A stretch of DNA of 64,000 nt from assembly GCF_031458325.1 (NCBI RefSeq), contig NZ_JAVDYG010000001.1, positions 3,534,001-3,598,000 of the forward strand, written 5' to 3'. Below, piece by piece: positions 1 through 64,000 of the stretch. The translations under genes were made by a program, and so were the position numbers. The notes below the pieces were generated by a model, which had not been told where the DNA came from, made no database searches, and saw nothing but the letters and a program-made list of their open reading frames with translations. The DNA is from Nocardioides marmoribigeumensis. Lineage in GTDB: Bacteria > Actinomycetota > Actinomycetes > Propionibacteriales > Nocardioidaceae. The number at the start of each line of letters is the position of its first letter. The first letter of the stretch is position 1.

Positions 1-195
1 GAGTGCGGGGCGTTCGGCGGCCTGGTCTCCGGCTCCGGACCGACCGTGGCGTTCCTGTGCGGCGACGCCGAGCACGCCGCCTATGTCGACGGCCGGCTGC
101 AGGAGACCCTCGGCACCGCGCCTGGCATCGTGGTCAAGGCGCCGGCCCACGGCGCCCGCGTCGTCGGTGCCCGCGTGGGCGGGATCTACCAGTGA
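1..195 (+). CDS. ispE: 4-diphosphocytidyl-2-C-methyl-D-erythritol kinase, C-terminal end (partial)
   Basis: Only the last 64 codons are present; the gene starts outside the window. The visible part carries the GHMP-kinase glycine-serine motif GLVSGSGPT and then a conserved tail ending GGIYQ, as expected for the end of IspE. IspE phosphorylates CDP-methylerythritol in the MEP isoprenoid pathway in the cytoplasm. The gene precedes the ABC-F gene by 61 bp on the same strand, an arrangement common in Actinobacteria (ispE followed by an ABC-F ATPase). Identification rests on the short motif and the context. Confidence 0.8.
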   Translation, partial: ECGAFGGLVSGSGPTVAFLCGDAEHAAYVDGRLQETLGTAPGIVVKAPAHGARVVGARVGGIYQ

Positions 196-256
196 GCGAA
201 GCGCGCCGACGGCCACTCGTGGCTCCGCCGCCCAGCCGAGCGAGGGCGGTGGACGA

Positions 257-2026
257 GTGAGCACGGTGAACCTGGTCAACCTCGAGCGGGTGTCGCACTC
301 CTACGGCATCCGCATGCTCCTCGACGGGGTGAGCCTCGGGGTGGGGGAGCGCCAGCGCATCGGCGTCGTCGGCCGCAACGGCGACGGCAAGAGCACGCTG
401 CTCGACATCCTCGCCGGGGTCACCGAACCCCAGGAGGGGCGCGTCTCGAGGTCGCGCAGCCTGCGGCTCGGGCACCTGGTCCAGGGCGACCCGTTGGTGC
501 CCCACGAGACCGTCCGCGACGTGGTCCTCCAGGGCCGGCTCGAGCACGAGTGGGCCGCCGACAGCACCACCCGCGAGGTCGTCGAGGTGCTGCTCGCCGG
601 CATCGACCTCGACCGCCTGGTCGACGGCCTCTCCGGTGGCGAGCGACGGCGCTGCTCGCTGGCGCGGCTGCTGCTGGAGGACCACGACCTGGTGCTCCTC
701 GACGAGCCGACCAACCACCTCGACGTCGAGGCGGTCGACTGGCTGGCCCGCCACCTGGTCGCTCGTGAGCTGGCGCTGGTCGTGGTCACCCACGACCGGT
801 GGTTCCTCGACGCGGTCTGCGACCAGACCTGGGAGGTCCACGACGGCACGGTCGACGTCTACGACGGTGGCTACGCCGCGTTCGTCCTGGCCAAGGCCGA
901 GCGGCAGCGCCAGGCCGCGGCCTCCGAGTCGCGCCGGCTCAACCTGGTCCGCAAGGAGCTGGCCTGGCTGCGCCGCGGCGCGCCCGCCCGCACCTCCAAG
1001 CCCAAGTTCCGCATCGACGCCGCCAACGAGCTGATCGAGGACGTCCCGCCCCCGCGCGACCGCCTCGAGCTGCAGAAGTTCGCCACGCAGCGGCTCGGCA
1101 AGGACGTCGTCGAGCTCGAGGACGCCGACCTCGTCCGGGGTGACCGGACGCTGCTCGAGCACGTCACCTGGCGCCTCGGCCCCGGTGACCGCGTCGGTCT
1201 CGTCGGGGTCAACGGCGCGGGCAAGACCTCCGTCCTGCGCCTGCTGGCCGGCGAGCTCGAGCCGACCCAGGGCCGCGTGCGCACCGGGCGGACGGTCGCG
1301 CTGGCCCACCTGACCCAGCAGGTGACCCTGCCCGACGCCGCCTCCGACGTGCGCGTCCTGGACTCCGTCGAGCGGATCAAGCGGGTGACCCGCACCCGCG
1401 ACGGGGAGGTCACCGCGAGCTCGATGCTCGAGCGCTTCGGGTTCACCGGCGAGCGGCTCACCACCCGCGTCTCCGACCTCTCCGGCGGGGAGCGCCGGCG
1501 CCTCCAGCTCCTCCGGCTGCTCCTCGGTGAGCCCAACGTGCTGCTGCTCGACGAGCCGACCAACGACCTCGACATCGAGACCCTCAACGTCCTCGAGGAC
1601 TTCCTCGACGGCTGGCCCGGCACCCTCGTCGTGGTCAGCCACGACCGCTACTTCCTCGAGCGCGTGTGCGACACCGTCCACGGCCTCTACGGCGACGGCA
1701 CGCTGCGGCTGCTGCCGCGCGGGGTCGAGGAGTACCTCGAGCACCGCCGTGCCGCCCTGGCCGCCGAGCCCGCGGCCGCGCCCGGCGGCCCTGCCGCCGC
1801 ACCCGTGACGGATGCGGCGGCCCAGCGCGAGGCCCGCAAGACGATGGCGCGGCTGGAGCGCCAGATCGACAAGCTCCAGGCCGACGAGACACGGCTGCAC
1901 GACGCCCTGGCCGCCCACGCCTCCGACTTCGAGCGCCTGGCCGACCTCGACCGCGAGCTGCGCGAGGTCGTCGCCCGCCGCGAGGCCCTCGAGGAGGAGT
2001 GGCTCGAAGCCGCGGACGGGAGCTAG
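257..2026 (+). CDS. ABC-F family ATP-binding protein
   Basis: A 589-residue soluble protein with two ATP-binding cassettes and no membrane segment, the ABC-F layout. Cassette 1 has Walker A GRNGDGKST, signature LSGGERRR and Walker B LVLLDEPTNHLD; cassette 2 has GVNGAGKTS, LSGGERRR and VLLLDEPTNDLD. A charged linker separates them, and the A/P-rich tail followed by a predicted coiled coil (about residues 510-585) matches the Uup-like C-terminal region. Members act on the ribosome (translation factors or antibiotic protection) rather than in transport. GTG at 257 is chosen because the homologous region starts there; an open frame extends further upstream by chance. The exact ABC-F subgroup cannot be fixed from motifs. 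Confidence 0.93.
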   Translation: MSTVNLVNLERVSHSYGIRMLLDGVSLGVGERQRIGVVGRNGDGKSTLLDILAGVTEPQEGRVSRSRSLRLGHLVQGDPLVPHETVRDVVLQGRLEHEWAADSTTREVVEVLLAGIDLDRLVDGLSGGERRRCSLARLLLEDHDLVLLDEPTNHLDVEAVDWLARHLVARELALVVVTHDRWFLDAVCDQTWEVHDGTVDVYDGGYAAFVLAKAERQRQAAASESRRLNLVRKELAWLRRGAPARTSKPKFRIDAANELIEDVPPPRDRLELQKFATQRLGKDVVELEDADLVRGDRTLLEHVTWRLGPGDRVGLVGVNGAGKTSVLRLLAGELEPTQGRVRTGRTVALAHLTQQVTLPDAASDVRVLDSVERIKRVTRTRDGEVTASSMLERFGFTGERLTTRVSDLSGGERRRLQLLRLLLGEPNVLLLDEPTNDLDIETLNVLEDFLDGWPGTLVVVSHDRYFLERVCDTVHGLYGDGTLRLLPRGVEEYLEHRRAALAAEPAAAPGGPAAAPVTDAAAQREARKTMARLERQIDKLQADETRLHDALAAHASDFERLADLDRELREVVARREALEEEWLEAADGS

Positions 2027-2067
2027 GCAGGGAGTCTCGGGTGTGGTCAGGGAGGCGAGCAGACCGC

Positions 2068-2583
2068 TCAGCTCTCCACCGCGACGGACAGCTGGCGCAG
2101 GAGGCTCGCGAGCCGCCGTCGGTCGCCGACGCCGAGGGCGGACAGCAGGCCCTGCTCGCGGTCGAGGAGCCCGGCCAGGGCGCCGTCGACGGCCTCACGG
2201 CCGGCGTCGGTCAGCCGGACCAGGACGCCGCGCCGGTCCTCGGGGTCGGGCAGGCGGGTGACCAGGCCGCGTCCGACGAGGCGGTCGACCCGGTTGGTCA
2301 TCGTGCCGCTGGTCACGAGCGTCTCGCGGATCAGCCGCCCCGGTGACAGCTCGTACGGCGCCCCGGCCCGCCTGAGTGCCGCGAGCACGTCGAACTCCCA
2401 CGGCTCGAGGTCGTGCGCGGCGAACGTGCCGCGTCGCAGCTGGTCGAGGTGGTGGCTGACCCGGGTGACCCGGCTGAGCACCTCCATCGGCGAGAGGTCC
2501 AGGTCGGGACGCTCCCGGCCCCACGCCTCGACCAGCCGGTCGACCTGGTCCGCGGGCCGGTCGGAGGCGGAGGGCTGGGGCAT
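2068..2583 (-). CDS. MarR family transcriptional regulator
   Basis: A 171-residue winged-helix regulator. The core reads as a MarR fold: a helix around DLEPWEFDVLAALRRAGAPY, then the recognition region LIRETLVTSGTMTNRVDRL, then the wing DPEDRRGVLVRLTDAG. It is transcribed divergently from the luciferase-like oxidoreductase and shares with it a 78-bp gap holding a 17-bp perfect inverted repeat, so autoregulation and control of the neighbour are likely (inference). ATG 2583 lies 6 nt after a TACCCT -10 element, so the mRNA is probably leaderless; the longer upstream frame is not the gene. The ligand is unknown; MarR proteins often sense phenolics or oxidants. Confidence 0.93.
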   Translation of the reverse strand: MPQPSASDRPADQVDRLVEAWGRERPDLDLSPMEVLSRVTRVSHHLDQLRRGTFAAHDLEPWEFDVLAALRRAGAPYELSPGRLIRETLVTSGTMTNRVDRLVGRGLVTRLPDPEDRRGVLVRLTDAGREAVDGALAGLLDREQGLLSALGVGDRRRLASLLRQLSVAVES

Positions 2584-2589
2584 GCGGCC

Positions 2590-2595
2590 AGGGTA
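2590..2595 (-). promoter_or_regulatory. -10 element of leaderless marR-type gene promoter
   Basis: On the minus strand TACCCT is followed by GGCCGC and then the ATG, the usual geometry of leaderless transcripts in Actinobacteria. TTGACG, formed by one arm of the palindrome (2616-2611), lies 15 nt upstream and could serve as -35. The identical TACCCT-GGCCGC sequence precedes the YchJ-like gene at 51090. Confidence 0.6.
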
Positions 2596-2610
2596 GTCCC
2601 GGATCGGCCC

Positions 2611-2627
2611 CGTCAAGATTCTTGACG
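2611..2627. promoter_or_regulatory. 17-bp inverted repeat, likely MarR operator
   Basis: CGTCAAGATTCTTGACG is a perfect inverted repeat of two 8-nt arms around a central T. Its arms supply TTGACG hexamers on both strands, so a bound dimer would cover the -35 regions of both divergent genes. The size and symmetry suit a MarR-family dimer. Binding by the adjacent regulator is an inference from position. Confidence 0.7.
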
Positions 2628-2649
2628 TCGAAAGACCTGGGCGGCGGCG

Positions 2650-2655
2650 TAGGTT
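2650..2655 (+). promoter_or_regulatory. -10 element of the oxidoreductase promoter (leaderless)
   Basis: TAGGTT is followed by 6 nt and then ATG 2662. This matches the TANNNT-N6-7-start pattern of leaderless actinobacterial mRNAs. No good -35 at standard spacing is seen; TTGACG of the palindrome lies 22 nt upstream, which is long. Confidence 0.5.
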
Positions 2656-2661
2656 CGCCTC

Positions 2662-3531
2662 ATGCAGCTCGGCGTCCACTACGCGAACTTCACCCACCCC
2701 GACTGGCAGTCCCGGCTGGCCGACCGGCTCGACGAGACCGCGCGGGTCGCCGACCAGGGCGGTGTCTCGCTGCTCTCGGTGATGGACCACTTCTTCCAGA
2801 TGGAGATGCTCGGCGGTCCGCCCGAGCCGATGCTGGAGGGCTACACCACCCTGGGCCACCTCTCCGGCCTCACCGAGCGGGTCCGCCTGACCCTCCTCGT
2901 CACCGGGGTGACCTACCGCCACCCGGGCCTGCTGGCCAAGCAGGTGGCGACGCTCGACGTGCTCTCCCGCGGGCGGGCGGTGCTCGGCCTCGGCGCCGCC
3001 TGGTACGAGCGCGAGCACCTCGGCCTCGGAGTCCCGTTCCCGCCGCTGGCCGAGCGCTTCGAGCGGCTCGAGGAGACGCTGCGCGTGGTCCACCAGATGT
3101 GGGGCGACGACGACGGCGCCTTCGAGGGCACGCACTACCGCCTCGCGGAGACCGTGTGCGTCCCGCCGCCGGTCCAGCGGCCGCACCCGCGCATCCTCCT
3201 CGGCGGCAGCGGGGAGCAGAAGACCCTGCGCCTGGTCGCGAGGTACGCCGGTGCGTGCAACCTCTTCGGCGCCGAGACCGACGTGATCGGGCACAAGCTC
3301 GACGTGCTGCGCCGCCACTGTGAGGTCGAGGGCACCGACTACGACGCGATCGAGAAGACCGTCCTGGTCAGCCCCGACGCGGAGGGGTGGCAGGGCCTGG
3401 TCCGCCGGGCGGAGGCGCTGGCCCCGCTCGGGGTCGACACGGTCGTGACGATGCCCGGCAGCGACGACCCGGTCGCCGAGGTGACCACGCTGGTCGAGGA
3501 GGTCGTGCCGAGGCTGGCCGACCTCGGCTGA
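2662..3531 (+). CDS. LLM class (luciferase-like) F420-dependent oxidoreductase
   Basis: A 289-residue TIM-barrel oxidoreductase of the bacterial luciferase superfamily. It begins with MQLGVHYANFTHPDW and contains the recognisable blocks SLLSVMDHFFQM, RVRLTLLVTGVTYRHPGLLAKQVATLDVLSRGR-like core and RPHPRILLGGSGEQKTLRLVARYA. This subgroup in Actinobacteria is usually annotated as F420-dependent; cofactor choice (F420 or FMN) is not provable here. The substrate is unknown. The gene diverges from the MarR regulator and likely belongs to its regulon. Length is normal for the family. Confidence 0.87.
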   Translation: MQLGVHYANFTHPDWQSRLADRLDETARVADQGGVSLLSVMDHFFQMEMLGGPPEPMLEGYTTLGHLSGLTERVRLTLLVTGVTYRHPGLLAKQVATLDVLSRGRAVLGLGAAWYEREHLGLGVPFPPLAERFERLEETLRVVHQMWGDDDGAFEGTHYRLAETVCVPPPVQRPHPRILLGGSGEQKTLRLVARYAGACNLFGAETDVIGHKLDVLRRHCEVEGTDYDAIEKTVLVSPDAEGWQGLVRRAEALAPLGVDTVVTMPGSDDPVAEVTTLVEEVVPRLADLG

Positions 3532-3611
3532 TCGAGGTGCCGGCCGCGGGGCCGCGGGACCCGGCCGTTCGGCACTTCCCCCGGACCCCGGCGGCAGGGG
3601 AGCATCCGGCC

Positions 3612-4010
3612 ATGATCAAGCTCGAGCTCGCCTTCGGACTGCTCGTCCTGGCGCTCTGGGTCTTCTCGGTGATCGACGTCATCACCAGCGACGAGGGGGC
3701 CATCCGCTACCTGCCCAAGGTGCCCTGGCTCCTCCTGGTGCTGTTCTTCCCGCTGGCCGGCTCCGTCGCGTGGCTCGTGGCCGGTCGTCCCGCCGGTCCT
3801 CCCACGCCCCGGCCCTACGAGCGCGCCGCCCCCGCCTACCCGGAGTACGACCGTCCCGGCCGCGCCGCCGCCGGCAGCCCGGGCGAGGACGAGGCCTTCC
3901 TCGCGCGCGTCCGCGAGCGGGCCGAGGAGCAGCGGCGCGCCTACGAGCAGCGCCGACGGCCGGAGGAGGCCGGCGGGGCCGAGGGCGCCGGCGGACCGGG
4001 CGGGGCCTGA
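3612..4010 (+). CDS. PLDc N-terminal domain membrane protein
   Basis: A 132-residue protein with two hydrophobic helices at about residues 4-22 and 35-58, separated by VIDVITSDEGAIRYLPKVPW. This is the pattern of the PLDc_N family: small membrane proteins related to the N-terminus of cardiolipin synthases, without the HKD catalytic motif. The C-terminal half is hydrophilic, rich in Arg, Glu, Ala and Gly (EERAEEQRRAYEQRRR-like), probably cytoplasmic. ATG 3612 starts directly before the first helix, whereas the open frame extending to 3387 has no membrane signature. Function is unknown. Confidence 0.8.
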   Translation: MIKLELAFGLLVLALWVFSVIDVITSDEGAIRYLPKVPWLLLVLFFPLAGSVAWLVAGRPAGPPTPRPYERAAPAYPEYDRPGRAAAGSPGEDEAFLARVRERAEEQRRAYEQRRRPEEAGGAEGAGGPGGA

Positions 4011-4183
4011 CTCGTGGGGTCCCTGCTCCCGGGCCACCTGCCCGGGCATCACGGTCAGCATGCTGGCGACCGGGTCGTCGTACGGCCTGGTGGTGCTGGC
4101 CGGCATCCTCGCCGGGCTGTGGCTGCGCGGGCGCGTGGAGCGACGGGAACCAGGTCGCGCCCACGTTAGGCTGAGCGCCTCCA

Positions 4184-4263
4184 TCCCCGGTTGGTCTGTC
4201 GGCAGGGCCCGCCGCACTTTGAATGCGGACAAAGCGACGTAGGTTCGACTCCTACCCGGGGAG
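4184..4263 (+). tRNA. tRNA-Gln (anticodon TTG)
   Basis: The cloverleaf can be drawn by eye. The acceptor stem is TCCCCGG/CCGGGGA (4184-4190, 4256-4262). The anticodon stem CCGCA/TGCGG encloses loop CTTTGAA, placing TTG at 4219-4221. The T arm is GTAGG-TTCGACT-CCTAC. The discriminator is G4263 and no CCA is encoded. The variable region is about 10 nt, longer than usual for a class I tRNA. Placement just before glmU is common in Actinobacteria. Confidence 0.88.
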
Positions 4264-4308
4264 CGACCGGTCCCGATCCACCCGTCCCTCGATCGACCAG
4301 GAGATCCC

Positions 4309-5826
4309 GTGGCGCGTCCTGCCGCCGTCATCGTCCTCGCCGCCGGCAGCGGCACCCGCATGAAGTCCAAGACGATGAAGGTCCTGCACCCGATCTGCGG
4401 ACGCTCGATGGTGGGGCACGTGCTGACCGCCGCAGTCGCCGTCGACGCCCGCCGGGTCGTCGCGGTCGTGGGCCACGGCCGGGAGCAGGTCGGCCCGCAC
4501 GTGCAGGAGCACGTGCCCGGGGCCGTGCTCGCGGTGCAGGAGACCCAGGAGGGCACGGGGCACGCGGTGCGCATGGGCGTCGAGGCCCTGCTCGCCGCCG
4601 ACGCCGAGGGCACCGACGGCACGGTCGTGGTGATGACCGGCGACACCCCGCTGCTCGAGGGCGCCACCCTCGTCGACCTGGTGGCCGACCACGACGCCGC
4701 CGGCCGCGCGGTCACCATCCTCACCGGCGAGCTCGACGACCCCTTCGGCTACGGCCGGGTGGTGCGCGACGAGGCCGGCGAGGTCCTCGCCGTGGTGGAG
4801 GAGAAGGACGCCACCGACGAGCAGCGCGCGGTCCGCGAGATCAACTCCGGCATCTACGCCTTCGACGGCCGCTTCCTCGCCGACGCCCTCGGCCGGATCA
4901 CCAACGACAACGCCAAGGGCGAGTACTACCTCACCGACGTCGTGGCGATCGCGCGCGCCGACGGTGCCTCCGTGGGCGCCCACGTCACCGACGACGTGAT
5001 GCAGACCGAGGGGGCCAACGACCGCGCCCAGCTCGCCGCGCTCGGCGCGCACCTCAACCGCCGCACGCTCGACCACTGGATGCGGGAGGGCGTCACCGTC
5101 GTCGACCCGTCCACGACGTGGATCGACGTCACGGTCACGCTCGAGCGCGACACGACGGTCCTGCCCGGCGTCCAGCTCCTGGGTGCGACCACGGTCGCCG
5201 AGGACGCGGTCGTGGGCCCCGACTCCACGCTCAAGGACTGCGAGGTCGGGCCCGGTGCCAAGGTCGTGCGCACCCACGGCGAGCTCGCCGTGATCGGTGC
5301 GGGGGCCAACGTCGGGCCGTTCTCCTACCTGCGACCTGGCACGGTGCTGGGGGAGGGCGGCAAGATCGGCGCGTTCGTCGAGACCAAGAACGCCCGGATC
5401 GGCGACGGCGCCAAGGTGCCCCACCTGTCCTACGTCGGCGACGCCGAGATCGGCGAGCAGACCAACATCGGTGCGGGCACGATCTTCGCCAACTACGACG
5501 GGGTCGCCAAGCACCGCACCACGGTCGGGCGCCACGCCCGCACGGGCAGCAACAACACCTTCGTCGCCCCGGTCACGATCGGGGACGGCGCGGTGACCGG
5601 CGGTGGCACCGTCGTACGCCGGGACGTGCCGGCGGGCGCGCTGGCCGTCAACGACGTGCAGCAACGCGTCGTCGAGGGCTGGGTCCAGGAGCGGCGACCC
5701 GGCACGCCGGCCGCAGAGGCGGCTGGGGCTGCTGGGGCGGCCGTGGCGGGCGCCGACACCGGACGTGACCAGACCGACACGTCCCAGGGGGCGACCCGTG
5801 ACGACGGATCACCTACCCCTGGGTGA
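4309..5826 (+). CDS. glmU: Bifunctional UDP-N-acetylglucosamine pyrophosphorylase / glucosamine-1-phosphate N-acetyltransferase
   Basis: A 505-residue GlmU making UDP-GlcNAc for peptidoglycan and other polymers. The N-terminal uridyltransferase carries LAAGSGTRMKSKTMKVLH (about residues 8-25). The C-terminal half is a left-handed beta-helix acetyltransferase, with RPGTVLGEGGKIGAFVETKN and NIGAGTIFANYDG. A disordered A/T/D-rich tail follows. The GTG start at 4309 is preceded by CCAGGAG. prs follows 46 bp later and tRNA-Gln precedes, the usual actinobacterial order. UDP-GlcNAc could also feed the EPS island downstream (inference). Confidence 0.97.
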   Translation: MARPAAVIVLAAGSGTRMKSKTMKVLHPICGRSMVGHVLTAAVAVDARRVVAVVGHGREQVGPHVQEHVPGAVLAVQETQEGTGHAVRMGVEALLAADAEGTDGTVVVMTGDTPLLEGATLVDLVADHDAAGRAVTILTGELDDPFGYGRVVRDEAGEVLAVVEEKDATDEQRAVREINSGIYAFDGRFLADALGRITNDNAKGEYYLTDVVAIARADGASVGAHVTDDVMQTEGANDRAQLAALGAHLNRRTLDHWMREGVTVVDPSTTWIDVTVTLERDTTVLPGVQLLGATTVAEDAVVGPDSTLKDCEVGPGAKVVRTHGELAVIGAGANVGPFSYLRPGTVLGEGGKIGAFVETKNARIGDGAKVPHLSYVGDAEIGEQTNIGAGTIFANYDGVAKHRTTVGRHARTGSNNTFVAPVTIGDGAVTGGGTVVRRDVPAGALAVNDVQQRVVEGWVQERRPGTPAAEAAGAAGAAVAGADTGRDQTDTSQGATRDDGSPTPG

Positions 5827-5872
5827 GACTAGACGTGGCACACCGGCGGACCCAGACCCAGGAGACCCACGC

Positions 5873-6853
5873 GTGACCAGCATCAAGCGGACCACCGAGA
5901 AGAACCTGATGGTCTTCACCGGCCGAGCGCACCCCGACCTGGCCGAGGAGGTCGCGTCCCTGCTGGGGATCACGCTGGTCCCGACCACCGCCTACGACTT
6001 CGCCAACAGCGAGATCTACGTGCGGTTCCAGGAGTCGGTGCGCGGCTCCGACGCCTTCGTGATCCAGAGCCACACGGCACCGGTCAACGAGTGGATCATG
6101 GAGCACCTGATCATGGTCGACGCGCTCAAGCGCGCCTCGGCCAAGCGCATCACGGTGGTGATGCCGTTCTACGGCTACGCCCGGCAGGACAAGAAGCACC
6201 GCGGCCGCGAGCCGATCTCGGCCCGCCTCATCGCCGACCTCTTCGCCACCGCCGGCGCCGACCGGCTCATCGCCGTCGACCTGCACACCGCGCAGATCCA
6301 GGGCTTCTTCGACGGCCCGGTCGACCACCTGATGGCGCTGCCGATCCTGGCCGACTACGTCAGGGACCGCTACGGAGACCAGCAGCTGGCCGTGGTCTCG
6401 CCCGACGCCGGCCGGATCAAGGTGGCCGAGCAGTGGTCGAGCCGCCTGGGTGGGGCGCCGCTGGCGTTCATCCACAAGACCCGCGACATCACGCGCCCCA
6501 ACGAGTCGGTGGCCAACCGGGTCGTCGGTGACGTGACCGGCCGCATCTGCATCCTGGTCGACGACATGATCGACACCGGCGGCACGATCGTGAAGGCCGC
6601 CGAGGCGCTGATGAACGACGGCGCCGCCGGCGTCGTCATCGCCGCCACCCACGCGATCCTCAGCGACCCGGCGCTCGACCGGCTGAAGAACTCGCCGGCG
6701 GTCGAGGTGGTCGTCACCAACACGCTGCCGATCCCCGACGACCGCCAGTTCGACAAGCTCACCGTCCTGTCCATCGCACCGCTGATCAGCCGGGCGATCC
6801 AGGAGGTCTTCGAGGACGGGTCGGTCACCTCGCTGTTCGACGGCCAGGCCTGA
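5873..6853 (+). CDS. prs: Ribose-phosphate pyrophosphokinase
   Basis: A 326-residue PRPP synthase, the standard length. It contains the ATP-binding/catalytic stretch around MPFYGYARQDKKHRGREPIS, the DLHTAQIQGFF motif and the PRPP-binding loop CILVDDMIDTGGTIVKAA. It makes PRPP for nucleotide, His, Trp and NAD synthesis in the cytoplasm. GTG 5873 follows an AGGAGAC site; the frame is open further upstream inside glmU by chance. It lies between glmU and rplY on the same strand. Confidence 0.97.
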   Translation: MTSIKRTTEKNLMVFTGRAHPDLAEEVASLLGITLVPTTAYDFANSEIYVRFQESVRGSDAFVIQSHTAPVNEWIMEHLIMVDALKRASAKRITVVMPFYGYARQDKKHRGREPISARLIADLFATAGADRLIAVDLHTAQIQGFFDGPVDHLMALPILADYVRDRYGDQQLAVVSPDAGRIKVAEQWSSRLGGAPLAFIHKTRDITRPNESVANRVVGDVTGRICILVDDMIDTGGTIVKAAEALMNDGAAGVVIAATHAILSDPALDRLKNSPAVEVVVTNTLPIPDDRQFDKLTVLSIAPLISRAIQEVFEDGSVTSLFDGQA

Positions 6854-6909
6854 GGCCCGCGGGCGGTTCGGGGCCCAGGGCCCGATTCGCCTGCCTGCGG
6901 CGGCCCCGC

Positions 6910-6915
6910 TAAGAT
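6910..6915 (+). promoter_or_regulatory. Probable -10 element upstream of rplY
   Basis: TAAGAT lies 57 bp past the prs stop, with TTCGCC 18 nt upstream as a weak -35. It would give rplY-pth their own transcript with a leader of about 170 nt, which is long and G+C-rich and in which I recognise no known riboswitch. Confidence 0.45.
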
Positions 6916-7092
6916 CGTCAGGTTGCCTCGGCGAGGGAGACACCCCGTCACCTGTGAACCACGACAGGGTCCCTCCGTGATCGACGCGGTCGCGCCCTCG
7001 GGTGCGCGCGCTCACGTCTCGCCGGCAGCCGGCCGGTGTCGCTCAGCGGCACCACACACGCAGACGCAACCGAGCTGAGGAGTTCCCCCGAG

Positions 7093-7788
7093 ATGTCCGA
7101 GACCAAGCTGACCGCGGAGACCCGCACCGAGTTCGGCAAGGGCGCCGCCCGCCGCATTCGCCGCGAGCACAAGGTTCCTGCCGTCCTCTACGGCCACGGC
7201 ACCGACCCCGTGCACATCACGCTGCCGGGCCACGACACGATGCTGGCGCTCAAGCACGGCGGCACCAACGCGCTGCTGGCGATCGACGTCGACGGCAAGG
7301 AGACCCTGGTGCTGCCCAAGCAGGTCCAGCGGCACCCGGTCAAGGGCGAGCTGGAGCACCTCGACCTGCTGATCGTCCGCCGCGGCGAGAAGGTCGTCGT
7401 CGAGGTCCCCGTCCACGTGGTCGGCGAGGCCGCGTCCGAGACACTGGTGACCGTCGACCACGCCACCTTGTCGGTCGAGGCCGAGGCCACCCACATCCCC
7501 GACTTCTTCGAGGTCTCGGTCGAGGGTGCCGAGGCCGGCACCCAGATCCTGGCCAAGGACGTCGAGCTGCCGTCCGGCTCGGCCCTCATGACCGACGCCG
7601 AGGCCCTCGTGGTCAACGTCTCGGCCGCCCCGACCGCGGAGGAGGTCGAGGCCGAGCTCGCCGACGCCGAGGCCGAGGCCGGCATCGAGCACGAGGCCTC
7701 CGACAAGGAGCTCGAGGCCGAGGCTGCCGCCGAGGGCGAGTCCTCCACCGACTCCGGCGACGCGGCCGAGGGCTCCACCGAGGAGTGA
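7093..7788 (+). CDS. rplY: 50S ribosomal protein L25/general stress protein Ctc
   Basis: A 231-residue Ctc-type L25. The N-terminal about 90 residues form the 5S-rRNA-binding L25 domain (TEFGKGAARRIRREHKVPAV). The C-terminal TL5-like beta domain follows. The last about 55 residues are a very acidic Ala/Glu-rich tail, common in actinobacterial Ctc. ATG 7093 follows GAGGAG at good spacing and is preferred over an in-frame ATG 57 nt upstream. pth starts 7 bp after the stop, so the pair is probably co-transcribed. Confidence 0.95.
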   Translation: MSETKLTAETRTEFGKGAARRIRREHKVPAVLYGHGTDPVHITLPGHDTMLALKHGGTNALLAIDVDGKETLVLPKQVQRHPVKGELEHLDLLIVRRGEKVVVEVPVHVVGEAASETLVTVDHATLSVEAEATHIPDFFEVSVEGAEAGTQILAKDVELPSGSALMTDAEALVVNVSAAPTAEEVEAELADAEAEAGIEHEASDKELEAEAAAEGESSTDSGDAAEGSTEE

Positions 7789-7795
7789 CCTCACC

Positions 7796-8413
7796 GTGAA
7801 CCTGCGACGGGCCGGGGCCGCCGAGCCGTCCGACACCTGGTTGGTGGTCGGGCTCGGCAACCCCGGCCCGTCCTACGCCCGCACGCGCCACAACGTCGGC
7901 TACCGCGTGGTCGACGAGCTGGCCGACCAGGTCGGCGGGCGGCTGCGGCGCCACAAGTCCCAGCACGCCGACGTGCTGGAGGGGCGGCTGCAGGTCGGCG
8001 GCCCCCGCCTGGTGCTCGGCCGGGCCCGCACCTACATGAACGAGTCGGGCGGTCCGGTGAAGTCGCTCATGACCTTCTACCGGGTCCGGACGGACCACCT
8101 GATCGTGGTCCACGACGAGCTCGACCTGCCGTTCGGCGGGCTCCGGGTCAAGCTGGGTGGCGGGGACAACGGTCACAACGGACTACGGTCGATCAGAAGT
8201 GCCCTCGGCAGCGGCGACTACCATCGGGTGCGAGTGGGCATCGGGAGGCCAACGGGCCGGCTGGTGACGTCGGACTACGTTCTGGGGCCGTTCAGCCCTG
8301 GTGAGGAAGCCGAGCTTTCTTTACTGTTGGACCGTAGCGCCGAGGCTGTCGCCTCGTTGATGGAGCAGGGGTTGGAGAAAACCCAGCAGAGCTTCAACAA
8401 CGCCAGGACGTAG
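7796..8413 (+). CDS. pth: Peptidyl-tRNA hydrolase
   Basis: A 205-residue Pth that recycles peptidyl-tRNA. Its motifs are GLGNPGPSYARTRHNVGY with the catalytic His, ARTYMNESGGPV, HDELDLPFGG and GGGDNGHNGLRSI. The GTG start at 7796 sits 7 bp after rplY. The last about 45 codons (from about 8281) shift to codon use unlike the rest, including CTT TCT TTA CTG TTG. The TTA at 8321-8323 is a rare UUA leucine codon in such DNA. In relatives pth is usually followed by mfd; here the EPS island lies between. Confidence 0.96.
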   Translation: MNLRRAGAAEPSDTWLVVGLGNPGPSYARTRHNVGYRVVDELADQVGGRLRRHKSQHADVLEGRLQVGGPRLVLGRARTYMNESGGPVKSLMTFYRVRTDHLIVVHDELDLPFGGLRVKLGGGDNGHNGLRSIRSALGSGDYHRVRVGIGRPTGRLVTSDYVLGPFSPGEEAELSLLLDRSAEAVASLMEQGLEKTQQSFNNART

Positions 8414-8466
8414 GGGGCGGGGCCGCAGCTCGCGAGGGGTGAGCCGGTCCCGACAAATGAACAGAT

Positions 8467-8487
8467 GCCGTCCCGTGGGGGGACGGC
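8467..8487 (+). other. Leader hairpin upstream of the EPS sugar transferase
   Basis: GCCGTCCC and GGGACGGC (8 bp) close a 5-nt loop GTGGG in the 109-bp gap between pth and the sugar transferase gene. It could be the pth terminator (no T-run follows) or a control element of the EPS gene leader. The choice is open. Confidence 0.4.
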
Positions 8488-8522
8488 CGCAACCACCTAC
8501 CAACCTTGGGGAGCTGGGGGAC

Positions 8523-9932
8523 ATGCCGACGATGCCTTCGACGGGCACCGCCACGACCGCGCGGGGGATGCAGCGGTCCGTCGCCCGCTCGGTGCCTGCC
8601 GAGCAGCGACGACGAGGCGCGATCCACCTCGAGGTGGGTCTTGCCATGATGGCGGCCGCCACGACGGCTCTCACCATGACCACCGACGCGGTCCTCCTCT
8701 GCGGCCAGCTGGTGCTCTGGGGCACCCTGGCCTACCGCCGCTCGGTCCCGCTGGCCGGACCGCCGCTGCGCCAGGTCCGTCCGCTCTTCCAGTCCCTCGG
8801 CATCGTGCTCGCGCTGACCTCGCTCGGCATCGCGCTGGGTCTCAACGACCTGGCCGGGCCTGCGCTCGCGCTGCCGATCTGCGCCGCCGCCCTCGCGGCG
8901 GCGGTCGGGCGGCTGCTCATGCTCCGACTGGCCGGCCCGATGCGCGTGCTGGTCGTGGGGGACCTCATGGCCGCCTCCCGGGCCGGACTGACCTGGCGGG
9001 GGAGCCGCCAGGTGAAGGTCGTGGGCAACATCGTCGTCCAGCCCGAGCAGACCTCGGCCGAGCCGCTCAAGGAGCTCCTGGGCGTGCCCGTGTGGAGCGA
9101 CCTCGACCAGCTGCCCGCGCTCGCCGAGGCCAGCCAGGCCGACCTCGTGGTCCTGGCGCCCGGCACCGGGCTCACCAGCGCCGACGTACGCCGGATCACC
9201 TGGGCGCTGCAGGACCACCACGCCGGTGTCGCGATGCTCGGCCTGTTCGACGCCGTCGCGCCCGAGCGCATCCGCGCCGGCCGCCTCGGCAACGAGACGC
9301 TCTGCGAGATCGACCCGCCCAAGGGCTCGCCGGTCGCGACGTTCCTCAAGGGCGCCTTCGACCGCCTCGCCGCGGCGCTGCTGCTGGTGGTGGCCGCGCC
9401 CGTGATGGCGGCGGTCGCGCTGGCGGTCAAGCTCGACAGCCGTGGACCCGTGCTCTTCCGCCAGACGCGGGTGGGGCGGCACGGCGCGCTGTTCACCGTC
9501 CTCAAGGTCCGCACGATGCGCTCCGACGCCGAGGAGGTCAAGGCCGAGCTGATCGACTCCAACGAGTTCGACGGGGTCCTGTTCAAGATCAAGCGCGACC
9601 CGCGGGTGACCCGGGTGGGCCAGTTCCTGCGGAAGTTCTCCCTCGACGAGCTGCCCCAGCTGCTCAACGTGCTGCGCGGCGAGATGTCGCTGATCGGACC
9701 GCGCCCGTTCCTGCCCGCCGAGACCGCCCAGATGGCCGCCGACGACCTGCGGCGCCTCGCGGTCAAGCCCGGCATCACCGGGCTGTGGCAGGTCAGCGGT
9801 CGCTCCGACCTCGACTGGGACGAGTCGGTGGCCCTGGACACCTACTACGCCGACAACTGGAGCCTCGGCTCCGACGTGCAGATCGCCCTGCGCACGGTCG
9901 GTGCGGTGATCAACGCCAAGGGCGCCTACTGA
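8523..9932 (+). CDS. Polyprenyl glycosylphosphotransferase (initiating EPS sugar transferase)
   Basis: A 469-residue polytopic membrane enzyme of the WcaJ/WbaP type. The N-terminal third has several hydrophobic helices, followed by a Rossmann-like segment (VLVVGDLMAASRAG). A re-entrant helix starts at KGAFDRLAAALLLVVAAPV, followed by the catalytic bacterial sugar transferase domain with FRQTRVGRHG, VLKVRTMRSDA and LPQLLNVLRGEMSLIGPRPF. It moves a sugar-1-phosphate onto undecaprenyl phosphate, the first committed EPS step. ATG 8523 is chosen for the GGGGAG-rich site before it; an in-frame GTG at 8439 would add 28 residues. It opens the EPS island. Confidence 0.9.
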   Translation: MPTMPSTGTATTARGMQRSVARSVPAEQRRRGAIHLEVGLAMMAAATTALTMTTDAVLLCGQLVLWGTLAYRRSVPLAGPPLRQVRPLFQSLGIVLALTSLGIALGLNDLAGPALALPICAAALAAAVGRLLMLRLAGPMRVLVVGDLMAASRAGLTWRGSRQVKVVGNIVVQPEQTSAEPLKELLGVPVWSDLDQLPALAEASQADLVVLAPGTGLTSADVRRITWALQDHHAGVAMLGLFDAVAPERIRAGRLGNETLCEIDPPKGSPVATFLKGAFDRLAAALLLVVAAPVMAAVALAVKLDSRGPVLFRQTRVGRHGALFTVLKVRTMRSDAEEVKAELIDSNEFDGVLFKIKRDPRVTRVGQFLRKFSLDELPQLLNVLRGEMSLIGPRPFLPAETAQMAADDLRRLAVKPGITGLWQVSGRSDLDWDESVALDTYYADNWSLGSDVQIALRTVGAVINAKGAY

Positions 9933-9961
9933 GGCACGTGGCCCCGTGAGAGGGTGACCGC

Positions 9962-10789
9962 GTGACCGACCACGAGCCCGAGCAGGCCCTCTCCGACGTC
10001 GTCTCCGGGTTCGACCCGGGCACCCCCGCGCCAGGCCTCGACGACCACGGTCTCGCCGCCTGGCTGGCGACGGCGGCGGGCGACCTCCTCACCCAGGTGC
10101 GGGCGACCGGGCTCGAGGGCAAGGCCCTCAAGGACGCCGGTGACGGCGCCGCGCACGATCTCCTGATGCGGCTGCTGGCCGAGCACCGCCCCGGCGACGC
10201 GGTGCTGTCGGAGGAGGGCAAGGACGACAAGGTCCGCCTCACCTCCTCGCGCGCCTGGATCGTCGACCCGTTGGACGGCACGCGCGAGTTCTCCGAGCCC
10301 CCGCGCGAGGACTGGGCGGTGCACGTCGCTCTCTGGGAGGGGCACGACGGTGAGGGCGACCTCGTCGCCGGCGCCGTGGCGCAGCCCGGCCTGGGCCGCA
10401 CGTTCCACACCGGTGAGCCGCCGGTCGTGCCCGAGCGCACGTCCGAGCGCCCGCGCATCGCGGTCTCCCGCACGCGCCCACCGGCCTTCGTGCAGGCGCT
10501 CGCGGAGGAGATCGGCGCCGAGCTGGTCCCGATGGGGTCGGCCGGGGCGAAGGTGATCTCCGTGGTGCGCGACGTCTCCGACGCCTACGTCCACGCCGGC
10601 GGCCAGTACGAGTGGGACTCCGCCGCGCCGGTGGCGGTCGCGCGCGCCGTGGGCCTGCACACGAGCCGCGTGGACGGCAGCCCGCTGCGCTACAACCAGG
10701 ACGAGGTCCTGCTGCCCGACCTCGTCGTGTGCCGCCCCGAGCTGGCCGAGCCCATCCTGGCCTTCGTCCGCCGCCACGGCACCGAGTGA
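9962..10789 (+). CDS. cysQ: 3'(2'),5'-bisphosphate nucleotidase (CysQ-like PAP phosphatase)
   Basis: A 275-residue Li+-sensitive phosphatase of the inositol monophosphatase fold. Metal-binding motifs are visible: DAVLSEEGKDD (the EE pair), WIVDPLDGTREF (DPLDGT) and YEWDSAAPVAVA near the C-terminus. The REDWAVHVALW stretch fits CysQ more than HisN or SuhB. CysQ hydrolyses PAP, the by-product of PAPS-dependent sulfotransferases, and one such sulfotransferase is encoded in the same island (26910-27941). GTG 9962 lies 29 bp after the sugar transferase. The alternative is a general inositol phosphatase. Confidence 0.85.
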   Translation: MTDHEPEQALSDVVSGFDPGTPAPGLDDHGLAAWLATAAGDLLTQVRATGLEGKALKDAGDGAAHDLLMRLLAEHRPGDAVLSEEGKDDKVRLTSSRAWIVDPLDGTREFSEPPREDWAVHVALWEGHDGEGDLVAGAVAQPGLGRTFHTGEPPVVPERTSERPRIAVSRTRPPAFVQALAEEIGAELVPMGSAGAKVISVVRDVSDAYVHAGGQYEWDSAAPVAVARAVGLHTSRVDGSPLRYNQDEVLLPDLVVCRPELAEPILAFVRRHGTE

Positions 10790-11463
10790 GCGCACCGCGG
10801 CCCGCAGCGGTCCTGTGGGACGCCGACGGGGTGCTGCAGACCGTGCCCCGGGGGTGGGAGCACACGATGCGTCCCGTCGTCGAGGGCCACGTCGACGACG
10901 TCGAGGCGTTCCTGGTCGAGGCGTTCGAGGCCGAGGCGCCGTCGTTGCGTGGCGAGGTGCCCTGGTCGCGCCAGCTCACCGACCTGCTCGAGCGCTGGGG
11001 GGTGCCGGAGCTGCACGACCGCGCCCTGGAGGTGTGGTTCACCATCATCCCCGTGACCGGGTCGCGCGACCTGGTCCGCCGCGTCCGCTTGGGCGGGACC
11101 GGCTGCCACCTGGCCAGCAACCAGGACCGCACCCGGGCCGAGCACATGGTCACCGAGGTCGGCTACGACGAGCTGCTCGACGGCTGCTTCTTCAGCTGCT
11201 TCCTCGGGATCGCCAAGCCGGAGCCGGCCTTCTTCCGCGCGATCCTGGACGAGCTCGCCCTCGTGCCGGAGCAGGTGCTGTTCGTCGACGACAACCCGGT
11301 CAACGTCGCGGCCGCGGAGGGGCTCGGCATCCGGTCCCTGTGCTGGAACGACCGGGAGGACCTCGACCTGCTCGAGTCCTGGCTGCGTGGGCAGGGCGCG
11401 CTGGACGACCGAGGTCCCGCCCACGTGGCCCCCGCACGCACAATTTCAGGCCCTTGGGCCTAA
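10786..11463 (+). CDS. HAD family hydrolase
   Basis: A 225-residue haloacid dehalogenase-like phosphatase. Motif I is WDADGV with the Asp nucleophile near the N-terminus. Motif II Thr/Ser lies near LASNQDRT, the catalytic Lys near GIAKPEPAFF, and motif IV is VLFVDDNPVNVAAAEGLG. Its GTG overlaps the cysQ stop (GTGA), so the two are translationally coupled. The substrate is not evident; an EPS sugar-phosphate precursor or a housekeeping role are both possible. The last codons contain an inverted repeat discussed as a regulatory site. Confidence 0.87.
   Translation: MSAPRPAAVLWDADGVLQTVPRGWEHTMRPVVEGHVDDVEAFLVEAFEAEAPSLRGEVPWSRQLTDLLERWGVPELHDRALEVWFTIIPVTGSRDLVRRVRLGGTGCHLASNQDRTRAEHMVTEVGYDELLDGCFFSCFLGIAKPEPAFFRAILDELALVPEQVLFVDDNPVNVAAAEGLGIRSLCWNDREDLDLLESWLRGQGALDDRGPAHVAPARTISGPWA
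11448..11461. promoter_or_regulatory. Perfect 14-bp palindrome before the surface propeller gene
   Basis: AGGCCCTTGGGCCT sits at the end of the HAD gene, 100 bp before the surface protein start. It has the same arm length as the GGGAC-N4-GTCCC boxes before the two glycosidases, but with A-to-C changes. It may be a weak member of the same operator family or a terminator stem for the cysQ-HAD transcript. About 40 nt downstream GCGTGA/TCACGC forms another inverted repeat (about 11497-11519). Confidence 0.35.
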
Positions 11464-11560
11464 CCCCGGGCCCGGAGGTCCGTTGGTAAAGAAAGCGTGA
11501 TTTGCCACGATTCACGCAGGGGGTCTGCTACAGGCTCCGTCCTGGGGGATCGAGGGGTTC

Positions 11561-13861
11561 GTGTTCCGTTCACAGCTGCTGCGCTGGCTCGTGCTGGCGG
11601 TCGGTCTCGCCACGATCTGGGGGGCCACCTCCCTGGTCGTCGCCCAGGCCGCCGTCCAGGTCAGCCCCAGCGCGTCCCCGAGCTGGCGGGTCAACGGCAA
11701 GGTGTCGGCGACCGTGGTCAGCGGCGACACCCTGGTCGTCGGTGGCAGCTTCACCACCGCGACCGCTCCTGACGGCACGACCGCCCCGCGGGCCAACCTC
11801 GCGGCGTTCTCCATGTCGACCGGCGCGCTCCTGACCGGGTGGCGCGCCGACACCGACGGCAAGGTGCTCGCCCTGAGCGTCACCGGCACGCGGGTCTTCG
11901 TGGGAGGGTCCTTCACCACCGTGGCCGGCCAGTCCCGCCCCCACCTCGCGCGGGTGAGCCTCGCCGACGGCGCGCTCGCGGCGCCCTCCTGGCAGCTCGA
12001 CGGCGACGTGATGTCGCTGGAGTCGGCGGGCGAGACGGTCTACGCGGGCGGTTCCTTCCTCACCCTGGGCGGGCTCGACCAGTACCGCCTGATGAAGCTC
12101 GAGGCCGGCACCGGCGCCGTCGACCGCACGTTCTTCCCACGCACCAACGGACCCGTGCAGGCGCTGCAGCTGGCTCCGGACGGCAGCCGGCTCTTCGTCG
12201 GCGGCTCGTTCACCACCCTCAGCGGCCTGAGCCGCAACGGTCTCGGTGTCCTCGACCCCGCCACCGGCGAGCCGACCGCCACCGTCTTCCCCTACTCCGT
12301 GTCGCCCACCCTCAGCCTGGCCATCGACGACACCGGCAGCCGGATCTTCGCCGGCTCCGCCAACGTCAACAACGTCATCAGCGCCTACAGCACCGCGACC
12401 GGTGCCTTGGCGTGGCAGCACGTCGCCGACGGTGACATCCAGGCGGCCGACTACTACGACGGCACGGTCTACTTCGGCTTCCACGAGGGCGACGGCGGTG
12501 ACACGACCGTCCGGATGCTCGCCGCCGATGCGGCCACGGGCGCGATCGACACCGCCTTCCGGCCCACCTTCGACGCGTTCTACGGCGTCTTCGCCATCGA
12601 CGCCGGACCGTGGGGGATCGCGGCGGGCGGCGTGTTCACCAGTGTCTCCGGGGTGCCGGCCCAGGGCTTCGTGCGCTTCACCACGCCCCGGACGTCCGCG
12701 ACCACCACGCTGCTGCCCTCGGGCTCCACGTGGCGCTACCTCGACACCGGCCAGGTGGCCGCGGGGTGGCAGACCGTGGGCTTCGACGACCGTGGCTGGT
12801 CGAGCGGGCCGGCCCAGCTCGGCTACGGCGACGGTGACGAGCGCACCGTCGTCAACAGCGGGCCCTCCACCGGCCACTACCCGACGACCTGGTTCCGCAC
12901 GACCTTCGACGGGGGGTCCACCGCGCCGACCTCGCTGGTCCTGTCGCTGATGGCCGACGACGGTGCGGTGGTCTACCTCAACGGCGTCGAGGTGGCGCGG
13001 GACAACCTGCCGACCGGCACGATCACGGCCGACACCTGGGCGCTCACGGCGCGGGCGGGTGCCGAGGAGTCGGCGTTCCGCGACGTGCAGCTGGCCGACG
13101 GGGTGGCCCGTGCGGGCACCAACGTGGTGGCGGTGGAGGTGCACCAGGAGAGCGCCTCGTCCTCCGACGTCAGCTTCGACCTGGCGCTGCGCGGGGCCAC
13201 CACGGCCTCGTCGCCCTCCAGCTCCCCGACGAGCCCGGTCAGCTCGCCGACCAGCCCCACCACGTCGCCGACGAGCCCGACGACCTCGCCGACCTCGCCG
13301 ACCTCGCCGACCTCGCCGACCAGCCCCACCACGTCGACCACCAGCCCCACACCGCCGCCGCCCACGACCTACGTCCCGGCCGGCACGGCGTGGCGCTACT
13401 GGGACAAGGGGACGCGTCCGACCGGGTGGTCGGCGACCTCGTTCAGCGACACCACCTGGGCCTCCGGCAACGCCGAGCTCGGGTTCGGTGACGGTGACGA
13501 GGCCACGGTGGTCTCCTCCGGAGGTCGCAAGTCGGTCTATCTGACGTCGTACTTCCGCCGCACCTTCAGCGTCCCGGTCCTGCCGACGGTCGACCTGCGG
13601 CTCTCGATGGTGATCGACGACGGCGCGGTGGTCTACGTCAACGGGCGCGAGGTCGCCCGCGACAACATGCCGACGGGCACCGTGAGCAACACGACCAGGG
13701 CCTCGACGGCGCGTGCCGGCGCCGCCGAGCGGGCCTGGCGGGACTTCACCGTGCCGCGGTCGGCGCTGGTCGCGGGGACCAACCTGATCGCCGTCGAGGT
13801 GCACCAGGACAGCACGTCCTCGAGCGACCTCAGCTTCAACGCCCTGCTGCGCACCCCCTGA
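11561..13861 (+). CDS. Secreted beta-propeller surface protein with two C-terminal EPS-associated domains
   Basis: A 766-residue exported protein. A signal peptide/anchor covers residues 1-30 (LLRWLVLAVGLATIWGATSLVVAQAA). Residues about 35-375 hold propeller-like repeats with the recurring strand VFVGGSFTTVAG / VYAGGSFLTLGG / LFVGGSFTTLSG, resembling delta-60-type repeats. Residues about 383-547 and 603-766 are two copies of one domain (PSGSTWRYLDTG ... GYGDGDE ... VYLNGVEVARDNLPTG ... NVVAVEVHQ), joined by a Ser/Thr/Pro linker made of TSPTSPTS repeats. The same domain ends both glycosidases downstream. The GTG start follows a GGGG-rich site. A matrix or cell-surface role is inferred; no enzyme motif is seen. 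Confidence 0.82.
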   Translation: MFRSQLLRWLVLAVGLATIWGATSLVVAQAAVQVSPSASPSWRVNGKVSATVVSGDTLVVGGSFTTATAPDGTTAPRANLAAFSMSTGALLTGWRADTDGKVLALSVTGTRVFVGGSFTTVAGQSRPHLARVSLADGALAAPSWQLDGDVMSLESAGETVYAGGSFLTLGGLDQYRLMKLEAGTGAVDRTFFPRTNGPVQALQLAPDGSRLFVGGSFTTLSGLSRNGLGVLDPATGEPTATVFPYSVSPTLSLAIDDTGSRIFAGSANVNNVISAYSTATGALAWQHVADGDIQAADYYDGTVYFGFHEGDGGDTTVRMLAADAATGAIDTAFRPTFDAFYGVFAIDAGPWGIAAGGVFTSVSGVPAQGFVRFTTPRTSATTTLLPSGSTWRYLDTGQVAAGWQTVGFDDRGWSSGPAQLGYGDGDERTVVNSGPSTGHYPTTWFRTTFDGGSTAPTSLVLSLMADDGAVVYLNGVEVARDNLPTGTITADTWALTARAGAEESAFRDVQLADGVARAGTNVVAVEVHQESASSSDVSFDLALRGATTASSPSSSPTSPVSSPTSPTTSPTSPTTSPTSPTSPTSPTSPTTSTTSPTPPPPTTYVPAGTAWRYWDKGTRPTGWSATSFSDTTWASGNAELGFGDGDEATVVSSGGRKSVYLTSYFRRTFSVPVLPTVDLRLSMVIDDGAVVYVNGREVARDNMPTGTVSNTTRASTARAGAAERAWRDFTVPRSALVAGTNLIAVEVHQDSTSSSDLSFNALLRTP

Positions 13862-13867
13862 GGCGGC

Positions 13868-15640
13868 TCAGCTGGTCTTCAGCATCCGGAACATCTTGAG
13901 GTCGAAGCGCACGTCGGACGAGCTCCGGTCGGCGTTGTGGATCTCGACCGCGATCACGTTCTTGCCCTTGCGCAGCAGCCGGCTGGAGAAGCTGCGGCTG
14001 AGCCAGGTGGTCTCGGCGTCGATGTCGGAGATCGTGGTCCGCGCCGGCGTGCCCCAGCTGAAGCCGCTGGGCAGGTTGTCGGTCCAGACGCGACGGTTGT
14101 TGACGTAGACCGCGATGGCGTCGTCGCGCTGCACCTGGAGCCAGAAGCGGCTGGTGGCGCCGGGCTTGGCGATCCAGAGGTTCTTGCGGAACGCGTAGGT
14201 CATGCGCGAGGCGTGCACCCGGGAGCGCAGGCCCTCGTCGCCGTAGCCGAGCACCGAGGTGCCGGTCTTCCAGGAGCGGGCGTTGAACCGGATCTTCTTC
14301 CAACCCCAGGCCTTGCGGCCGGAGTCGTTGAACTTCCAGCGCGACCCGCTCGGCACGAGCGTCTGCCGCCGCATCGTGGGGATGATCCGAGGCTCGGACG
14401 TGGGGTCGGAGGTCGGGGCCGTGGTGGGGGTGCTGGTTGGGGTGCTGGTGGGGGTGCTGGTCGGGGTGCTGGTCGGGGTGCTGGTGGGGGTGCTGGTCGG
14501 AGACGCGGTGGGGCTGGTGGTGGGCAGCTGGACGGTGCCACGCAGGACCTTGAAGAGGGGGAGGACCGCGCGCGGGGTGAAGTCGCGCTTCATCAGGCCG
14601 TAGCCGTCCTGCTGGGCGTTGCCGGTGTTCTTGTCGCGGCTGTTGTACCAGATCATCGTCTCGACCTGGGGCCAGCGCTTCTGGGTGAGGGCGACGGCGC
14701 GCTGGAAGTAGTCGGCCTGGGTCGCCTCGGTGACGCCGCGGTTCCACGGCTCGGTGGTCGAGCTGTTGTCGTGCACCGACCAGCCGAACTCGGTGAACCA
14801 GATCGGCTTGGCGGAGTCGCCACGGGTGGCCATGAGGGAGACCAGCGTGTCGGTGTACATCATCGTCCAGATGTTGCCGTTGGCCGGCGTCTCGGGGGCG
14901 GCGTCGGCGGGGCCCATGTAGGGGTGCACGGCCATGGTGTCGAAGTAGTTCTTGGCGCCGGCGTCGTAGGTCTTCTGGATCCAGGGCGTGTCGACGTACA
15001 TCGTGCCGCCGAAGACGATGTTGACGCCCGGGTCGGCGGCGTGGGCCGCGGTGTAGCCCGCCTTGAGCAGCGCCGTGTACTTCGCGGGGTCGGCGCCGAC
15101 GAAGAAGTCGGCGGAGTTGGGCTCGTTCCAGATCTCCCAGGCGTCGACCTTGCCCTTCCACAGCGACACGAAGTGCGCCAGTGCGGTGCCGTAGGTCCGG
15201 GGGTCGGTCGGGGCGGCGAGGGGACCCTTGCCGCCGTTGGCCCAGTCGGGCGTGCGCCAGAAGGTGACCAGGACCTTGAGGCCGCGGGCCTTCGCCGCCT
15301 CGATCTGCTTCTGGACGAAGGGCACGGCCCAGCCGGTGTCGTAGGTGCCGGCCTGGGGCTGGAGCATCGCCCAGCCGACGTCGATGCGCACCCACTGGAC
15401 GCCGTTGGCCGACATCGCGTCGAGCTCCTTGGCGCGGTCGGTGTCGGTCTGGTCGGACCAGGTGGCGTGCCACTGCGCGCCGAGACCGGGGCCGGTCGTG
15501 GTCGCCGCGCCCGCGGGGGATGCGGTCGAGGCGGTCGCCACGGTGACCAGCAGCGCAGCCAGGACGGCCGACGTCACGGTGGCCACCAGGGCCTTCAGCA
15601 GGGTGTGCGGTGCTGTGGGGCGCACGGCAGCAACAGTCAT
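13868..15640 (-). CDS. Secreted clan GH-A glycoside hydrolase (PslG-like) with linker and C-terminal binding-like domain
   Basis: A 590-residue exported glycosidase. The signal peptide is residues 1-46 (ending SPAGAA). The catalytic TIM barrel spans about 48-395, with WEIWNEPN giving the acid/base Glu173 and WFTEFGW giving the nucleophile Glu284, typical of clan GH-A (GH5/GH39-like). A Thr/Ser/Pro linker of repeated TPTS follows, then the shared C-terminal domain (about 427-590). PslG-type enzymes cut the polysaccharide made by their own cluster, a likely role here (inference). ATG 15640 follows GGGAGG. The barrel is nearly identical to that of the next gene. Confidence 0.87.
   Translation of the reverse strand: MTVAAVRPTAPHTLLKALVATVTSAVLAALLVTVATASTASPAGAATTTGPGLGAQWHATWSDQTDTDRAKELDAMSANGVQWVRIDVGWAMLQPQAGTYDTGWAVPFVQKQIEAAKARGLKVLVTFWRTPDWANGGKGPLAAPTDPRTYGTALAHFVSLWKGKVDAWEIWNEPNSADFFVGADPAKYTALLKAGYTAAHAADPGVNIVFGGTMYVDTPWIQKTYDAGAKNYFDTMAVHPYMGPADAAPETPANGNIWTMMYTDTLVSLMATRGDSAKPIWFTEFGWSVHDNSSTTEPWNRGVTEATQADYFQRAVALTQKRWPQVETMIWYNSRDKNTGNAQQDGYGLMKRDFTPRAVLPLFKVLRGTVQLPTTSPTASPTSTPTSTPTSTPTSTPTSTPTSTPTTAPTSDPTSEPRIIPTMRRQTLVPSGSRWKFNDSGRKAWGWKKIRFNARSWKTGTSVLGYGDEGLRSRVHASRMTYAFRKNLWIAKPGATSRFWLQVQRDDAIAVYVNNRRVWTDNLPSGFSWGTPARTTISDIDAETTWLSRSFSSRLLRKGKNVIAVEIHNADRSSSDVRFDLKMFRMLKTS
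14736..15073. repeat. 338-bp block identical to 16725-17062 (paralogous glycosidase genes)
   Basis: By reading both copies, every base from 14736 to 15073 matches the second copy at an offset of 1989. Flanking catalytic-domain sequence is also close but carries scattered differences. It covers the part of the barrel that includes the nucleophile Glu. The block points to recent duplication or gene conversion between the tandem glycosidases. Confidence 0.9.
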
Positions 15641-15698
15641 CTCGAGGTCCTCCCAAACCGCGAATGGAATCCGGGCCGGCCTCTCCCAAAGCAGCGGC

Positions 15699-15737
15699 CC
15701 AGGACTTAAGTGTGCACTGTTATGGGACCTAGGTCCC
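15699..15737 (-). promoter_or_regulatory. DevR/DosR-like box and conserved promoter block of the first glycosidase
   Basis: GGGACCTAGGTCCC (15724-15737) is a perfect palindrome matching the GGGAC-N4-GTCCC core of DevR/DosR boxes. On the minus strand the sequence CACACTTAAGTCCTGG (15714-15699) starts 16.5 nt from the palindrome centre. The identical 16-mer occurs at the identical distance from the box before the second glycosidase. Activation by a NarL/DevR-type response regulator is an inference; no such regulator is encoded in this window. Confidence 0.6.
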
Positions 15738-15781
15738 GAAAAGGGGGCAATAGGGCGATTCTTTTTACGCTGCCCCTGTGA

Positions 15782-15824
15782 CGAGGTCGTGACCGGTCGG
15801 TGGTGGCGACCGGTCACGACCTCG
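15782..15824 (-). terminator. 17-bp-stem hairpin after the second glycosidase gene
   Basis: Arms 15782-15798 and 15808-15824 (CGAGGTCGTGACCGGTC and its complement) pair perfectly around a 9-nt loop. It lies 36 bp downstream of the second glycosidase stop. No T-run follows on the minus strand, so it may act as a factor-independent hairpin of the actinobacterial type or as an mRNA end-stabiliser. It would also separate that transcript from the next gene's promoter. Confidence 0.65.
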
Positions 15825-15859
15825 GTGGCGGGGGCACAGGCCCCGCCGGGGGCCCTGCC

Positions 15860-17593
15860 TCAGCGCTCCATCTTCAGGTTGAACTTGATGTCCGAGGAGG
15901 TCGTGTCGGCGTTGTGCACCTCGACCGCGATCACGTTGGTGCCACTCACCAGGAGGCTCGTGGGGAGCGTCTTGGAGATCCAGGTGGACTCGACGGCGTT
16001 GTCGTAGATCGTGGTGGCCGCCGGCGTGCCCCAGCTGAAGCTGCTGGGCAGGTTGTCGGTCCAGGCGAGCCGGCCGTTGACGTAGACGGCGACCGCGTCG
16101 TCACGCTGCACGGACAGCGTGAACGTCGAGGTCCGACCCGGGTCGGTCACCGAGACGGTGCGCCGGAAGGCGTAGGTCATCCTGCCCGAGGCGACCCGGG
16201 TCACGATGTCGCTGTCGCCGTAGCCCAGCTGGGCGACGCCCTGCTTCCACCTGGAGTCCTTGAAGCTCGTGGAGCTCCAGCCCCTCTGCATCGACCCCGA
16301 GTCGTTGTAGCGCCAGGTCGCTCCGGAGGGGATGAGCACCTGGGTGGGGGCCGTCGACGTGGTGGTCGACGTGGTGGCGGTGGCCGTCGCGGTGGGGGTC
16401 GCGGTGGCCGTGGCGGTGGGGGTGGCCGTGGCGGTCGCCGTGGGCGTGGCCGTGGCGGTCGCCGTGGGCGTCGCGGTGGCGGTCGGGCTCGTGGTGGTGG
16501 TGGTGGTCGTCGTGGCGCCGGTGGAGCCCGCCAGCTGCCCGAACAGCGGGAGGATCGTGCGCGGGGTGAAGTCGCGCTTCATCAGGCCGTAGCCGTCCTG
16601 CTGGGCGTTGCCGGTGTCCTTGTCGCGGCTGTTGTACCAGATCATGTTGGTGACCTGGGGCCAGCGGCTCTGGGTGAGGGCGACGGCACGCTTGAAGTAG
16701 TCGGCCTGGGTCGCCTCGGTGACACCGCGGTTCCACGGCTCGGTGGTCGAGCTGTTGTCGTGCACCGACCAGCCGAACTCGGTGAACCAGATCGGCTTGG
16801 CGGAGTCGCCACGGGTGGCCATGAGGGAGACCAGCGTGTCGGTGTACATCATCGTCCAGATGTTGCCGTTGGCCGGCGTCTCGGGGGCGGCGTCGGCGGG
16901 GCCCATGTAGGGGTGCACGGCCATGGTGTCGAAGTAGTTCTTGGCGCCGGCGTCGTAGGTCTTCTGGATCCAGGGCGTGTCGACGTACATCGTGCCGCCG
17001 AAGACGATGTTGACGCCCGGGTCGGCGGCGTGGGCCGCGGTGTAGCCCGCCTTGAGCAGCGCGGTGTACTGCACCGGGTCGGCGCCGACGAGGAAGTCCG
17101 AGGAGTTGGGCTCGTTCCAGATCTCCCAGGCGTCGACCTTGCCCTTCCACAGCGACACGAAGTGCGCCAGCGCGGTGCCGTACGTCGCCGGGTCGGTCGG
17201 AGCGGTCAGGGGGCCCTTGCCGCCGTTGGCCCAGTCGGGCGTGCGCCAGAAGGTGACGAGCACCTTGAGGCCGCGGGCCTTCGCCGCCTCGATCTGCTTC
17301 TGGACGAAGGGCACGGCCCAGCCGGTGTCGTAGGTGCCGGCCTGGGGCTGGAGCATCGCCCAGCCGACGTCGATGCGAACCCACTGGACGCCGTTGGCCG
17401 ACATCGCGTCGAGCTCCTTGGCGCGGTCGGTGTCGGTCTGGTTCGACCAGGTGGCGTGCCACTGCGCGCCGAGGCCGGGGATCGGGTTGGTGGCGGCACC
17501 GGCGGGGGCAAGGCCGGTGCCGAGGGTGACGAGGATTCCGGTGACGACGGTGGTCACCAGGCTCGCGACGAGCGCGCGGGCAGGCAGCTTCAT
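15860..17593 (-). CDS. Secreted clan GH-A glycoside hydrolase, paralogue of the preceding gene
   Basis: A 577-residue exported glycosidase. The signal peptide covers residues about 1-34 (ending LAPAGAA). The barrel is almost the same as that of the neighbour, with acid/base Glu161 in WEIWNEPN and nucleophile Glu272 in WFTEFGW. The linker differs: alternating Thr-Ala-Thr-Ala-Pro repeats instead of TPTS. The last about 160 residues (418-577) are the shared domain, with PSGATWRYNDSG and NVIAVEVHNADTTSSD. ATG 17593 follows GGGAGG. The paralogues thus keep enzyme and end domain but have exchanged or evolved the linker. The substrate is probably the cluster's own EPS (inference). Confidence 0.87.
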   Translation of the reverse strand: MKLPARALVASLVTTVVTGILVTLGTGLAPAGAATNPIPGLGAQWHATWSNQTDTDRAKELDAMSANGVQWVRIDVGWAMLQPQAGTYDTGWAVPFVQKQIEAAKARGLKVLVTFWRTPDWANGGKGPLTAPTDPATYGTALAHFVSLWKGKVDAWEIWNEPNSSDFLVGADPVQYTALLKAGYTAAHAADPGVNIVFGGTMYVDTPWIQKTYDAGAKNYFDTMAVHPYMGPADAAPETPANGNIWTMMYTDTLVSLMATRGDSAKPIWFTEFGWSVHDNSSTTEPWNRGVTEATQADYFKRAVALTQSRWPQVTNMIWYNSRDKDTGNAQQDGYGLMKRDFTPRTILPLFGQLAGSTGATTTTTTTTSPTATATPTATATATPTATATATPTATATATPTATATATTSTTTSTAPTQVLIPSGATWRYNDSGSMQRGWSSTSFKDSRWKQGVAQLGYGDSDIVTRVASGRMTYAFRRTVSVTDPGRTSTFTLSVQRDDAVAVYVNGRLAWTDNLPSSFSWGTPAATTIYDNAVESTWISKTLPTSLLVSGTNVIAVEVHNADTTSSDIKFNLKMER

Positions 17594-17654
17594 TCGGGGT
17601 CCTCCCAAACCTCGATGAAATGGTGGGTGTCCGGACGGGCTCTCCCAAGCGCGA

Positions 17655-17695
17655 CCAGGACTTAAGTGTGGGGGGACCCGGGACTTTGGTCCCGG
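17655..17695 (-). promoter_or_regulatory. DevR/DosR-like box and conserved promoter block of the second glycosidase
   Basis: CCGGGACTTTGGTCCCGG (17678-17695) has perfect 7-nt arms and matches the DevR/DosR core GGGACTTTNGTCCC. The same CACACTTAAGTCCTGG block (17670-17655, minus) lies at the same 16.5-nt distance from the centre as at the first glycosidase. The box also lies in the divergent gap to the deacetylase gene (start 17829) and could affect both directions. Confidence 0.65.
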
Positions 17696-17828
17696 AAACG
17701 ACACCGAACGGACGGATCCTTTACTCACCCGTCTGGACAGGGGTGGTTCGGCGGACGTCCACGGCGGTGCCCGGCATACTGATCCGCGGCGTCTGCGCGG
17801 CGCCGAGGGCGACCACGGAGGTGTCGTG

Positions 17829-18659
17829 ATGGGGGGCTCCCGGACGGGGCGGCGCCGGCTGCGACCCCGGGGTCGGTCGCCGGTGGTGCTGCTCTACCAC
17901 GGCTTCACCGACGTCCCCCGCACGGACGACCCGGAGAACCTCTACGTCACCGGGCACGACTTCGCCGCCCAGCTCGACCACCTGCTCGCCGCCGGCTGGA
18001 AGCCGCTGGACCTCGACCAGTACCTTCAGGCACTGGACCGTCCCGGTGCCCACGGCCGCAGCTTCCTGGTCACCATCGACGACGGGCTGGGCTCGGTCGG
18101 TGAGATCGCGGCCCCCATCCTCGAGGCGAGAGGGATTCCGGCCGTGCTGTTCGTCCCCGCGGGGCTCGCGGGCGCCACCGCCGAGTGGCTCCCCGAGCCC
18201 GCCGACGAGCCGATCATGTCCCCCGACGACCTGCGCGAGCTCGCCGCCACGACCCGGATCGAGATCGGCGGCCACGGCTGCCGGCACGTCCAGATGGTCG
18301 ACCTGACCGACGGCCAGCTCCACCAGGAGACCACCGAGGTCAAGGAGACCCTGACCCGCATGCTCGGCCGACCCGTGCGGGCCTTCGCCTACCCGTTCGG
18401 CGACCACGACGCCGCCTCGGTCCGGGCGGTCGAGGAGGCCGGCTACGAGGTGGGCTTCTCGGTGCACCGCGACCTCGGCCGCTTCGCGATCTCGCGCGTG
18501 GACGTCAACGCCAGGGACAACGAGCGCACGTTCCGCCTCAAGCTCATCCCGTGGTACCGCGTGTGGTGGCGCCTGCTGGAGTACGTCCCGCTCGTCCGCC
18601 GGACCGCCAACCTCCTGCTGACCCGCCGCGGCGGCAACGCGCGAGCACCACGCGGATGA
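17829..18659 (+). CDS. Polysaccharide deacetylase (NodB homology domain)
   Basis: A 276-residue protein of the carbohydrate esterase 4 fold. Motif 1 is TIDDGLGS (usual TFDDG), motif 2 HGCRH gives the two metal His, and FAYPFGDHD is the following conserved block. It would remove N-acetyl or O-acetyl groups from a polysaccharide or lipid-linked precursor. No signal peptide is visible, so it may act in the cytoplasm or be exported by other means. ATG 17829 has GGAGG 7 nt upstream; the GTG one codon earlier is too close. Its stop overlaps the flippase start (ATGA). Confidence 0.88.
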   Translation: MGGSRTGRRRLRPRGRSPVVLLYHGFTDVPRTDDPENLYVTGHDFAAQLDHLLAAGWKPLDLDQYLQALDRPGAHGRSFLVTIDDGLGSVGEIAAPILEARGIPAVLFVPAGLAGATAEWLPEPADEPIMSPDDLRELAATTRIEIGGHGCRHVQMVDLTDGQLHQETTEVKETLTRMLGRPVRAFAYPFGDHDAASVRAVEEAGYEVGFSVHRDLGRFAISRVDVNARDNERTFRLKLIPWYRVWWRLLEYVPLVRRTANLLLTRRGGNARAPRG

Positions 18660-20119
18660 CCCCCGAGCGCACCTCTCGGACCGGTCACACCGCGCGGGTC
18701 GCCGCGCTCAACGTCGTCGTCCGCGGCTCCGCGGAGGTCTTCGGCAAGGTCGCGACGTTCGTCTGGACGATCTTCGCCGCTCGCCAGCTCACGCAGGGCG
18801 AGTTCGGCGCGGTGTCCTACGCCCTCACGCTGATGCTCGTGCTCAGCGCGCTGCCCAACGGTGGCTTCGAGGTCGGGCTCGTGCGCCAGGGGAGCGCGAG
18901 GCCCGAGCTGCTCAACCGCGTCTTCAGCCAGACGCAGGCGTGGAAGTCGCTCCTGGGGGTCCCGGTCTTCGGGGTCGCGGTCCTGGTGACCGTCCTGACC
19001 GAGCCGTCGCCGACGACCGCCCTGGTGGTGGTGCTGTTCCTGGTCGCGGGCTTCCCCGAGATGTGGAGCTCGACCCTGCGCAGCGCCTCCACCACGATCC
19101 AGAAGCCCTGGGCGTCCTCCTCCGCGCTGGTCCTGCAACGCATCGTCACCGCGGTGCTCATCGTGGCGGTGGCGTGGGCCAACCCGACACCGCTCGGGGT
19201 CGCGATCGGCTTCTGCCTGGGCACCTTCGTGGGCTGGGTCGCCCACGTGGTCGCGCTGCGTCGTGCAGGCGTGCACCTCGTCCCCTCGGAGATCCACCGC
19301 GCGGGGCTGGTCGACCTGCTCAAGGACACGTGGGTCGTCGGCATCAGCGGCATGGTCCTGATGGCGCTGTTCCGGCTCGACGCGATCCTCCTCCAGGCCA
19401 TGGTCGGCTACGAGGCGGTCGCGAACTACTCCGTGGCCTACCGCATCCTCGAGACGGTGCTGTTCGTGACCTTCTCGGTCAACCAGGCGATCTTCCCGGT
19501 GATGAGCGCCACCACCCAGATCGAGCGCATCCGCAACGCCTACGAACGCGGGCTCGCGGTCATCGGGTTCGTCTACCTGCCGTTCGCCACCGTCTGCGTC
19601 GTCGAGAGCGGCGAGGTGATCCAGCTGCTCTTCGGCCCGCGCTACGTCGACAGCGCCACGCCGATCCTGCAGTGGCTCGCACCGGCGCCCATGTTCTACG
19701 CCGTCGCGTTCTTCGGGGCAGCGGTGCTCTACTCACGGCAGCGGCAGGTCGAGACGCTCGCCGCGGCCGTGACGGCGACCGTGGTCAACGTGACGGCCAA
19801 CCTCCTGCTGATCCCGAGGTGGGAGGGCACCGGCGCGGCGGTCGCCACCTCGCTGAGCTACCTCGTGCACGGGTCGATCATCCTGGTCGCCGTGCGGCGT
19901 GCGGGCATCAAGGTCGGCGTCCTGCGGCCCCTCCTCGAGTCGGGCGTGGCCTCGGTCGTGCTGGTCCTGCTGCTGCTCGCCCTCTCGACGCCGCTGCTGG
20001 TCGAGCTCGCCCTGGGGGGCGTCGTCTACCTCGCCGTCTGGACCGCCCTGTGCCGGGTGACCGCTCCTGAGCAGCTCGAGGTCGTCGGCTCCCTCCTCAA
20101 CCGGGTGCGGTCCCGGTGA
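18656..20119 (+). CDS. Oligosaccharide flippase (Wzx/MOP superfamily)
   Basis: A 487-residue integral membrane protein with about 12-14 hydrophobic helices. The N-terminus reads VVVRGSAEVFGKVATFVWTIFAARQLTQGEFGAVSYALT, the hallmark start of polysaccharide biosynthesis flippases. It would move lipid-linked repeat units across the membrane for the Wzy-like polymerase. It overlaps the deacetylase by ATGA and the next kinase gene by GTGA, so the three form one unit. The open frame running upstream to 18185 is a shadow of the deacetylase gene. Confidence 0.9.
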   Translation: MTPERTSRTGHTARVAALNVVVRGSAEVFGKVATFVWTIFAARQLTQGEFGAVSYALTLMLVLSALPNGGFEVGLVRQGSARPELLNRVFSQTQAWKSLLGVPVFGVAVLVTVLTEPSPTTALVVVLFLVAGFPEMWSSTLRSASTTIQKPWASSSALVLQRIVTAVLIVAVAWANPTPLGVAIGFCLGTFVGWVAHVVALRRAGVHLVPSEIHRAGLVDLLKDTWVVGISGMVLMALFRLDAILLQAMVGYEAVANYSVAYRILETVLFVTFSVNQAIFPVMSATTQIERIRNAYERGLAVIGFVYLPFATVCVVESGEVIQLLFGPRYVDSATPILQWLAPAPMFYAVAFFGAAVLYSRQRQVETLAAAVTATVVNVTANLLLIPRWEGTGAAVATSLSYLVHGSIILVAVRRAGIKVGVLRPLLESGVASVVLVLLLLALSTPLLVELALGGVVYLAVWTALCRVTAPEQLEVVGSLLNRVRSR

Positions 20120-21321
20120 GCCGCACGACGGCGGCCTCGTCGTACGCCGGCTCCTACGCGCGGGTGCGTGCCCCCCGCCCGACCGTCTTCGACGCCTCCT
20201 CGCCCGTGCCCGCCCGCTACCTCGCCCGGCTGCTCGACGCCGAGCTCAACCACGGGATGCCCGCCCAGCGTCGCCTGGGCCGCGTGCTCTCGGCGGCGGG
20301 GCGACACAGGCTCCCCACGCGGCTCCTGGGTCAGGTCGTCCGGGTGCGACGGCGCCGCCCCCGGCCCGACCTCGACGACCTGCTCGGTCAGGTGGCCGCG
20401 GCCTGGCCCGGCCTGGCGGCCCGCACCGATCGACTGCCCCCGACCCCGCCGTTGCTGCGGTGCGCCCTGGTGGAGCGGTCAGCGGTGGGCATGGTGTTCG
20501 TGTTCGGCGAGGGCGAGCTCCCCCTGCTCGTGCTCAAGCGGGCGCTGGGCGAGCGGAGCCTCGCGGGCCTGCAGCGCGAGCGTGCGGCCCTGGTCGCGCT
20601 CGCCGGTCACGGCCTCGCCCCCCTGCACCTCGGCGAGGTCGGGGGTCACTGGGTCCAGGAGGCGCTGCCGGGGCTGCCGCTGCGGCTCTCGCCGGTCCGG
20701 CCGGGCAACGCTCCCACCCTGCTGCGACCCGCGCCCTTCGCCGACCTCGACCGGGCGCTGGAGGGGATCGCCGCGCTCACGGCCAGGCCCGGCCCGCCGC
20801 CGGAGACGCTGGTCGCGCTGCTGGGGCGCGCCGCGGCCCACCCCCTGTCCCCGACCGCCGGACGCGCGGTCGCCTCGGCGATCGTGGAGCTGGAGCGCCT
20901 CGGGGTCACGGTCCTGCAGCACCAGGACGTCTCGGCCCAGAACTGGATCGTCGACGGGCAGCAGCTCAGCGGGCTGATCGACTGGGAGACCTGCTCCCCG
21001 ACGGGCACGCCCGGCATCGACTCCGTGGAGGCAGCCGTCTCGGTCCTGGAGCACGGCATCGCCCTCGAGCGGTGGTCCGACGAGCTCGTGGTCGAGGTGT
21101 TCGGTCCGGCGTGGGAGTCCTCGGCGTACTTCGAGGGGACCCGAGAGGCGACCGCACGCGCCGTGCAGGCAGCCGGCCTGGCTGCCGGACTCGCCGAGCC
21201 GTTCACCGTGGCGTACTTCGCCGGCCGGCTGGGTCGGAAGCTCGCCGAGCCGGCGAGCCAGAGCCTGGGGGCCGGCGCGCTCGCCGCGATGCTGGAGACC
21301 GTGGCGCGCAGCTTCTCCTGA
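20116..21321 (+). CDS. APH-fold phosphotransferase (EPS-associated kinase)
   Basis: A 401-residue protein with an aminoglycoside phosphotransferase/choline-kinase type fold in its C-terminal two thirds. The catalytic loop reads HQDVSAQNWIV (Brenner HxDxxxxN pattern), followed by LIDWETCSPTGTPGIDSVEA with the metal Asp. The nucleotide-binding Lys is plausibly in LLVLKRALGE. The N-terminal about 120 residues are Arg-rich and unassigned. It overlaps the flippase stop. A resistance role is unlikely in this context; it may phosphorylate a sugar or precursor (inference). Confidence 0.72.
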   Translation: MSRTTAASSYAGSYARVRAPRPTVFDASSPVPARYLARLLDAELNHGMPAQRRLGRVLSAAGRHRLPTRLLGQVVRVRRRRPRPDLDDLLGQVAAAWPGLAARTDRLPPTPPLLRCALVERSAVGMVFVFGEGELPLLVLKRALGERSLAGLQRERAALVALAGHGLAPLHLGEVGGHWVQEALPGLPLRLSPVRPGNAPTLLRPAPFADLDRALEGIAALTARPGPPPETLVALLGRAAAHPLSPTAGRAVASAIVELERLGVTVLQHQDVSAQNWIVDGQQLSGLIDWETCSPTGTPGIDSVEAAVSVLEHGIALERWSDELVVEVFGPAWESSAYFEGTREATARAVQAAGLAAGLAEPFTVAYFAGRLGRKLAEPASQSLGAGALAAMLETVARSFS

Positions 21322-21372
21322 GCCACCTGAGCCGCCTGAGCCGCCCGAGCCGCCCGAGCCGACCGAGCCGCC
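21319..21372. repeat. Six tandem copies of a 9-bp unit (CGAGCCGCC-like)
   Basis: The unit (C/T)GAGCC(G/A)(C/A)C repeats six times, starting in the kinase stop codon and filling most of the 73-bp gap to the convergent GNAT gene. Such slippage-prone repeats vary in number between strains. No transcription role is evident. Confidence 0.75.
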
Positions 21373-21394
21373 CAGGGCCCCCTGGCGGGGTGTC

Positions 21395-22390
21395 TCAGCC
21401 GCGCAGCCGCGCGGTGGCGGCCACCGCGGCCCTGCCCCGGGCGGTGCGTCCGAACGCCAGGCTGTGCAGCGGCGAGGGGTCCTTGGTGAAGCGCGCCTTG
21501 TAGCTCTCGTCGCCGCGCAGCAGCCGGAACTCGGTCCGGCCCTCCTCGAGCGCTGCCTGCAGGGCGTGGCAGTACATCACGAAGCCGAGCGAGTGCCGCT
21601 CGAGCTCGGGGTCGCGTCCCCCCTGGTAGAGCGCGTGGGCCGGGCCGAAGCTGTAGCAGTGCAGGGCGGCGACGACCGTGCCCTCGGACTCCATCACCCA
21701 CAGCCGGAGCCAGCCACGCTCGAGCGCGACCGCGGCGAAGTCCTCGTGGAAGGCGCGCTCCGCGCCCGTGGCGTACGCCGCGTCGTCGCCCCAGGTGAGC
21801 CGGTGCAGCCGGAACAGCTCGGCCAGGTCGTGCCGGAGGGTCTCGGCGGTGGCCAGCCGGATGGTGAACGGCATCGCCCTGGCCAGCTGACGGGGGCGAC
21901 GACGGACCTGGGAGCGGAAGTTGTGGCTCATCGTGGCCAGGTGCTCGTCCCAGGTGGAGCCCTGGAAGTGGACGACGGGGCTCGGGGTGACCCGCACCGT
22001 GGTGCCCCCGGGCAGGAGGTCCTCCCAGCCGTCGGTCACCGGGACGTCCTGGAGCAGGAAGACGTCGGCGCGCACCTCGGAGCCGCCGAGCACGCGCTCG
22101 CGGATCATCCGGGCCGCGAGGGGGCGGTCCTCGGGCGCGCACACCGGGCCGAGCTGGTCGGCGGGACCGTTGCCCAGGAAGCGCACCTGGCGCAGGACCC
22201 GTCCGGTGCGGTGCAGGGGGAGGAGCACGCGTGGGTGGGCGGGGTCGTCGAGCAGGACGTGGGTCTCGCCCCCGCCGCCGAAGTGCCGCAGCCAGGTCTC
22301 GGCCCACTCACGGGTCGAGAACAGGTTGCCCGACCGCAGCGCGAGGTCGTCCCAGACCTCACGGTCCGGCCAGTGCTCGGTGAGGCTCAT
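21395..22390 (-). CDS. GNAT family N-acetyltransferase (FemAB/BioF2-like)
   Basis: A 331-residue protein with the double-GNAT layout of the Acetyltransf_6/FemAB-like group often found in EPS clusters. Visible landmarks are FSTREWAETWLRHFG near the N-terminus, SHNFRSQVRRRPRQL in the middle, and the C-terminal block LRLWVMESEGTVVAALHCYSFGPAHALYQGG, then RLLRGDESYKARFTKD. It may transfer an acyl or aminoacyl group to a sugar of the repeat unit (inference). It is the last gene of the long minus-strand operon, 48 bp after the disrupted glycosyltransferase. Confidence 0.8.
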   Translation of the reverse strand: MSLTEHWPDREVWDDLALRSGNLFSTREWAETWLRHFGGGGETHVLLDDPAHPRVLLPLHRTGRVLRQVRFLGNGPADQLGPVCAPEDRPLAARMIRERVLGGSEVRADVFLLQDVPVTDGWEDLLPGGTTVRVTPSPVVHFQGSTWDEHLATMSHNFRSQVRRRPRQLARAMPFTIRLATAETLRHDLAELFRLHRLTWGDDAAYATGAERAFHEDFAAVALERGWLRLWVMESEGTVVAALHCYSFGPAHALYQGGRDPELERHSLGFVMYCHALQAALEEGRTEFRLLRGDESYKARFTKDPSPLHSLAFGRTARGRAAVAATARLRG

Positions 22391-22438
22391 CGGCGCTCCT
22401 GCGGGGTCGTCGTCGGGTCGTCGCTGGTCACCGGCACC

Positions 22439-23818
22439 TCACTCGGGCCGGGCGAGGGGGCCGGTGCGGCCCAGCCAGGTCGCCTCGACGACGCCGGTCA
22501 TCTTGCCGACGTCCTTGACCAGCTGCGCGGCCGGGAGGAGCGCGAGGGCGCGGGGGTCCTCGCGGCGCCGGACCAGGCGCGCCGCGGGGAAGCCGAGGAT
22601 CGCGACCGCCCCGGCCCCGGCGACCCGGCGGTGCCCGGGACGGGGGGAGACGGCGAGGGCGGCGAGGCCGACGTAGCCCACGCCGCGGACCAGGTCGACG
22701 CGCCGCTGGGCGGGCGACCCGCCGGCCGCGGCGCCCCGGCCGTAGCCGCGGAACTGGCGGAAGGCGAGCCGGGCCGAGCTGCGCTGGAACCACACGACCG
22801 TCGCGTCGGGGACCAGGGCGTGATGGGCGCCGCCGGCGATCGCGTCGCGGCCGAAGGCCTCGTCCTCGGCGGTCAGGAGGTCCTCGCGGAACCCGCCCGC
22901 CGCGTCGTACGCCGAGCGGGTGAAGGCGACGGAGCGGCCGTCCACGCGGTCACCGGAGTACTGCGGGCCGATCGTCCGCAGCCACAGCCGCCACGGGAGG
23001 CTGGCCCGGCGCAGCTCGCCGGCGTCGGGCCACGCGACGGCGGCGAACGCGGCCTCGAACAGCCGGTCGCCGACGTGGGCGGCGTAGACCCCGGTGAGCA
23101 GCGTCGGGTCCTCGACGTCGTCGAAGGCGCCCCGGAAGGCCTGCAGCCAGCCCGGGTCGACCCGGCAGCCCGCGTCGGTGCAGGCGACCAGGTCGTGCCG
23201 CGCCTCGCGGACACCGTGGTTGCGGCTGCCGGCGATCGTGCAGGGCTCGACCTCGACCAGACGCACGCGGGGGTCGCGCTCGGACTAGGACCGCAACCTG
23301 TCGCGGGTGCCGTCCACCGAGCCGGAGTCGACCACGAGGACCTCGTCGTCGGGGGTCAGCTGCGGCAGCAGCGGCTCGAGCACCTGGTCGATCACGCGCA
23401 CCTCGTCGAGCGCGGGGACGACGACGCTGACCGGACGGCCGCCCTGCGCCCCGCGCCCGGGCCGGCCGGCCAGCAGGGCCAGGTCGCGCGCGGTGGTGGC
23501 GGCGTCCGCCACCTCCAGGGGGCGTACGCCGAGGCGCCGGTCCAGGCGGTCGGGCGCGGCCGGCGCGACGGACCCGGTCGACCGGGCCCGGACCAGGCGG
23601 AGGCCGAGCCACCACGCCGCCAGCAGCGTCGCGGTGGGGCGGTGGCCCTCGACGAGGACGAGCACGTCGGGGGAGAGGGCGCGCAGCTCGGCCGGGCCGG
23701 CGGTGCGCCGGGTGGCGAGCACCTCCACCCGGCCGGAGGAGACGAGCAGGTCGGCGAGCCGGGTCGTGGTCGGTCCGTCGCCGAGGAGGAGGCAGCGCAG
23801 CGGCGCGCGAGGCGTCAC
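22439..23818 (-). pseudogene. Family 2 glycosyltransferase interrupted by an in-frame TAG
   Basis: Read through, this is a 459-residue protein. An N-terminal Rossmann-like half (LLLGDGPTTTRLADLLVSSG) is followed by a GT-A domain starting VSVVVPALDE, with VLVVDSGSVDGTRDRL, DAGCRVDPGW and LTAEDEAFGRDA, and C-terminal hydrophobic segments. An amber codon at 23287-23285 (minus strand CGG TCC TAG TCC GAG) splits it after 177 residues. The reading frame continues unchanged on the other side, with a GTG at 23266 as a possible restart. So it is either a point mutation, a sequencing error or read-through. The separated halves would not make a normal GT-A active site. GTG 23818 starts 18 bp after the propeller/LamG gene. 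Confidence 0.8.
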
Positions 23819-23836
23819 AGGTCGGTCACCGTCCGC

Positions 23837-26230
23837 TCAGCCGCCGAGGCCGAGGTCGTGGTGGGCGGCCACCGTCTCCGGCGAGAGCTGGTGGAGGTAG
23901 ACGGCGAGCTCGTCGACGGTGCCGGCGTAGTTGCGCTGAGCGGGCTCCTTGGGCCAGCCGGCGAGCCGGTCGCCGCCCACCTGCCACGACCCGGCGTAGG
24001 CCGAGGTGGACCGCTTGGTCGAGTCGCCCGCCACCCGCCGGCCGTCGAGGTAGAGCACCGTCCCGGCGTCGCCGTGGGTGGCGACGGCGTGGTGCCACCG
24101 GTCGTCGTCGACCCGCGCCCCGCTGCGGACGACGTGCGGAGCCCGCGACCCGTCGTACATCCCGAAGACGAGCCGGCCGTCGGTGTCGACGTAGAGGTGC
24201 CGGTCGGCGTAGGAGCTGAGCGTGGTCTGGCTGGAGCCGTAGCCGACGATCTTGCCGGTGCCCGACCCCTTGAACCAGACCTCGACGCTGAACGTCGACG
24301 GGGCGGCTGTCCGGGAACGTCCGCGCGCCATGCCGAGCACCCCGTCGAGCTGGACCGCGGTGTCGTCGGGGACGCCCTGGAGCGCGCCCGGGACGCCGCG
24401 CGTGACGCCGCCGGAGGTGTAGCGCCCGCCCCCGCCGGCCGGCACGAGCGTGCCGGCGACGCGGTCGGCCTGGTCGTCGAACGGCCAGTAGAGCTGCGGC
24501 CGGTCCGCGAGGACGCGCCGGCGGTAGGCGTCGGGGCCGGAAGCGACGGTCACGGTGGTCGCGGTGGAGGGCGCGCTCGCCACACCGGCGCCGTCGGTGG
24601 CGACCACGCGGTAGCCCACCCGCGAGCCGGGCGTGAGGCCCGTGTCGAGGAACGACATCGTGGGACGCGGGGTGTCGTGCGACGAGGTGGCGCTGCGGGT
24701 GGCGACGACCGTGCCGCCGCGCAGCAGGGAGTAGCCCAGCGTCGCGTTGTCCCAGTCGTCGGTGGCCTCCCACGTCACGCGGACGCGGCCGGACGCGTCG
24801 CTCACCGCGAGCGGAGCCGAGGGCTGCTCGGGGGCGATCGAGGGGACGCCGGGGTCGCGGGCCGGGCCGAAGCGGGTCAGGCCCTGCTGGGGATCGCCGT
24901 TGACGGTGGTGAACTCGCCGCCGGCCCACAGCACGTCGGCGGTCGGGGAGTAGGTGAGGTCGCGCGGGCCGAGGGACCCGACGATGCCGCCGTCGGTGGT
25001 CGGCATCCAGTGCAGGAGGCGGGGTGCCCCGGAGCCGACCACCTCGGCCTGGAAGCGGTGGTAGTGCTCGTCGCCGGGCTTGTCGAGGAGGTGGCGTGCG
25101 GTCTCGCGGAAGCCGCCGGGGACGGCGTGGCAGTCGTGGGCGTGGGAGCCGGTGTAGAGGGAGGAGCCGACCCGCTCGATCGCCCAGGTGGCACCGAGGC
25201 AGGTGTTGCGCCAGCGCACGACCCCGTTGGTCGGGTTGATCGCCAGGCGGCCGTCGAAGACGTGCTCGCCGAGACCTTCGGTGGCGACGTAGACCGTGTC
25301 GCGGTCGACGGCGAGGTCGGTGACGTAGGAGCGGCGCCCCCCGTTGGTGCCCCGGAGCGGGTTGCCGGACCAGGCCGTGTTGGCGCCGGTGGCCGCGCTG
25401 ACGGCTCGGACGCCCCGCCGCAGCTGGCCGTTGACCCGGTCGAAGTCGCCGCCGATGATCACGCGCTTCTGGTCGGCGGTGATCGCCATCGCGATGACGT
25501 AGCCGTTGACCCGAGGAGCCCAGGAGGTCAGCGCGCCGTTGTCGGTGCGGACCGCGGCGACCTTGTAGCGCCTGCGCCCGGAGACCTGGGAGATCTGCCC
25601 CCCGATGTAGAGCCGGGAGGCGCTCGGCACGAGCGCGCGGACCCGTCCGTAGACGCGGTCGACGCGGAACGAGGTCAAGGCCCCGGAGCTGACCCGGAAC
25701 GCCGCCACGTTGCCGCGCACGCGTCCGTCGACGGTCTGGAAGTCACCGCCGACGAAGATGCGCGAGCGGTCGTGGGAGGCGCGGATCTCGTAGACCGTGT
25801 CGCAGGTGTAGGTGCCGGCCCTGGCGCCCCTGGAGCACTCCTTGTCGTAGACACCGGAGGAGGGGATCGGGTAGCTGGGCGCCCGGAAGGCGTGCGAGAA
25901 GGGGAGCAGCGCCCCGGTCGTGGCGTTGAACGCCGCCATGTTGCGCCGGGCGACCTCCCTCGTGCCGGGAGCCGCGCCCGGGGGGCGGACCTTGGTGAAG
26001 TTGCCGCCGACGTAGACCACGTTGCCGACCGCCTCGACGGCGTAGACGACCCCGTTGGTCTGGTAGGTGGGCAGCGGCTGGGCGGTGAAGCGGGTGTCGC
26101 TGGTCGGCGTGGGATCGGTGGCACGCGCCCTGAGGGCGGCGCCGGTGGCGGTCGTGCCCGGCACCCAGGCGAGGAGCGGGACGAGGAGGGCGCCCAGCGC
26201 GGCGCCGAGCAGGCCGGACCGGGTCCTCAC
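23837..26230 (-). CDS. Secreted beta-propeller, fibronectin-III-like and LamG-domain surface protein
   Basis: A 797-residue exported protein. The signal peptide is residues about 1-34. Residues about 50-450 hold propeller repeats (VYVGGNFTKV, IFVGGDFQTVDG, LYIGGQISQVSG, VIIGGDFDRVNG) of the same kind as the 11561 gene. About 480-570 resembles a fibronectin type III domain (PSAPLAVSDASGRVRVTWEA). The C-terminal about 200 residues are a LamG/concanavalin-like fold (FSVEVWFKGSG, WHHAVATHGDAGTVLYLDG). Its GTG overlaps the Wzz gene stop. It probably binds or organises the EPS outside the cell; no catalytic motif is seen. Confidence 0.82.
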   Translation of the reverse strand: MRTRSGLLGAALGALLVPLLAWVPGTTATGAALRARATDPTPTSDTRFTAQPLPTYQTNGVVYAVEAVGNVVYVGGNFTKVRPPGAAPGTREVARRNMAAFNATTGALLPFSHAFRAPSYPIPSSGVYDKECSRGARAGTYTCDTVYEIRASHDRSRIFVGGDFQTVDGRVRGNVAAFRVSSGALTSFRVDRVYGRVRALVPSASRLYIGGQISQVSGRRRYKVAAVRTDNGALTSWAPRVNGYVIAMAITADQKRVIIGGDFDRVNGQLRRGVRAVSAATGANTAWSGNPLRGTNGGRRSYVTDLAVDRDTVYVATEGLGEHVFDGRLAINPTNGVVRWRNTCLGATWAIERVGSSLYTGSHAHDCHAVPGGFRETARHLLDKPGDEHYHRFQAEVVGSGAPRLLHWMPTTDGGIVGSLGPRDLTYSPTADVLWAGGEFTTVNGDPQQGLTRFGPARDPGVPSIAPEQPSAPLAVSDASGRVRVTWEATDDWDNATLGYSLLRGGTVVATRSATSSHDTPRPTMSFLDTGLTPGSRVGYRVVATDGAGVASAPSTATTVTVASGPDAYRRRVLADRPQLYWPFDDQADRVAGTLVPAGGGGRYTSGGVTRGVPGALQGVPDDTAVQLDGVLGMARGRSRTAAPSTFSVEVWFKGSGTGKIVGYGSSQTTLSSYADRHLYVDTDGRLVFGMYDGSRAPHVVRSGARVDDDRWHHAVATHGDAGTVLYLDGRRVAGDSTKRSTSAYAGSWQVGGDRLAGWPKEPAQRNYAGTVDELAVYLHQLSPETVAAHHDLGLGG

Positions 26231-26913
26231 GGGAGGCTCCGGCGCCGGACCGCGGCCCCGACGACGGCGGCGCCGGCGAGGGCCAGGAGAGCGCCGGCCA
26301 CCAGGGCCTGCGGGACGGTGGGCACCGACGGGGAGTCGGGGGTCACCGCCGACCCGATCAGACGGCCCTTGACCAGCCCGTCCTGCGCGACCTCGTCGAG
26401 CAACGCCGTGGCGAGGGCCTGGGCGCTGCGCGCGGCGGTCGCCGGGTCGTCGCTGGCGAACCTGATGTCGACCACCAGCGTGGTGGCCTCGATCGTGGCC
26501 CGGCTGCCGTCGAGCAGCGCCTTGGAGGTCGTGCCGGCGTCACGAGCCGCCTTGGCCAGCACGTCGGGGTTCTCCAGGAGCGTGAGGTAGCGGGGGCCCA
26601 GCAGCAGCATCGTGTCGGCGGAGGTCGCGATCGGGTCGCGCGGGGTCAGGGAGACCAGGGCGGTGCTGGAGTAGCCGCCGGCCACGCGCGGCACGCCGAC
26701 CAGGACCAGGGCGAGCAGGACCATCAGGACCGCGACGGCCGAGGACCACCACGCGCGTCCGAGGTGGCGCCACGACCCGACGGTGAACGAGGTGCCCTGC
26801 GCCCGGGCCCGGCGCTGGGCGCGTGCGTTGGCGGCCCCGACGGCCAGGGAGGTCGCCAGGACGACGGCGAGCGCCAGGGGCACCCACCAGCACCACTGCG
26901 GCACGTCGGTCAT
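26227..26913 (-). CDS. Wzz-like polysaccharide copolymerase / chain-length regulator
   Basis: A 228-residue membrane protein. It has a hydrophobic helix near residues 8-28, a second at about 54-77 (WWSSAVAVLMVLLALVLVGVP) and a third at the C-terminus (ALVAGALLALAGAAVVGAAV), with an extracytoplasmic segment in between that includes VVDIRFASDDPATAARSAQALA. The layout resembles actinobacterial Wzz/CapA-type proteins, but it lacks a fused tyrosine kinase domain. It overlaps the sulfotransferase stop (ATGA) and the propeller gene (GTGA). A chain-length role is inferred. Confidence 0.7.
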   Translation of the reverse strand: MTDVPQWCWWVPLALAVVLATSLAVGAANARAQRRARAQGTSFTVGSWRHLGRAWWSSAVAVLMVLLALVLVGVPRVAGGYSSTALVSLTPRDPIATSADTMLLLGPRYLTLLENPDVLAKAARDAGTTSKALLDGSRATIEATTLVVDIRFASDDPATAARSAQALATALLDEVAQDGLVKGRLIGSAVTPDSPSVPTVPQALVAGALLALAGAAVVGAAVRRRSLP

Positions 26914-27941
26914 GAGTCGGGTCCCCCTCGGTCGGGCGGGTGGAGCTCGCTGTCGTCTGCGTCCGGCTCGAGGCCGGCGTCAGCTCCGGCGTCCTCGCCG
27001 TGGCCCCCCGCGGTGGCCCAGTCGAACCGCCTCCCCAGCGTCTCGAACAAGGCCTCGTTGTGAGGATCGTAGTAGGCGGTCAGGCGCCGGCGCAGGTCGT
27101 CGTCCCAGCCCCTGGGGGGAAGCAGGTGGTGGTGCTCGAAGCGGATCCCGTCGTGGTGGGGCAGGCCGAGGAACTCCTCGACCTGCGCGAACACCGCCGG
27201 TGGGTCGGCGTACATGTCCTCCGAGCGCAGGACGAGCACCTGCTCGCCGCCCAGGTGCTCCAGCCAGCGGCGCACCTGCTCGTCGTACCTCCCGCGCGCG
27301 AGGTAGGTGTGGTTGTCGTGCTCGTAGGAGTAGTACGCCGGGTCGCGCAGCAGGCGCTCCACCTCGCCCTCGAGCCGCCGCGGCTCGGCGTCGATCGCGG
27401 CCGCGAAGTCGGTGAGGTCCTCGGCGTCGCTGCCCCTGCGCTCGCGGAAGTTGGAGAACGCGCGCTCGACCGGGTCGCGCAGCAGCATGATCACCTTGGC
27501 GTCGGGCGCGGTCGCCGCCACGCGCTCGGGGGCGAGCGGGTGGAACATGTAGTAGGGCGAGGCCTCGCCCACGACGGGGTGGTAGCCCAGGCGGGCCTCG
27601 GCGCGGGCGACCGCGGACCGGGTGGGGAAGTGGGAGCGGTACCACCGCTCGCCCCTGGTCCAGTTGATGTCGAAGTAGTGCGGGCTCTTGATCTGCTGGA
27701 CCGCCGGGAACATCGGCAGGACGCCGGGGTGCTGCTGGAGCCACTTCCACAGGCTCGTGGTGCCCCCGCGCTTGGCCCCGGCGATGAGGAAGTCGGGCAC
27801 CACCCGACGACCTGCGGTCGCGATCGCATAGCGGCGTACGGCGGCGCGGCCGGCGGCCTTGACCTGGGGCGGCACCTTGCCCTTGACCGCCCGCAGCCGG
27901 TCGGGCACCTCGACGTGCCGCTGCGGTGTGGCCTCGCTCAT
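26910..27941 (-). CDS. PAPS-dependent sulfotransferase
   Basis: A 343-residue sulfotransferase of the heparan-sulfate/NodH-like type. The 5'-phosphosulfate loop is FLIAGAKRGGTTSLWKWL (about residues 51-68), and the 3'-phosphate motif is VIMLLRDPVERAFSNF. SPYYMFHPLAPERV and YFDINWTRGERWYRSHF also match the family. It would transfer sulfate from PAPS to a glycan, giving a sulfated EPS, with PAP then cleared by the CysQ at 9962. It is coupled to the Wzy-like gene by an ATGA overlap. The acceptor is unknown. Confidence 0.9.
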   Translation of the reverse strand: MSEATPQRHVEVPDRLRAVKGKVPPQVKAAGRAAVRRYAIATAGRRVVPDFLIAGAKRGGTTSLWKWLQQHPGVLPMFPAVQQIKSPHYFDINWTRGERWYRSHFPTRSAVARAEARLGYHPVVGEASPYYMFHPLAPERVAATAPDAKVIMLLRDPVERAFSNFRERRGSDAEDLTDFAAAIDAEPRRLEGEVERLLRDPAYYSYEHDNHTYLARGRYDEQVRRWLEHLGGEQVLVLRSEDMYADPPAVFAQVEEFLGLPHHDGIRFEHHHLLPPRGWDDDLRRRLTAYYDPHNEALFETLGRRFDWATAGGHGEDAGADAGLEPDADDSELHPPDRGGPDS

Positions 27942-29326
27942 GTGGTCCCCCTGCTGGTCGGGGCGGGCTCGCGGCCCGCCGGACGTCGGCCCCCCGGCCG
28001 TCGGTCGGTCGTCGGTGGGGGCACCAGCCCCAGGGCGGCCACCAGGCCGGCGACCATCGCCACGAACACGAGCACGTAGGCGTTGCGCAGCGCGTAGTCG
28101 ACGGTGAGGTTGGCGAGCACGACCCCGGCGGTGGTGCCGAGCCCGTAGGCCAGCAGGTCGGTGCGGACCTCCTCACCGAAGGTGCCGCGCCGCTTGCGGC
28201 GTGCGCGACGCACCCGGTCCAGGCCGAGGCCGAGCGCGACCGCCACGACCACCACCGCGACCCCGCCGATCGCGCCTTCCTCGGCGAGGGTGGTGAGCAG
28301 CCCGTCGTGACCGTGCTCGACCGGGTTGGCCCAGATCGGCGAGGGCGGGCTGGCGTTGAGGCTGCGGTAGGCACCCGGGCCCCAGCCCAGCAGCGGGCGC
28401 TCCCAGAAGTAGCGCAGCGCCTCGGACCAGATCTCCGGCCGGGTGTCGTCGGGGTTGACCGCGCCGTCGAGCGAGCTGACGCGCGCGACGACAGTCGAGA
28501 ACGGAAGCGCGACGCCGGCCGCCTGGGCGAGCAGGAGCGGCACGACGACCGCGGGGACGACGCGCGCGACGATCAGCCGGCGGAAGGTGCGGTTGAACAG
28601 CAGGACGACGACGCCGAGGGTGAAGGCCAGCCACGACAGCCGCGAGAACGACAGCACCAGCGCGGCGCCGCAGGCCAGGCTGGCGGCGATCCCGACCAGG
28701 CGCTGGGAGCGGCGCTCGGTGGCGACCGCGAGCGTGATCGAGAGGAAGAACGTGACCGCGGTGTAGAAGCCGAGCTCGTTGGGGTCGGCGAAGGAGCCGA
28801 CGGCCCGGCCGCTCACCACCGCCCCCGCGAGCTGGGCCCGCACCTGGGAGCCGCCGAGCAGCGCCGGAACGGTGGACCCGAAGGAGCCGATCGCGGTGCA
28901 CGTGAGCAGGAGGCGCAGGTCGGCGGTCGTGCGCGTGACGAACAGGACGCAGCCGGCGTAGAGGATCCCGACGAGGGTGGTGATCGTGATGCCGGCGTAG
29001 TCGGAGAGGAAGGGGCTCAGCAGCGCCGAGGCCGCGACGGCGGCGCCGTAGACGACGGTGCCGCCGACCGCCACGGCCGGTGCGCCGCGCAGCCGGCTCC
29101 AGTCCCGGTCGTCGCCCAGGACGAGCCGGCTCAGCAGCACCGCCCCGACGGCCACGACCACCAGGACGTGGGCGTAGTTGAGGTTGCCGGGCACGCCCGG
29201 CAGCGCCTGGGGCCCGACGCCGGCGCCGAGGGGCACGACGGCGACGGCCCACAACGGCCTGCGGGCGAGGAGCACGACCAGGCCGGCGACGACGGCCAGG
29301 ACGGCGGGCAGCGCGACCCAGGTCAC
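27938..29326 (-). CDS. O-antigen ligase/polymerase family protein (Wzy-like)
   Basis: A 462-residue polytopic membrane protein with about 11-12 helices. It has a periplasmic loop with the Wzy_C/ligase-type motif: the region SLDGAVNPDDTRPEIWSEAL through RPLLGWGPGAYRSLNASP, then ANPVEHGHDGLLTTLAEEGAIG. In a Wzx/Wzy pathway without an LPS core it would polymerise repeat units. The C-terminal tail is Pro/Arg-rich. The GTG start overlaps the glycosyltransferase stop (GTGA). Confidence 0.88.
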   Translation of the reverse strand: MTWVALPAVLAVVAGLVVLLARRPLWAVAVVPLGAGVGPQALPGVPGNLNYAHVLVVVAVGAVLLSRLVLGDDRDWSRLRGAPAVAVGGTVVYGAAVAASALLSPFLSDYAGITITTLVGILYAGCVLFVTRTTADLRLLLTCTAIGSFGSTVPALLGGSQVRAQLAGAVVSGRAVGSFADPNELGFYTAVTFFLSITLAVATERRSQRLVGIAASLACGAALVLSFSRLSWLAFTLGVVVLLFNRTFRRLIVARVVPAVVVPLLLAQAAGVALPFSTVVARVSSLDGAVNPDDTRPEIWSEALRYFWERPLLGWGPGAYRSLNASPPSPIWANPVEHGHDGLLTTLAEEGAIGGVAVVVVAVALGLGLDRVRRARRKRRGTFGEEVRTDLLAYGLGTTAGVVLANLTVDYALRNAYVLVFVAMVAGLVAALGLVPPPTTDRRPGGRRPAGREPAPTSRGTT

Positions 29327-30453
29327 CGGTGCCGTCTCCCCACGGCGTCACGGAGGACCCGGACCAGCCGGGCCGCGGCGACCTCGGCGGTGTCGAAGAG
29401 CTCCGGGGCGAGCCGCAGCGCCTCGGCCCGCAGCGCCTCGGCGCGTCCCGGGTCGGCCAGCTCGCCGAGCGCGCGGGCCACGGAGCCCGGGTCGAGCGCG
29501 TCGACCAGCAGCCCGCCGCCCCGACGCACGCGCCGGCCGACCGGGCCGCCGTCGTCGGGCGCCAGCACGGGTACGCCGGCCAGGGTCGCCTCCATCGCGG
29601 CCATGCCGAAGCCCTCGCGCCCAGGCGTGCGGGGCCCGGCTGGCCGGGTGAGCACCGCCAGCGCGTCGGCCCCGCCGAGCAGCTCGGCCGCGTCGGCGAC
29701 GTGCCCGGCCAGGTGCACCCGGTCGGCCACCCCGAGGTCGGCGGCGAGCCCGGACAGCCGGCGCCCCTCGCCGGGCTCGGCCGGGTCCTCACCGCCCATC
29801 ACCAGCAGGTCCCAGCCCTCGGCGCCCGGCGCGGCGAGCGCGCGGATCGCGGTGTCGATGCCCTTGTAGGGCGTGAAGCGGCTCAGCATCACCAGGAGCC
29901 GGCCGACCGGACGTCCGACCCGGTCCTCGACCTGCTTGCGGGCGAGGTCGCGGGGGAGCGCCTGCCCGACCGGCTGCGGCGGGTGGATCACGGTCACGTC
30001 GGCCCGACGCGTGGCCGGCACCAGCTCCTCGGTGGTCGCGACGACCTCGTGGGCCACGCGCGCCACGACCGGGGTGACCCAGCGGTCGAAGCTGTGGTCG
30101 TGCTTGACCCACACCGTGGGCAGCCGCAGGACCCGGGGCAGGGGGCCGAGGGCGACCTGGGCCTTGACCCCGTTGGCGAGCACGACGTCGGGAGCGCTCG
30201 CTCGCAGCGCCCGCCGCAGCGGCCCCCACGAGCGCAGCACGTCGACCGGCCGTCGACCGACGGGGAGGACCCGCACGGCGACGCCACGGGACTCGAGCTC
30301 GGGCCGCAGGGGGCCGTCGCGCAGCAGGACCGCGTCGACCTCGAGGTCGTCGGTGGCGTCGAGCAGCCGCAGCAGCCAGTACTCCGCGCCGCCGAGCTCG
30401 CCGAACGGGTTGAGCACGGTGACACGCAGGCGACCGGGAGCGGGACCGGCCAT
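29323..30453 (-). CDS. Family 4 glycosyltransferase
   Basis: A 376-residue GT-B enzyme. The N-terminus, VTVLNPFGELGGAEYWLLRLL, is the acceptor-side start typical of GT4. The donor-side domain has LVMLSRFTPYKGIDTAIRAL, and the E-x7-E-type motif lies in GREGFGMAAMEATLAGVPVLAPDDGG. It would add one sugar of the EPS repeat unit. ATG 30453 lies 1 nt after the previous gene's stop, so they are coupled; the frame upstream to 30708 is a shadow of that gene. Confidence 0.9.
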   Translation of the reverse strand: MAGPAPGRLRVTVLNPFGELGGAEYWLLRLLDATDDLEVDAVLLRDGPLRPELESRGVAVRVLPVGRRPVDVLRSWGPLRRALRASAPDVVLANGVKAQVALGPLPRVLRLPTVWVKHDHSFDRWVTPVVARVAHEVVATTEELVPATRRADVTVIHPPQPVGQALPRDLARKQVEDRVGRPVGRLLVMLSRFTPYKGIDTAIRALAAPGAEGWDLLVMGGEDPAEPGEGRRLSGLAADLGVADRVHLAGHVADAAELLGGADALAVLTRPAGPRTPGREGFGMAAMEATLAGVPVLAPDDGGPVGRRVRRGGGLLVDALDPGSVARALGELADPGRAEALRAEALRLAPELFDTAEVAAARLVRVLRDAVGRRHR

Positions 30454-30454
30454 C

Positions 30455-31580
30455 TCAGGCCCGGCCCAGCAGCTCGGCGTACAGCTCGAGGACGCGGTCG
30501 GCGGCGCGCGGCTGCTGCGCGAGGTCGTCGCCGCAGGCCCACGCCACCGCCTCGGCCTCGGCGCGCGCGGCGGGGTCGGCGAGGACCTGGTGGAGGGCGC
30601 CGGCCAACGCGTCCGCGTCCTCGACGGGTACGACGACCCGGGCCGGCCCCCAGCCGCCCTCGCGGACGCCCTCGACGTCACTGGCGACGACGACCCGGCC
30701 CAGCGCACCGGCCTCGATCGGCACCAGCGACATCCCCTCGTAGCGGGAGGGGCAGGTGACCACGTCGGAGGCGACCATCCACGCGACCGAGGTCTCGCGC
30801 GGGGCGTCGCCGAGGAAGCGGACGTGCTCGACCCCGCGGGCCTGGCGGCGCAGCGCCTCCTCGTCGGGTCCGCCGCCGACCAGCACCAGGCGGGCCTGCG
30901 GCTCGGCCGCGACGACGGCGGGCCAGGCCCGGAGCAGCACGTCCTGGCCCTTCTGGTGCGCCAGGCGCGCGCAGCAGACGACCAGCTGGACGTCGTCGTC
31001 GACCTCGAGGAGCTTGCGCGCCTGTGCGCGGTCGACCGGGGCGCCGGCGCGCAGCGCCCCCACCTCGACGTCGTTGGGGATGAGCCGCAGGTCGCCGGTG
31101 ATGCCGACCGCGCGGCCCTCGGCCCGCTCGGACTCGCTGACGCAGCAGGTCACCGACCAGCGCGACCCCAGCCGTTCCCACGCCTGGGCGGCGCGTCGGG
31201 TGCGGCCCTGCGCGGCGAGCCAGGACCACGCGTGGGGGGGTGTAGACGGTCGGCAGGCGGCCACGCAGGGCCAGGCGACCGGCGAGCCCGGCCTTGGCGC
31301 TGTGCAGGTGGACCAGGTCAGGTCCCCAGGAGCGCACCACGCGGCGCAGGCCCGCGACCTCGCGCGGCAGCAGGCGCGGGTCGGGCTCGCGCGCGGCGGG
31401 CCAGTCGAGGACCTCGACGCCGAGACCGCGCATCAGCGCGGCCAGGGTGCCGCCGGGGCACGCCACCGCGACCTCCCACCCGGCCTCCAGCTGGCGGCGG
31501 ACGTAGTCGTCGACGACGTAGGGGACCCCGGTCTCGGTCGACTGGCTGACGTGCAGGACGCGTCGTCGCGCATGGTCCAT
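30455..31580 (-). pseudogene. Family 4 glycosyltransferase with a frameshift at a 7-G run
   Basis: The N-terminal half (RVLHVSQSTETGVPYVVDDY ... LVHLHSAKAGLAGRLALRGRLPTVYT) is in one frame. The rest (PHAWSWLAAQGRTRRAAQAW ... CARLAHQKGQDVLLRAW ... SRYEGMSLVPIEAGALG) is in another. The change occurs at 31234-31240, seven G on the plus strand. Removing one G restores VYTPHAWSW, a conserved GT4 stretch, and makes the length divisible by three (375 codons). So this is a sequencing error, a true pseudogene or a slippery tract. ATG 31580 with GGAGGAG upstream is the likely start. It heads the minus-strand EPS operon. Confidence 0.82.
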
Positions 31581-31676
31581 GCTCGGCAGCTCCTCCACCC
31601 CCTGCACCTGTTCACCCGTGTCCCGTGCGCCCCAGCAATCGCAGCACGAAGGCCAGTATGACGACGCCCCCCTGGC

Positions 31677-31682
31677 TATGCT
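31677..31682 (+). promoter_or_regulatory. Possible -10 element before the second Wzz-like gene
   Basis: TATGCT lies 35 bp before GTG 31718, in the 137-bp divergent gap to the minus-strand EPS operon. It is the best TANNNT match on this strand. No clear -35 is seen. Confidence 0.35.
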
Positions 31683-31717
31683 GCACCTTCAGGGAGTTGA
31701 CGGGCGGGGAGGCCTCA

Positions 31718-32419
31718 GTGGACGACGCACGCGGGGGCGCACCCCGTCGCACCCTCTGGGTCGTCGTCGGGCTGGTGGGGCTCGTCGCCCTGACCGCCGG
31801 CCTCCTGATGAGCGCCCAGCCCCCGGCCTACACCTCGCACGCGGTCGTGTCCCTCGAGCCCAAGCCGGGCCGCAGCGTGCCCCCGGCCTCGACGATCAGC
31901 CTCCTCGCCGCGCCCTACGCCGCCTACGCCTCGGCGGACAGCACCTTGAAGGAGGTCGCCGACAGCGCGGGCCTGACCCTGGACGAGGTCCGCTCCGCGG
32001 TCGCGGTGAGCCTCCCCGCGGGCTCCACCAACGTCGAGGTCGACGTCACCGCCGGCACCTCCGCCGACGCGGTGGAGATCGCGGGCCGGGTGGCGTCCAA
32101 GGTCGCGACCTTCGCCGCGGACGACGCGGTGCTCCGCGCCGCGATCGCCATCCCGCCCACCGACCCCAAGCAGACCCTGGTCTCCCGTGCCCAGCCGGTC
32201 CTCGCCCCGCTCGGGCTGGGTCTCGGCGTGGCGCTCCTGGTGCTCGCCGTCTTCATGCTCTCCGCACCCGCCGCTCGCCGCCGCCTGGACCGACGCCGGT
32301 CGAGCCGGCCCGACCCGGTGGACGCCGAGGCCCCGGGGGACCCGCTGACGCCTGAGGAGCGCGTCGCACCGGCCGGACCCGTGGCCGGTCCGCGGGATCA
32401 GGGCGCCGACATCCGGTAG
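31718..32419 (+). CDS. Wzz-like polysaccharide copolymerase (second copy)
   Basis: A 233-residue membrane protein. There is a helix at about residues 14-33 (LWVVVGLVGLVALTAGLLMS) and a second at about 164-190 (LAPLGLGLGVALLVLAVFML). Between them lies an outside domain, PPAYTSHAVVSLEPKPGRS through VTAGTSADAVEIAGRVASKV, the Wzz fold pattern. The hydrophilic C-terminal tail is Arg/Asp/Pro-rich. GTG 31718 has GGGGAGG just upstream; an earlier in-frame start at 31625 lacks a site. It is divergent from the main EPS operon and overlaps the next, convergent gene by 22 bp. Confidence 0.7.
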   Translation: MDDARGGAPRRTLWVVVGLVGLVALTAGLLMSAQPPAYTSHAVVSLEPKPGRSVPPASTISLLAAPYAAYASADSTLKEVADSAGLTLDEVRSAVAVSLPAGSTNVEVDVTAGTSADAVEIAGRVASKVATFAADDAVLRAAIAIPPTDPKQTLVSRAQPVLAPLGLGLGVALLVLAVFMLSAPAARRRLDRRRSSRPDPVDAEAPGDPLTPEERVAPAGPVAGPRDQGADIR

Positions 32420-33279
32420 ACGGGGCTCCGCTCGCCCTCGCTGCCCACCAGCACGTGGTCGCCGTCGCGTCCGAACGCCACCGACTCGCCCTGGGCCAGT
32501 GGTGGCTTGGGTCGTCGCACCGGGGAGGTGCCGCCGAGGTGGCGGTAGAACCACGCGTCGGCGTAGTCGACGAGGACGAACCGGCGGCCGTCGGGCGAGA
32601 ACGACGCGCCGGTGACCACGGGGGGCGCCCACGCGACCCGGCGCAGCAGGTTGGTGCGCGTGCGCGAGAGCGTCTCGGGGGCGCGGTAGACCGCTCCGCC
32701 GGCGGAGTCCTTGGTGACGACGAACAGCCGCCCCGTCGTGGGGCGGACCATGAGCGCCTCGGCGTCGTGCCGGCCGTCGGGGTAGCGCAGGTCGAAGCGG
32801 GTCGCGTCGACCGCGCGGCCGGCCAGCGTCCGCGGCTCGACGAAGCGGTAGACCGAGACGTGCCGGCGGGAGTGGCCGTTGTCGCCGATGTCGCCCACCC
32901 AGATCTGGTGCCCCCGGCCGGCGGCGACGTCCTCCCAGTCGACGGCGGTCGCACCCCGCAGCCGCACCACCGCCCGCGTGCGTCCGTCACGGTCGACGGC
33001 GAAGAGACGGGGGAGGTCGCCGCTGTCGTTGTGGGTCCAGACCGTACGGCGGGGGTAGGTGCTCCGGGCCAGCCCCGAGGACTCGACGATGCGGGCGTCG
33101 AGCAGGCGCCGGTCCAGCCGGGCCTGCTGACGGGCCTCCTGACGGGCCTCCTGACGGGCCTCCTGACGGGCTTGGTCACGGGCTTGGTCACGGGCGGGGG
33201 TGACGGCGCCGGCGGTGGGTCCGACCGCGAGGGGCAGCGCGGCGAGGACGGCGACGGCGCCTCGGCGTGGTGCGCGCAC
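32398..33279 (-). CDS. Secreted beta-propeller-like protein of unknown function
   Basis: A 293-residue exported protein. The signal peptide is about residues 1-27 (AVAVLAALPLAVGPTAGA). It is followed by a tandem DQAR/QEAR repeat (12-bp units, plus-strand GGGCCTCCTGAC around 33120-33190). Propeller-like strands follow: TVWTHNDSGDLPRLFAVDRDG, QIWVGDIGDNGHSRRHVSVY, GASFSPDGRRFVLVDYADAW. Homologues are annotated only as WD40- or SdiA-regulated-like secreted proteins, and I cannot give a function. GTG 33279 follows GAAAGG. It is convergent with the second Wzz gene. Confidence 0.75.
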   Translation of the reverse strand: MRAPRRGAVAVLAALPLAVGPTAGAVTPARDQARDQARQEARQEARQEARQQARLDRRLLDARIVESSGLARSTYPRRTVWTHNDSGDLPRLFAVDRDGRTRAVVRLRGATAVDWEDVAAGRGHQIWVGDIGDNGHSRRHVSVYRFVEPRTLAGRAVDATRFDLRYPDGRHDAEALMVRPTTGRLFVVTKDSAGGAVYRAPETLSRTRTNLLRRVAWAPPVVTGASFSPDGRRFVLVDYADAWFYRHLGGTSPVRRPKPPLAQGESVAFGRDGDHVLVGSEGERSPVYRMSAP

Positions 33280-33317
33280 GACGGGGCCTTTCGGTGGGGG
33301 TGGGGACCCTCCCGAGG

Positions 33318-34307
33318 CTACGCGTCCGGTCCGGCCTCCGGCTCCTCCGGAGGAGGCTCCTCGCCCTCGGCCTCGTCCCGCTCCGCCCACTCCAGCAGCG
33401 GGGCCAGGTCGAAGACCGCCTCGTCGATCCCCTCGTGGAGGTCGCCGAGCTCGGCGAACCGCGCCGGCACCGTCGCGATGGTCAGCTCGCGGGGCTCGAC
33501 GTCGTCGACCTCGTCCCACCGGATCGGCGTCGACACGGTCGCGTCGGCGTTGCCGCGCACGGAGTAGGCCGCGGCGATGGTGTGGTCGCGGGCGTTCTGG
33601 TTGTAGTCGACGAACAGGGCGGCCGGGTCCCGGTCCTTGCGCCACCAGGTGGTCGTCACGTCGTCCGGTGCGCGGCGCTCGACCTCGCGCGCGAACGCGA
33701 GCGCTGCCCGGCGTACGTCGGGGTGGCCGTGGTCGGGCTGCACCCGCACGTAGACGTGCAGGCCGTTGCCCCCGCTGGTCTTGGGCCAGCCCACGGCACC
33801 GAGCTCGTCGAGCACCTCGTGGACCACGTGGGCGACGCGACGAACGCGGTCGAAGTCGCACTCCGGCCCGGGGTCGAGGTCGATGCGCCACTCGTCGGGC
33901 TTCTCCGGGTCGTCGCGGCGGCTGTTCCAGGGGTGGAACTCGACGGTCGACATCTGCACCGCCCAGATGACGGCCCCGAGCTCGGTGACGCAGAGCTCGT
34001 CGGCGGTGCGCTTGAACCGCGGGAAGAACAGCTCGACGGTCTCCACCCACGGCGGAGCGCCCTGCGGGAGCCGCTTCTGGTGGACCTTGGCCCGGGGGTC
34101 CCCGGTCACGCCCTTGGGGAAGCGGTGCAGCATGCACGGCCGCTCGAGCAGCGCGCGCACGATCCCGTCGCCGACCGAGAGGTAGTACTCGACCAGGTCG
34201 AGCTTGGTCCACCCGTGCTCCGGGAAGTACACCCGGTCGGGGTTGGTCACCTTGACCACGCGGTCGTCGACCTCGATCTCGACCGCCTCGCCGTGGGAGC
34301 TCGCCAT
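33318..34307 (-). CDS. LigD-type DNA polymerase/primase domain protein (NHEJ PolDom)
   Basis: A 329-residue stand-alone homologue of the polymerase domain of LigD. Motifs are VTNPDRVYFPEHGWTK at the N-terminus, the catalytic WRIDLDPGP (DxD metal site), KTSGGNGLHVYV and the FVDYNQNARDHTIAAAYSVR segment. It adds (ribo)nucleotides at break ends in Ku-dependent repair; neither Ku nor a ligase gene is visible here. The start ATG 34307 lies 7 nt after a TACGGT -10 element, so the mRNA is probably leaderless. The tail is acidic. Confidence 0.9.
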   Translation of the reverse strand: MASSHGEAVEIEVDDRVVKVTNPDRVYFPEHGWTKLDLVEYYLSVGDGIVRALLERPCMLHRFPKGVTGDPRAKVHQKRLPQGAPPWVETVELFFPRFKRTADELCVTELGAVIWAVQMSTVEFHPWNSRRDDPEKPDEWRIDLDPGPECDFDRVRRVAHVVHEVLDELGAVGWPKTSGGNGLHVYVRVQPDHGHPDVRRAALAFAREVERRAPDDVTTTWWRKDRDPAALFVDYNQNARDHTIAAAYSVRGNADATVSTPIRWDEVDDVEPRELTIATVPARFAELGDLHEGIDEAVFDLAPLLEWAERDEAEGEEPPPEEPEAGPDA

Positions 34308-34314
34308 GCACGCC

Positions 34315-34320
34315 ACCGTA
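34315..34320 (-). promoter_or_regulatory. -10 element of the LigD-polymerase gene (leaderless)
   Basis: On the minus strand TACGGT is followed by 7 nt and then ATG 34307. This fits the leaderless pattern and decides the start against the in-frame ATG 90 nt upstream. Confidence 0.55.
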
Positions 34321-34377
34321 GACTGGGCCCACACCCCCTCCCGCGCGTCGAAGGGGGCTGCTGTGCTGTCAGCAGTG

Positions 34378-34420
34378 GGTGATCGAGCCGGCAGCACGGT
34401 GATCGAGCCGGTCGAGATCA
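34378..34420. repeat. Short palindromic repeat element (two partial units) before mfd
   Basis: GGTGATCGAGCCGGCAGCAC is followed directly by a second unit with core GATCGAGCCGGTCGAGATC. The latter is a near-palindrome of the family also found at 35539, 43649, 50701 and 53875. It ends in front of the GAGGAG that serves as the mfd ribosome site. Confidence 0.7.
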
Positions 34421-34435
34421 GAGGAGCGACGTCGC

Positions 34436-37400
34436 ATGGGCCTGTCAGGACTGGCCGAGTGGGTGCTCAGCGAGCCGGTGCTCGCGGGGGCGCTGGAGCA
34501 CGCCGCGAGCACCCGCACGCTCGACCTGACCGGGCCCGCGGCGCTGCGGCCCTTCGTGGCCAAGGGGCTGGTCGACGCGGGCCGCACGGTCCTGGCCGTC
34601 GCCGCCACGACCCGTGAGGCGGAGGACCTCGTCGAGGGGCTCGGCAGCCTGGTCGACCCGCACCGCGTCGCCATGTACCCCTCCTGGGAGACGCTGCCGC
34701 ACGAGCGGCTGTCCCCGCGCAACGACACCGTCGGCCGTCGCCTCGCGGTGCTGCGCCGCCTCGCCCACCCCGGAGACGACCCGACCACCGGACCCCTCTC
34801 GGTCGTCGTCGCCCCCGTCCGCTCGTTGCTCCAGCCGCAGGTCAAGGGGCTGGCGGACCTCCGGCCCGTCGAGCTCGTCGCGGGTGGCCGGGCCGACCTC
34901 GACGACGTCGTCGCCCGGCTCGCCGCCGCGGCGTACACCCGGGTCGACCTGGTCGAGCGGCGCGGCGAGTTCGCCGTCCGCGGCGGCATCGTCGACGTCT
35001 TCCCGCCCACGGAGGAGCACCCGCTGCGCGTGGAGTTCTGGGGCGACGACGTGGAGGAGATCCGCACCTTCGCCGTCGCCGACCAGCGCACGCTGGACAA
35101 GGTCGAGCGGCTCTGGGCGCCACCGTGCCGCGAGCTGCTCCTGACCGACGAGGTGCGCGAGCGCGCGCGGCGGCTGGGGGAGCAGCACCCGGTGCTGCGC
35201 GAGATCACCGACAAGATCGCCGAGGGCATCGCGGTGGAGGGCATGGAGTCCCTCGCCCCGGTGCTGGTCGACGAGATGGAGCTGCTCGTCGACCTGATGC
35301 CGGAGGACACCCACGTCCTCGTCATGGACCCCGAGCGGGTCCGCAGCCGCGCCCACGACCTGGTCGCGACCAGCGAGGAATTCCTGGCCGCGTCGTGGGC
35401 GACCGCGGCCACGGGCGGCCAGGCGCCGATCGACCTCGGCGCCGCGTCCTACCGCAGCATCGGCGACGTCCGCGGGCACACGCTCGAGTCGGGGCGCGCC
35501 TGGTGGAGCCTCAGCCCGTTCGGCCTCGACACCGACCCGGTGGTCGAGCCTGTCGAGACCACGGACGTGATCTCGACGAGCTCGATCACCAGGGGGGGCG
35601 TCGAGAGCCGCAGCATCGGGTTCCGGCCCGGCACCGTCTACCACGGCGAGGTCGACCGGGCGGTCGCCGACATCCGCGCCTGGCTCGCCTCCGGCGGGCG
35701 CGTGGTCACCGTCTACGAGGGTCACGGGCCCGCCCAGCGCATGGTCGAGCTGCTGGGCGACGCCGACGTGCCGGCGCGCTTCGACGAGCACGTGGACTCC
35801 ACCGCCGACGTCCCCGGCGGAGTCGCGGTCGTGACCTGTGGCAACCTCGCCCACGGCCTGGTCGACGAGACCCGGCGGCTGGCGCTGGTCACCGGGGACG
35901 ACATCGTCGGGCAGCGGTCCTCCACCAAGGACATGCGCAAGATGCCCGCGCGCCGCAAGAAGCAGATCGACCCGCTGGAGCTCAAGTCCGGCGACTACGT
36001 CGTCCACGAGCAGCACGGCGTCGGCCGCTACGTCGAGATGAAGCAGCGGGTCGTGCAGGGCGCCACCCGCGAGTACCTCGTCCTGGAGTACGGCGCCTCC
36101 AAGCGCGGCGCCGCTCCCGACAAGCTCTACGTCCCCACCGACCAGCTCGACCAGGTCACGAGGTACGTCGGCGGCGACATGCCGAGCCTGGACCGTCTCG
36201 GGGGCGGGGACTGGGCCAAGCGCAAGGGCCGCGCCAGGAAGGCGGTCAGGCAGATCGCCGCCGAGCTGATCAAGCTCTACGCCGCCCGGCAGGCCACGCG
36301 TGGCCACAAGTACGGTCCCGACTCCCCGTGGCAGCGCGAGCTCGAGGACGCGTTCCCGTTCACCGAGACCCCCGACCAGCTGAGCACCGTCGAGGAGGTC
36401 AAGCGCGACATGGAGCGCGAGGTCCCGATGGACCGGCTGGTGTGCGGCGACGTGGGCTACGGCAAGACCGAGATCGCGGTGCGCGCGGCGTTCAAGGCGG
36501 TGACCGAGGGCAAGCAGGTCGCCGTCCTGGTGCCCACCACCCTGCTCGTGCAGCAGCACTTCTCGACGTTCGCCGAGCGCATGACCGGGTTCCCGGTCAA
36601 CCTCAGGGGCCTGAGCCGCTTCCAGACCGACAAGGAGGCCAAGGAGGTCCTCGAGGGGATCAAGGACGGCAGCGTGGACATCGTGATCGGCACCCACCGC
36701 CTGCTCAATCCCGACATCGCCTTCAAGGACCTCGGGCTGGTCATCGTCGACGAGGAGCAGCGCTTCGGCGTGGAGCACAAGGAGAAGCTGCTCCAGCTGC
36801 GCACCTCGGTCGACGTCCTGGCGATGTCCGCGACCCCGATCCCTCGCACCCTGGAGATGGCGGTGACGGGCATCCGCGAGATGTCGACGATCACGACGCC
36901 GCCGGAGGAGCGGCACCCGGTGCTGACCTACGTCGGCGCCTACGAGGACCGCCAGATCGTCGCCGCGATCCGACGCGAGCTGCTGCGGGAGGGCCAGGTC
37001 TTCTACATCCACAACCGGGTGCAGTCGATCGAGAAGGCCGCCGCGCGCATCCGCGAGCTCGTGCCCGAGGCGCGGGTCACCACCGCGCACGGCCAGATGG
37101 GGGAGCACGCCCTCGAGCAGGTGATGGTCGACTTCTGGGAGAAGCGCTACGACGTGCTGGTGTGCACCACGATCGTCGAGTCGGGCCTCGACGTCTCCAA
37201 CGCCAACACGATGGTCATCGAGCGGGCCGACACCCTGGGCCTGAGCCAGCTGCACCAGCTGCGCGGGCGGGTCGGCCGCAGCCGCGAGCGGGCCTACGCC
37301 TACTTCCTCTACCCGCCGGACAAGCCGCTGACCGAGACCGCTCACGAGCGGCTCGCGACGATCGCCCAGCACTCCGACCTCGGTGGGGGCATGGCGATCG

Positions 37401-38032
37401 CGATGAAGGACCTCGAGATCCGCGGTGCGGGCAACCTGCTGGGCGGTGAGCAGAGCGGCCACATCGCCGACGTCGGGTTCGACCTCTACGTCCGGCTCGT
37501 CGGCGAGGCGGTCAACGAGTTCAAGGGCGACGGCACCCCGGAGCCGGCCGAGATGCGCATCGAGCTGCCGGTCGACGCGCACCTGCCGCACGACTACGTG
37601 CCGAGCGAGCGGCTGCGGCTCGAGATGTACAAGCGGCTGGCCGAGGTGCGCACCGACGACGACGTGGACCTGCTGCTCGAGGAGATGCGCGACCGCTACG
37701 GCGACCCGCCGTCCGCGGTCGCGAGCCTGCTCGACGTGGCGCGCTTCCGCGCCCGCTGCCGCCAGGCCGGGCTGACCGAGGTCACCGTGCAGGGCACCAA
37801 CGTGCGCTTCGCCCCGGTGGAGCTGCCCGAGTCGGCGCGCCTGCGGCTGCAGCGGCTCTACCCGCGCAGCCTGGTCAAGGAGGCCGCCCGTACGATCTTG
37901 GTGCCCCGGCCCAGGACCAAGCCGGTCGCGGGCGAGCCGATCCGTGACGCCGAGCTCCTGGCCTGGTGCCGCGAGGTGGTCGACTCGGTGATCGACCGGG
38001 CGCCCGTGGCCGCCGCCACGCCGCGCACCTGA
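34436..38032 (+). CDS. mfd: Transcription-repair coupling factor
   Basis: A 1198-residue Mfd. The UvrB-like N-terminal part is followed by the RNA polymerase interaction domain (SGDYVVHEQHGVGRYVEM). The RecG-like translocase has Walker A GDVGYGKTE (near residue 673), DEEQRFG and the motif VSNANTMVIERAD ... QLHQLRGRVGRSRERAYAY. The C-terminal UvrA-binding/D7 domain follows. It removes stalled RNA polymerase and recruits UvrA. Residues about 368-385 (PVVEPVETTDVISTSSI) are encoded by an inserted palindromic repeat, kept in frame. GAGGAG precedes ATG 34436. mazG and eno follow in the usual actinobacterial order. Confidence 0.96.
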   Translation: MGLSGLAEWVLSEPVLAGALEHAASTRTLDLTGPAALRPFVAKGLVDAGRTVLAVAATTREAEDLVEGLGSLVDPHRVAMYPSWETLPHERLSPRNDTVGRRLAVLRRLAHPGDDPTTGPLSVVVAPVRSLLQPQVKGLADLRPVELVAGGRADLDDVVARLAAAAYTRVDLVERRGEFAVRGGIVDVFPPTEEHPLRVEFWGDDVEEIRTFAVADQRTLDKVERLWAPPCRELLLTDEVRERARRLGEQHPVLREITDKIAEGIAVEGMESLAPVLVDEMELLVDLMPEDTHVLVMDPERVRSRAHDLVATSEEFLAASWATAATGGQAPIDLGAASYRSIGDVRGHTLESGRAWWSLSPFGLDTDPVVEPVETTDVISTSSITRGGVESRSIGFRPGTVYHGEVDRAVADIRAWLASGGRVVTVYEGHGPAQRMVELLGDADVPARFDEHVDSTADVPGGVAVVTCGNLAHGLVDETRRLALVTGDDIVGQRSSTKDMRKMPARRKKQIDPLELKSGDYVVHEQHGVGRYVEMKQRVVQGATREYLVLEYGASKRGAAPDKLYVPTDQLDQVTRYVGGDMPSLDRLGGGDWAKRKGRARKAVRQIAAELIKLYAARQATRGHKYGPDSPWQRELEDAFPFTETPDQLSTVEEVKRDMEREVPMDRLVCGDVGYGKTEIAVRAAFKAVTEGKQVAVLVPTTLLVQQHFSTFAERMTGFPVNLRGLSRFQTDKEAKEVLEGIKDGSVDIVIGTHRLLNPDIAFKDLGLVIVDEEQRFGVEHKEKLLQLRTSVDVLAMSATPIPRTLEMAVTGIREMSTITTPPEERHPVLTYVGAYEDRQIVAAIRRELLREGQVFYIHNRVQSIEKAAARIRELVPEARVTTAHGQMGEHALEQVMVDFWEKRYDVLVCTTIVESGLDVSNANTMVIERADTLGLSQLHQLRGRVGRSRERAYAYFLYPPDKPLTETAHERLATIAQHSDLGGGMAIAMKDLEIRGAGNLLGGEQSGHIADVGFDLYVRLVGEAVNEFKGDGTPEPAEMRIELPVDAHLPHDYVPSERLRLEMYKRLAEVRTDDDVDLLLEEMRDRYGDPPSAVASLLDVARFRARCRQAGLTEVTVQGTNVRFAPVELPESARLRLQRLYPRSLVKEAARTILVPRPRTKPVAGEPIRDAELLAWCREVVDSVIDRAPVAAATPRT
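35539..35590. repeat. Inverted pair of palindromic repeats inside mfd
   Basis: Unit 1 (35539-35562, core GGTCGAGCCTGTCGAGAC) and unit 2 (35567-35590, core GATCTCGACGAGCTCGATC) lie in opposite orientation, 4 bp apart. The pair is translated without disturbing the frame. The structure resembles a REP/BIME-like element and could fold into a hairpin in the mRNA. Confidence 0.8.
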
Positions 38033-38079
38033 GGCCCCGCATGCTTGCCCTGCCGCCGCAGACGAAGGAGAGTGCCCCC

Positions 38080-38781
38080 GTGCTGTCATTGGTCGAGTCA
38101 TCCCGCCGCCGCCTCGCGGTCGTCGCCGTGCTCGTGCTCCCCCTGTCCCTGTCGGCCTGCGGCAACGGGGTGGGCCCCGGTGACGCGGCCGAGGTCGACG
38201 GCCACGCGATCAGCGTCCAGCAGGTCGACGACCTGGCGCGCGTGATCTGCGCGACCCAGGGCGGCCAGCAGGGCCAGGGCGGCAAGACCCCGACGGCGTC
38301 GGTCCGTGCGATCGCGCTCAACGTGCTGATCGGCATCGAGGTGGGCGCCGGCATCGGCGACCTGGGCTCGGTCGACCAGCAGCAGGTCTCGCAGAGCGTG
38401 CAGTCCGCCGCCCAGGCGCGGGCGATGGTCGACGAGGCCGACCGTGAGCTGTTCGACCGCGTGGTCAAGGACTCGACCCGGTCCCAGCTGGTCCTCGACG
38501 CCGAGGCCGCCAAGCGGCTGCAGGCCTCGGGCGGCGACCCCACCGACCAGAACGCCCTGCAGGCCGAGGTCGCCAAGGTCCAGGCCGACTACGTCAAGGG
38601 AGCCGACGTCAAGGTCGCGCCCCGCTTCGGTCGGATGCAGGACGGTCAGCTCGTCGCCGGGGACGGCTCGTTGTCGGTGCCGGTGTCCAAGGGTGCGCTG
38701 GCCTTCAAGGGCGGCTCCTCCGACGACCCGTTCGGCACCGCCAGCACCGCGGACTTCCCTGCCTCCCAGCGCTGCAGCTGA
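38080..38781 (+). CDS. Putative lipoprotein, SurA N-terminal-like
   Basis: A 233-residue protein. The signal sequence ends in lipobox LSAC (RRLAVVAVLVLPLSLSACG), so it is probably lipid-anchored outside the membrane. The body begins AAEVDGHAISVQQVDDLARV, the pattern of SurA/PrsA-type chaperone N-terminal domains, but no PPIase domain is present. GTG 38080 is chosen for GAAGGAG 9 nt upstream; an in-frame ATG at 38041 would place 13 extra residues before the signal peptide. The position between mfd and mazG is conserved in Nocardioides-like genomes as far as I know. Confidence 0.78.
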   Translation: MLSLVESSRRRLAVVAVLVLPLSLSACGNGVGPGDAAEVDGHAISVQQVDDLARVICATQGGQQGQGGKTPTASVRAIALNVLIGIEVGAGIGDLGSVDQQQVSQSVQSAAQARAMVDEADRELFDRVVKDSTRSQLVLDAEAAKRLQASGGDPTDQNALQAEVAKVQADYVKGADVKVAPRFGRMQDGQLVAGDGSLSVPVSKGALAFKGGSSDDPFGTASTADFPASQRCS

Positions 38782-38785
38782 CCCG

Positions 38786-39412
38786 GTGGGGTCCGAGGCG
38801 GCGGGGACCGAGCCGGCCCTGCTGCGCCTGGTCGAGGTGATGGACCGGCTGCGTCGCGAGTGCCCGTGGGACCGCGAGCAGACCCACACCTCGCTCACGC
38901 GCTACCTCCTCGAGGAGACGCACGAGGTGCTCGAGGCGATCGACACCGGCGACCTCGACCACCTGCGCGAGGAGCTCGGCGACCTGCTGATGCAGGTCTA
39001 CTTCCACGCCCGCATCGCTCAGGAGACGCCGCGCGACCAGGGCGGCTTCGACCTCGAGGACGTCGCGGCCGGCATCGCCGACAAGCTCGTGCGCCGCCAC
39101 CCCCACGTCTTCGCGGGGGTGGAGGTCGCCGACGCCGACGAGGTCGAGCGCAACTGGGAGGCGATCAAGGCCCAGGAGAAGCAGCGCTCCGGCCCGACCG
39201 AGGGCATCCCGGCCTCGCTGCCCGCGCTGGCCTACGCCGACAAGGTGCTCGGACGGCTCCACCGGCAGGGCGCCGACGTGACGCTCCCCGAGGACGCGGG
39301 GATCGGCGCTCGCCTGCTCGCCCTGGTCGCCGAGGCCCGGTCGCAGGGGCTGGACCCTGAGACGGAGCTGAGAGTCGCGGTGCGTCACCTCGTGGAGGCC
39401 TTCCCGGGGTGA
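38786..39412 (+). CDS. mazG: Nucleoside triphosphate pyrophosphohydrolase
   Basis: A 208-residue MazG. It contains LRRECPWDREQTHTSLTRYLLEETHEVLEAI, with the EExxE-type metal motif, and ELGDLLMQVYFHARIA with the second metal site (ExxD). It hydrolyses (d)NTPs to NMP and PPi, cleaning damaged nucleotides. GTG 38786 starts 4 bp after the lipoprotein stop; the longer frame from 38444 is a shadow. Its stop overlaps the next gene's GTG. Confidence 0.93.
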   Translation: MGSEAAGTEPALLRLVEVMDRLRRECPWDREQTHTSLTRYLLEETHEVLEAIDTGDLDHLREELGDLLMQVYFHARIAQETPRDQGGFDLEDVAAGIADKLVRRHPHVFAGVEVADADEVERNWEAIKAQEKQRSGPTEGIPASLPALAYADKVLGRLHRQGADVTLPEDAGIGARLLALVAEARSQGLDPETELRVAVRHLVEAFPG

Positions 39413-41085
39413 GGATGGGCCCCATGCTCGGGACCCACTCCTCCTGGCGGCTGCTCGCCGCGCTCCTCCCCGGCCTGGCCCTCCTCCTCGGGGCCCTCAC
39501 GGTGCCGGCGGAGGCGGCCACCGGGCCGACGCTCGCGCTGACCGGGCCCGCGACCGCGAAGCGCGGCTCCACCGTCTCGCTGCGCGCGACGCTCACCAGC
39601 GCGTCGGGTGCGCCGCTGGAAGGCCAGCCGGTCCGGCTCGAGACGGCCGACGGCACCACGGTCGCCACCGCGGACACCGTCGCCGACGGCACCGTGGTCC
39701 TGCGGGCGACCCTGGCCGCGACCACGGCCTTCCACGCCGTCCGGGACGCGGTCGGCGACGGGTCGGGCGACGGGGCCGCCGCCACCTCGAGCGAGGTCAC
39801 CGTGCGCGCCTTCGACGCCCGGACGACGCTCGGCCTCACCGGACCGGCCTCCGGCTACGTCGACACCTTCCGCACCCTGACCACCACGCTCACCCGGCAG
39901 GACACCTCGGCCGGGGTCGCCGACGAGCAGGTCCGCCTCGAGCGACGGGTCGACGGGGTGTGGCGCCTCGCGCAGTCGGCGACGACGACCGCGGACGGCA
40001 CGGCGACGTACTCCGTCAAGGTGCTGCCCGGCGACAACACCTTCCGCACCGTCTACCCCGGCCGCTCCGACCGCCCCGACGGCACCGACAACCTGCTCGG
40101 CGCGCGGAGTGCGGAGGTGACGCTGAGCGCCCTCAAGCGGGCGACCACGCTGAGCCTGACCGGACCGGGGCGCATCGTCGACGAGACGTCGGTGCTGCTG
40201 CGGCTGACCTGGAAGGCCGGCAACGGCACCGCCGTCCCGGGCCGGGTCGTGGTCCTCCGTCGCCTCGTCGGAGGGGACTGGGCACGGTACGACTCGGTCG
40301 CGCTCGGCTCCGACGGTGCGGCGAGCCTGCGCGTGCGACCACGGGTCGACAGCCGGTGGAGGGCGGTCGGGTCGGAGGGTCGCTGGTGGAAGGCCGACAC
40401 CTCGGAGGTCCACGTGCTCGACAACGTGCCGCCGGGGTCGCCGGTGGTCTACCCGGCCGCCGCGCCGCGCCCGGCGATCCGCATCGCGCCCAACGCGCGC
40501 GCCACGGGGGCCGGCGCCAACCCGACGGTCGGCCGCCTCCCCGACGCGATGTGGCGCACGATGGTGGGCCGCACCTGGCACTCCGGCTGCCCGGTCGGTC
40601 GCAGCCAGCTGCGGGTCGTGCGCGTCAACTACTGGGGGTACGACGGCTACCGCTACCGCGGCGAGATCGTGCTGCGCGACTCCGTCGCCGACCGGGGCGC
40701 GACGATGTTCGCCTCGATGTACCGCCAGCGGCTGCCCATCTTCCGCATGTTCCGCGTCGACCGCTTCGGCTGGAGCTCGACGCTGCACGGCGGCAACGAC
40801 TACAGGTCGATGCGGGCGGGCAACACCTCGGGCTTCAACTGCCGTGGCGTGACCGGCAACCCCAGCGTCACCTCGCCGCACTCCTACGGCCGCTCGATCG
40901 ACCTCAACACCTGGGAGAACCCCTACCGCTCCCAGCAGGGGCTCGTCCCCAACTCCTGGTGGCAGTACCACTCCCACCCGCGCATCGCCTGGCGCTCCCG
41001 CTCGCACCCGGTGGTGCGCACGATGGCCGCCCACGGCTTCCGGTGGACCTACGGCCTGGGAGACACCCAGCACTTCGACGGCTGA
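39409..41085 (+). CDS. Secreted Ig-like repeat protein with C-terminal M15-type peptidase domain
   Basis: A 558-residue exported protein. The signal peptide is about residues 1-37 (ending VPAEAA). About 40-350 hold three Ig-like beta-sandwich repeats, each opening with the pattern TLALTGPATAKRGSTVSL / TLGLTGPASGYVDTFRTL / TLSLTGPGRIVDETSVLL. The C-terminal about 180 residues form a D-Ala-D-Ala carboxypeptidase/endolysin-like (M15) domain. Zn and catalytic residues are visible in SPHSYGRSIDLNTWENPY and the terminal QHFDG. It likely trims peptidoglycan. It starts at GTG 39409 overlapping mazG; ATG 39415 or 39424 are alternatives. Confidence 0.82.
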   Translation: MRMGPMLGTHSSWRLLAALLPGLALLLGALTVPAEAATGPTLALTGPATAKRGSTVSLRATLTSASGAPLEGQPVRLETADGTTVATADTVADGTVVLRATLAATTAFHAVRDAVGDGSGDGAAATSSEVTVRAFDARTTLGLTGPASGYVDTFRTLTTTLTRQDTSAGVADEQVRLERRVDGVWRLAQSATTTADGTATYSVKVLPGDNTFRTVYPGRSDRPDGTDNLLGARSAEVTLSALKRATTLSLTGPGRIVDETSVLLRLTWKAGNGTAVPGRVVVLRRLVGGDWARYDSVALGSDGAASLRVRPRVDSRWRAVGSEGRWWKADTSEVHVLDNVPPGSPVVYPAAAPRPAIRIAPNARATGAGANPTVGRLPDAMWRTMVGRTWHSGCPVGRSQLRVVRVNYWGYDGYRYRGEIVLRDSVADRGATMFASMYRQRLPIFRMFRVDRFGWSSTLHGGNDYRSMRAGNTSGFNCRGVTGNPSVTSPHSYGRSIDLNTWENPYRSQQGLVPNSWWQYHSHPRIAWRSRSHPVVRTMAAHGFRWTYGLGDTQHFDG

Positions 41086-41173
41086 GCGGCTCGCGGTGGT
41101 CGAGCCCGCCCGCTGACCACGACCGTCGCGGTCCGGGGGCGGGTCGCCGCCGGGCGAGCGGCCCCGCGCGGTC

Positions 41174-41179
41174 TAGGCT
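41174..41179 (+). promoter_or_regulatory. -10 element of the eno promoter
   Basis: TAGGCT lies 58 bp before the eno start, in the 152-bp gap after the peptidase gene. It gives a short leader with GTAGGAG as ribosome site. A degenerate copy of the palindromic repeat (GGTGGTCGAGCCC) lies at about 41096. Confidence 0.55.
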
Positions 41180-41225
41180 GAGGCGGACGACGAAGGTCAG
41201 CAGGAGACCGGCAGCGAGCACGTAG

Positions 41226-42518
<1,293 letters not shown>

Positions 42519-42528
42519 CGGCACTCCC

Positions 42529-43140
42529 ATGGCGCAGCGCCGAGGATCCTCCGCCCGCCGGCCCGGTGACCTGGGTCGCGGCGCTCGAGCGCGCCCGACC
42601 GGACGTCCGGCCCTCGGCTACGGCTCGGCGGCGCGGGCAGGTCGCGCCCTGCGTCGCGGGGGTGCCGAGGTGGTCGCGCTCCGGTCCCGGCTGACCGGCC
42701 GGGCGGCCGTGCTGGTGCTCGTGGTCTGCGCGCTGCTGGTCTCCTACGCCTCCAGCCTGCGGGCCCACCTCGACCAGCGCAGCCACATCCACGCCCTCCA
42801 GCAGAGCATCGCCGACTCCCACCGCGAGATCGCCGCGCTCAAGCGCGAGAAGCAGCGCTGGAAGGACCCGGCCTACGTCGAGGCGCAGGCCCGGGCCCGC
42901 TTCGCCTTCGGCTTCCCGGGCGAGATCGGCTACCAGGTGCTCGACGACGACGGCACCCCGCTCGACGCCGGCTCGCGCCTCGACCGGCCGGCCGCGGCGT
43001 CCGGCGACGGGCGTCCCGAGTGGTGGCAGTCGACGCTGGCCAGCCTCGACGCCGCCGAGAAGCCGCCGCGCACCGAGCGCCCGGGCCCCGCCGTGATCAA
43101 GGCGCCGCCGGGTGACGCCCTGAGCGGCACCGGGGACTGA
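42529..43140 (+). CDS. Septum formation initiator family protein (FtsB/DivIC-like)
   Basis: A 203-residue single-pass membrane protein. The N-terminus is basic and Ala/Arg-rich (cytoplasmic). The transmembrane helix is at about 58-78 (AAVLVLVVCALLVSYASSL), followed by a coiled coil (HIHALQQSIADSHREIAALKREKQRWKDPAYVEAQARARF). The KDPAYVExxAR pattern is typical of FtsB/DivIC. The C-terminal tail is disordered. It joins FtsL/FtsQ at the division site. It lies between eno and DUF501, a conserved actinobacterial order. Confidence 0.92.
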   Translation: MAQRRGSSARRPGDLGRGARARPTGRPALGYGSAARAGRALRRGGAEVVALRSRLTGRAAVLVLVVCALLVSYASSLRAHLDQRSHIHALQQSIADSHREIAALKREKQRWKDPAYVEAQARARFAFGFPGEIGYQVLDDDGTPLDAGSRLDRPAAASGDGRPEWWQSTLASLDAAEKPPRTERPGPAVIKAPPGDALSGTGD

Positions 43141-43143
43141 GCG

Positions 43144-43698
43144 TTGGGGGAGCCCCTGACCCCGCGCGACGAGGCGGTGGTCGCCGAGCAGCTGGGACGC
43201 GAGCCGCGCGCGATCCACGAGGTCGGTCACCGCTGCCCCTGCGGCAACCCCGACGTGGTGACCACCGAGCCGCGACTGCCCGGCGGGACGCCGTTCCCGA
43301 CGACGTACTACCTGACCTGCCCGCGGGCCGCCTCCCTCATCGGCACGCTCGAGGGCAACGGCGTGATGAGCGAGATGACCGAGCGCCTGCGTGCCGACGA
43401 GGACCTCGCCGTGGCCTACCGCCGCGCGCACGAGGCCTACCTCGCCGCGCGCGCGGAGCTGGGCACCGTCCCGGAGATCGAGGGCATCTCGGCCGGCGGC
43501 ATGCCCGACCGGGTCAAGTGCCTGCACGTCCTCGCGGGCCAGTCCCTGGCCCAGGGGCCGGGGGTCAACCCGCTCGGCGACGAGGTGCTCGAGCGGCTCG
43601 GCGCGTGGTGGGCGGCCGGTCCGTGCGTCTCGGTGGACGAGCCGTCCCCGGTGGTCGAGCCGTCCCCGGTGGTCGAGCCTGTCGAGACCCATGACTGA
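43144..43698 (+). CDS. DUF501 domain-containing protein
   Basis: A 184-residue DUF501 protein, matched by REPRAIHEVGHRCPCGNPDVVTT, TTYYLTCPRAASLIGTLEGNGVM and GMPDRVKCLHVLAGQSLAQGPGVNPLGDE. Cys and His residues suggest a metal site; function is unknown. The start appears to be TTG 43144, 3 bp after the ftsB-like stop. The last about 17 residues (SPVVEPSPVVEPVETHD) come from the palindromic repeat element and are not family sequence. It overlaps the ppx start by 8 bp. Confidence 0.88.
   Translation: MGEPLTPRDEAVVAEQLGREPRAIHEVGHRCPCGNPDVVTTEPRLPGGTPFPTTYYLTCPRAASLIGTLEGNGVMSEMTERLRADEDLAVAYRRAHEAYLAARAELGTVPEIEGISAGGMPDRVKCLHVLAGQSLAQGPGVNPLGDEVLERLGAWWAAGPCVSVDEPSPVVEPSPVVEPVETHD
43649..43690. 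repeat. Palindromic repeat element at the end of the DUF501 gene
   Basis: A partial unit (CCCCGGTGGTCGAGC) is followed by a full unit with core GGTCGAGCCTGTCGAGAC. It provides the last codons of DUF501 and ends one base before the ATG of the Ppx/GppA gene, so it spans the translational junction. Confidence 0.8.
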
Positions 43699-44620
43699 GC
43701 GTGCCGCCGGCATCGACTGCGGCACCAACACGATCAAGCTCCTCGTGGCCGACCTCGACCCCGACACGGGCGAGCTCTCCGAGCTGGTGCGGACCGCCCG
43801 GATGGTGCGGCTCGGCCAGGGCGTCGACGCCAGCGGCACGCTCCACCCCGACGCGCTGGAGCGGGTCCTCACCGCCGTCGACGAGTACGCCGGGCTGCTG
43901 CGCGAGCACGACGCCTCGCGCCTGAGGTTCTGCGCCACCAGCGCGGTGCGCGACGCGACCAACCGCGACGTGCTCGTCGACGGGGTGCGCGAGCGGCTCG
44001 GGGTCACGCCGGAGGTGCTGTCCGGCGACGAGGAGGCGCGGCTGTCCTTCGCCGGCGCGACCCGGGGGCTCGGTGACGTCCCGGCCCCGGTCCTCGTGGT
44101 CGACATCGGCGGCGGCTCGACCGAGCTGGTGCTGGGCCACGGCACGACCGTGGACGCCGCGCACTCGCTCGACGTCGGGTCGGTGCGGATGACCGAGCGC
44201 TTCCTCGCCACGGACCCCCCGTCGTCCGAGGAGCGCGAGGCCCTCGTGCGGTCGGTCGACGACGCGCTCGACACCCTGCCGGGCCACGGCGTCGACCTGT
44301 CCACCGCGCGCACCGTCGTGGCGGTCTCCGGCACCGGCCTCACCGTCGCGGCCGCGGTGCTCGACCTGCCCGCGCTCGATCGCGACCTCGTCGACCGGCG
44401 GGTGGTGCCCGTGGCCGGCGTCCACGAGGCCGCCGACCGGCTGGCCGCGATGACCGTCGCGCAGCGGCGCGCCCTGTCCTACATGCACCCGGGCCGCGCC
44501 GACGTGATCGGGGCGGGGGCGCTGATCCTGAGCCGGGTCCTCGCACGCGTGCCGGCCGACGAGCTGGCGGTCTCGGTCAGCGACATCCTCGACGGGATCA
44601 CCTGGTCGGCGCTGTCGTGA
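43691..44620 (+). CDS. Ppx/GppA phosphatase family protein (exopolyphosphatase-like)
   Basis: A 309-residue protein of the ASKHA fold. Phosphate-1 motif is AAGIDCGTNTIKLLVAD. The catalytic Glu region is FCATSAVRDATNR, and phosphate-2 motif is VLVVDIGGGSTELVLG. VVAVSGTGLTVAA and GRADVIGAGALIL are the C-terminal family marks. It is the short, single-domain actinobacterial type that degrades polyphosphate or (p)ppGpp-like substrates. The start ATG 43691 overlaps the DUF501 end. A PPK2 gene (48681) is also in the window. Confidence 0.9.
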   Translation: MTERAAGIDCGTNTIKLLVADLDPDTGELSELVRTARMVRLGQGVDASGTLHPDALERVLTAVDEYAGLLREHDASRLRFCATSAVRDATNRDVLVDGVRERLGVTPEVLSGDEEARLSFAGATRGLGDVPAPVLVVDIGGGSTELVLGHGTTVDAAHSLDVGSVRMTERFLATDPPSSEEREALVRSVDDALDTLPGHGVDLSTARTVVAVSGTGLTVAAAVLDLPALDRDLVDRRVVPVAGVHEAADRLAAMTVAQRRALSYMHPGRADVIGAGALILSRVLARVPADELAVSVSDILDGITWSALS

Positions 44621-45471
44621 CCGACCCGCACCCGCACCCGCACGCCGACCCGCACCCGCTCACCGGCCAGGAGTTCGCCTCCCCGGTCCCGCCGGGCACG
44701 GGCTGGCCCGACGACCCCGCCGCCCCGGACACCCCGGTGGCCCACGACGCCGCGTCGATCGAGCACCTGGCCGCCTCGACGTCGCTCGAGGAGCTCACCG
44801 CCCGGGTCTCGGTCTGCCGCGCCTGCCCGCGGCTGGTCACCTGGCGCGAGGACGTCGCCGAGGCCAAGCGGGCGTCGTACTCCTCGGAGCCCTACTGGGG
44901 CCGCCCGATCGCCGGGTGGGGCGCCCCCGACCCGGCGGTCCTCGTGCTCGGGCTCGCCCCGGCCGCGCACGGAGGCAACCGCACGGGCCGCATCTTCACC
45001 GGCGACCGGTCCGGCGACTGGCTCTTCGCCGCCCTGCACCGCGCCGGCCTCGCCGCCCAGGCGACCTCGGTGCACGCCGGCGACGGCCAGCGGCTCCTCC
45101 ACACGCGCATGGTGGCCGCCGTGCGCTGCGCGCCGCCGGCCAACAAGCCGACGACCGAGGAGCGCGACACCTGCGCGCCGTGGCTCGACCGCGAGCTGGC
45201 CCTGGTCGCGCCGTCGGTGCGGGTGGTGGTGTGCCTGGGCTCGTTCGCGTGGGAGGCGGGGCTCAAGGCCTACCGCCGCCAGGGCTACGACGTGCCGCGG
45301 CCCAAGCCGCGCTTCGGGCACGGCGCGGAGGTCCTCCTGACCGGGCCGGCCGGGCCGCTCCACCTGGTCGGCAGCTACCACCCCAGCCAGCAGAACACCT
45401 TCACCGGCACCCTCACCGAGCCGATGCTCGACGCCGTCCTGCTGCGGGTCCGCGAGCTCGCCGGTCTCTAG
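44617..45471 (+). CDS. Family 5 (UdgB-like) uracil-DNA glycosylase
   Basis: A 284-residue repair glycosylase. The Cys ligands of a [4Fe-4S] cluster are seen in VSVCRACPRLV, AAVRCAPPANKP and the later TCAPW region. Motif 1 is LGLAPAAHGGNRTGRIFTGD (no polar catalytic Asp/Asn at the family 1 position, as in family 5). Motif 3 is SYHPSQQNTFTGTLT. It removes uracil and other deaminated bases. The N-terminus is His/Pro-rich (HPHPHADPHP). The GTG start overlaps the ppx stop. It ends in a 4-bp convergent overlap with the lipoprotein gene. Confidence 0.92.
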   Translation: MTDPHPHPHADPHPLTGQEFASPVPPGTGWPDDPAAPDTPVAHDAASIEHLAASTSLEELTARVSVCRACPRLVTWREDVAEAKRASYSSEPYWGRPIAGWGAPDPAVLVLGLAPAAHGGNRTGRIFTGDRSGDWLFAALHRAGLAAQATSVHAGDGQRLLHTRMVAAVRCAPPANKPTTEERDTCAPWLDRELALVAPSVRVVVCLGSFAWEAGLKAYRRQGYDVPRPKPRFGHGAEVLLTGPAGPLHLVGSYHPSQQNTFTGTLTEPMLDAVLLRVRELAGL

Positions 45472-46508
45472 TTGCTCGGCACCGGCAGGCGTCGGTCGAC
45501 GTCGAGCGCGAGGACGCCGTCCGCACCGAGGGCGGCGGTGTCGCGCGGGTCGACGCAGACCGCGAGCGCGGAGACCAGGTCGCGGTGGGTGGTGGTCAGC
45601 ACGGTGACGAGCTGGGGCACCGCGCGGTTGAGCGCCTCGCTCTGGGACCCCGGCCGGCGCAGCTCCCGGACGGTCGCTGCGACCTTGCGCTGCAGCGGCG
45701 CGAGCGCGGTCGCCGCCAGCGCGCGGGTGCAGACCGGCCCGCCGCCCGAGGCCGCCGCGAGCGCCGCCTCGGTCGGCCGGAAGGTGCCCACCCAGGGCTG
45801 CAGGAGCCGGACCAGGCAGGCGGCGGTCCTGCCCGGCGGCCGGTTGTAGCAGCCGTTGTAGCCGGCGTAGAGCGTGCGCACCGCCTCGTCGTACGCCGTG
45901 ACCGGCCCGGCGAGCGTGGCGGCCGCCTCTGGGGGGAGGTACGACGGGACGTCGGCCGTGCGCCTCCCGCGCAGCGCGAGGTGGCTGGTCCCGCCGAACC
46001 CGCAGCCGCGGAAGGCGTAGGCGACCCCGCCGCCGAGGGTGTCGCCGTCCTGGACCAGGCGGTAGCGCGCGGTCTCGGTGAACCGGCCGGGCCGGCTGCT
46101 GTTGGCGGTCTGCTCGCACGGGCCCGTGCGGCGGCGCTCGCCCGTGGCGAGCGTGTCCCCGGCCCGCAGGGCGACGGTGCGGCTCAAGGCGCCGGTGGAG
46201 ACGCTGCCGCGCACCAGCAGCCGCTCGCAGGTGTCGTCGGCACAGCCGACCACCAGCGCCAGCCGGTCCCGCGTCCCGCGGGTGTTGCCCGGGCCGGTGA
46301 GGGTCGTGCGGTCGACCACCGAGGTGACGTCATAGGTGCCGACGAGCGGGTGGGTGGCCATCGTCGGGCTCGGGGACGCCGCGGGGGAGTCGGCCGTGTG
46401 CTGCCTGCTGTCCCCGCTGTCACCGCTGTCCCCGCTGTCACCGGTGCACGCGGCCAGGGTGAGGGCCGGCAGCACGAGGACCAGGGAGAGCACCCGGCGA
46501 CGTCGCAT
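45468..46508 (-). CDS. Putative lipoprotein of unknown function
   Basis: A 346-residue protein. The signal sequence has lipobox LAAC (VLVLPALTLAACTG), followed by a GDSGDSGDS repeat and a Ser/Pro linker, so it is probably anchored outside the membrane. The body has several Cys pairs (VGCADDTCERL, FRGCGFGG, GYNGCYNRP, ACLV, VCTR) that could form disulphides. I do not recognise a family. ATG 46508 is the start that fits the signal peptide; the frame open further upstream does not. Confidence 0.72.
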   Translation of the reverse strand: MRRRRVLSLVLVLPALTLAACTGDSGDSGDSGDSRQHTADSPAASPSPTMATHPLVGTYDVTSVVDRTTLTGPGNTRGTRDRLALVVGCADDTCERLLVRGSVSTGALSRTVALRAGDTLATGERRRTGPCEQTANSSRPGRFTETARYRLVQDGDTLGGGVAYAFRGCGFGGTSHLALRGRRTADVPSYLPPEAAATLAGPVTAYDEAVRTLYAGYNGCYNRPPGRTAACLVRLLQPWVGTFRPTEAALAAASGGGPVCTRALAATALAPLQRKVAATVRELRRPGSQSEALNRAVPQLVTVLTTTHRDLVSALAVCVDPRDTAALGADGVLALDVDRRLPVPSN

Positions 46509-46592
46509 GGCTCGATCGTGGCACGGTCCACCCCTCAGGGTGGAGCACCTGGGCCGGAAAGGCCGGGGGGTGTCGGCTACGTTGCCGGTGCC

Positions 46593-46665
46593 GCCCCCGT
46601 GGCCCAACGGCAGAGGCAGAGGTCTTAAACACCTTTCAGTGTGGGTTCGAGTCCCACCGGGGGCA
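46593..46665 (+). tRNA. Class I tRNA with anticodon TAA (nominal tRNA-Leu)
   Basis: The full cloverleaf is present. The acceptor stem is GCCCCCG/CGGGGGC (46593-46599, 46658-46664) with discriminator A46665. The D stem is GCC/GGC. The anticodon stem GAGGT/ACCTT encloses loop CTTAAAC, giving anticodon TAA (46626-46628). The variable loop is only 5 nt (TCAGT). The T arm is GTGGG-TTCGAGT-CCCAC. Anticodon TAA reads UUA (Leu), yet bacterial tRNA-Leu normally has a long variable arm. The charged amino acid is therefore uncertain. Confidence 0.85.
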
Positions 46666-46666
46666 C

Positions 46667-47338
46667 GTGCTGACTCGCTCGCTGGTCCTCGCCCTCTCCG
46701 GGCCCCTCCTCGCCCACGAGGCGCTGCTGCGCGCCGCCTCGTCGTACGGCGCCCGCACCGTGCAGCTCGGCGTCAGCGACGAGCCGGTTGCCGCGGGACT
46801 GCGCCTGACGGTGCTCGACCCGCCCGTGGACGCGTTCGTCGTGGTGACCGGCGACGACGTGGACGGGACCGGCCTCGCCGCCGCGCTCACCGACCTCGGG
46901 CAGGTGGTGCGGGGGTGGTGGGCTGAGACCGCGGAGCCGCTCCCGCCCCGCGAGGTCCCCGACGGCGAGCGGCTGGACGCGCTGGCCAACGTCGCGGTGC
47001 TCAGGCGCCCGGCCGATCAGTCCGAGGAGGAGTGGGTCCGCTTCTGGAAGGACTTCCACACGCGGGTCGCGATCGAGACCCAGGGCTCGTTCGGCTACGT
47101 CCAGCACCGGGTCCTCGAGCCGCTCCCCGGCAGCCCCGAGGTGGCGGCGGTGGTGGAGGAGCACTTCCCGATGGCGGGGCTGGTCGACCTCCACGCGTTC
47201 TACGGCAGCGGGGGCGACGACGCCGAGCTCGGCCGCCGGCTGGAGCGCCTCATGGAGTCGGTCTCACGCCTCGGGGCCGACCGCGACCTGGACCTGGTCC
47301 CGACGAGCCGCTACCGATGGACCCTCGCCCAGCCCTAG
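46667..47338 (+). CDS. EthD-like / dimeric alpha-beta barrel protein
   Basis: A 223-residue protein. The C-terminal half contains VAVLRRPADQSEEEWVRFWKDFHTRVAIETQG, the start of an EthD-type dimeric alpha-beta barrel. The N-terminal half (YGARTVQLGVSDEPVAAGLRL) may be a second, degenerate copy. EthD-like domains often serve in small-molecule degradation, but no catalytic residue can be named. GTG 46667 lies only 2 nt after the tRNA end, so there is no room for a ribosome site; translation may follow tRNA cleavage or start later. The 3' end overlaps mpaB on the other strand by 75 bp. Confidence 0.6.
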   Translation: MLTRSLVLALSGPLLAHEALLRAASSYGARTVQLGVSDEPVAAGLRLTVLDPPVDAFVVVTGDDVDGTGLAAALTDLGQVVRGWWAETAEPLPPREVPDGERLDALANVAVLRRPADQSEEEWVRFWKDFHTRVAIETQGSFGYVQHRVLEPLPGSPEVAAVVEEHFPMAGLVDLHAFYGSGGDDAELGRRLERLMESVSRLGADRDLDLVPTSRYRWTLAQP

Positions 47339-48193
47339 CCGTGCCCAGGCCGCGTCGAGGCCCGTCCGGCCGCGCCGGCGGTAGGCGGCCCGGGCCGCGG
47401 GCAGCAGCCGCACCCGCTCGGGCAGGTGCGGCCAGGTGCGCGTGACGACCTTGCGGAACGCCTCGAAGCCGGCCCGCTGGGCGGGGGTCCAGGTGAAGCC
47501 GCACAGCTCGCGTGCCCGCGGGGGCAGCGCGCCGACCGCGACGTCGCGCGCCGGGATCCCGCCGACCCGGGTGGCGGCCACCCACAGCGCGCGCGGCAGG
47601 TGGTCCTGGCGCATCGACCAGGGCCGGTTCATGAAGTCGACGAGCCCCTGCGCCGCGGGGGTCAGCTCGAGGACGTGCTCGACGTGGTGGTCCCAGTACT
47701 CCACGAACGCGTCGTACGTCGGCGGGGCGACCCGCATGGTCAGGCCGTAGGCGCGCCACCACTCCAGGGTCTCGAGGTAGTAGGCCGACCGGCGGGCGTG
47801 GTCCATCGACCGGCCGCCGTAGAGGTCGTCGACGCGGAAGGCGACGTCGACGAAGGTCGCGTGGGCCCAGAAGAAGGTCTCGGGGTCGAGGGCGTGGTAG
47901 CGCGCGCCGCCGTGGGAGGCGGGCATCTCGCCCCTGATGTCGCGGTGGAAGTCGCGGACCCGGCGGGCCTGCTCGGGGTGCAGGTCGCCGTCGTAGATGA
48001 TCGAGACGATCTGGGGCACCGAGCGCAGCAGCCGGTCCAGCGGCTCGTCGTAGAACGCCGAGTGCTCCTCCACGCCGCGCCCGAGGGCGGGGTACATCAG
48101 CTGGAGCAGGCCGGTGGTGCCGGCGCACAGGAAGCCCAGGCGGTCGCCGTACGACTCGTAGAGCACGGACCCGGGCCCGAAGGGCTGCGACAT
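47264..48193 (-). CDS. MpaB/DUF2236 family oxygenase
   Basis: A 309-residue member of the oxygenase MpaB (rubber-oxygenase-like, DUF2236) family. It begins FGPGSVLYESYGDRLGFLCAGTTGLLQLMYPALG. The conserved His-rich heme-binding segments lie in RDIRGEM...ARYHALDPETFFWAHATFVDVAF, and R-x-H-type residues in EYWDHHVEHVLEL. Related proteins bind heme b and oxidise hydrophobic substrates. The gene is common in lipid-metabolising Actinobacteria. An 18-bp inverted repeat lies 18 bp before its ATG and may bind a TetR-like regulator. Its tail overlaps the EthD-like gene antisense. Confidence 0.87.
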   Translation of the reverse strand: MSQPFGPGSVLYESYGDRLGFLCAGTTGLLQLMYPALGRGVEEHSAFYDEPLDRLLRSVPQIVSIIYDGDLHPEQARRVRDFHRDIRGEMPASHGGARYHALDPETFFWAHATFVDVAFRVDDLYGGRSMDHARRSAYYLETLEWWRAYGLTMRVAPPTYDAFVEYWDHHVEHVLELTPAAQGLVDFMNRPWSMRQDHLPRALWVAATRVGGIPARDVAVGALPPRARELCGFTWTPAQRAGFEAFRKVVTRTWPHLPERVRLLPAARAAYRRRGRTGLDAAWARLGLGEGPSVAARRDQVQVAVGPEA

Positions 48194-48210
48194 CCCGATC
48201 CCCCTCGAAG

Positions 48211-48228
48211 TGACGACAGGTGTTGTCA
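48211..48228. promoter_or_regulatory. 18-bp inverted repeat upstream of mpaB
   Basis: TGACGACA-GG-TGTTGTCA has 8-nt arms with one mismatch (G-T). It lies between the mpaB start and the end of the upstream minus-strand gene, with TTAGAC further upstream as a possible -35. The size suits a TetR-family operator. No regulator gene is adjacent. Confidence 0.5.
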
Positions 48229-48253
48229 GTCTAACGAGGACGGCGCCCGGGCG

Positions 48254-48676
48254 TCACGGCTCCTCGCGGGTCAGCTCCACCTCGAGGTCCTCCAGCTCGC
48301 AGCCCAGCGCCTGCAGCGCCCGGACGGTGGCCAGGGCCAGCCGCGGTGCGCCGATCAGCTGGGCCTCGCGCTGGAAGGTGGTCAGCTCGGGCAGCCACGG
48401 CTTCTCCCAGCCCTGGCGCAGCAGGGTCGCTTCGGTCTCCTCGCTCATCTCCCACGCGCCGCCGATGCGGGTCGAGCCGACGCACTCGGCGACCAGGGCG
48501 TTCTGCGCGGCGGTGATCTGGACGTAGCGACGCGGCCCGGGCGGGGGCGGCTTGGGCCCGAAGAGCCGCTTGCGCGGCACCTCCCGGCGCTCGCCGATCA
48601 CCAGCGAGTCGTGCAGGTCGAGGGCGAGGAGGGCGCCGACGAGACGGCGGTTGAGGTCCTCCCAGGTGCCGTGCAC
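48254..48676 (-). CDS. YbjN/TY-Chap-like small protein
   Basis: A 140-residue cytoplasmic protein. WEDLNRRLVGALLALDLHDSLVI, RRYVQITAAQNALVAECVGSTRIGG and the Leu/Trp block TLLRQGWEKPW resemble the type III secretion chaperone-like/YbjN (TY-Chap) family widespread in Actinobacteria. That family is thought to bind peptides; the role here is unknown. It starts 4 bp after the PPK2 stop on the same strand, so the two are likely co-transcribed. The assignment is by pattern only. Confidence 0.6.
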   Translation of the reverse strand: MHGTWEDLNRRLVGALLALDLHDSLVIGERREVPRKRLFGPKPPPPGPRRYVQITAAQNALVAECVGSTRIGGAWEMSEETEATLLRQGWEKPWLPELTTFQREAQLIGAPRLALATVRALQALGCELEDLEVELTREEP

Positions 48677-48680
48677 CGGC

Positions 48681-49535
48681 TCAGCCGAGCCCGGGCGAGG
48701 ACTCGAGCAGGCGCTTCTTCTCGGCCTCGACGTCGTAGTCGGGGGTCGGCCAGTCGAGCCCGATCGTGCGCAGGGTCTCCAGGAGCAGGTGGGCGACGGC
48801 GAGCTTGCGGTACCACTTGCGGTGGGCGGGCACGACGAACCACGGCGCGACGTCGGTGTTGGTGCGCTCCAGCGCGATCTCGTAGGCGGACATGTAGTCG
48901 TCCCAGTACTCCCGCTCGTCGAGGTCGGCGGGGTTGAACTTCCACCACTTCGTCGGGTCCTCGAGCCGCTCGAGGAGCCGCTCGGCCTGGCGCTCCTTCG
49001 ACGCGTGCAGCATCACCTTGAGGAGGGTGTAGCCGGAGTCGACCAGCTCGGCCTCGAACTCGTTGATCGCGTCGTAGCGCCGCTCGATCTCGTCGGCGGG
49101 CGCCAGTTCGTGCACCCGCCCGATCAGCACGTCCTCGTAGTGCGACCGGTCGAAGACGCCGATCATCCCCGGACCCGGCAGCGCCTTGCGGATGCGCCAG
49201 AGGAAGTCGTGCGAGAGCTCCTCCTCGGTCGGCTTCTTGAACGAGCGGATGTGCAGCCCCTGCGGCTCCATCAGCCCCGCGGCGTCCTTGACGATGCCGC
49301 CCTTGCCGCAGGTGTCCATGCCCTGCAGCACCACGAGCACGCGGCGGTCGTCGTTCCCCTCGACCCCGTGGGCGAAGAGCCGCTCCTGGAGGTCGGCCAT
49401 CTCGGGGCCGAGGACGTCGAGGGCCTCCTTGCCGCCGTCCTTGTCCTCGCGGTCCCAGCCGGGCGTGGCCTTGGTGTCGTAGCCGACCAGGTCGACCGGG
49501 CCGGGCAGCACCCGGAGCTCCTCGCGAAATCCCAT
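48681..49535 (-). CDS. Polyphosphate kinase 2 family protein
   Basis: A 284-residue PPK2. Walker A is VLQGMDTCGKGGIVKDAAG (about residues 67-85). The lid and Walker B region is MIGVFDRSHYEDVLIGRVH, and the conserved end is DWPTPDYDVEAEKKRL. These enzymes transfer phosphate between polyphosphate and nucleoside (di)phosphates. It starts at ATG 49535. The following gene on the strand is the YbjN-like protein. A Ppx-like phosphatase is encoded 5 kb away, so the window holds genes for both sides of polyphosphate metabolism. Confidence 0.93.
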   Translation of the reverse strand: MGFREELRVLPGPVDLVGYDTKATPGWDREDKDGGKEALDVLGPEMADLQERLFAHGVEGNDDRRVLVVLQGMDTCGKGGIVKDAAGLMEPQGLHIRSFKKPTEEELSHDFLWRIRKALPGPGMIGVFDRSHYEDVLIGRVHELAPADEIERRYDAINEFEAELVDSGYTLLKVMLHASKERQAERLLERLEDPTKWWKFNPADLDEREYWDDYMSAYEIALERTNTDVAPWFVVPAHRKWYRKLAVAHLLLETLRTIGLDWPTPDYDVEAEKKRLLESSPGLG

Positions 49536-49603
49536 GGGTCGTACCTACCACGCCGGGGTACGCCGCACACGCGCGTCGGGCGGGCAGGGCGGCCGGGCCT
49601 GGC

Positions 49604-49609
49604 TAGCCT
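49604..49609 (+). promoter_or_regulatory. -10 element of the adenine methylase gene (leaderless)
   Basis: TAGCCT is followed by 6 nt and GTG 49616. This favours GTG 49616 over GTG 49610, which overlaps the edge of the promoter spacing. Confidence 0.5.
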
Positions 49610-49615
49610 GTGGCC

Positions 49616-50737
49616 GTGATCAAGTACCTCGGCTCCAAGCGCACGCTGGTGCCGGTGCTGGGGGAGATCGCCGCGGCGGTCGGGGCGCGCACCGCCCTCG
49701 ACCTGTTCACCGGCACCACGCGCGTGGCCCAGGAGTTCAAGCGGCGCGGGGTCGAGGTGACCGCCAACGACCGTGCGGCCTACAGCGCGGTGCTCTCCGA
49801 CTGCTTCGTCGCGACCGACGCCGCCACCGTCGACCTCGACGCCCTCGACGAGGCGCTGGCCCACCTCGACGCGCTGCCCGGGCGGCCGGGCTACGTCACC
49901 GAGACGTTCTGCCACGCCTCGCGCTACTTCCAGCCCCACAACGGGGCCCGCATCGACGCCGTCCGGCACGCCCTCGAGACCGACTTCGCCGACCACCCGT
50001 TGCGGGCGGTGTTGATGACCAGCCTGCTCGTCGCCGCCGACCGGGTCGACTCCACGACGGGCGTCCAGATGGCCTACCTCAAGTCGTGGTCGCCGCGCAG
50101 CTACCGCGACCTGCGTCTGGTGCGGCCCGACCTGCTGCCGGGCCCGGGCACGACCCTGCGTGGCGAGGCCGCGGACGCGGTCGACCTCGTGGGGCCGGTC
50201 GACCTGGCCTACCTCGACCCGCCGTACAACCAGCACCGCTACGAGACCAACTACCACGTGTGGGAGACGCTCGTGCGCGGCGACGAGCCCGACCACTACG
50301 GCGTGGCGTGCAAGCGCGTGGACAGCCGCGACCTCGAGCGCAAGAGCGTGTTCAACATCAAGCGCGCGATGCCGGCCGCGCTGGCCGACCTCGTCGCCCG
50401 GGTGCGGGCCGAGGTCGTCGTGGTCAGCTGCAACGACGAGTCCTGGGTCTCGCCGCACGACCTGCAGGGCTGGCTGCAGGACGCCGGCCACGAGCGGGTC
50501 GCGCTGCTCGGCTTCGACGCCCGGCGCTACGTCGGTGCGCAGATCGGCGTGTTCAACGCCGCCGGTGAGCGCGTGGGGCAGGCCCGGCGCCTGCGCAACG
50601 TCGAGCACCTGCTGGTCGCGGGCCCCTCGGCGCGCGTCGAGGCGGCGGTCGCCGCGGTCGAGGGGGGCGTCTTCCCCGCCCACGTCCCCGCCCTGACCGG
50701 CGAGCCGGCCTGTCGAGATCAGGTCCCCGCCACGTAG
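49616..50737 (+). CDS. DNA adenine methylase (D12 class), orphan
   Basis: A 373-residue N6-adenine methyltransferase of the Dam/D12 type. Motif X IKYLGSKRTLV is at the N-terminus. Motif I, DLFTGTTRVAQEFKRRG, binds AdoMet. Catalytic motif IV is VDLAYLDPPYNQHRYETNYH. No restriction enzyme gene is near, so it is an orphan methylase or a domesticated piece of a restriction-modification system. GTG 49616 fits a leaderless promoter. The last residues (GEPACRDQVPAT) are encoded by a palindromic repeat, and the end overlaps the YchJ-like gene by 19 bp antisense. Confidence 0.9.
   Translation: MIKYLGSKRTLVPVLGEIAAAVGARTALDLFTGTTRVAQEFKRRGVEVTANDRAAYSAVLSDCFVATDAATVDLDALDEALAHLDALPGRPGYVTETFCHASRYFQPHNGARIDAVRHALETDFADHPLRAVLMTSLLVAADRVDSTTGVQMAYLKSWSPRSYRDLRLVRPDLLPGPGTTLRGEAADAVDLVGPVDLAYLDPPYNQHRYETNYHVWETLVRGDEPDHYGVACKRVDSRDLERKSVFNIKRAMPAALADLVARVRAEVVVVSCNDESWVSPHDLQGWLQDAGHERVALLGFDARRYVGAQIGVFNAAGERVGQARRLRNVEHLLVAGPSARVEAAVAAVEGGVFPAHVPALTGEPACRDQVPAT
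50701..50722. repeat. Palindromic repeat element at the methylase 3' end
   Basis: Core GAGCCGGCCTGTCGAGATC matches the half-unit of the repeat family. It supplies C-terminal codons of the methylase and reaches into the 3' end of the opposite gene. Confidence 0.65.
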
Positions 50738-51090
50738 AACCAGCGCCCGGCCCGCCGCGCGAACTCGCTGACCTCGTGCATCGACCCACCGTCGTGGTCG
50801 GCGCGGAACTCCACGACGCCGGTGTCGTCGTCGGGCCCGCCTGCCTCGGTGCGCAGGACGGTCAGCCCGCGCCAGAGGACCCCCGGGGCCGGCTCCACCA
50901 CGGCCGGTCGCGTCCGCGGGTGCCACGTGCGCCACACGTGGTCGAGGTCCCCGACGACGTACGCCGTGTAGCGCGAGCGCATCAGCTCCTCGGCCGTGGT
51001 GGCCTGCCGCTCACCACGCAGGAGCGGGCCGCAGCACGCGTCGTACGACTGGTGGAGGCCCCCGCAGGGGCACGGACCGGTGCCGAGCAC
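50719..51090 (-). CDS. YchJ/UPF0225 family protein with SEC-C-like zinc motif
   Basis: A 123-residue protein. The N-terminal zinc motif is PCPCGGLHQSYDACCGPLL, followed by ELMRSRYTAYVVGDLDHVWRTWHP and an NTF2-like body ending SEFARRAGRWFYVAG. This is the UPF0225/YchJ pattern. Function is unknown. The GTG start is 6 nt after TACCCT, the same promoter sequence as the MarR gene, so it is probably leaderless. The 3' end overlaps the methylase gene. Confidence 0.9.
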   Translation of the reverse strand: MLGTGPCPCGGLHQSYDACCGPLLRGERQATTAEELMRSRYTAYVVGDLDHVWRTWHPRTRPAVVEPAPGVLWRGLTVLRTEAGGPDDDTGVVEFRADHDGGSMHEVSEFARRAGRWFYVAGT

Positions 51091-51096
51091 GCGGCC

Positions 51097-51102
51097 AGGG
51101 TA
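51097..51102 (-). promoter_or_regulatory. -10 element of the YchJ-like gene (leaderless)
   Basis: TACCCT-GGCCGC-GTG on the minus strand repeats the exact promoter-to-start sequence seen before the MarR gene at 2583. Confidence 0.55.
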
Positions 51103-51163
51103 GGCGGCGACGCGCCGGTGCCCTTTCTGCGGGGTGTCTCAGCCCGACCTCAGGTTGGATTCC

Positions 51164-51169
51164 TACGAT
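51164..51169 (+). promoter_or_regulatory. Probable -10 element of the Bax-inhibitor-1 gene
   Basis: TACGAT lies 58 bp before the start. The resulting leader would begin just before the hairpin at 51184. Confidence 0.5.
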
Positions 51170-51183
51170 GGACCCAGCTCACG

Positions 51184-51204
51184 GAGCGCCCACCTAGGGC
51201 GCTC
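51184..51204 (+). other. Hairpin in the 5' leader of the Bax-inhibitor-1 gene
   Basis: GAGCGCCC and GGGCGCTC pair over 8 bp with a 5-nt loop, about 15 nt into the predicted transcript and 23 nt before the ATG. It could stabilise the mRNA or control translation. Confidence 0.45.
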
Positions 51205-51227
51205 GTCATTCACCTCGAGGATGTGAC

Positions 51228-52076
51228 ATGCAGAGCAGCAACCCGGTCTTCAACCGGTCCGAGGGGTTCAACGGACGCGGCCAGACCACCTACGCCGGCA
51301 ACGGCATGAGCTACCCGGCCTACGGCGCCCCTGCCGAGGCCGGTCAGTGGCAGGGCGGCGGCTACTCCGAGACCCGCCCGATGACGATCGACAGCGTGGT
51401 CCAGAAGACCGGCATCACCTTGGCCGTCGTCGTGGTCGTGGCGGCGGCCACCTGGGTCCTCACCCCGCCGATCGACAGCATCGACGCCGCCCGCACCCTG
51501 GGCTCGATCGCGATGCTCGGCGCCCTCGGCGGCTTCGCGCTGTCGCTGGTCAACTCCTTCAAGCGTGTGGTCAGCCCCGCGCTGGTGATCGCCTACGCGG
51601 CCTTCGAGGGCCTGTTCGTCGGTGGCTTCTCCAAGGCGATCGAGACCCAGTTCTCGGGCCCGAACGGCAGCGGTGGTCTGGTGATCGGCGCGGTCGTGGG
51701 CACCTTCGGCGCGGTCGGCGGCACGCTCGCGGCGTACAAGTTCTTCGACATCCAGGTCGGCTCCCGCTTCCGCAAGTGGGCCGTCGCCGCGATGTTCGGG
51801 TTCGTCGGCGTCGCGCTGCTCGACTTCGTGCTGGGCATCTTCCACGCCGACCTCGGCCTCCTCGGCTTCGGCCCGGCGGGCCTGCTGTTCAGCATCCTGG
51901 GCCTCGGCATCGGCGTGATCATGCTGATCCTCGACTTCGACTTCGTCGAGCGCGGCATCGCTGCCGGGCTCCCCGAGCGCGAGTCGTGGCGCGCGGCCTT
52001 CGGGCTGACGGTCACGATCATCTGGATCTACATCCAGCTGCTCAAGATCCTCGCGATCCTCCGCGGCCAGGACTGA
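51228..52076 (+). CDS. Bax inhibitor-1/YccA family membrane protein
   Basis: A 282-residue protein. The hydrophilic Gly/Tyr/Pro-rich N-terminus (about 50 residues) is followed by seven hydrophobic helices, and a DFDFVERGIAAGLPERESW segment precedes the last helix, matching the actinobacterial YccA group. Bacterial BI-1 proteins conduct Ca2+/H+ in a pH-dependent way; the role in this organism is not known. A strong terminator follows 38 bp after the stop. It stands as a single gene with its own promoter. Confidence 0.92.
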   Translation: MQSSNPVFNRSEGFNGRGQTTYAGNGMSYPAYGAPAEAGQWQGGGYSETRPMTIDSVVQKTGITLAVVVVVAAATWVLTPPIDSIDAARTLGSIAMLGALGGFALSLVNSFKRVVSPALVIAYAAFEGLFVGGFSKAIETQFSGPNGSGGLVIGAVVGTFGAVGGTLAAYKFFDIQVGSRFRKWAVAAMFGFVGVALLDFVLGIFHADLGLLGFGPAGLLFSILGLGIGVIMLILDFDFVERGIAAGLPERESWRAAFGLTVTIIWIYIQLLKILAILRGQD

Positions 52077-52114
52077 CCCAGACCCCAGGACCGCTCAGGA
52101 CCCCTCAGGACCAG

Positions 52115-52146
52115 ACGGAGCCCCGGCCAGGTGGCCGGGGCTCCGT
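52115..52146 (+). terminator. Hairpin terminator after the Bax-inhibitor-1 gene
   Basis: Arms 52115-52129 and 52132-52146 (ACGGAGCCCCGGCCA and its complement) form a 15-bp perfect stem with a 2-nt turn. Only TTG follows, so it is a strong hairpin without a full U-tract. Confidence 0.75.
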
Positions 52147-52160
52147 TGCGTCTCGGTTCA

Positions 52161-52244
52161 GTTTCACTAGGTACCTAGTGATGTTGTCGCTCCCCGAGCG
52201 AAGTTTCGCTCGGGAAGTGCCCGTTTCACTAGGTACCTAGTGAT
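52161..52244. repeat. Twin 16-bp palindromes flanking a 10-bp-stem hairpin
   Basis: CACTAGGTACCTAGTG, a perfect palindrome, occurs at 52165-52180 and 52227-52242 inside 22-bp direct repeats (52161-52182, 52223-52244). Halfway between lies the hairpin CCCGAGCGAA-GT-TTCGCTCGGG (52193-52214). The right copy overlaps the stop codon of the SGNH hydrolase gene. The symmetric layout suggests a protein-binding site pair or a small mobile element. No regulator is adjacent. Confidence 0.85.
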
Positions 52245-53266
52245 TCCGCGTGGGGCTCCACGCCGTCCTCGGTGTCCTCGGGTGCGTGTACGTCGGTCTC
52301 GGGCTGGTGGCGGCGGCGGCGCAGGGTGGCGAACCGGCCCGGGCCCCGGCGGCCGGTCTCGTCGGTGACCGGCTCCACGGAGGCGCCGGGGTGGCGGGCG
52401 GCCTCGAGCACGGCGATGTCGATGGGCAGGACGGCCTCGCCGCGGTCCCACTCCGGGGTCTCGTCCTCCGGCACGAGGTCGAGCGCGGCCAGCACCGTCG
52501 GGAGTACGGCGGCACTCATCCGGGCGTAGCCGGCGGCGGAGGGGTGGAACCGGTCGGGGCCGAAGAGCAGGTGGGACAGCGAGGTGAACTCCTCCCCGAG
52601 GATCGACCCGAGGGCGACGGCTCGTGCGTCGGCCTGGACGACCACGGTCGCCTGGGCCTGGGCCAGCTGGCGCGACCACACGCGGGCGATCTGGCGCAGC
52701 GGCGGCTGCAGCGGCTCGATCGCGCCGAGGTCGGGGCACGTGCCGACCACGACCTTGACCCCGTGGGACTTGAGCCGGGTCACCGCCGCCCGGAGGAGGC
52801 GCTGGGAGGTCTTCACCGGGACCGCGTGGGTCACGTCGTTGCCGCCGATGAAGATGATCGCGACGTGGGGCTCCATCGGCAGGACCCGGTCGATCTGCCC
52901 GGCGAGGTCCTTGGACTGGGCCCCGACCTTGGCCACCGACGACAGGTAGACCCGACGGTCCGCGGCCTCCGCGACGCCCGAGGCGAGGTAGGCGCCGGGC
53001 GTCTCCTCGACCGTCTCGACGCCGTAGCCGGCGGCGGAGGAGTCACCCAGCAGGGCGATCTTGATCGCAGGGCCGGGGCGGCCGTGGCCGTACCACCCCG
53101 ACGGGGCGGGCGGGTCGTCCTCCGCGTTGCCGATCTGGCGGCGGGCCAGCTTGGCCTCGGCCACCAGCAGGCCCCAGAGGCCGCCACCCAGTGCGGTCAC
53201 CCCGCCTCCGGCCACCGCCAGGCCCGTCGCGACGCGCCTGAGGCCGGGGGAGGGGGAGCGGGTCAC
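52229..53266 (-). CDS. SGNH/GDSL-type hydrolase
   Basis: A 345-residue esterase/lipase-like hydrolase. Block I is IALLGDSSAAGYGV with the catalytic Ser. The Gly/Asn blocks are near KVGAQSKDL and FIGGNDVTH. Block V is FGPDRFHPSAAGYARM with Asp and His. An N-terminal hydrophobic segment (RRVATGLAVAGGGVTALGGGLWGLL) is a membrane anchor or signal. GTG 53266 is chosen because TAGGGT lies 7 nt upstream (leaderless); GTG 53275 would overlap that element. The C-terminal about 70 residues are disordered, and the last codons lie in a palindromic repeat. The substrate is unknown. Confidence 0.88.
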   Translation of the reverse strand: MTRSPSPGLRRVATGLAVAGGGVTALGGGLWGLLVAEAKLARRQIGNAEDDPPAPSGWYGHGRPGPAIKIALLGDSSAAGYGVETVEETPGAYLASGVAEAADRRVYLSSVAKVGAQSKDLAGQIDRVLPMEPHVAIIFIGGNDVTHAVPVKTSQRLLRAAVTRLKSHGVKVVVGTCPDLGAIEPLQPPLRQIARVWSRQLAQAQATVVVQADARAVALGSILGEEFTSLSHLLFGPDRFHPSAAGYARMSAAVLPTVLAALDLVPEDETPEWDRGEAVLPIDIAVLEAARHPGASVEPVTDETGRRGPGRFATLRRRRHQPETDVHAPEDTEDGVEPHAESLGT

Positions 53267-53273
53267 GTCGGCC

Positions 53274-53279
53274 ACCCTA
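53274..53279 (-). promoter_or_regulatory. -10 element of the SGNH hydrolase gene (leaderless)
   Basis: TAGGGT, then 7 nt, then GTG 53266 on the minus strand. It is the basis for the chosen start. Confidence 0.5.
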
Positions 53280-53318
53280 GCGAGGGGGCCCGATTAACGG
53301 TTCGCAGGTGTTCTTGCG

Positions 53319-53324
53319 TAGACT
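53319..53324 (+). promoter_or_regulatory. -10 element of the infA promoter
   Basis: TAGACT, with TTAACG 19 nt upstream (53294-53299) as a possible -35. It drives the infA-rpmJ transcript with a leader of about 180 nt, in which I see no named riboswitch. Confidence 0.5.
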
Positions 53325-53508
53325 CCTACGTCGGCCCAACGTGGCTCCGTTTTGTGCTGCCTCGCGGCTGCCCCGGTCTCCTCGCTCCTGAGGACGCCTG
53401 ATGACCGGGGTCGAGGTGCACGACAAGTCACGAGGTCCACCCCGCGCAGCCACGCGGGGGCGGTTCGCGGGCCACCCGGAAGACACCATCCAACAGATTG
53501 CGGAGGAC

Positions 53509-53730
53509 ATGCCGAAGAAGGAAGGCGTCATCGAGATGGAGGGCACCATCGTGGAAGCCCTCCCCAACGCGATGTTCCGAGTCGAGCTGAGCAACGGGCA
53601 CAAGGTGCTCGCGCACATCAGCGGCAAGATGCGGCAGCACTACATCCGCATCCTCCCGCAGGACCGGGTCGTCGTGGAGCTCTCGCCGTACGACCTGACT
53701 CGCGGCCGCATCGTCTACCGGTACAAGTAA
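53509..53730 (+). CDS. infA: Translation initiation factor IF-1
   Basis: A 73-residue IF-1 of the S1/OB fold: [56 protein letters not shown], ending RGRIVYRYK, the standard sequence. It binds the ribosomal A site during initiation. ATG 53509 has CGGAGG just upstream; an in-frame ATG at 53401 would add 36 residues foreign to the family. It begins the infA-rpmJ-rpsM-rpsK-rpsD-rpoA-rplQ cluster. Confidence 0.98.
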
Positions 53731-53760
53731 CCAGCCGAACACGACCCGAAAGGGCCTCTG

Positions 53761-53874
53761 ATGAAGGTCAACCCGAGCGTCAAGCCGATCTGTGACAAGT
53801 GCAAGGTGATCCGTCGCCACGGCCGCGTCATGGTGATCTGCGAGAACCCCCGCCACAAGCAGCGGCAGGGCTGA
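53761..53874 (+). CDS. rpmJ: 50S ribosomal protein L36
   Basis: A 37-residue L36: [19 protein letters not shown], then [17 protein letters not shown]. The zinc ligands Cys-Cys-Cys-His (CDKC, C, H) are intact, so this is the zinc-binding form. It starts 30 bp after infA. The stop codon is followed directly by a palindromic repeat element, which widens the gap to rpsM to nearly 200 bp. Confidence 0.97.
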
Positions 53875-53895
53875 GTCTCGACCGGCTCGACCACC
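53875..53895. repeat. Palindromic repeat element between rpmJ and rpsM
   Basis: TCTCGACCGGCTCGACCA is the reverse-orientation core of the repeat family found at 34378, 35539, 43649 and 50701. It abuts the rpmJ stop codon. Confidence 0.75.
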
Positions 53896-53944
53896 CGCGA
53901 GCCCGCAGCACACAACTGAACACACCAACAAGTACGTGATCGCT

Positions 53945-53988
53945 CCTCGTCCCTGACGGACGAGGTCACCGCCGGCCCGGAGGCCGGC
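53945..53988 (+). other. Two leader hairpins before rpsM
   Basis: CCTCGTCC-CTGAC-GGACGAGG (53945-53965) and GCCGGCC-CGGA-GGCCGGC (53971-53988) lie in the 198-bp gap between rpmJ and rpsM. They could be a terminator/attenuator or a ribosomal-protein leader structure. The rest of the gap holds the palindromic repeat and nothing else I recognise. Confidence 0.45.
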
Positions 53989-54072
53989 GCCCGGTGCCAG
54001 GGGCAACGGGACGCGACACGACACGAAACCTCCGGAGAACCAGAGGGCAGAGCCCTCAAGGAAGGCCAACGC

Positions 54073-54447
54073 ATGGCACGCCTCGTTGGTGTCGACCTCC
54101 CGCGCGACAAGCGCATCGAGGTCGCACTCACCTACATCTACGGCATCGGCCGTACCCGCGCCCAGCAGGTCCTGGAGGTCACCGGGGTCAGCCCCGACCT
54201 CCGCGTGCACGAGCTGGGCGACGAGGAGCTGGTGAAGCTCCGCGACGAGATCGAAGCCAACTTCAAGATCGAGGGTGACCTCCGTCGCGAGGTCCAGGCT
54301 GACATCCGCCGCAAGATCGAGATCGGCAGCTACCAGGGCCGCCGGCACCGGATGAACCTCCCGGTCCGCGGTCAGCGCACCAAGACCAACGCGCGCACCC
54401 GCAAGGGTCCCAAGCGCACCGTCGCCGGCAAGAAGAAGGCCCGCTGA
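54073..54447 (+). CDS. rpsM: 30S ribosomal protein S13
   Basis: A 124-residue S13. It begins [20 protein letters not shown] with [14 protein letters not shown] (helix-two-turn-helix) and ends in the basic tail ([19 protein letters not shown]). It sits at the head of the 30S subunit and contacts the P-site tRNA and L5. AAGGAAG lies upstream of the ATG. Normal length and order with rpsK and rpsD. Confidence 0.98.
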
Positions 54448-54517
54448 CCCGCTTCGGCGGAGTCCGGCGCTGAGCCCCTCACCACCAGCTTCCTAGAACT
54501 ACAGGAGTACCAACCGC

Positions 54518-54925
54518 ATGCCTCCCAAGAGTCGTCAGGCCGCGGCCAAGACCAAGGTCCGCCGCAAGGAGAAGAAGAACGTCGCGCAGGGCGAAGCCCA
54601 CATCAAGAGCACGTTCAACAACACCATCGTCACGATCACCGACCCGACCGGTGCGGTGATCTCGTGGGCGTCCGCCGGCACCGTCGGCTTCAAGGGCTCC
54701 CGCAAGTCCACCCCGTTCGCCGCGCAGATGGCCGCCGAGGCCGCTGGACGTCGCGCGATGGAGCACGGCATGAAGAAGATCGACGTCTTCGTCAAGGGCC
54801 CGGGCTCGGGCCGCGAGACCGCGATCCGTTCCCTGGGTGCGATCGGCCTCGAGGTCGGCACGATCCAGGACGTCACGCCCACGCCCCACAACGGCTGCCG
54901 CCCGCCCAAGCGCCGCCGCGTCTGA
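54518..54925 (+). CDS. rpsK: 30S ribosomal protein S11
   Basis: A 135-residue S11. It has the basic N-terminus [20 protein letters not shown], then [20 protein letters not shown], and ends with the conserved [16 protein letters not shown]. It forms part of the 30S platform and mRNA exit channel. Start ATG 54518 has ACAGGAG upstream. rpsD follows 33 bp later. Confidence 0.98.
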
Positions 54926-54958
54926 CACCCGACCGACTGAGAAAGAGAGACATCTGAC

Positions 54959-55567
54959 ATGGCCCGTTACACCGGCCCCATGACCAAGAAGTCGCGTCGA
55001 CTGGGTGTTGACCTCGTCGGTGGCGACCAGGCGTTCGAGCGCCGCCCCTTCCCGCCCGGCCAGCACGGCCGCGGTCGCATCAAGGAGTCGGAGTACCTGC
55101 TCCAGCTCCGCGAGAAGCAGAAGGCCCGCTTCACCTACGGCGTGCTGGAGAAGCAGTTCCGCCGCTACTACCACGAGGCTTCGCGTCGTCCCGGCAAGAC
55201 CGGTGACAACCTGCTGCAGCTCCTCGAGTGCCGCCTGGACAACGTGGTCTACCGCGCCGGCTTCGCCCGGACGCGTCGCCACGCGCGCCAGCTGGTCAGC
55301 CACGGCCACTTCCTGGTCAACGGCAAGAAGGTCAACATCCCGTCGTTCCAGGTGACGCAGTACGACGTCATCGACGTGCGCGAGAAGTCGCTGGAGATGA
55401 CGCCGTTCATCGTCGCCCGCGAGACCTTCGGCGAGCGCCTGGTCCCCGGCTGGATGGACGTCCTGCCCGACCGCATGCGTGTGCTCATCCACCAGGTCCC
55501 GGTGCGCGCCCAGATCGAGCTGCCCGTCCAGGAGCAGCTCATCGTCGAGTACTACTCCAAGAAGTAA
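54959..55567 (+). CDS. rpsD: 30S ribosomal protein S4
   Basis: A 202-residue S4. It opens MARYTGPMTKKSRRLGVDLVG and contains the S4 RNA-binding domain (RLDNVVYRAGFARTRRHARQLVSHGHFLVNGKKVNIPS). It ends QEQLIVEYYSKK. It initiates 30S assembly and acts in proofreading. The N-terminus has no Cys zinc cluster, so it is the zinc-free type. rpoA follows after 201 bp filled with small hairpins. Confidence 0.98.
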   Translation: MARYTGPMTKKSRRLGVDLVGGDQAFERRPFPPGQHGRGRIKESEYLLQLREKQKARFTYGVLEKQFRRYYHEASRRPGKTGDNLLQLLECRLDNVVYRAGFARTRRHARQLVSHGHFLVNGKKVNIPSFQVTQYDVIDVREKSLEMTPFIVARETFGERLVPGWMDVLPDRMRVLIHQVPVRAQIELPVQEQLIVEYYSKK

Positions 55568-55575
55568 GACGTTCA

Positions 55576-55721
55576 GGGGCTCCGCCCCGGAATGCCCCCG
55601 GGCGGTGGTCACCACCGCGGCCGCCGTCCGGGAGGACTTCTCCAAGTCCACAACGGAAAAGACCACACCCCCACCCGGGGACTTCGTCCCCGGGAGTCAA
55701 CCGAAACGGCTCCGCCGTTTC
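55576..55721. repeat. Cluster of small hairpins between rpsD and rpoA
   Basis: Four perfect stem-loops lie in the 201-bp gap: GGGGC-TCC-GCCCC (55576-55588), GGACTT-CTCC-AAGTCC (55634-55649), CCCGGGGAC-TTC-GTCCCCGGG (55674-55694) and GAAACGGC-TCC-GCCGTTTC (55703-55721). Several share a TCC or TTC triloop. They may attenuate or pause transcription before rpoA, or be small repeat elements. Confidence 0.75.
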
Positions 55722-55768
55722 CGTTCGAGACCCTCAAATAGCGGTCGGTCTCGGGAAGGAACACACCA

Positions 55769-56782
55769 GTGCTGATCTCCCAGCGCCCTGCACTCTCCGA
55801 AGAGGTCGTCGACGAGTTCCGCTCGCGCTTCGCCATCGAGCCCCTCGAGCCCGGCTTCGGCTACACGCTCGGCAACTCGCTGCGTCGCACGCTGCTGTCC
55901 TCGATCCCCGGTGCCTCCGTCACCAGCATCAAGATCGACGGCGTCCAGCACGAGTTCTCCACCCTCGAGGGCGTCACCGAGGACGTCACCGAGATCATCC
56001 TCAACCTCAAGGGCCTCGTCGTCTCCTCCGAGCACGACGAGCCGGTCTCGATGTACCTGCGCAAGCAGGGCCCCGGCCCCGTCACCGCCTCGGACATCGA
56101 GGCCCCGGCGGGCGTCGAGATCCACACCCCCGACCTCTTGGTCGCCACCCTCAACGAGAGCGGCCGCCTCGAGATGGAGCTGGTCGTCGAGCGTGGCCGC
56201 GGCTACGTCAGCGCCACCCTCAACAAGGGCATGGACAACGAGATCGGCCGCATGCCGGTCGACTCGATCTACAGCCCCGTGCTCAAGGTGACCTACAAGG
56301 TCGAGGCCACCCGTGTCGGTCAGCGCACCGACTTCGACAAGCTCGTCATCGACGTCGAGACCAAGAAGTCGATGCGTCCCCGCGACGCCCTCGCCTCGGC
56401 CGGCAAGACCCTGGTCGAGCTGTTCGGGCTGGCCCGCGAGCTCAACGTCGAGGCCGAGGGCATCGACATCGGCCCCTCGCCGGTCGACGAGCAGCTCGCG
56501 GCCGACCTGGCGCTGCCGGTCGAGGAGCTCAACCTCACCGTCCGCTCCTACAACTGCCTCAAGCGCGAGGGCATCCACACCGTGGGTGAGCTCATCTCCC
56601 GCTCCGAGCAGGACCTGCTCGACATCCGCAACTTCGGTGCGAAGTCGATCGACGAGGTCAAGCTCAAGCTCCACGAGATGGGTCTCGCGCTCAAGGACAG
56701 CGCCCCGGGCTTCGACCCGTCGCTGGCCCTGGCCAACTACGACGACGACGACGCGTCGTTCGTCGAGGACGAGCAGTACTGA
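55769..56782 (+). CDS. rpoA: DNA-directed RNA polymerase subunit alpha
   Basis: A 337-residue alpha subunit. The N-terminal dimerisation/assembly domain has [29 protein letters not shown] and the beta-binding region. The C-terminal domain (about 250-320) has [23 protein letters not shown] and [21 protein letters not shown], which contact UP elements and activators. GTG 55769 has GGGAAGGA upstream. The tail is acidic. Flanked by hairpin-rich gaps on both sides. Confidence 0.98.
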
Positions 56783-56827
56783 GCTGATGGCGCGAGCGCG
56801 TCGGCTTCGCCGCCGCGCTACCGCACG

Positions 56828-56938
56828 GTCGGGGGCTCCGCCCCCGACTGCCCCCGGCCGTGGTCACTCCGCAGCCGGTCCAACTGAAGAGCAGATCACC
56901 GCTTTGCGGTGAACCACGCCGAGGGACTCCGTCCCTCG
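56828..56938. repeat. Cluster of small hairpins between rpoA and rplQ
   Basis: GTCGGGGGC-TCC-GCCCCCGAC (56828-56848), TCACCGC-TTT-GCGGTGA (56896-56912) and CGAGGGAC-TCC-GTCCCTCG (56920-56938) lie in the 202-bp gap. Two share the TCC triloop with the hairpins before rpoA. No open frame of note is present. Confidence 0.75.
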
Positions 56939-56984
56939 CCATGACCCGAGTACCTAGTCCGGCTCGGGAGGAACGAGGAACACC

Positions 56985-57632
56985 ATGCCCACCCCCAAGA
57001 AGGGCGCCCGTCTGGGCGGCAGCCCGGCCCACCAGAAGCTGATCCTCAGCAACCTGGCGACCGCGCTGTTCGAGCACGGCCGGATCACCACGACCGAGGC
57101 CAAGGCGCGCGCGCTGCGCCCGCACGCGGAGCGGCTGATCACCAAGGCCAAGAAGGGCGACCTGCACAACCGTCGCCTGGTGCTGCGCACCATCCGTGAC
57201 AAGGGCGTCGTGCACGAGCTCTTCACCGAGATCGCCCCGCGCTTCGCCGACCGTCCCGGTGGCTACACCCGCATCACCAAGATCGGCCCCCGCAAGGGCG
57301 ACAACGCCCCGATGGCCGTGATCGAGCTCGTCACCGAGCCCTACGCGCCGAAGCAGGGCTCGCGTCCGGCCTCCGGTTCCGCGACCACCCCGACCACCGC
57401 GACCGCCGCCGCCCCGGCGCCGGCTCCTGCGGACGAGCCGGTCGTGGTCGAGGAGACCGACGCCGCGGCGTCGTCGGAGCCGGCCGAGGTCGACGTCGTC
57501 GACGACGAGTCGGCGGTGGCCGAGCAGGTGCCCACCGAGAGCGAGGAGCTCGCTCCCGCCCCGGCCGGCACCGAGGTCGAGGACGAGGCCGTCGAGGCCC
57601 CGGCCGCCGACGAGGAGACCGACAAGGCCTGA
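56985..57632 (+). CDS. rplQ: 50S ribosomal protein L17 with long acidic C-terminal extension
   Basis: A 215-residue L17. Residues 1-118 are the ribosomal core ([64 protein letters not shown]). The following about 95 residues are rich in Ala, Glu, Thr and Pro ([20 protein letters not shown]-like) and are likely disordered. Extended L17 is known in Actinobacteria. GGAGGA precedes ATG 56985. A bidirectional hairpin terminator follows. Confidence 0.96.
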
Positions 57633-57659
57633 TCGGCTCGCTGCCGACCAGCCAGAGCG

Positions 57660-57696
57660 CGACGGCCCGTCACCTTGGGAGGGTGACGGGCCGTCG
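57660..57696. terminator. Bidirectional hairpin terminator between rplQ and the YczE-like gene
   Basis: Arms 57660-57674 and 57682-57696 (CGACGGCCCGTCACC and its complement) form a 15-bp stem around a 7-nt loop, between two convergent genes. It would stop both transcripts. Confidence 0.8.
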
Positions 57697-57722
57697 TACG
57701 TCTGCGTCGGGCGGCGGCGGCC

Positions 57723-58361
57723 TCAGGCCGATGCGGCCTCGGCTGCCTCGGCGGCCCGGGTGCCCGGCTGGTGGAGGTCCTGGCGCAGCAGGCGGGCCGC
57801 GAGGGCCACGGCCGGACCGAGCAGGACGATCACGACGATCGTGCCGAGCCCGACCGCCGCGCCCTGCCACCACCCGACCAGGGCGCCCAGCAGCTGGGCG
57901 GTGTTGTAGGAGACCGCGAACGGCACCGGCGGGTCGAAGCCCAGCGCCGCCGCCTCGACGGGACCGGCGCCGAGCCCGACGCCGAGGTAGAGCGCGATGC
58001 CGGCCGCGAGCACCGGGAACGCCGCGACGAGCAGGACCAGGCGCGCCCACAGCGCGTCGGGCTGGTCCACCACCTCGAGCCCGAGGTTGACCACCAGGCT
58101 GACGACGGCGACCTGGGTGATCGTGCCGATGCCGGGGCGCACGCCGCGCACCCAGCCCAGGCCGACGAACGCCAGGCCCACCACGACGCTCATCCACAGG
58201 AACGACACGTCCAGCCCGATCGAGAGCCCGTTGACCAGCGTCGAGTAGCCGTCGGACCCCAGCCGTGGGACGAGGGCGAGGGTCACGCCCACGCCGAGGA
58301 CGACACAACCGAGCAGCAGCTGGGCACCGCGGAGGACCGGGTGCCGGCGGGATCGCGTCAC
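57723..58361 (-). CDS. YczE/YitT-like membrane protein
   Basis: A 212-residue protein with five hydrophobic helices and the pattern [35 protein letters not shown], then [20 protein letters not shown], typical of the YczE/YyaS/YitT membrane family. The role is unknown. GTG 58361 lies 6 nt after TAGGTT, so it is probably leaderless. It sits on the opposite strand between rplQ and truA, which are usually neighbours. Confidence 0.82.
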
Positions 58362-58367
58362 CAGGTG

Positions 58368-58373
58368 AACCTA
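58368..58373 (-). promoter_or_regulatory. -10 element of the YczE-like gene (leaderless)
   Basis: TAGGTT-CACCTG-GTG on the minus strand, with 6 nt between hexamer and start codon. The same TAGGTT hexamer precedes the oxidoreductase gene at 2662. Confidence 0.55.
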
Positions 58374-58414
58374 CCGACCGGCTCGGCGCCGGCGGCGGCT
58401 GGGAGGATGGCGCG

Positions 58415-59275
58415 GTGCGTGTGCGTCTGGATCTCTCCTACGACGGCGGCGGCTTCCACGGCTGGGCCGCCCAGCCCGGCCTCCGCACCGTCCAGGGCGA
58501 CCTCCAGGACGCCCTGCGCACCGTCCTGCGGGAGCCGGACCTCACGGTCACGTGCGCCGGTCGCACCGACACCGGCGTGCACGCCCGGGGCCAGGTGGTG
58601 CACGCCGACGTGGCGGAGGAGTCGCTGGCCGCGACGGTCGGTCGCTCCGGCGACGCCCCGGTCGACGCGCTCGCCCGCCGCCTCAACGGCGTGCTCGCGT
58701 GCGACGTGCGCGTGCGCCGGGTCTCGGTGGCCCCCGAGGGCTTCGACGCCCGGTTCTCCGCGCTGTGGCGGCGCTACGTCTACCGGCTGAGCGACGCCCC
58801 CGGCGTGCCGGACCCCCTCACGCGCGGGCACGTCCTGGTCTGGCCCCGCCCCCTGGACGAGTCGGCCATGCAGGAGGCCGCCGCGGGCTTGCTGGGGGAG
58901 CACGACTTCGCGGCGTTCTGCAAGCGCCGGGAGGGCGCGACGACGGTGCGCCGGCTCCTGGACCTCCGCGTCGAGCGTGTACGACGGGAGGGCGGCTCCG
59001 GCCTCGACCTCACCGTCCGCGCGGACGCGTTCTGCCACTCGATGGTCCGCGCCCTCACCGGCTGCCTGCTGGCCGTGGGCGAGGGACGCCGTGACCCGTC
59101 GTGGGCCGCTGAGGTCCTGGCCGGACGGCAGCGCGACCCGGCGGTGCTCGTCGTGCCGCCGCACGGGCTGTGCCTGGAGGAGGTCGCCTACCCGGCCGAC
59201 GAGGGGCTCGCCGCGAGGGTCGAGCAGAGCCGACGGGTCCGCACCCTGGCAGAGACGGAGGCCGTGCAGCCGTGA
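58415..59275 (+). CDS. truA: tRNA pseudouridine(38-40) synthase
   Basis: A 286-residue Tru[27 protein letters not shown] is at the N-terminus. The catalytic Asp lies in [33 protein letters not shown] and [21 protein letters not shown] are the other family blocks. It modifies the anticodon stem-loop of tRNAs. GTG 58415 has GGGAGG 8 nt upstream; the longer frame is out of family. Its stop overlaps the next gene's GTG. Confidence 0.96.
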
Positions 59276-59871
59276 GCGACGAGCACTACTTCACCGCCGA
59301 CCCCTCGGTGCCGTTCACCCGCAAGCCCGTGCACGCCCGCGTGTGGGGCCACGACCTGGCCCTGGACTCGGGGTCCGGGGTCTTCGCCCAGGGCCGGGTC
59401 GACGCCGGCACCGCGGTGCTGTTCCGCGAGGCCGAGCCGCAGGCCGCCGACGGGCCGTTCCTCGACCTCGGCTGCGGGTACGGCGTCGTGGCGCTCGCGC
59501 TGGCCGCCGTACGCCCCGGGGCGGAGGTGTGGGCGGTCGACGTCAACGAGCGGGCGCTCCTGCTCACGCGGGAGAACGCGGCGGCGGCCGGGCTCGCGGT
59601 GCACGCCGTGGGCCCCGAGGAGGTGCCGCCCGAGGTGCGGTTCTCCGAGATCTGGTCCAACCCGCCGATCCGCATCGGCAAGCAGGCGCTGCACGAGCTG
59701 CTGCTGACCTGGCTCCCGCGGCTGGCGCCGGACGGCCGTGCGGTGCTCGTCGTGGGACGCAACCTGGGCGCCGACTCGCTGCACCGGTGGATCGAGGAGC
59801 AGGGGTGGGACGTGGCGCGGCTGGGCTCCGCCAAGGGGTTCCGCGTGCTGGAGGTGCGCCCTCGCACCTGA
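59272..59871 (+). CDS. RsmC-like class I methyltransferase
   Basis: A 199-residue AdoMet methyltransferase. Motif I is [16 protein letters not shown], the acidic loop is [11 protein letters not shown], and motif IV is [11 protein letters not shown]. The NPP(I/Y) motif indicates transfer to an exocyclic amine, as in 16S rRNA m2G1207 methylation by RsmC. It lacks the extra N-terminal domain of the E. coli enzyme, as is usual in Gram-positive bacteria. GTG 59272 overlaps truA (GTGA), so they are coupled. Confidence 0.88.
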
Positions 59872-59900
59872 GGGCGGCCGGGTGGGGGCAGGATGAGGTC

Positions 59901-62606
59901 ATGACGACGACGCGGGCGACGAGGTACGTCTTCGACTTCACCGAGGGCGGCAAGGACCAGAAGGACCTGCTGGGGGGCAAGGGGGCCAACCTCGCCGAGA
60001 TGACCAAGCTCGGGCTGCCGGTGCCACCGGGGTTCACGATCACCACCGAGGCCTGCCGCGCCTACCTGGAGTCGGCGCGTGGGGGCGAGGCCGGCTCGAT
60101 GCCGGAGGGTCTCGCCGAGGAGGTCTCGGAGCACCTGGCCTCCCTGGAGGAGGCGATGGGCAAGCGGCTCGGGGACGCCGAGGACCCGCTGCTGGTCTCG
60201 GTGCGCTCGGGCGCGAAGTTCTCGATGCCCGGGATGATGGAGACCGTCCTCAACGTCGGGCTCAACGACGAGTCGGTGCAGGGGCTGGCACGGCAGAGCG
60301 ACAACCCGCGCTCGGCCTGGGACTCCTACCGCCGCCTGCTGCAGATGTTCGGCAGGACCGTCCTCGGGGTCGACGCCGACCTCTTCGAGCACGCCCTGGA
60401 CGAGCTCAAGGTGACCCGCAGCGTCGAGCACGACGTCGACCTCTCCGCCGAGGACCTCGAGGAGCTGGTCGGCACCTTCAAGTACGTCATCGCCGAGCAC
60501 AGCGACATCGGCTTCCCGCAGGACCCGCGCGCGCAGCTCGACCTCGCGATCGCCGCCGTCTTCGACTCGTGGAACACCGATCGCGCCGCGATCTACCGCC
60601 GCCAGGAGCGCATCCCGCACGGCCTCGGCACCGCGGTCAACGTCTGCTCGATGGTCTTCGGCAACCTCGGCGACGACTCCGGCACGGGGGTGGCCTTCAC
60701 CCGCGACCCGGCGTCCGGGGCGCAGGGCATCTACGGCGACTACCTGCAGAACGCCCAGGGCGAGGACGTCGTCGCCGGCATCCGCAACACCGTGCCGCTG
60801 GCGGACCTCGAGCAGATCGACAAGGCGTCGTACGACGAGCTGCTGCGGATCATGCAGCGGCTCGAGGAGCACTACAAGGACCTGTGCGACATCGAGTTCA
60901 CCGTCGAGCACGGCAAGCTGTGGATGCTGCAGACGCGGGTGGGCAAGCGCACCCCGGGCGCCGCCTTCCGGATCGCGGTGCAGCTGGTCGACCAGGGCCT
61001 GATCGACCTCGACGAGGCGCTGCAGCGGGTGACCGGGGCCCAGCTGGCGCAGCTGATGTTCCCGCAGTTCGACCCCAGCGCCGAGCGCGAGCTGCTGACC
61101 AAGGGCATGAACGCCTCGCCCGGGGCCGCGGTCGGGCGCGCGGCCTTCGACTCGGCCACGGCCGTCGAGTGGGCCGAGGAGGGCGACAAGGTCATCCTCG
61201 TTCGGCGCGAGACCAACCCCGACGACCTCTCGGGCATGGTCGCCGCGACCGGCATCCTGACCTCGCGGGGCGGCAAGACCTCGCACGCGGCGGTCGTGGC
61301 GCGGGGCATGGGGCGCACCTGCGTCTGCGGGGCGGACGACCTCGACGTCGACGTGCGAGGTGGTCGCTTCCGCACCTCGGACGGCGTGGAGGTCCACGAG
61401 GGCGAGGTCATCTCCATCGACGGCACGACGGGTGAGGTGTTCCGCGGAGAGGTGCCGGTCAAGGACTCGCTGGTCGTGCGGTGGTTCGAGGGCGAGTCCG
61501 AGCTCGCGGACGAGGACGACCTGGTGGGCGCGGTCGCTCGGCTGATGGACCACGCCGACCAGGCCCGTCGTCTCGGGGTGCGCGCCAACGCCGACACCCC
61601 GGCGGACGCGATGCGGGCGCGACGCTTCGGCGCGGAGGGCATCGGTCTGTGCCGCACCGAGCACATGTTCCTCGGTGACCGCCGCGAGCTCGTCGAGCAC
61701 CTCATCCTGGCCTCCGACGCCAAGGGGCAGGCCAAGGCCCTCGACGCCTTCCTCCCGCTGCAGCGTGCCGACTTCGTCGAGATCCTCGAGGCGATGGACG
61801 GACTCCCCGTCACGATCCGGCTGATCGACCCTCCGTTGCACGAGTTCCTCCCCGGCTTCACCGAGCTGTCGATGAAGGTCGCGGTGGCCGAGGCCGCCGG
61901 CAAGCCCAACAAGCGCGACGTGCGGATGCTCACCGCCGTCAAGCGGATGCACGAGGAGAACCCGATGCTCGGGCTGCGCGGCGTCCGCCTGGGCATCGTC
62001 ATCCCGGGGTTGTTCGGGATGCAGGCGCGCGCGATCCTGGAGGCGGCCGCCATCCGGGTGAAGGCCGGGGGAGACCCGCGGCCCGAGATCATGATCCCGC
62101 TCGTGGCGACCGTCCAGGAGCTCGAGCACATGAAGTCCGACGTCGACGCGGTCGCGCGCACGGTCGAGCAGGAGACCGGGACCTCGGTGCCTTACAAGGT
62201 GGGGTCGATGATCGAGCTGCCGCGCGCCGCGGTGACCGCCGACCAGATCGCCGAGCAGGCGGAGTTCTTCTCCTTCGGCACCAACGACCTCACCCAGATG
62301 ACCTGGGGCTTCTCCCGTGACGACGTCGAGGCGGCGTTCTTCAGCCAGTACCTCGAGCGCGGCATCTTCGGCGTCTCCCCGTTCGAGACCCTCGACCGCA
62401 TCGGGGTCGGAGCGCTGATCCGCGAGGCGGTCGAGCGCGGGCGCCGCACCCGACCCGACCTGCACCTCGGCATCTGCGGCGAGCACGGCGGAGACCCCGA
62501 CTCGATCCACTTCTTCGAGGAGGTCGGGCTCGACTACGTCTCCTGCTCGGCGTTCCGGGTCCCGGTCGCCCGGCTCGAGGCCGGCCGGGCGGTCGGCGAC
62601 GCCTGA
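59901..62606 (+). CDS. ppdK: Pyruvate, phosphate dikinase
   Basis: A 901-residue PPDK. The ATP-grasp part includes DLLGGKGANLAEMTKLGLPVP and SVRSGAKFSMPGMMETVLNV. The swivelling phospho-His domain has LTSRGGKTSHAAVVARGMGR with the catalytic His. The PEP-binding barrel ends with SFGTNDLTQMTWGFSRDD and LGICGEHGGDP with the catalytic Cys. It interconverts pyruvate/ATP/Pi and PEP/AMP/PPi in the cytoplasm. ATG 59901 is preceded by a GGATGAGG stretch. It stands 29 bp after the RsmC-like gene. Confidence 0.97.
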   Translation: MTTTRATRYVFDFTEGGKDQKDLLGGKGANLAEMTKLGLPVPPGFTITTEACRAYLESARGGEAGSMPEGLAEEVSEHLASLEEAMGKRLGDAEDPLLVSVRSGAKFSMPGMMETVLNVGLNDESVQGLARQSDNPRSAWDSYRRLLQMFGRTVLGVDADLFEHALDELKVTRSVEHDVDLSAEDLEELVGTFKYVIAEHSDIGFPQDPRAQLDLAIAAVFDSWNTDRAAIYRRQERIPHGLGTAVNVCSMVFGNLGDDSGTGVAFTRDPASGAQGIYGDYLQNAQGEDVVAGIRNTVPLADLEQIDKASYDELLRIMQRLEEHYKDLCDIEFTVEHGKLWMLQTRVGKRTPGAAFRIAVQLVDQGLIDLDEALQRVTGAQLAQLMFPQFDPSAERELLTKGMNASPGAAVGRAAFDSATAVEWAEEGDKVILVRRETNPDDLSGMVAATGILTSRGGKTSHAAVVARGMGRTCVCGADDLDVDVRGGRFRTSDGVEVHEGEVISIDGTTGEVFRGEVPVKDSLVVRWFEGESELADEDDLVGAVARLMDHADQARRLGVRANADTPADAMRARRFGAEGIGLCRTEHMFLGDRRELVEHLILASDAKGQAKALDAFLPLQRADFVEILEAMDGLPVTIRLIDPPLHEFLPGFTELSMKVAVAEAAGKPNKRDVRMLTAVKRMHEENPMLGLRGVRLGIVIPGLFGMQARAILEAAAIRVKAGGDPRPEIMIPLVATVQELEHMKSDVDAVARTVEQETGTSVPYKVGSMIELPRAAVTADQIAEQAEFFSFGTNDLTQMTWGFSRDDVEAAFFSQYLERGIFGVSPFETLDRIGVGALIREAVERGRRTRPDLHLGICGEHGGDPDSIHFFEEVGLDYVSCSAFRVPVARLEAGRAVGDA

Positions 62607-62753
62607 CCTGCCGGGGCCCGGCCCACGCCGGTCCCGATTCGGTCAGGGACAACGACGGGACGGGTGTCAGGTGCGCCCGGGACGCGGGGCCCGGTTGTCT
62701 CCTCCTCACCGAGGCGGTCCATCCCGGGCCGCCCTGACCGTGAGGACACCACG

Positions 62754-63182
62754 ATGCGCATCACCACCACCACCCGCCGTACCGCCACCGTCGTCGCCAC
62801 CGCAGGGGCCGCCCTCGCGCTCGCCGCGGGTGCCGCGTCGGCGCACGACTGCTTCGTCCCGATGCAGAGCCTCAACGCGCCGGTGAGCGCCAACTGGGAG
62901 GCGATCAACGCCGAGCAGATCGCCGGCTTCGGGTTCGGCTACGAGGCGCCCTGCGCCGGCGCCTCGAAGGCGGGGTACGCCGCCCTCAAGGCCGCGGGCC
63001 TGCCGGTCGGCGTGAAGATCTACGTCGGCAGCAACGCGGCCGGCGAGATGACCATCGGCGGCCACTCGGCCAACCCCAACCTGGCCGACGGTAAGGGCCT
63101 GGACAACTTCGAGGCCGGCAGCGAGCTGCCGTTCCAGATCGCCGGGGTGTGGTACGACGCCGCGTCGCACCACGTCTGCTGA
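62754..63182 (+). CDS. Small secreted protein of unknown function
   Basis: A 142-residue protein. The signal peptide is residues 1-31 (TVVATAGAALALAAGAASA), with cleavage before HDCFVP. The mature part has three Cys (DCF, APC, the terminal HHVC), aromatic and Gly-rich stretches, and several His (SAHD, GGHSA, SHHVC). The final Cys could form a disulphide or, with the His, bind metal. I do not recognise a family. ATG 62754 follows GTGAGGAC. It stands alone between ppdK and the ABC-F gene. Confidence 0.72.
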   Translation: MRITTTTRRTATVVATAGAALALAAGAASAHDCFVPMQSLNAPVSANWEAINAEQIAGFGFGYEAPCAGASKAGYAALKAAGLPVGVKIYVGSNAAGEMTIGGHSANPNLADGKGLDNFEAGSELPFQIAGVWYDAASHHVC

Positions 63183-63237
63183 CCCCGGACGGATATCGGG
63201 TCGCCGCAGCAGCACCCGGCCGGGGAGAATCACGCTC

Positions 63238-64000
63238 ATGGGTCATGTCGACGTCTCCGGAGTGCGGTTCGAGCTCCCCGACGGCCGGGTGCTGCTCGAC
63301 GACGTGTCGTTCCGCGTCGGCGAGGGCGCCAAGGTCGCCCTCGTCGGCGCCAACGGCGCGGGGAAGACCACGCTGCTGCGCATCGTCACCGGCGACCTGG
63401 TGCCGCACGCGGGCGCCGTGACCCGCTCCGGCGGCCTCGGCGTCATGCGCCAGATGGTCGGCCGCGAGGACGAGACCGTCGGCGAGCTGCTGCTGTCCGT
63501 CGCTCCCGAGCGCGCGCGAGCGGCCGCGGCCGAGGTCGCGCGCCTCGAGCTGGCGCTGATGGAGACCGAGGACGAGCGCACCCAGATGTCCTACGCCTCG
63601 GCGCTGGCGGAGTGGGGCGACGCCGGCGGCTACGACCTCGAGGTCACCTGGGACGTCGTGTGCACCCAGGGGCTCGGGGTGTCCTACGAGCGCGCGAAGT
63701 ACCGCGACCTGCGCACCCTCTCCGGTGGCGAGCAGAAGCGGCTCGTGCTGGAGTACCTCCTCGCCGGTCCCGACGAGGTCCTGCTGCTCGACGAGCCGGA
63801 CAACTTCCTCGACGTCCCCGGCAAGCAGTGGCTCGAGCGACGCCTCCAGGAGTCGCCCAAGACGGTGCTGTTCGTCAGCCACGACCGCGAGCTGCTCAGC
63901 AACGTCGCGACGAGGGTGGTCACCGTCGAGCTCGGGGCAGCGGGCAACACGACCTGGACCCACCCGGGCGGCTTCGCGTCGTACCACGACGCCCGGAAGG
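63238..64000 (+). CDS. ABC-F family ATP-binding protein (partial, 3' end outside window)
   Basis: The first 254 codons of a second ABC-F protein. Walker A is GANGAGKTTLLRI, the signature is TLSGGEQKRLVLEYLL, and Walker B is VLLLDEPDNFLDVPGKQWL with a switch His in FVSHDREL. The usual DEPTNHLD reads DEPDNFLD here, a mark of one actinobacterial ABC-F subgroup. The second cassette lies beyond the window. ATG 63238 is preceded by GGGGAGA. Confidence 0.9.
   Translation, partial: MGHVDVSGVRFELPDGRVLLDDVSFRVGEGAKVALVGANGAGKTTLLRIVTGDLVPHAGAVTRSGGLGVMRQMVGREDETVGELLLSVAPERARAAAAEVARLELALMETEDERTQMSYASALAEWGDAGGYDLEVTWDVVCTQGLGVSYERAKYRDLRTLSGGEQKRLVLEYLLAGPDEVLLLDEPDNFLDVPGKQWLERRLQESPKTVLFVSHDRELLSNVATRVVTVELGAAGNTTWTHPGGFASYHDARK

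Follow-up and report, generated by a model that had tools for sequence, protein, structure and literature searches.

The window, which is the whole stretch of 64,000 nucleotides analysed here, contains an exopolysaccharide (EPS) cluster in which three adjacent genes carry four copies, M1 to M4, of one protein module. The preliminary description had placed these genes in an EPS island, and the surroundings are a true EPS cluster, with an initiating transferase, a flippase, a Wzy_C protein, a glycosyltransferase, a sulfotransferase and a deacetylase. The families of a Wzx/Wzy-type cluster (PF02397/TIGR03025, PF01943, PF04932 and PF00534) were all found. The features are as follows.

8439..9932, plus strand: initiating sugar-phosphate transferase (PF02397; TIGR03025 EPS_sugtrans over the cut-off)
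9962..10789, plus strand: inositol-monophosphatase family protein, CysQ-like (under the NCBIfam cut-off)
10612..11463, plus strand: HAD-family hydrolase (family match; start position provisional)
11561..13861, plus strand: propeller protein of 766 aa with M1 and M2 (PF17164 DUF5122, 45 bits, cut-off 27)
11678..12688, plus strand: propeller domain (predicted fold, pLDDT 91.1)
12710..13201, plus strand: M1, residues 384-547, in the middle of the propeller protein (profile, leave-one-out HMM)
13202..13366, plus strand: Ser/Thr/Pro-rich linker from M1 to M2 (translation)
13367..13858, plus strand: M2, residues 603-766, C-terminus of the propeller protein (profile, leave-one-out HMM)
13868..15817, minus strand: GH-A, clan-A-type glycosidase with Ser/Thr/Pro linker and M3 (PF00150, 28.1 bits, cut-off 23.5)
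13871..14371, minus strand: M3, C-terminus of GH-A (profile, leave-one-out HMM)
14736..15073 and 16725..17062, minus strand: 338-base run identical in both twin genes (sequence comparison)
15860..17728, minus strand: GH-B, tandem twin of GH-A, with linker and M4 (alternative ATG start 17593)
15863..16342, minus strand: M4, C-terminus of GH-B (profile, leave-one-out HMM)
17826..18659, plus strand: polysaccharide deacetylase (PF01522)
18185..20119, plus strand: Wzx-like flippase (PF01943; mechanical ORF start, the true start being later)
23840..26226, minus strand: second propeller protein with a C-terminal LamG (PF13385) and no module (start picked by eye)
26227..26979, minus strand: Wzz-like chain-length protein (by eye; no NCBIfam match)
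26910..27941, minus strand: sulfotransferase (PF00685/PF13469)
27938..29326, minus strand: Wzy_C polymerase/ligase-like protein (PF04932)
29323..30708, minus strand: glycosyltransferase group 1 (PF00534)

The claim of a domain of about 160 residues in four copies at these places was borne out. Leave-one-out HMMs recovered each omitted copy (E = 6e-50 to 2e-62) and matched none of 1000 shuffled decoys at E <= 10, while BLASTP between different copies gave 79-194 bits, compared to 25.8 at best for 1000 shuffled copies. In the alignment of the four copies (A1), 39 columns are invariant, and M2, M3 and M4 are 53, 35 and 41% identical to M1, respectively. The previously quoted motifs are present with small variation (M2 has GFGD for GYGD and DNMP for DNLP, M3 has GYGDEG). 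The linkers were also described correctly, as one lies between M1 and M2 and one precedes each of M3 and M4. The interval originally given, 12707-17593, does include the modules, but since GH-B has an in-frame ATG at position 17593 (the GTG start of this ORF lies at 17728), it takes in whole genes of which the modules are only a part. A search of the 4.44-Mb genome with the four-copy profile returned the places of M1 to M4 and no further one at E <= 1, and M2, searched as a protein sequence, had no match among 72,556 plasmid records.

The propeller protein starts with a signal-peptide-like N-terminus (by eye), and the nearest folds to its modelled propeller domain are WD40-type seven-bladed propellers (best Z 33.0). 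The glycosidases belong to clan GH-A (GH5/GH39-like), as PF00150 lies over its cut-off in GH-A and both twins contain WNEPN and WFTEFGW, which we take to be the two catalytic Glu motifs of this clan; GH-B itself matched only GH42, GH39 and GH1, all under the cut-off. No relative of the catalytic domain was found in the PDB at E <= 0.001. All three proteins were confirmed as carriers of the module, but the catalytic domains of the tandem pair are 95% identical, so the earlier count of three partners comes down to two kinds. A comparable case is PslG, a clan-A glycosidase likewise encoded with its EPS, in the Psl locus; PslG is not known to have such a C-terminal module. The nearest homologue in the family sample (G024, 67%) has a Pro-rich linker and then a CBM96 (71.1 bits, cut-off 26) at the place of the module. 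No counterpart of the other EPS proteins of the window turned up in the region around it, and this glycosidase may thus not be an EPS enzyme.

The M3 and M4 modules are merely 57% identical. Adjacent module genes, two copies within a single protein and the recent duplication or gene conversion of the glycosidase twins, indicated by their 338 identical bases, would all suit a purely local origin, in which recombination copied the module among neighbouring island genes and the sharing has no functional meaning. The module tree, which was made by a quick method and leaves 25 of 58 inner branches open, speaks against this. There, M3 and M4 form a branch of their own apart from M1 and M2, with M1 nearest to a propeller from a Micrococcales MAG and M2 nearest to propellers of other genomes (part of these branches being weak), and the glycosidase-borne copies need three changes, at least two of which are forced by well-supported branches. 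With the same sharing repeated in other genomes with other glycosidase families, local duplication as the only explanation is highly improbable, and module copying between the propeller and glycosidase genes of this locus is unsupported by the tree and disfavoured.

For the fold, an AF2 model of M1 was built with 81 sequences, and it shows a jelly roll (pLDDT 95.7). The best VIA match was 5uj6_B (Z 13.5, 133 residues, 3.0 A), and the 50 best fold matches listed, all lying roughly within residues 1-245, belong to beta-glucuronidases, beta-galactosidases and similar enzymes, which we take, partly by title, to be GH2. Among these matches, the GH2-type N-terminal domain (5uj6) is the closest solved fold, although identity to the module was 16-21% in the ten best. 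GH2 N-terminal domains need not bind sugar, and the corresponding Pfam model was not among the three families matched at E <= 0.001 by the 81 copies of alignment A5 (77 GTDB loci and the window's four; L092, L095 and L115 omitted). The 50 matches listed included no CBM-titled entry and neither SaRha78A, with its domain D, nor the Pleurotus lectin, which is no evidence against kinship.

By sequence, these two proteins are the nearest relatives with solved structures. SaRha78A, the alpha-L-rhamnosidase of Streptomyces avermitilis (3w5m/3w5n), was matched by the 39-row module profile A2 at E 2.4e-10 over the whole 3w5m chain and by A5 at a chain E of 2e-7, summed over several domains, with single stretches at i-E 0.12-0.52. 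Its residues 150-213, presumably the CBM67, align an Asp-Asn with the Asp-Asp of the module, and we assume that this adjacent Asp-Asp/Asn is the Ca2+/sugar site in CBM67 itself. However, no rhamnosidase is attached to the module, which has W..FDD.W, GYGDGDE and SSD as its own motifs, and the single-stretch scores are weak. CBM67 is described as a carbohydrate-binding module that depends on calcium and was seen with rhamnose (PMC4690510). The Pleurotus ostreatus lectin (6t0q, 6t1d, 6kbj) was matched by A2 at E 0.0014-0.0016 and has an Asp-Asp, followed by YVNG, aligned with that of the module; yet the match spans about 45 residues, falls to E = 0.055-0.068 with A5, and concerns a fungal lectin made of two such domains. 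For this lectin group, models and Pleurotus lectin structures are described in which two consecutive Asp serve Ca-based sugar binding (PMC11512411). M3 alone gave 15 matches at E <= 10, and neither SaRha78A nor the Pleurotus lectin was one of them. Within the module family, all 81 copies of A5 have both Asp83 and Asp84; among the 39 rows of A2, position 84 is always D, and position 83 is D in 35 and N in 4.

Among named families, the NCBIfam model rhamnosid_Stmyc (NF041573) was matched by 37 of the 81 copies alone (E <= 0.001, far under the cut-off of the full-length model), with M1 residues 58-151 aligning to model positions 154-232. PF13364 (BetaGal_ABD2) matched one of the window's four copies (M1, 25.2, cut-off 23), and PF13364 and PF14683 (CBM-like) each matched 3 of 81 copies at E <= 0.001. 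As most copies match no Pfam model, these two do not describe the family, and the 81 copies revealed no family of the module's own in the Pfam and NCBIfam versions used.

Together, the fold model and the closest relatives by sequence suggest that the module binds sugar. A fold of the GH2 N-domain type would also fit a generic beta-sandwich, i.e., a structural or protein-binding stalk, cap or docking domain with no glycan ligand, which recurs in EPS clusters simply due to its general abundance on secreted proteins. The conserved Trp and Gly as well as R63, N91 and N138 look structural, and the C-terminal part of propeller proteins may instead be LamG, as in the window, or include PKD. The invariant Asp-Asp, the Ca-dependent sugar binders as nearest solved sequence relatives and the CBM that the nearest sampled glycosidase homologue has in this position argue against a generic domain, which we consider unlikely.

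The preliminary description had considered the module specific to this matrix, and this did not hold. At least 574 of 585 module stretches from GTDB genomes were confirmed, and counts from the large genome samples are lower bounds, as the best first-look candidates per genome were scored. Of the best 80 of these loci, from which near relatives of the window were possibly omitted, only four are titled Actinomycetota (L052, L054, L061, L062), and the other 76 belong to other or unplaced organisms; restriction to actinobacterial EPS is therefore rejected. Copies with 44-55% identity are present in many phyla. The partner scan covered 75 of the 80 loci (omitted were L060 and L090 as too long, L092 with an internal stop, and L095 and L115 with X), with the surroundings of non-actinobacterial loci judged from the loci's own flanks, and found Metallophos in 24, CotH in 25 and LTD in 24 of the 75 proteins. 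Where actinobacterial genomes have the module outside EPS clusters, it sat on phosphoesterases in 13 of 14 scanned cases. These partners make a purely EPS-binding role of the family unlikely, and their breadth is a point for the generic beta-sandwich.

The phosphatases without an EPS link also fit a module that binds the producer's cell-wall polymer or surface glycan rather than the secreted EPS, and keeps the propeller protein and the glycosidases at the export site. By eye, the translations of the three proteins contain neither a sortase motif nor a C-terminal transmembrane stretch, so they would need another anchor. However, the presence of the module in EPS clusters and on their glycosidases fits the polymer equally well, and we regard a wall anchor as rather improbable.

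To follow the EPS link in Actinomycetes, propeller genes were surveyed in 62 genomes chosen for having the module; as these genomes are related and so chosen, the counts below are not independent, and as many are drafts, genes "not near" include those on another contig. A PF02397 initiating transferase lay within 20 kb of 53 of 102 propeller genes, while the chance level is about 2.5% per site (mean over genomes). Divided by architecture, this applied to 31 of 50 propeller genes with the module (own genome included) and to 22 of 52 without it. The expected enrichment near transferases was hence found far above chance, but it follows the propeller equally: in Actinomycetes, the propeller marks EPS clusters with or without the module, and the module as the cause of the link is weakened. 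With sites split by E-value and the own genome omitted, a transferase lay within 30 kb in 22 of 33 strong sites and in 1 of 15 weak ones; the weak group includes G102:C1:1288316 despite its propeller. Three phylum-level genomes (G353, G464, G575) were omitted from the module list, and PF02397 is absent from the module's contig in all three. Two Herbidospora species (Streptosporangiales) have the transferase some 4-5 kb away from their module.

Seven module sites within 20 kb of a transferase had been recorded without a propeller; three of these are propeller genes missed by the distance rule or cut at a contig end (G022, G907, G085). The other four (G000, G452, G728, G820) are all glycosidases, of three kinds, which again argues against a generic beta-sandwich. 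In G452 and G820 a GH16 enzyme, and in G728 a GH26-like one (match just under Pfam's cut-off), bears the module, each time in a cluster with a propeller gene that has the module too.

With regards to these data, we favour, at a probability of about 0.5, the reading of the module as an exchangeable, probably Ca-dependent glycan-binding address on EPS-cluster proteins. The module would be a jelly-roll domain of carbohydrate-binding type, from a large bacterial family, so far without a name, that is related to CBM67-like domains, and would probably grip its glycan via a Ca2+ held by the invariant Asp-Asp pair. The secreted WD40-like propeller scaffold, with its two copies, and the clan-A glycosidases, with one copy each, would thereby share an address that keeps all three proteins bound to the EPS or to its cell-surface anchor, and both glycosidases would probably trim this one polymer. 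What the data show are the four homologous copies, the predicted fold, the EPS surroundings, the recurring fusions with other EPS-cluster glycosidases elsewhere and the CBM96 of the nearest sampled glycosidase homologue; that the module binds sugar, needs Ca2+ and has the cluster's own polymer as its ligand, and the scaffold and trimming roles, are what we infer. The fusion of the module to other enzymes in relatives suggests an exchangeable tag that retains proteins in the slime, while the domain itself is common and has other roles in many bacteria.

In the open-licence literature, no paper found concerned, by title or abstract start, a propeller and jelly-roll module in actinobacterial EPS clusters, and none turned up that joins DUF5122 with exopolysaccharide, delta-60 repeat propellers with polysaccharide, CBM67 and GH2 with jelly rolls, sulfotransferases with sulfated actinobacterial EPS, or CotH and LTD with metallophosphoesterases. 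If the address reading is true, it provides a handle on how Actinomycetes retain proteins in the EPS matrix. It would also allow further matrix proteins to be sought by sequence, from a propeller, the module and a glycosidase that bears the module, all close to an initiating transferase. For a very common domain with no family of its own in the Pfam and NCBIfam versions used, it also offers a clear and cheap prediction: Asp-Asp, Ca2+ and glycan. More tentatively, and with some doubt on our side, an unnamed, widespread Ca-dependent lectin-like family may serve as an interchangeable matrix address in actinomycete EPS clusters, often sulfotransferase-bearing, put independently on WD40-like propeller scaffolds and at least three kinds of EPS-trimming glycosidases, with scaffold and enzyme of one cluster recognising the same polymer. 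A homologue of the sulfotransferase was present in 16 of 40 compared regions, and one of the inositol-monophosphatase family protein in 12 of 40.

The four copies of a module of about 160 residues lie in the propeller protein and in the two glycosidases GH-A and GH-B, which are encoded on the strand opposite to the propeller gene. The genes referred to below are:

9962-10789, + strand: CysQ-like phosphatase
11561-13861, + strand: propeller protein with two copies of the module, M1 and M2
13868-15817, - strand: glycosidase GH-A with the C-terminal copy M3 after a Ser/Thr/Pro linker
15860-17728, - strand: glycosidase GH-B with the C-terminal copy M4 after a Ser/Thr/Pro linker
23840-26226, - strand: second propeller protein of the same cluster, with a C-terminal LamG in place of the module
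26910-27941, - strand: sulfotransferase

Pairs of different copies scored 79-194 bits against 25.8 for the best of 1000 shuffles, and leave-one-out profiles recovered the omitted copy for all four (E <= 6e-50); M1-M4 are therefore true homologues. A module profile search of the whole genome (4.44 Mb, single contig, with the window at 3,534,001-3,598,000) returned exactly these four and no further copy at E <= 1. By profile and by scores against shuffles, the preliminary description had thus read the sequence correctly in placing four module copies at these sites. Its three unrelated partners were not retained: GH-A and GH-B are twins with 95% identity between their catalytic domains, and the partners of the module are therefore of two kinds. 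The twin genes have an identical run of 338 bases in common and contain two 50-codon windows with full DNA identity, and their M3 and M4 regions agree in 59-72% of the bases and 57% of the residues. This pattern reflects either gene conversion homogenising the catalytic halves or a recent pair whose C-terminal parts have diverged or been exchanged.

The surroundings of the module genes are an EPS cluster. The initiating transferase matched TIGR03025 (EPS_sugtrans) with 333.6 bits (cut-off 295.55), and a GNAT-type acetyltransferase, a sulfotransferase, a Wzy_C protein and a glycosyltransferase are further members; a HAD hydrolase, a polysaccharide deacetylase, a flippase, a phosphotransferase-like protein and the CysQ-like phosphatase (NCBIfam cysQ 93 bits, below the cut-off) were also identified. 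Such a phosphatase would recycle the by-product of the sulfotransferase. Because homologues of the sulfotransferase and of the CysQ-like gene occur in 16 and 12 of 40 compared regions, respectively (raw counts with no background control), the gene content suggests that the EPS of such clusters may be sulfated; the loci concerned are L144-L147, L153-L154, L157-L159, L192-L196, L052 and L062. Both genes also share a 20-kb region in two genomes (G194, G136) with no transferase nearby. A family-2-like glycosyltransferase frame, recognised by eye at 22439-23836 (- strand), has an in-frame stop near 23285 and may be a pseudogene, a sequencing error or two genes. At another site (G000:C1:1631765-1661912), this genome contains a further initiating transferase together with three glycosidase homologues of lower similarity (28-33% identical), all within approximately 30 kb.

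In the family sample, PF02397, the initiating transferase family, was found within 15 kb of 20 of 33 strong module sites, with 0.66 expected, and of 0 of 15 weak ones; within 30 kb, the numbers were 22 and 1, respectively. Among 62 genomes selected for carrying the module, the propeller profile detected 102 genes in 51 genomes, 53 of them within 20 kb of PF02397 (null approximately 2.5% per site). The proposed link between module and EPS genes stood in so far as module-bearing propellers are often near PF02397 (31/50), but module-free propellers are as well (22/52). Since this difference is slight (Fisher p 0.05), the propeller is the marker of EPS clusters. Module sites with a propeller were near PF02397 in 30 of 49 cases versus 7 of 34 without (Fisher p 3e-4, which is not a true probability as the genomes are related), and, by genus labels, a propeller-module gene lies within 20 kb of PF02397 in 10 of the 15 genera that possess such a gene. 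The propeller-domain model (4 sequences, pLDDT 91.1) was closest to WD40-type seven-bladed propellers (best Z 33.0), and the matches listed comprise WD40, G-protein-beta, RACK1, designed propellers and like scaffolds, so that the model points to a binding scaffold as the likeliest role. In relatives, propeller proteins are joined to the module, to PKD, Fn3-like or LamG-like parts, or to a combination of them.

With three propeller genes missed by the distance rule set aside, four non-propeller module sites lie within 20 kb of a transferase, namely the glycosidase pair of the window and sites in G728, G452 and G820. The partner is GH26-like in G728 (19.1 bits, cut-off 20.2) and GH16, above cut-off, in the other two genomes, and all four clusters contain a gene with both propeller and module. 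In the module tree, the glycosidase-borne copies need three changes, at least two of which are forced by starred branches. Homologues of the window glycosidases were found in 17 of 197 family-sample genomes, own included (E <= 1e-20). The closest (G024, 67%) ends in a C-terminal CBM96, and its 20-kb region gave no match to any other EPS protein of the window. G176 has a glycosidase without module approximately 7 kb from a transferase, and in G614, whose sole module site is in a propeller gene, a glycosidase homologue, propellers, glycosyltransferases and a Wzy homologue share one 20-kb region; therefore, the module is dispensable for an EPS-cluster glycosidase. Away from EPS clusters, 14 carriers without propeller were scanned (13 of 27 such sites and one phylum-level genome): 13 match Metallophos, as does a further carrier, L199, and a GH92 match was obtained for one of the 14.

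The M1 model (81 sequences, pLDDT 95.7) consists of strands except for one short helix. Its top VIA match was 5uj6_B (Z 13.5, 133 residues, 3.0 A), and the best 50 matches listed fall in the N-terminal parts of beta-glucuronidases, beta-galactosidases and similar enzymes of the GH2 type. The best solved sequence matches were the rhamnosidase SaRha78A and a Pleurotus lectin, with E-values of 2.4e-10 and 0.0014 for the 39-row profile, 2e-7 and 0.055 for the 81-copy profile, and 1.4e-4 and 1.9e-4 for the four-copy profile alone; neither was among the matches of M3 as single query. An NCBIfam rhamnosidase model matched 37 of the 81 copies, below its cut-off. Pfam lacks a family dedicated to the module; at E <= 0.001, the 81 copies gave matches to PF13364 (3/81), PF14683 (3/81) and LamG (1/81). 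Asp83-Asp84 is invariant (81/81) and aligns with Asp-Asn in SaRha78A and Asp-Asp in the lectin. A passage of PMC11512411 assigns Ca-based sugar binding in the Pleurotus-type lectin group to two consecutive Asp residues, and one of PMC4690510 describes CBM67 as Ca-dependent. We infer that the conserved HQ....SSD loop would complete the predicted Asp-Asp site. The best-supported mechanism is that the module would serve as an exchangeable glycan-binding address, common to scaffold and trimming enzymes of the EPS cluster; ligand and Ca2+ dependence are its weakest steps.

With the own genome included in each sample, the module occurred in 2 of 5 genus and 40 of 197 family genomes (E <= 1e-5), 32 of 394 class genomes (E <= 1e-15) and 8 of 396 phylum genomes (E <= 1e-10). 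Across GTDB genomes, at least 574 matches were confirmed out of at least 585 pattern hits, and the best 80 of these (44-55% identity to M1) belong for the most part to Verrucomicrobia, Planctomycetes, Bacteroidetes and further phyla. In 75 proteins from these 80 loci, the partners included Metallophos (24), CotH (25) and LTD (24). A tag specific to this matrix, as first supposed, is contradicted by this spread over many phyla, often with these three domains. DUF5122 was present in 2 of 39 proteins of the first partner-scan batch and absent among the 25 families listed for the other 36. Within the same 80 loci, whose flanks are often short, only two Herbidospora had an initiating-transferase homologue flanking the module (tblastn 1e-8). 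In Nocardioides sp. TF02-7 (L054:8929-10501), propeller and module matches fall in different frames, which may be a frameshift or an assembly error. Tandem modules within one protein are nearly identical in L189, L192, L157 and L161, with tree distances near 0, a sign of recent duplication or conversion within the gene.
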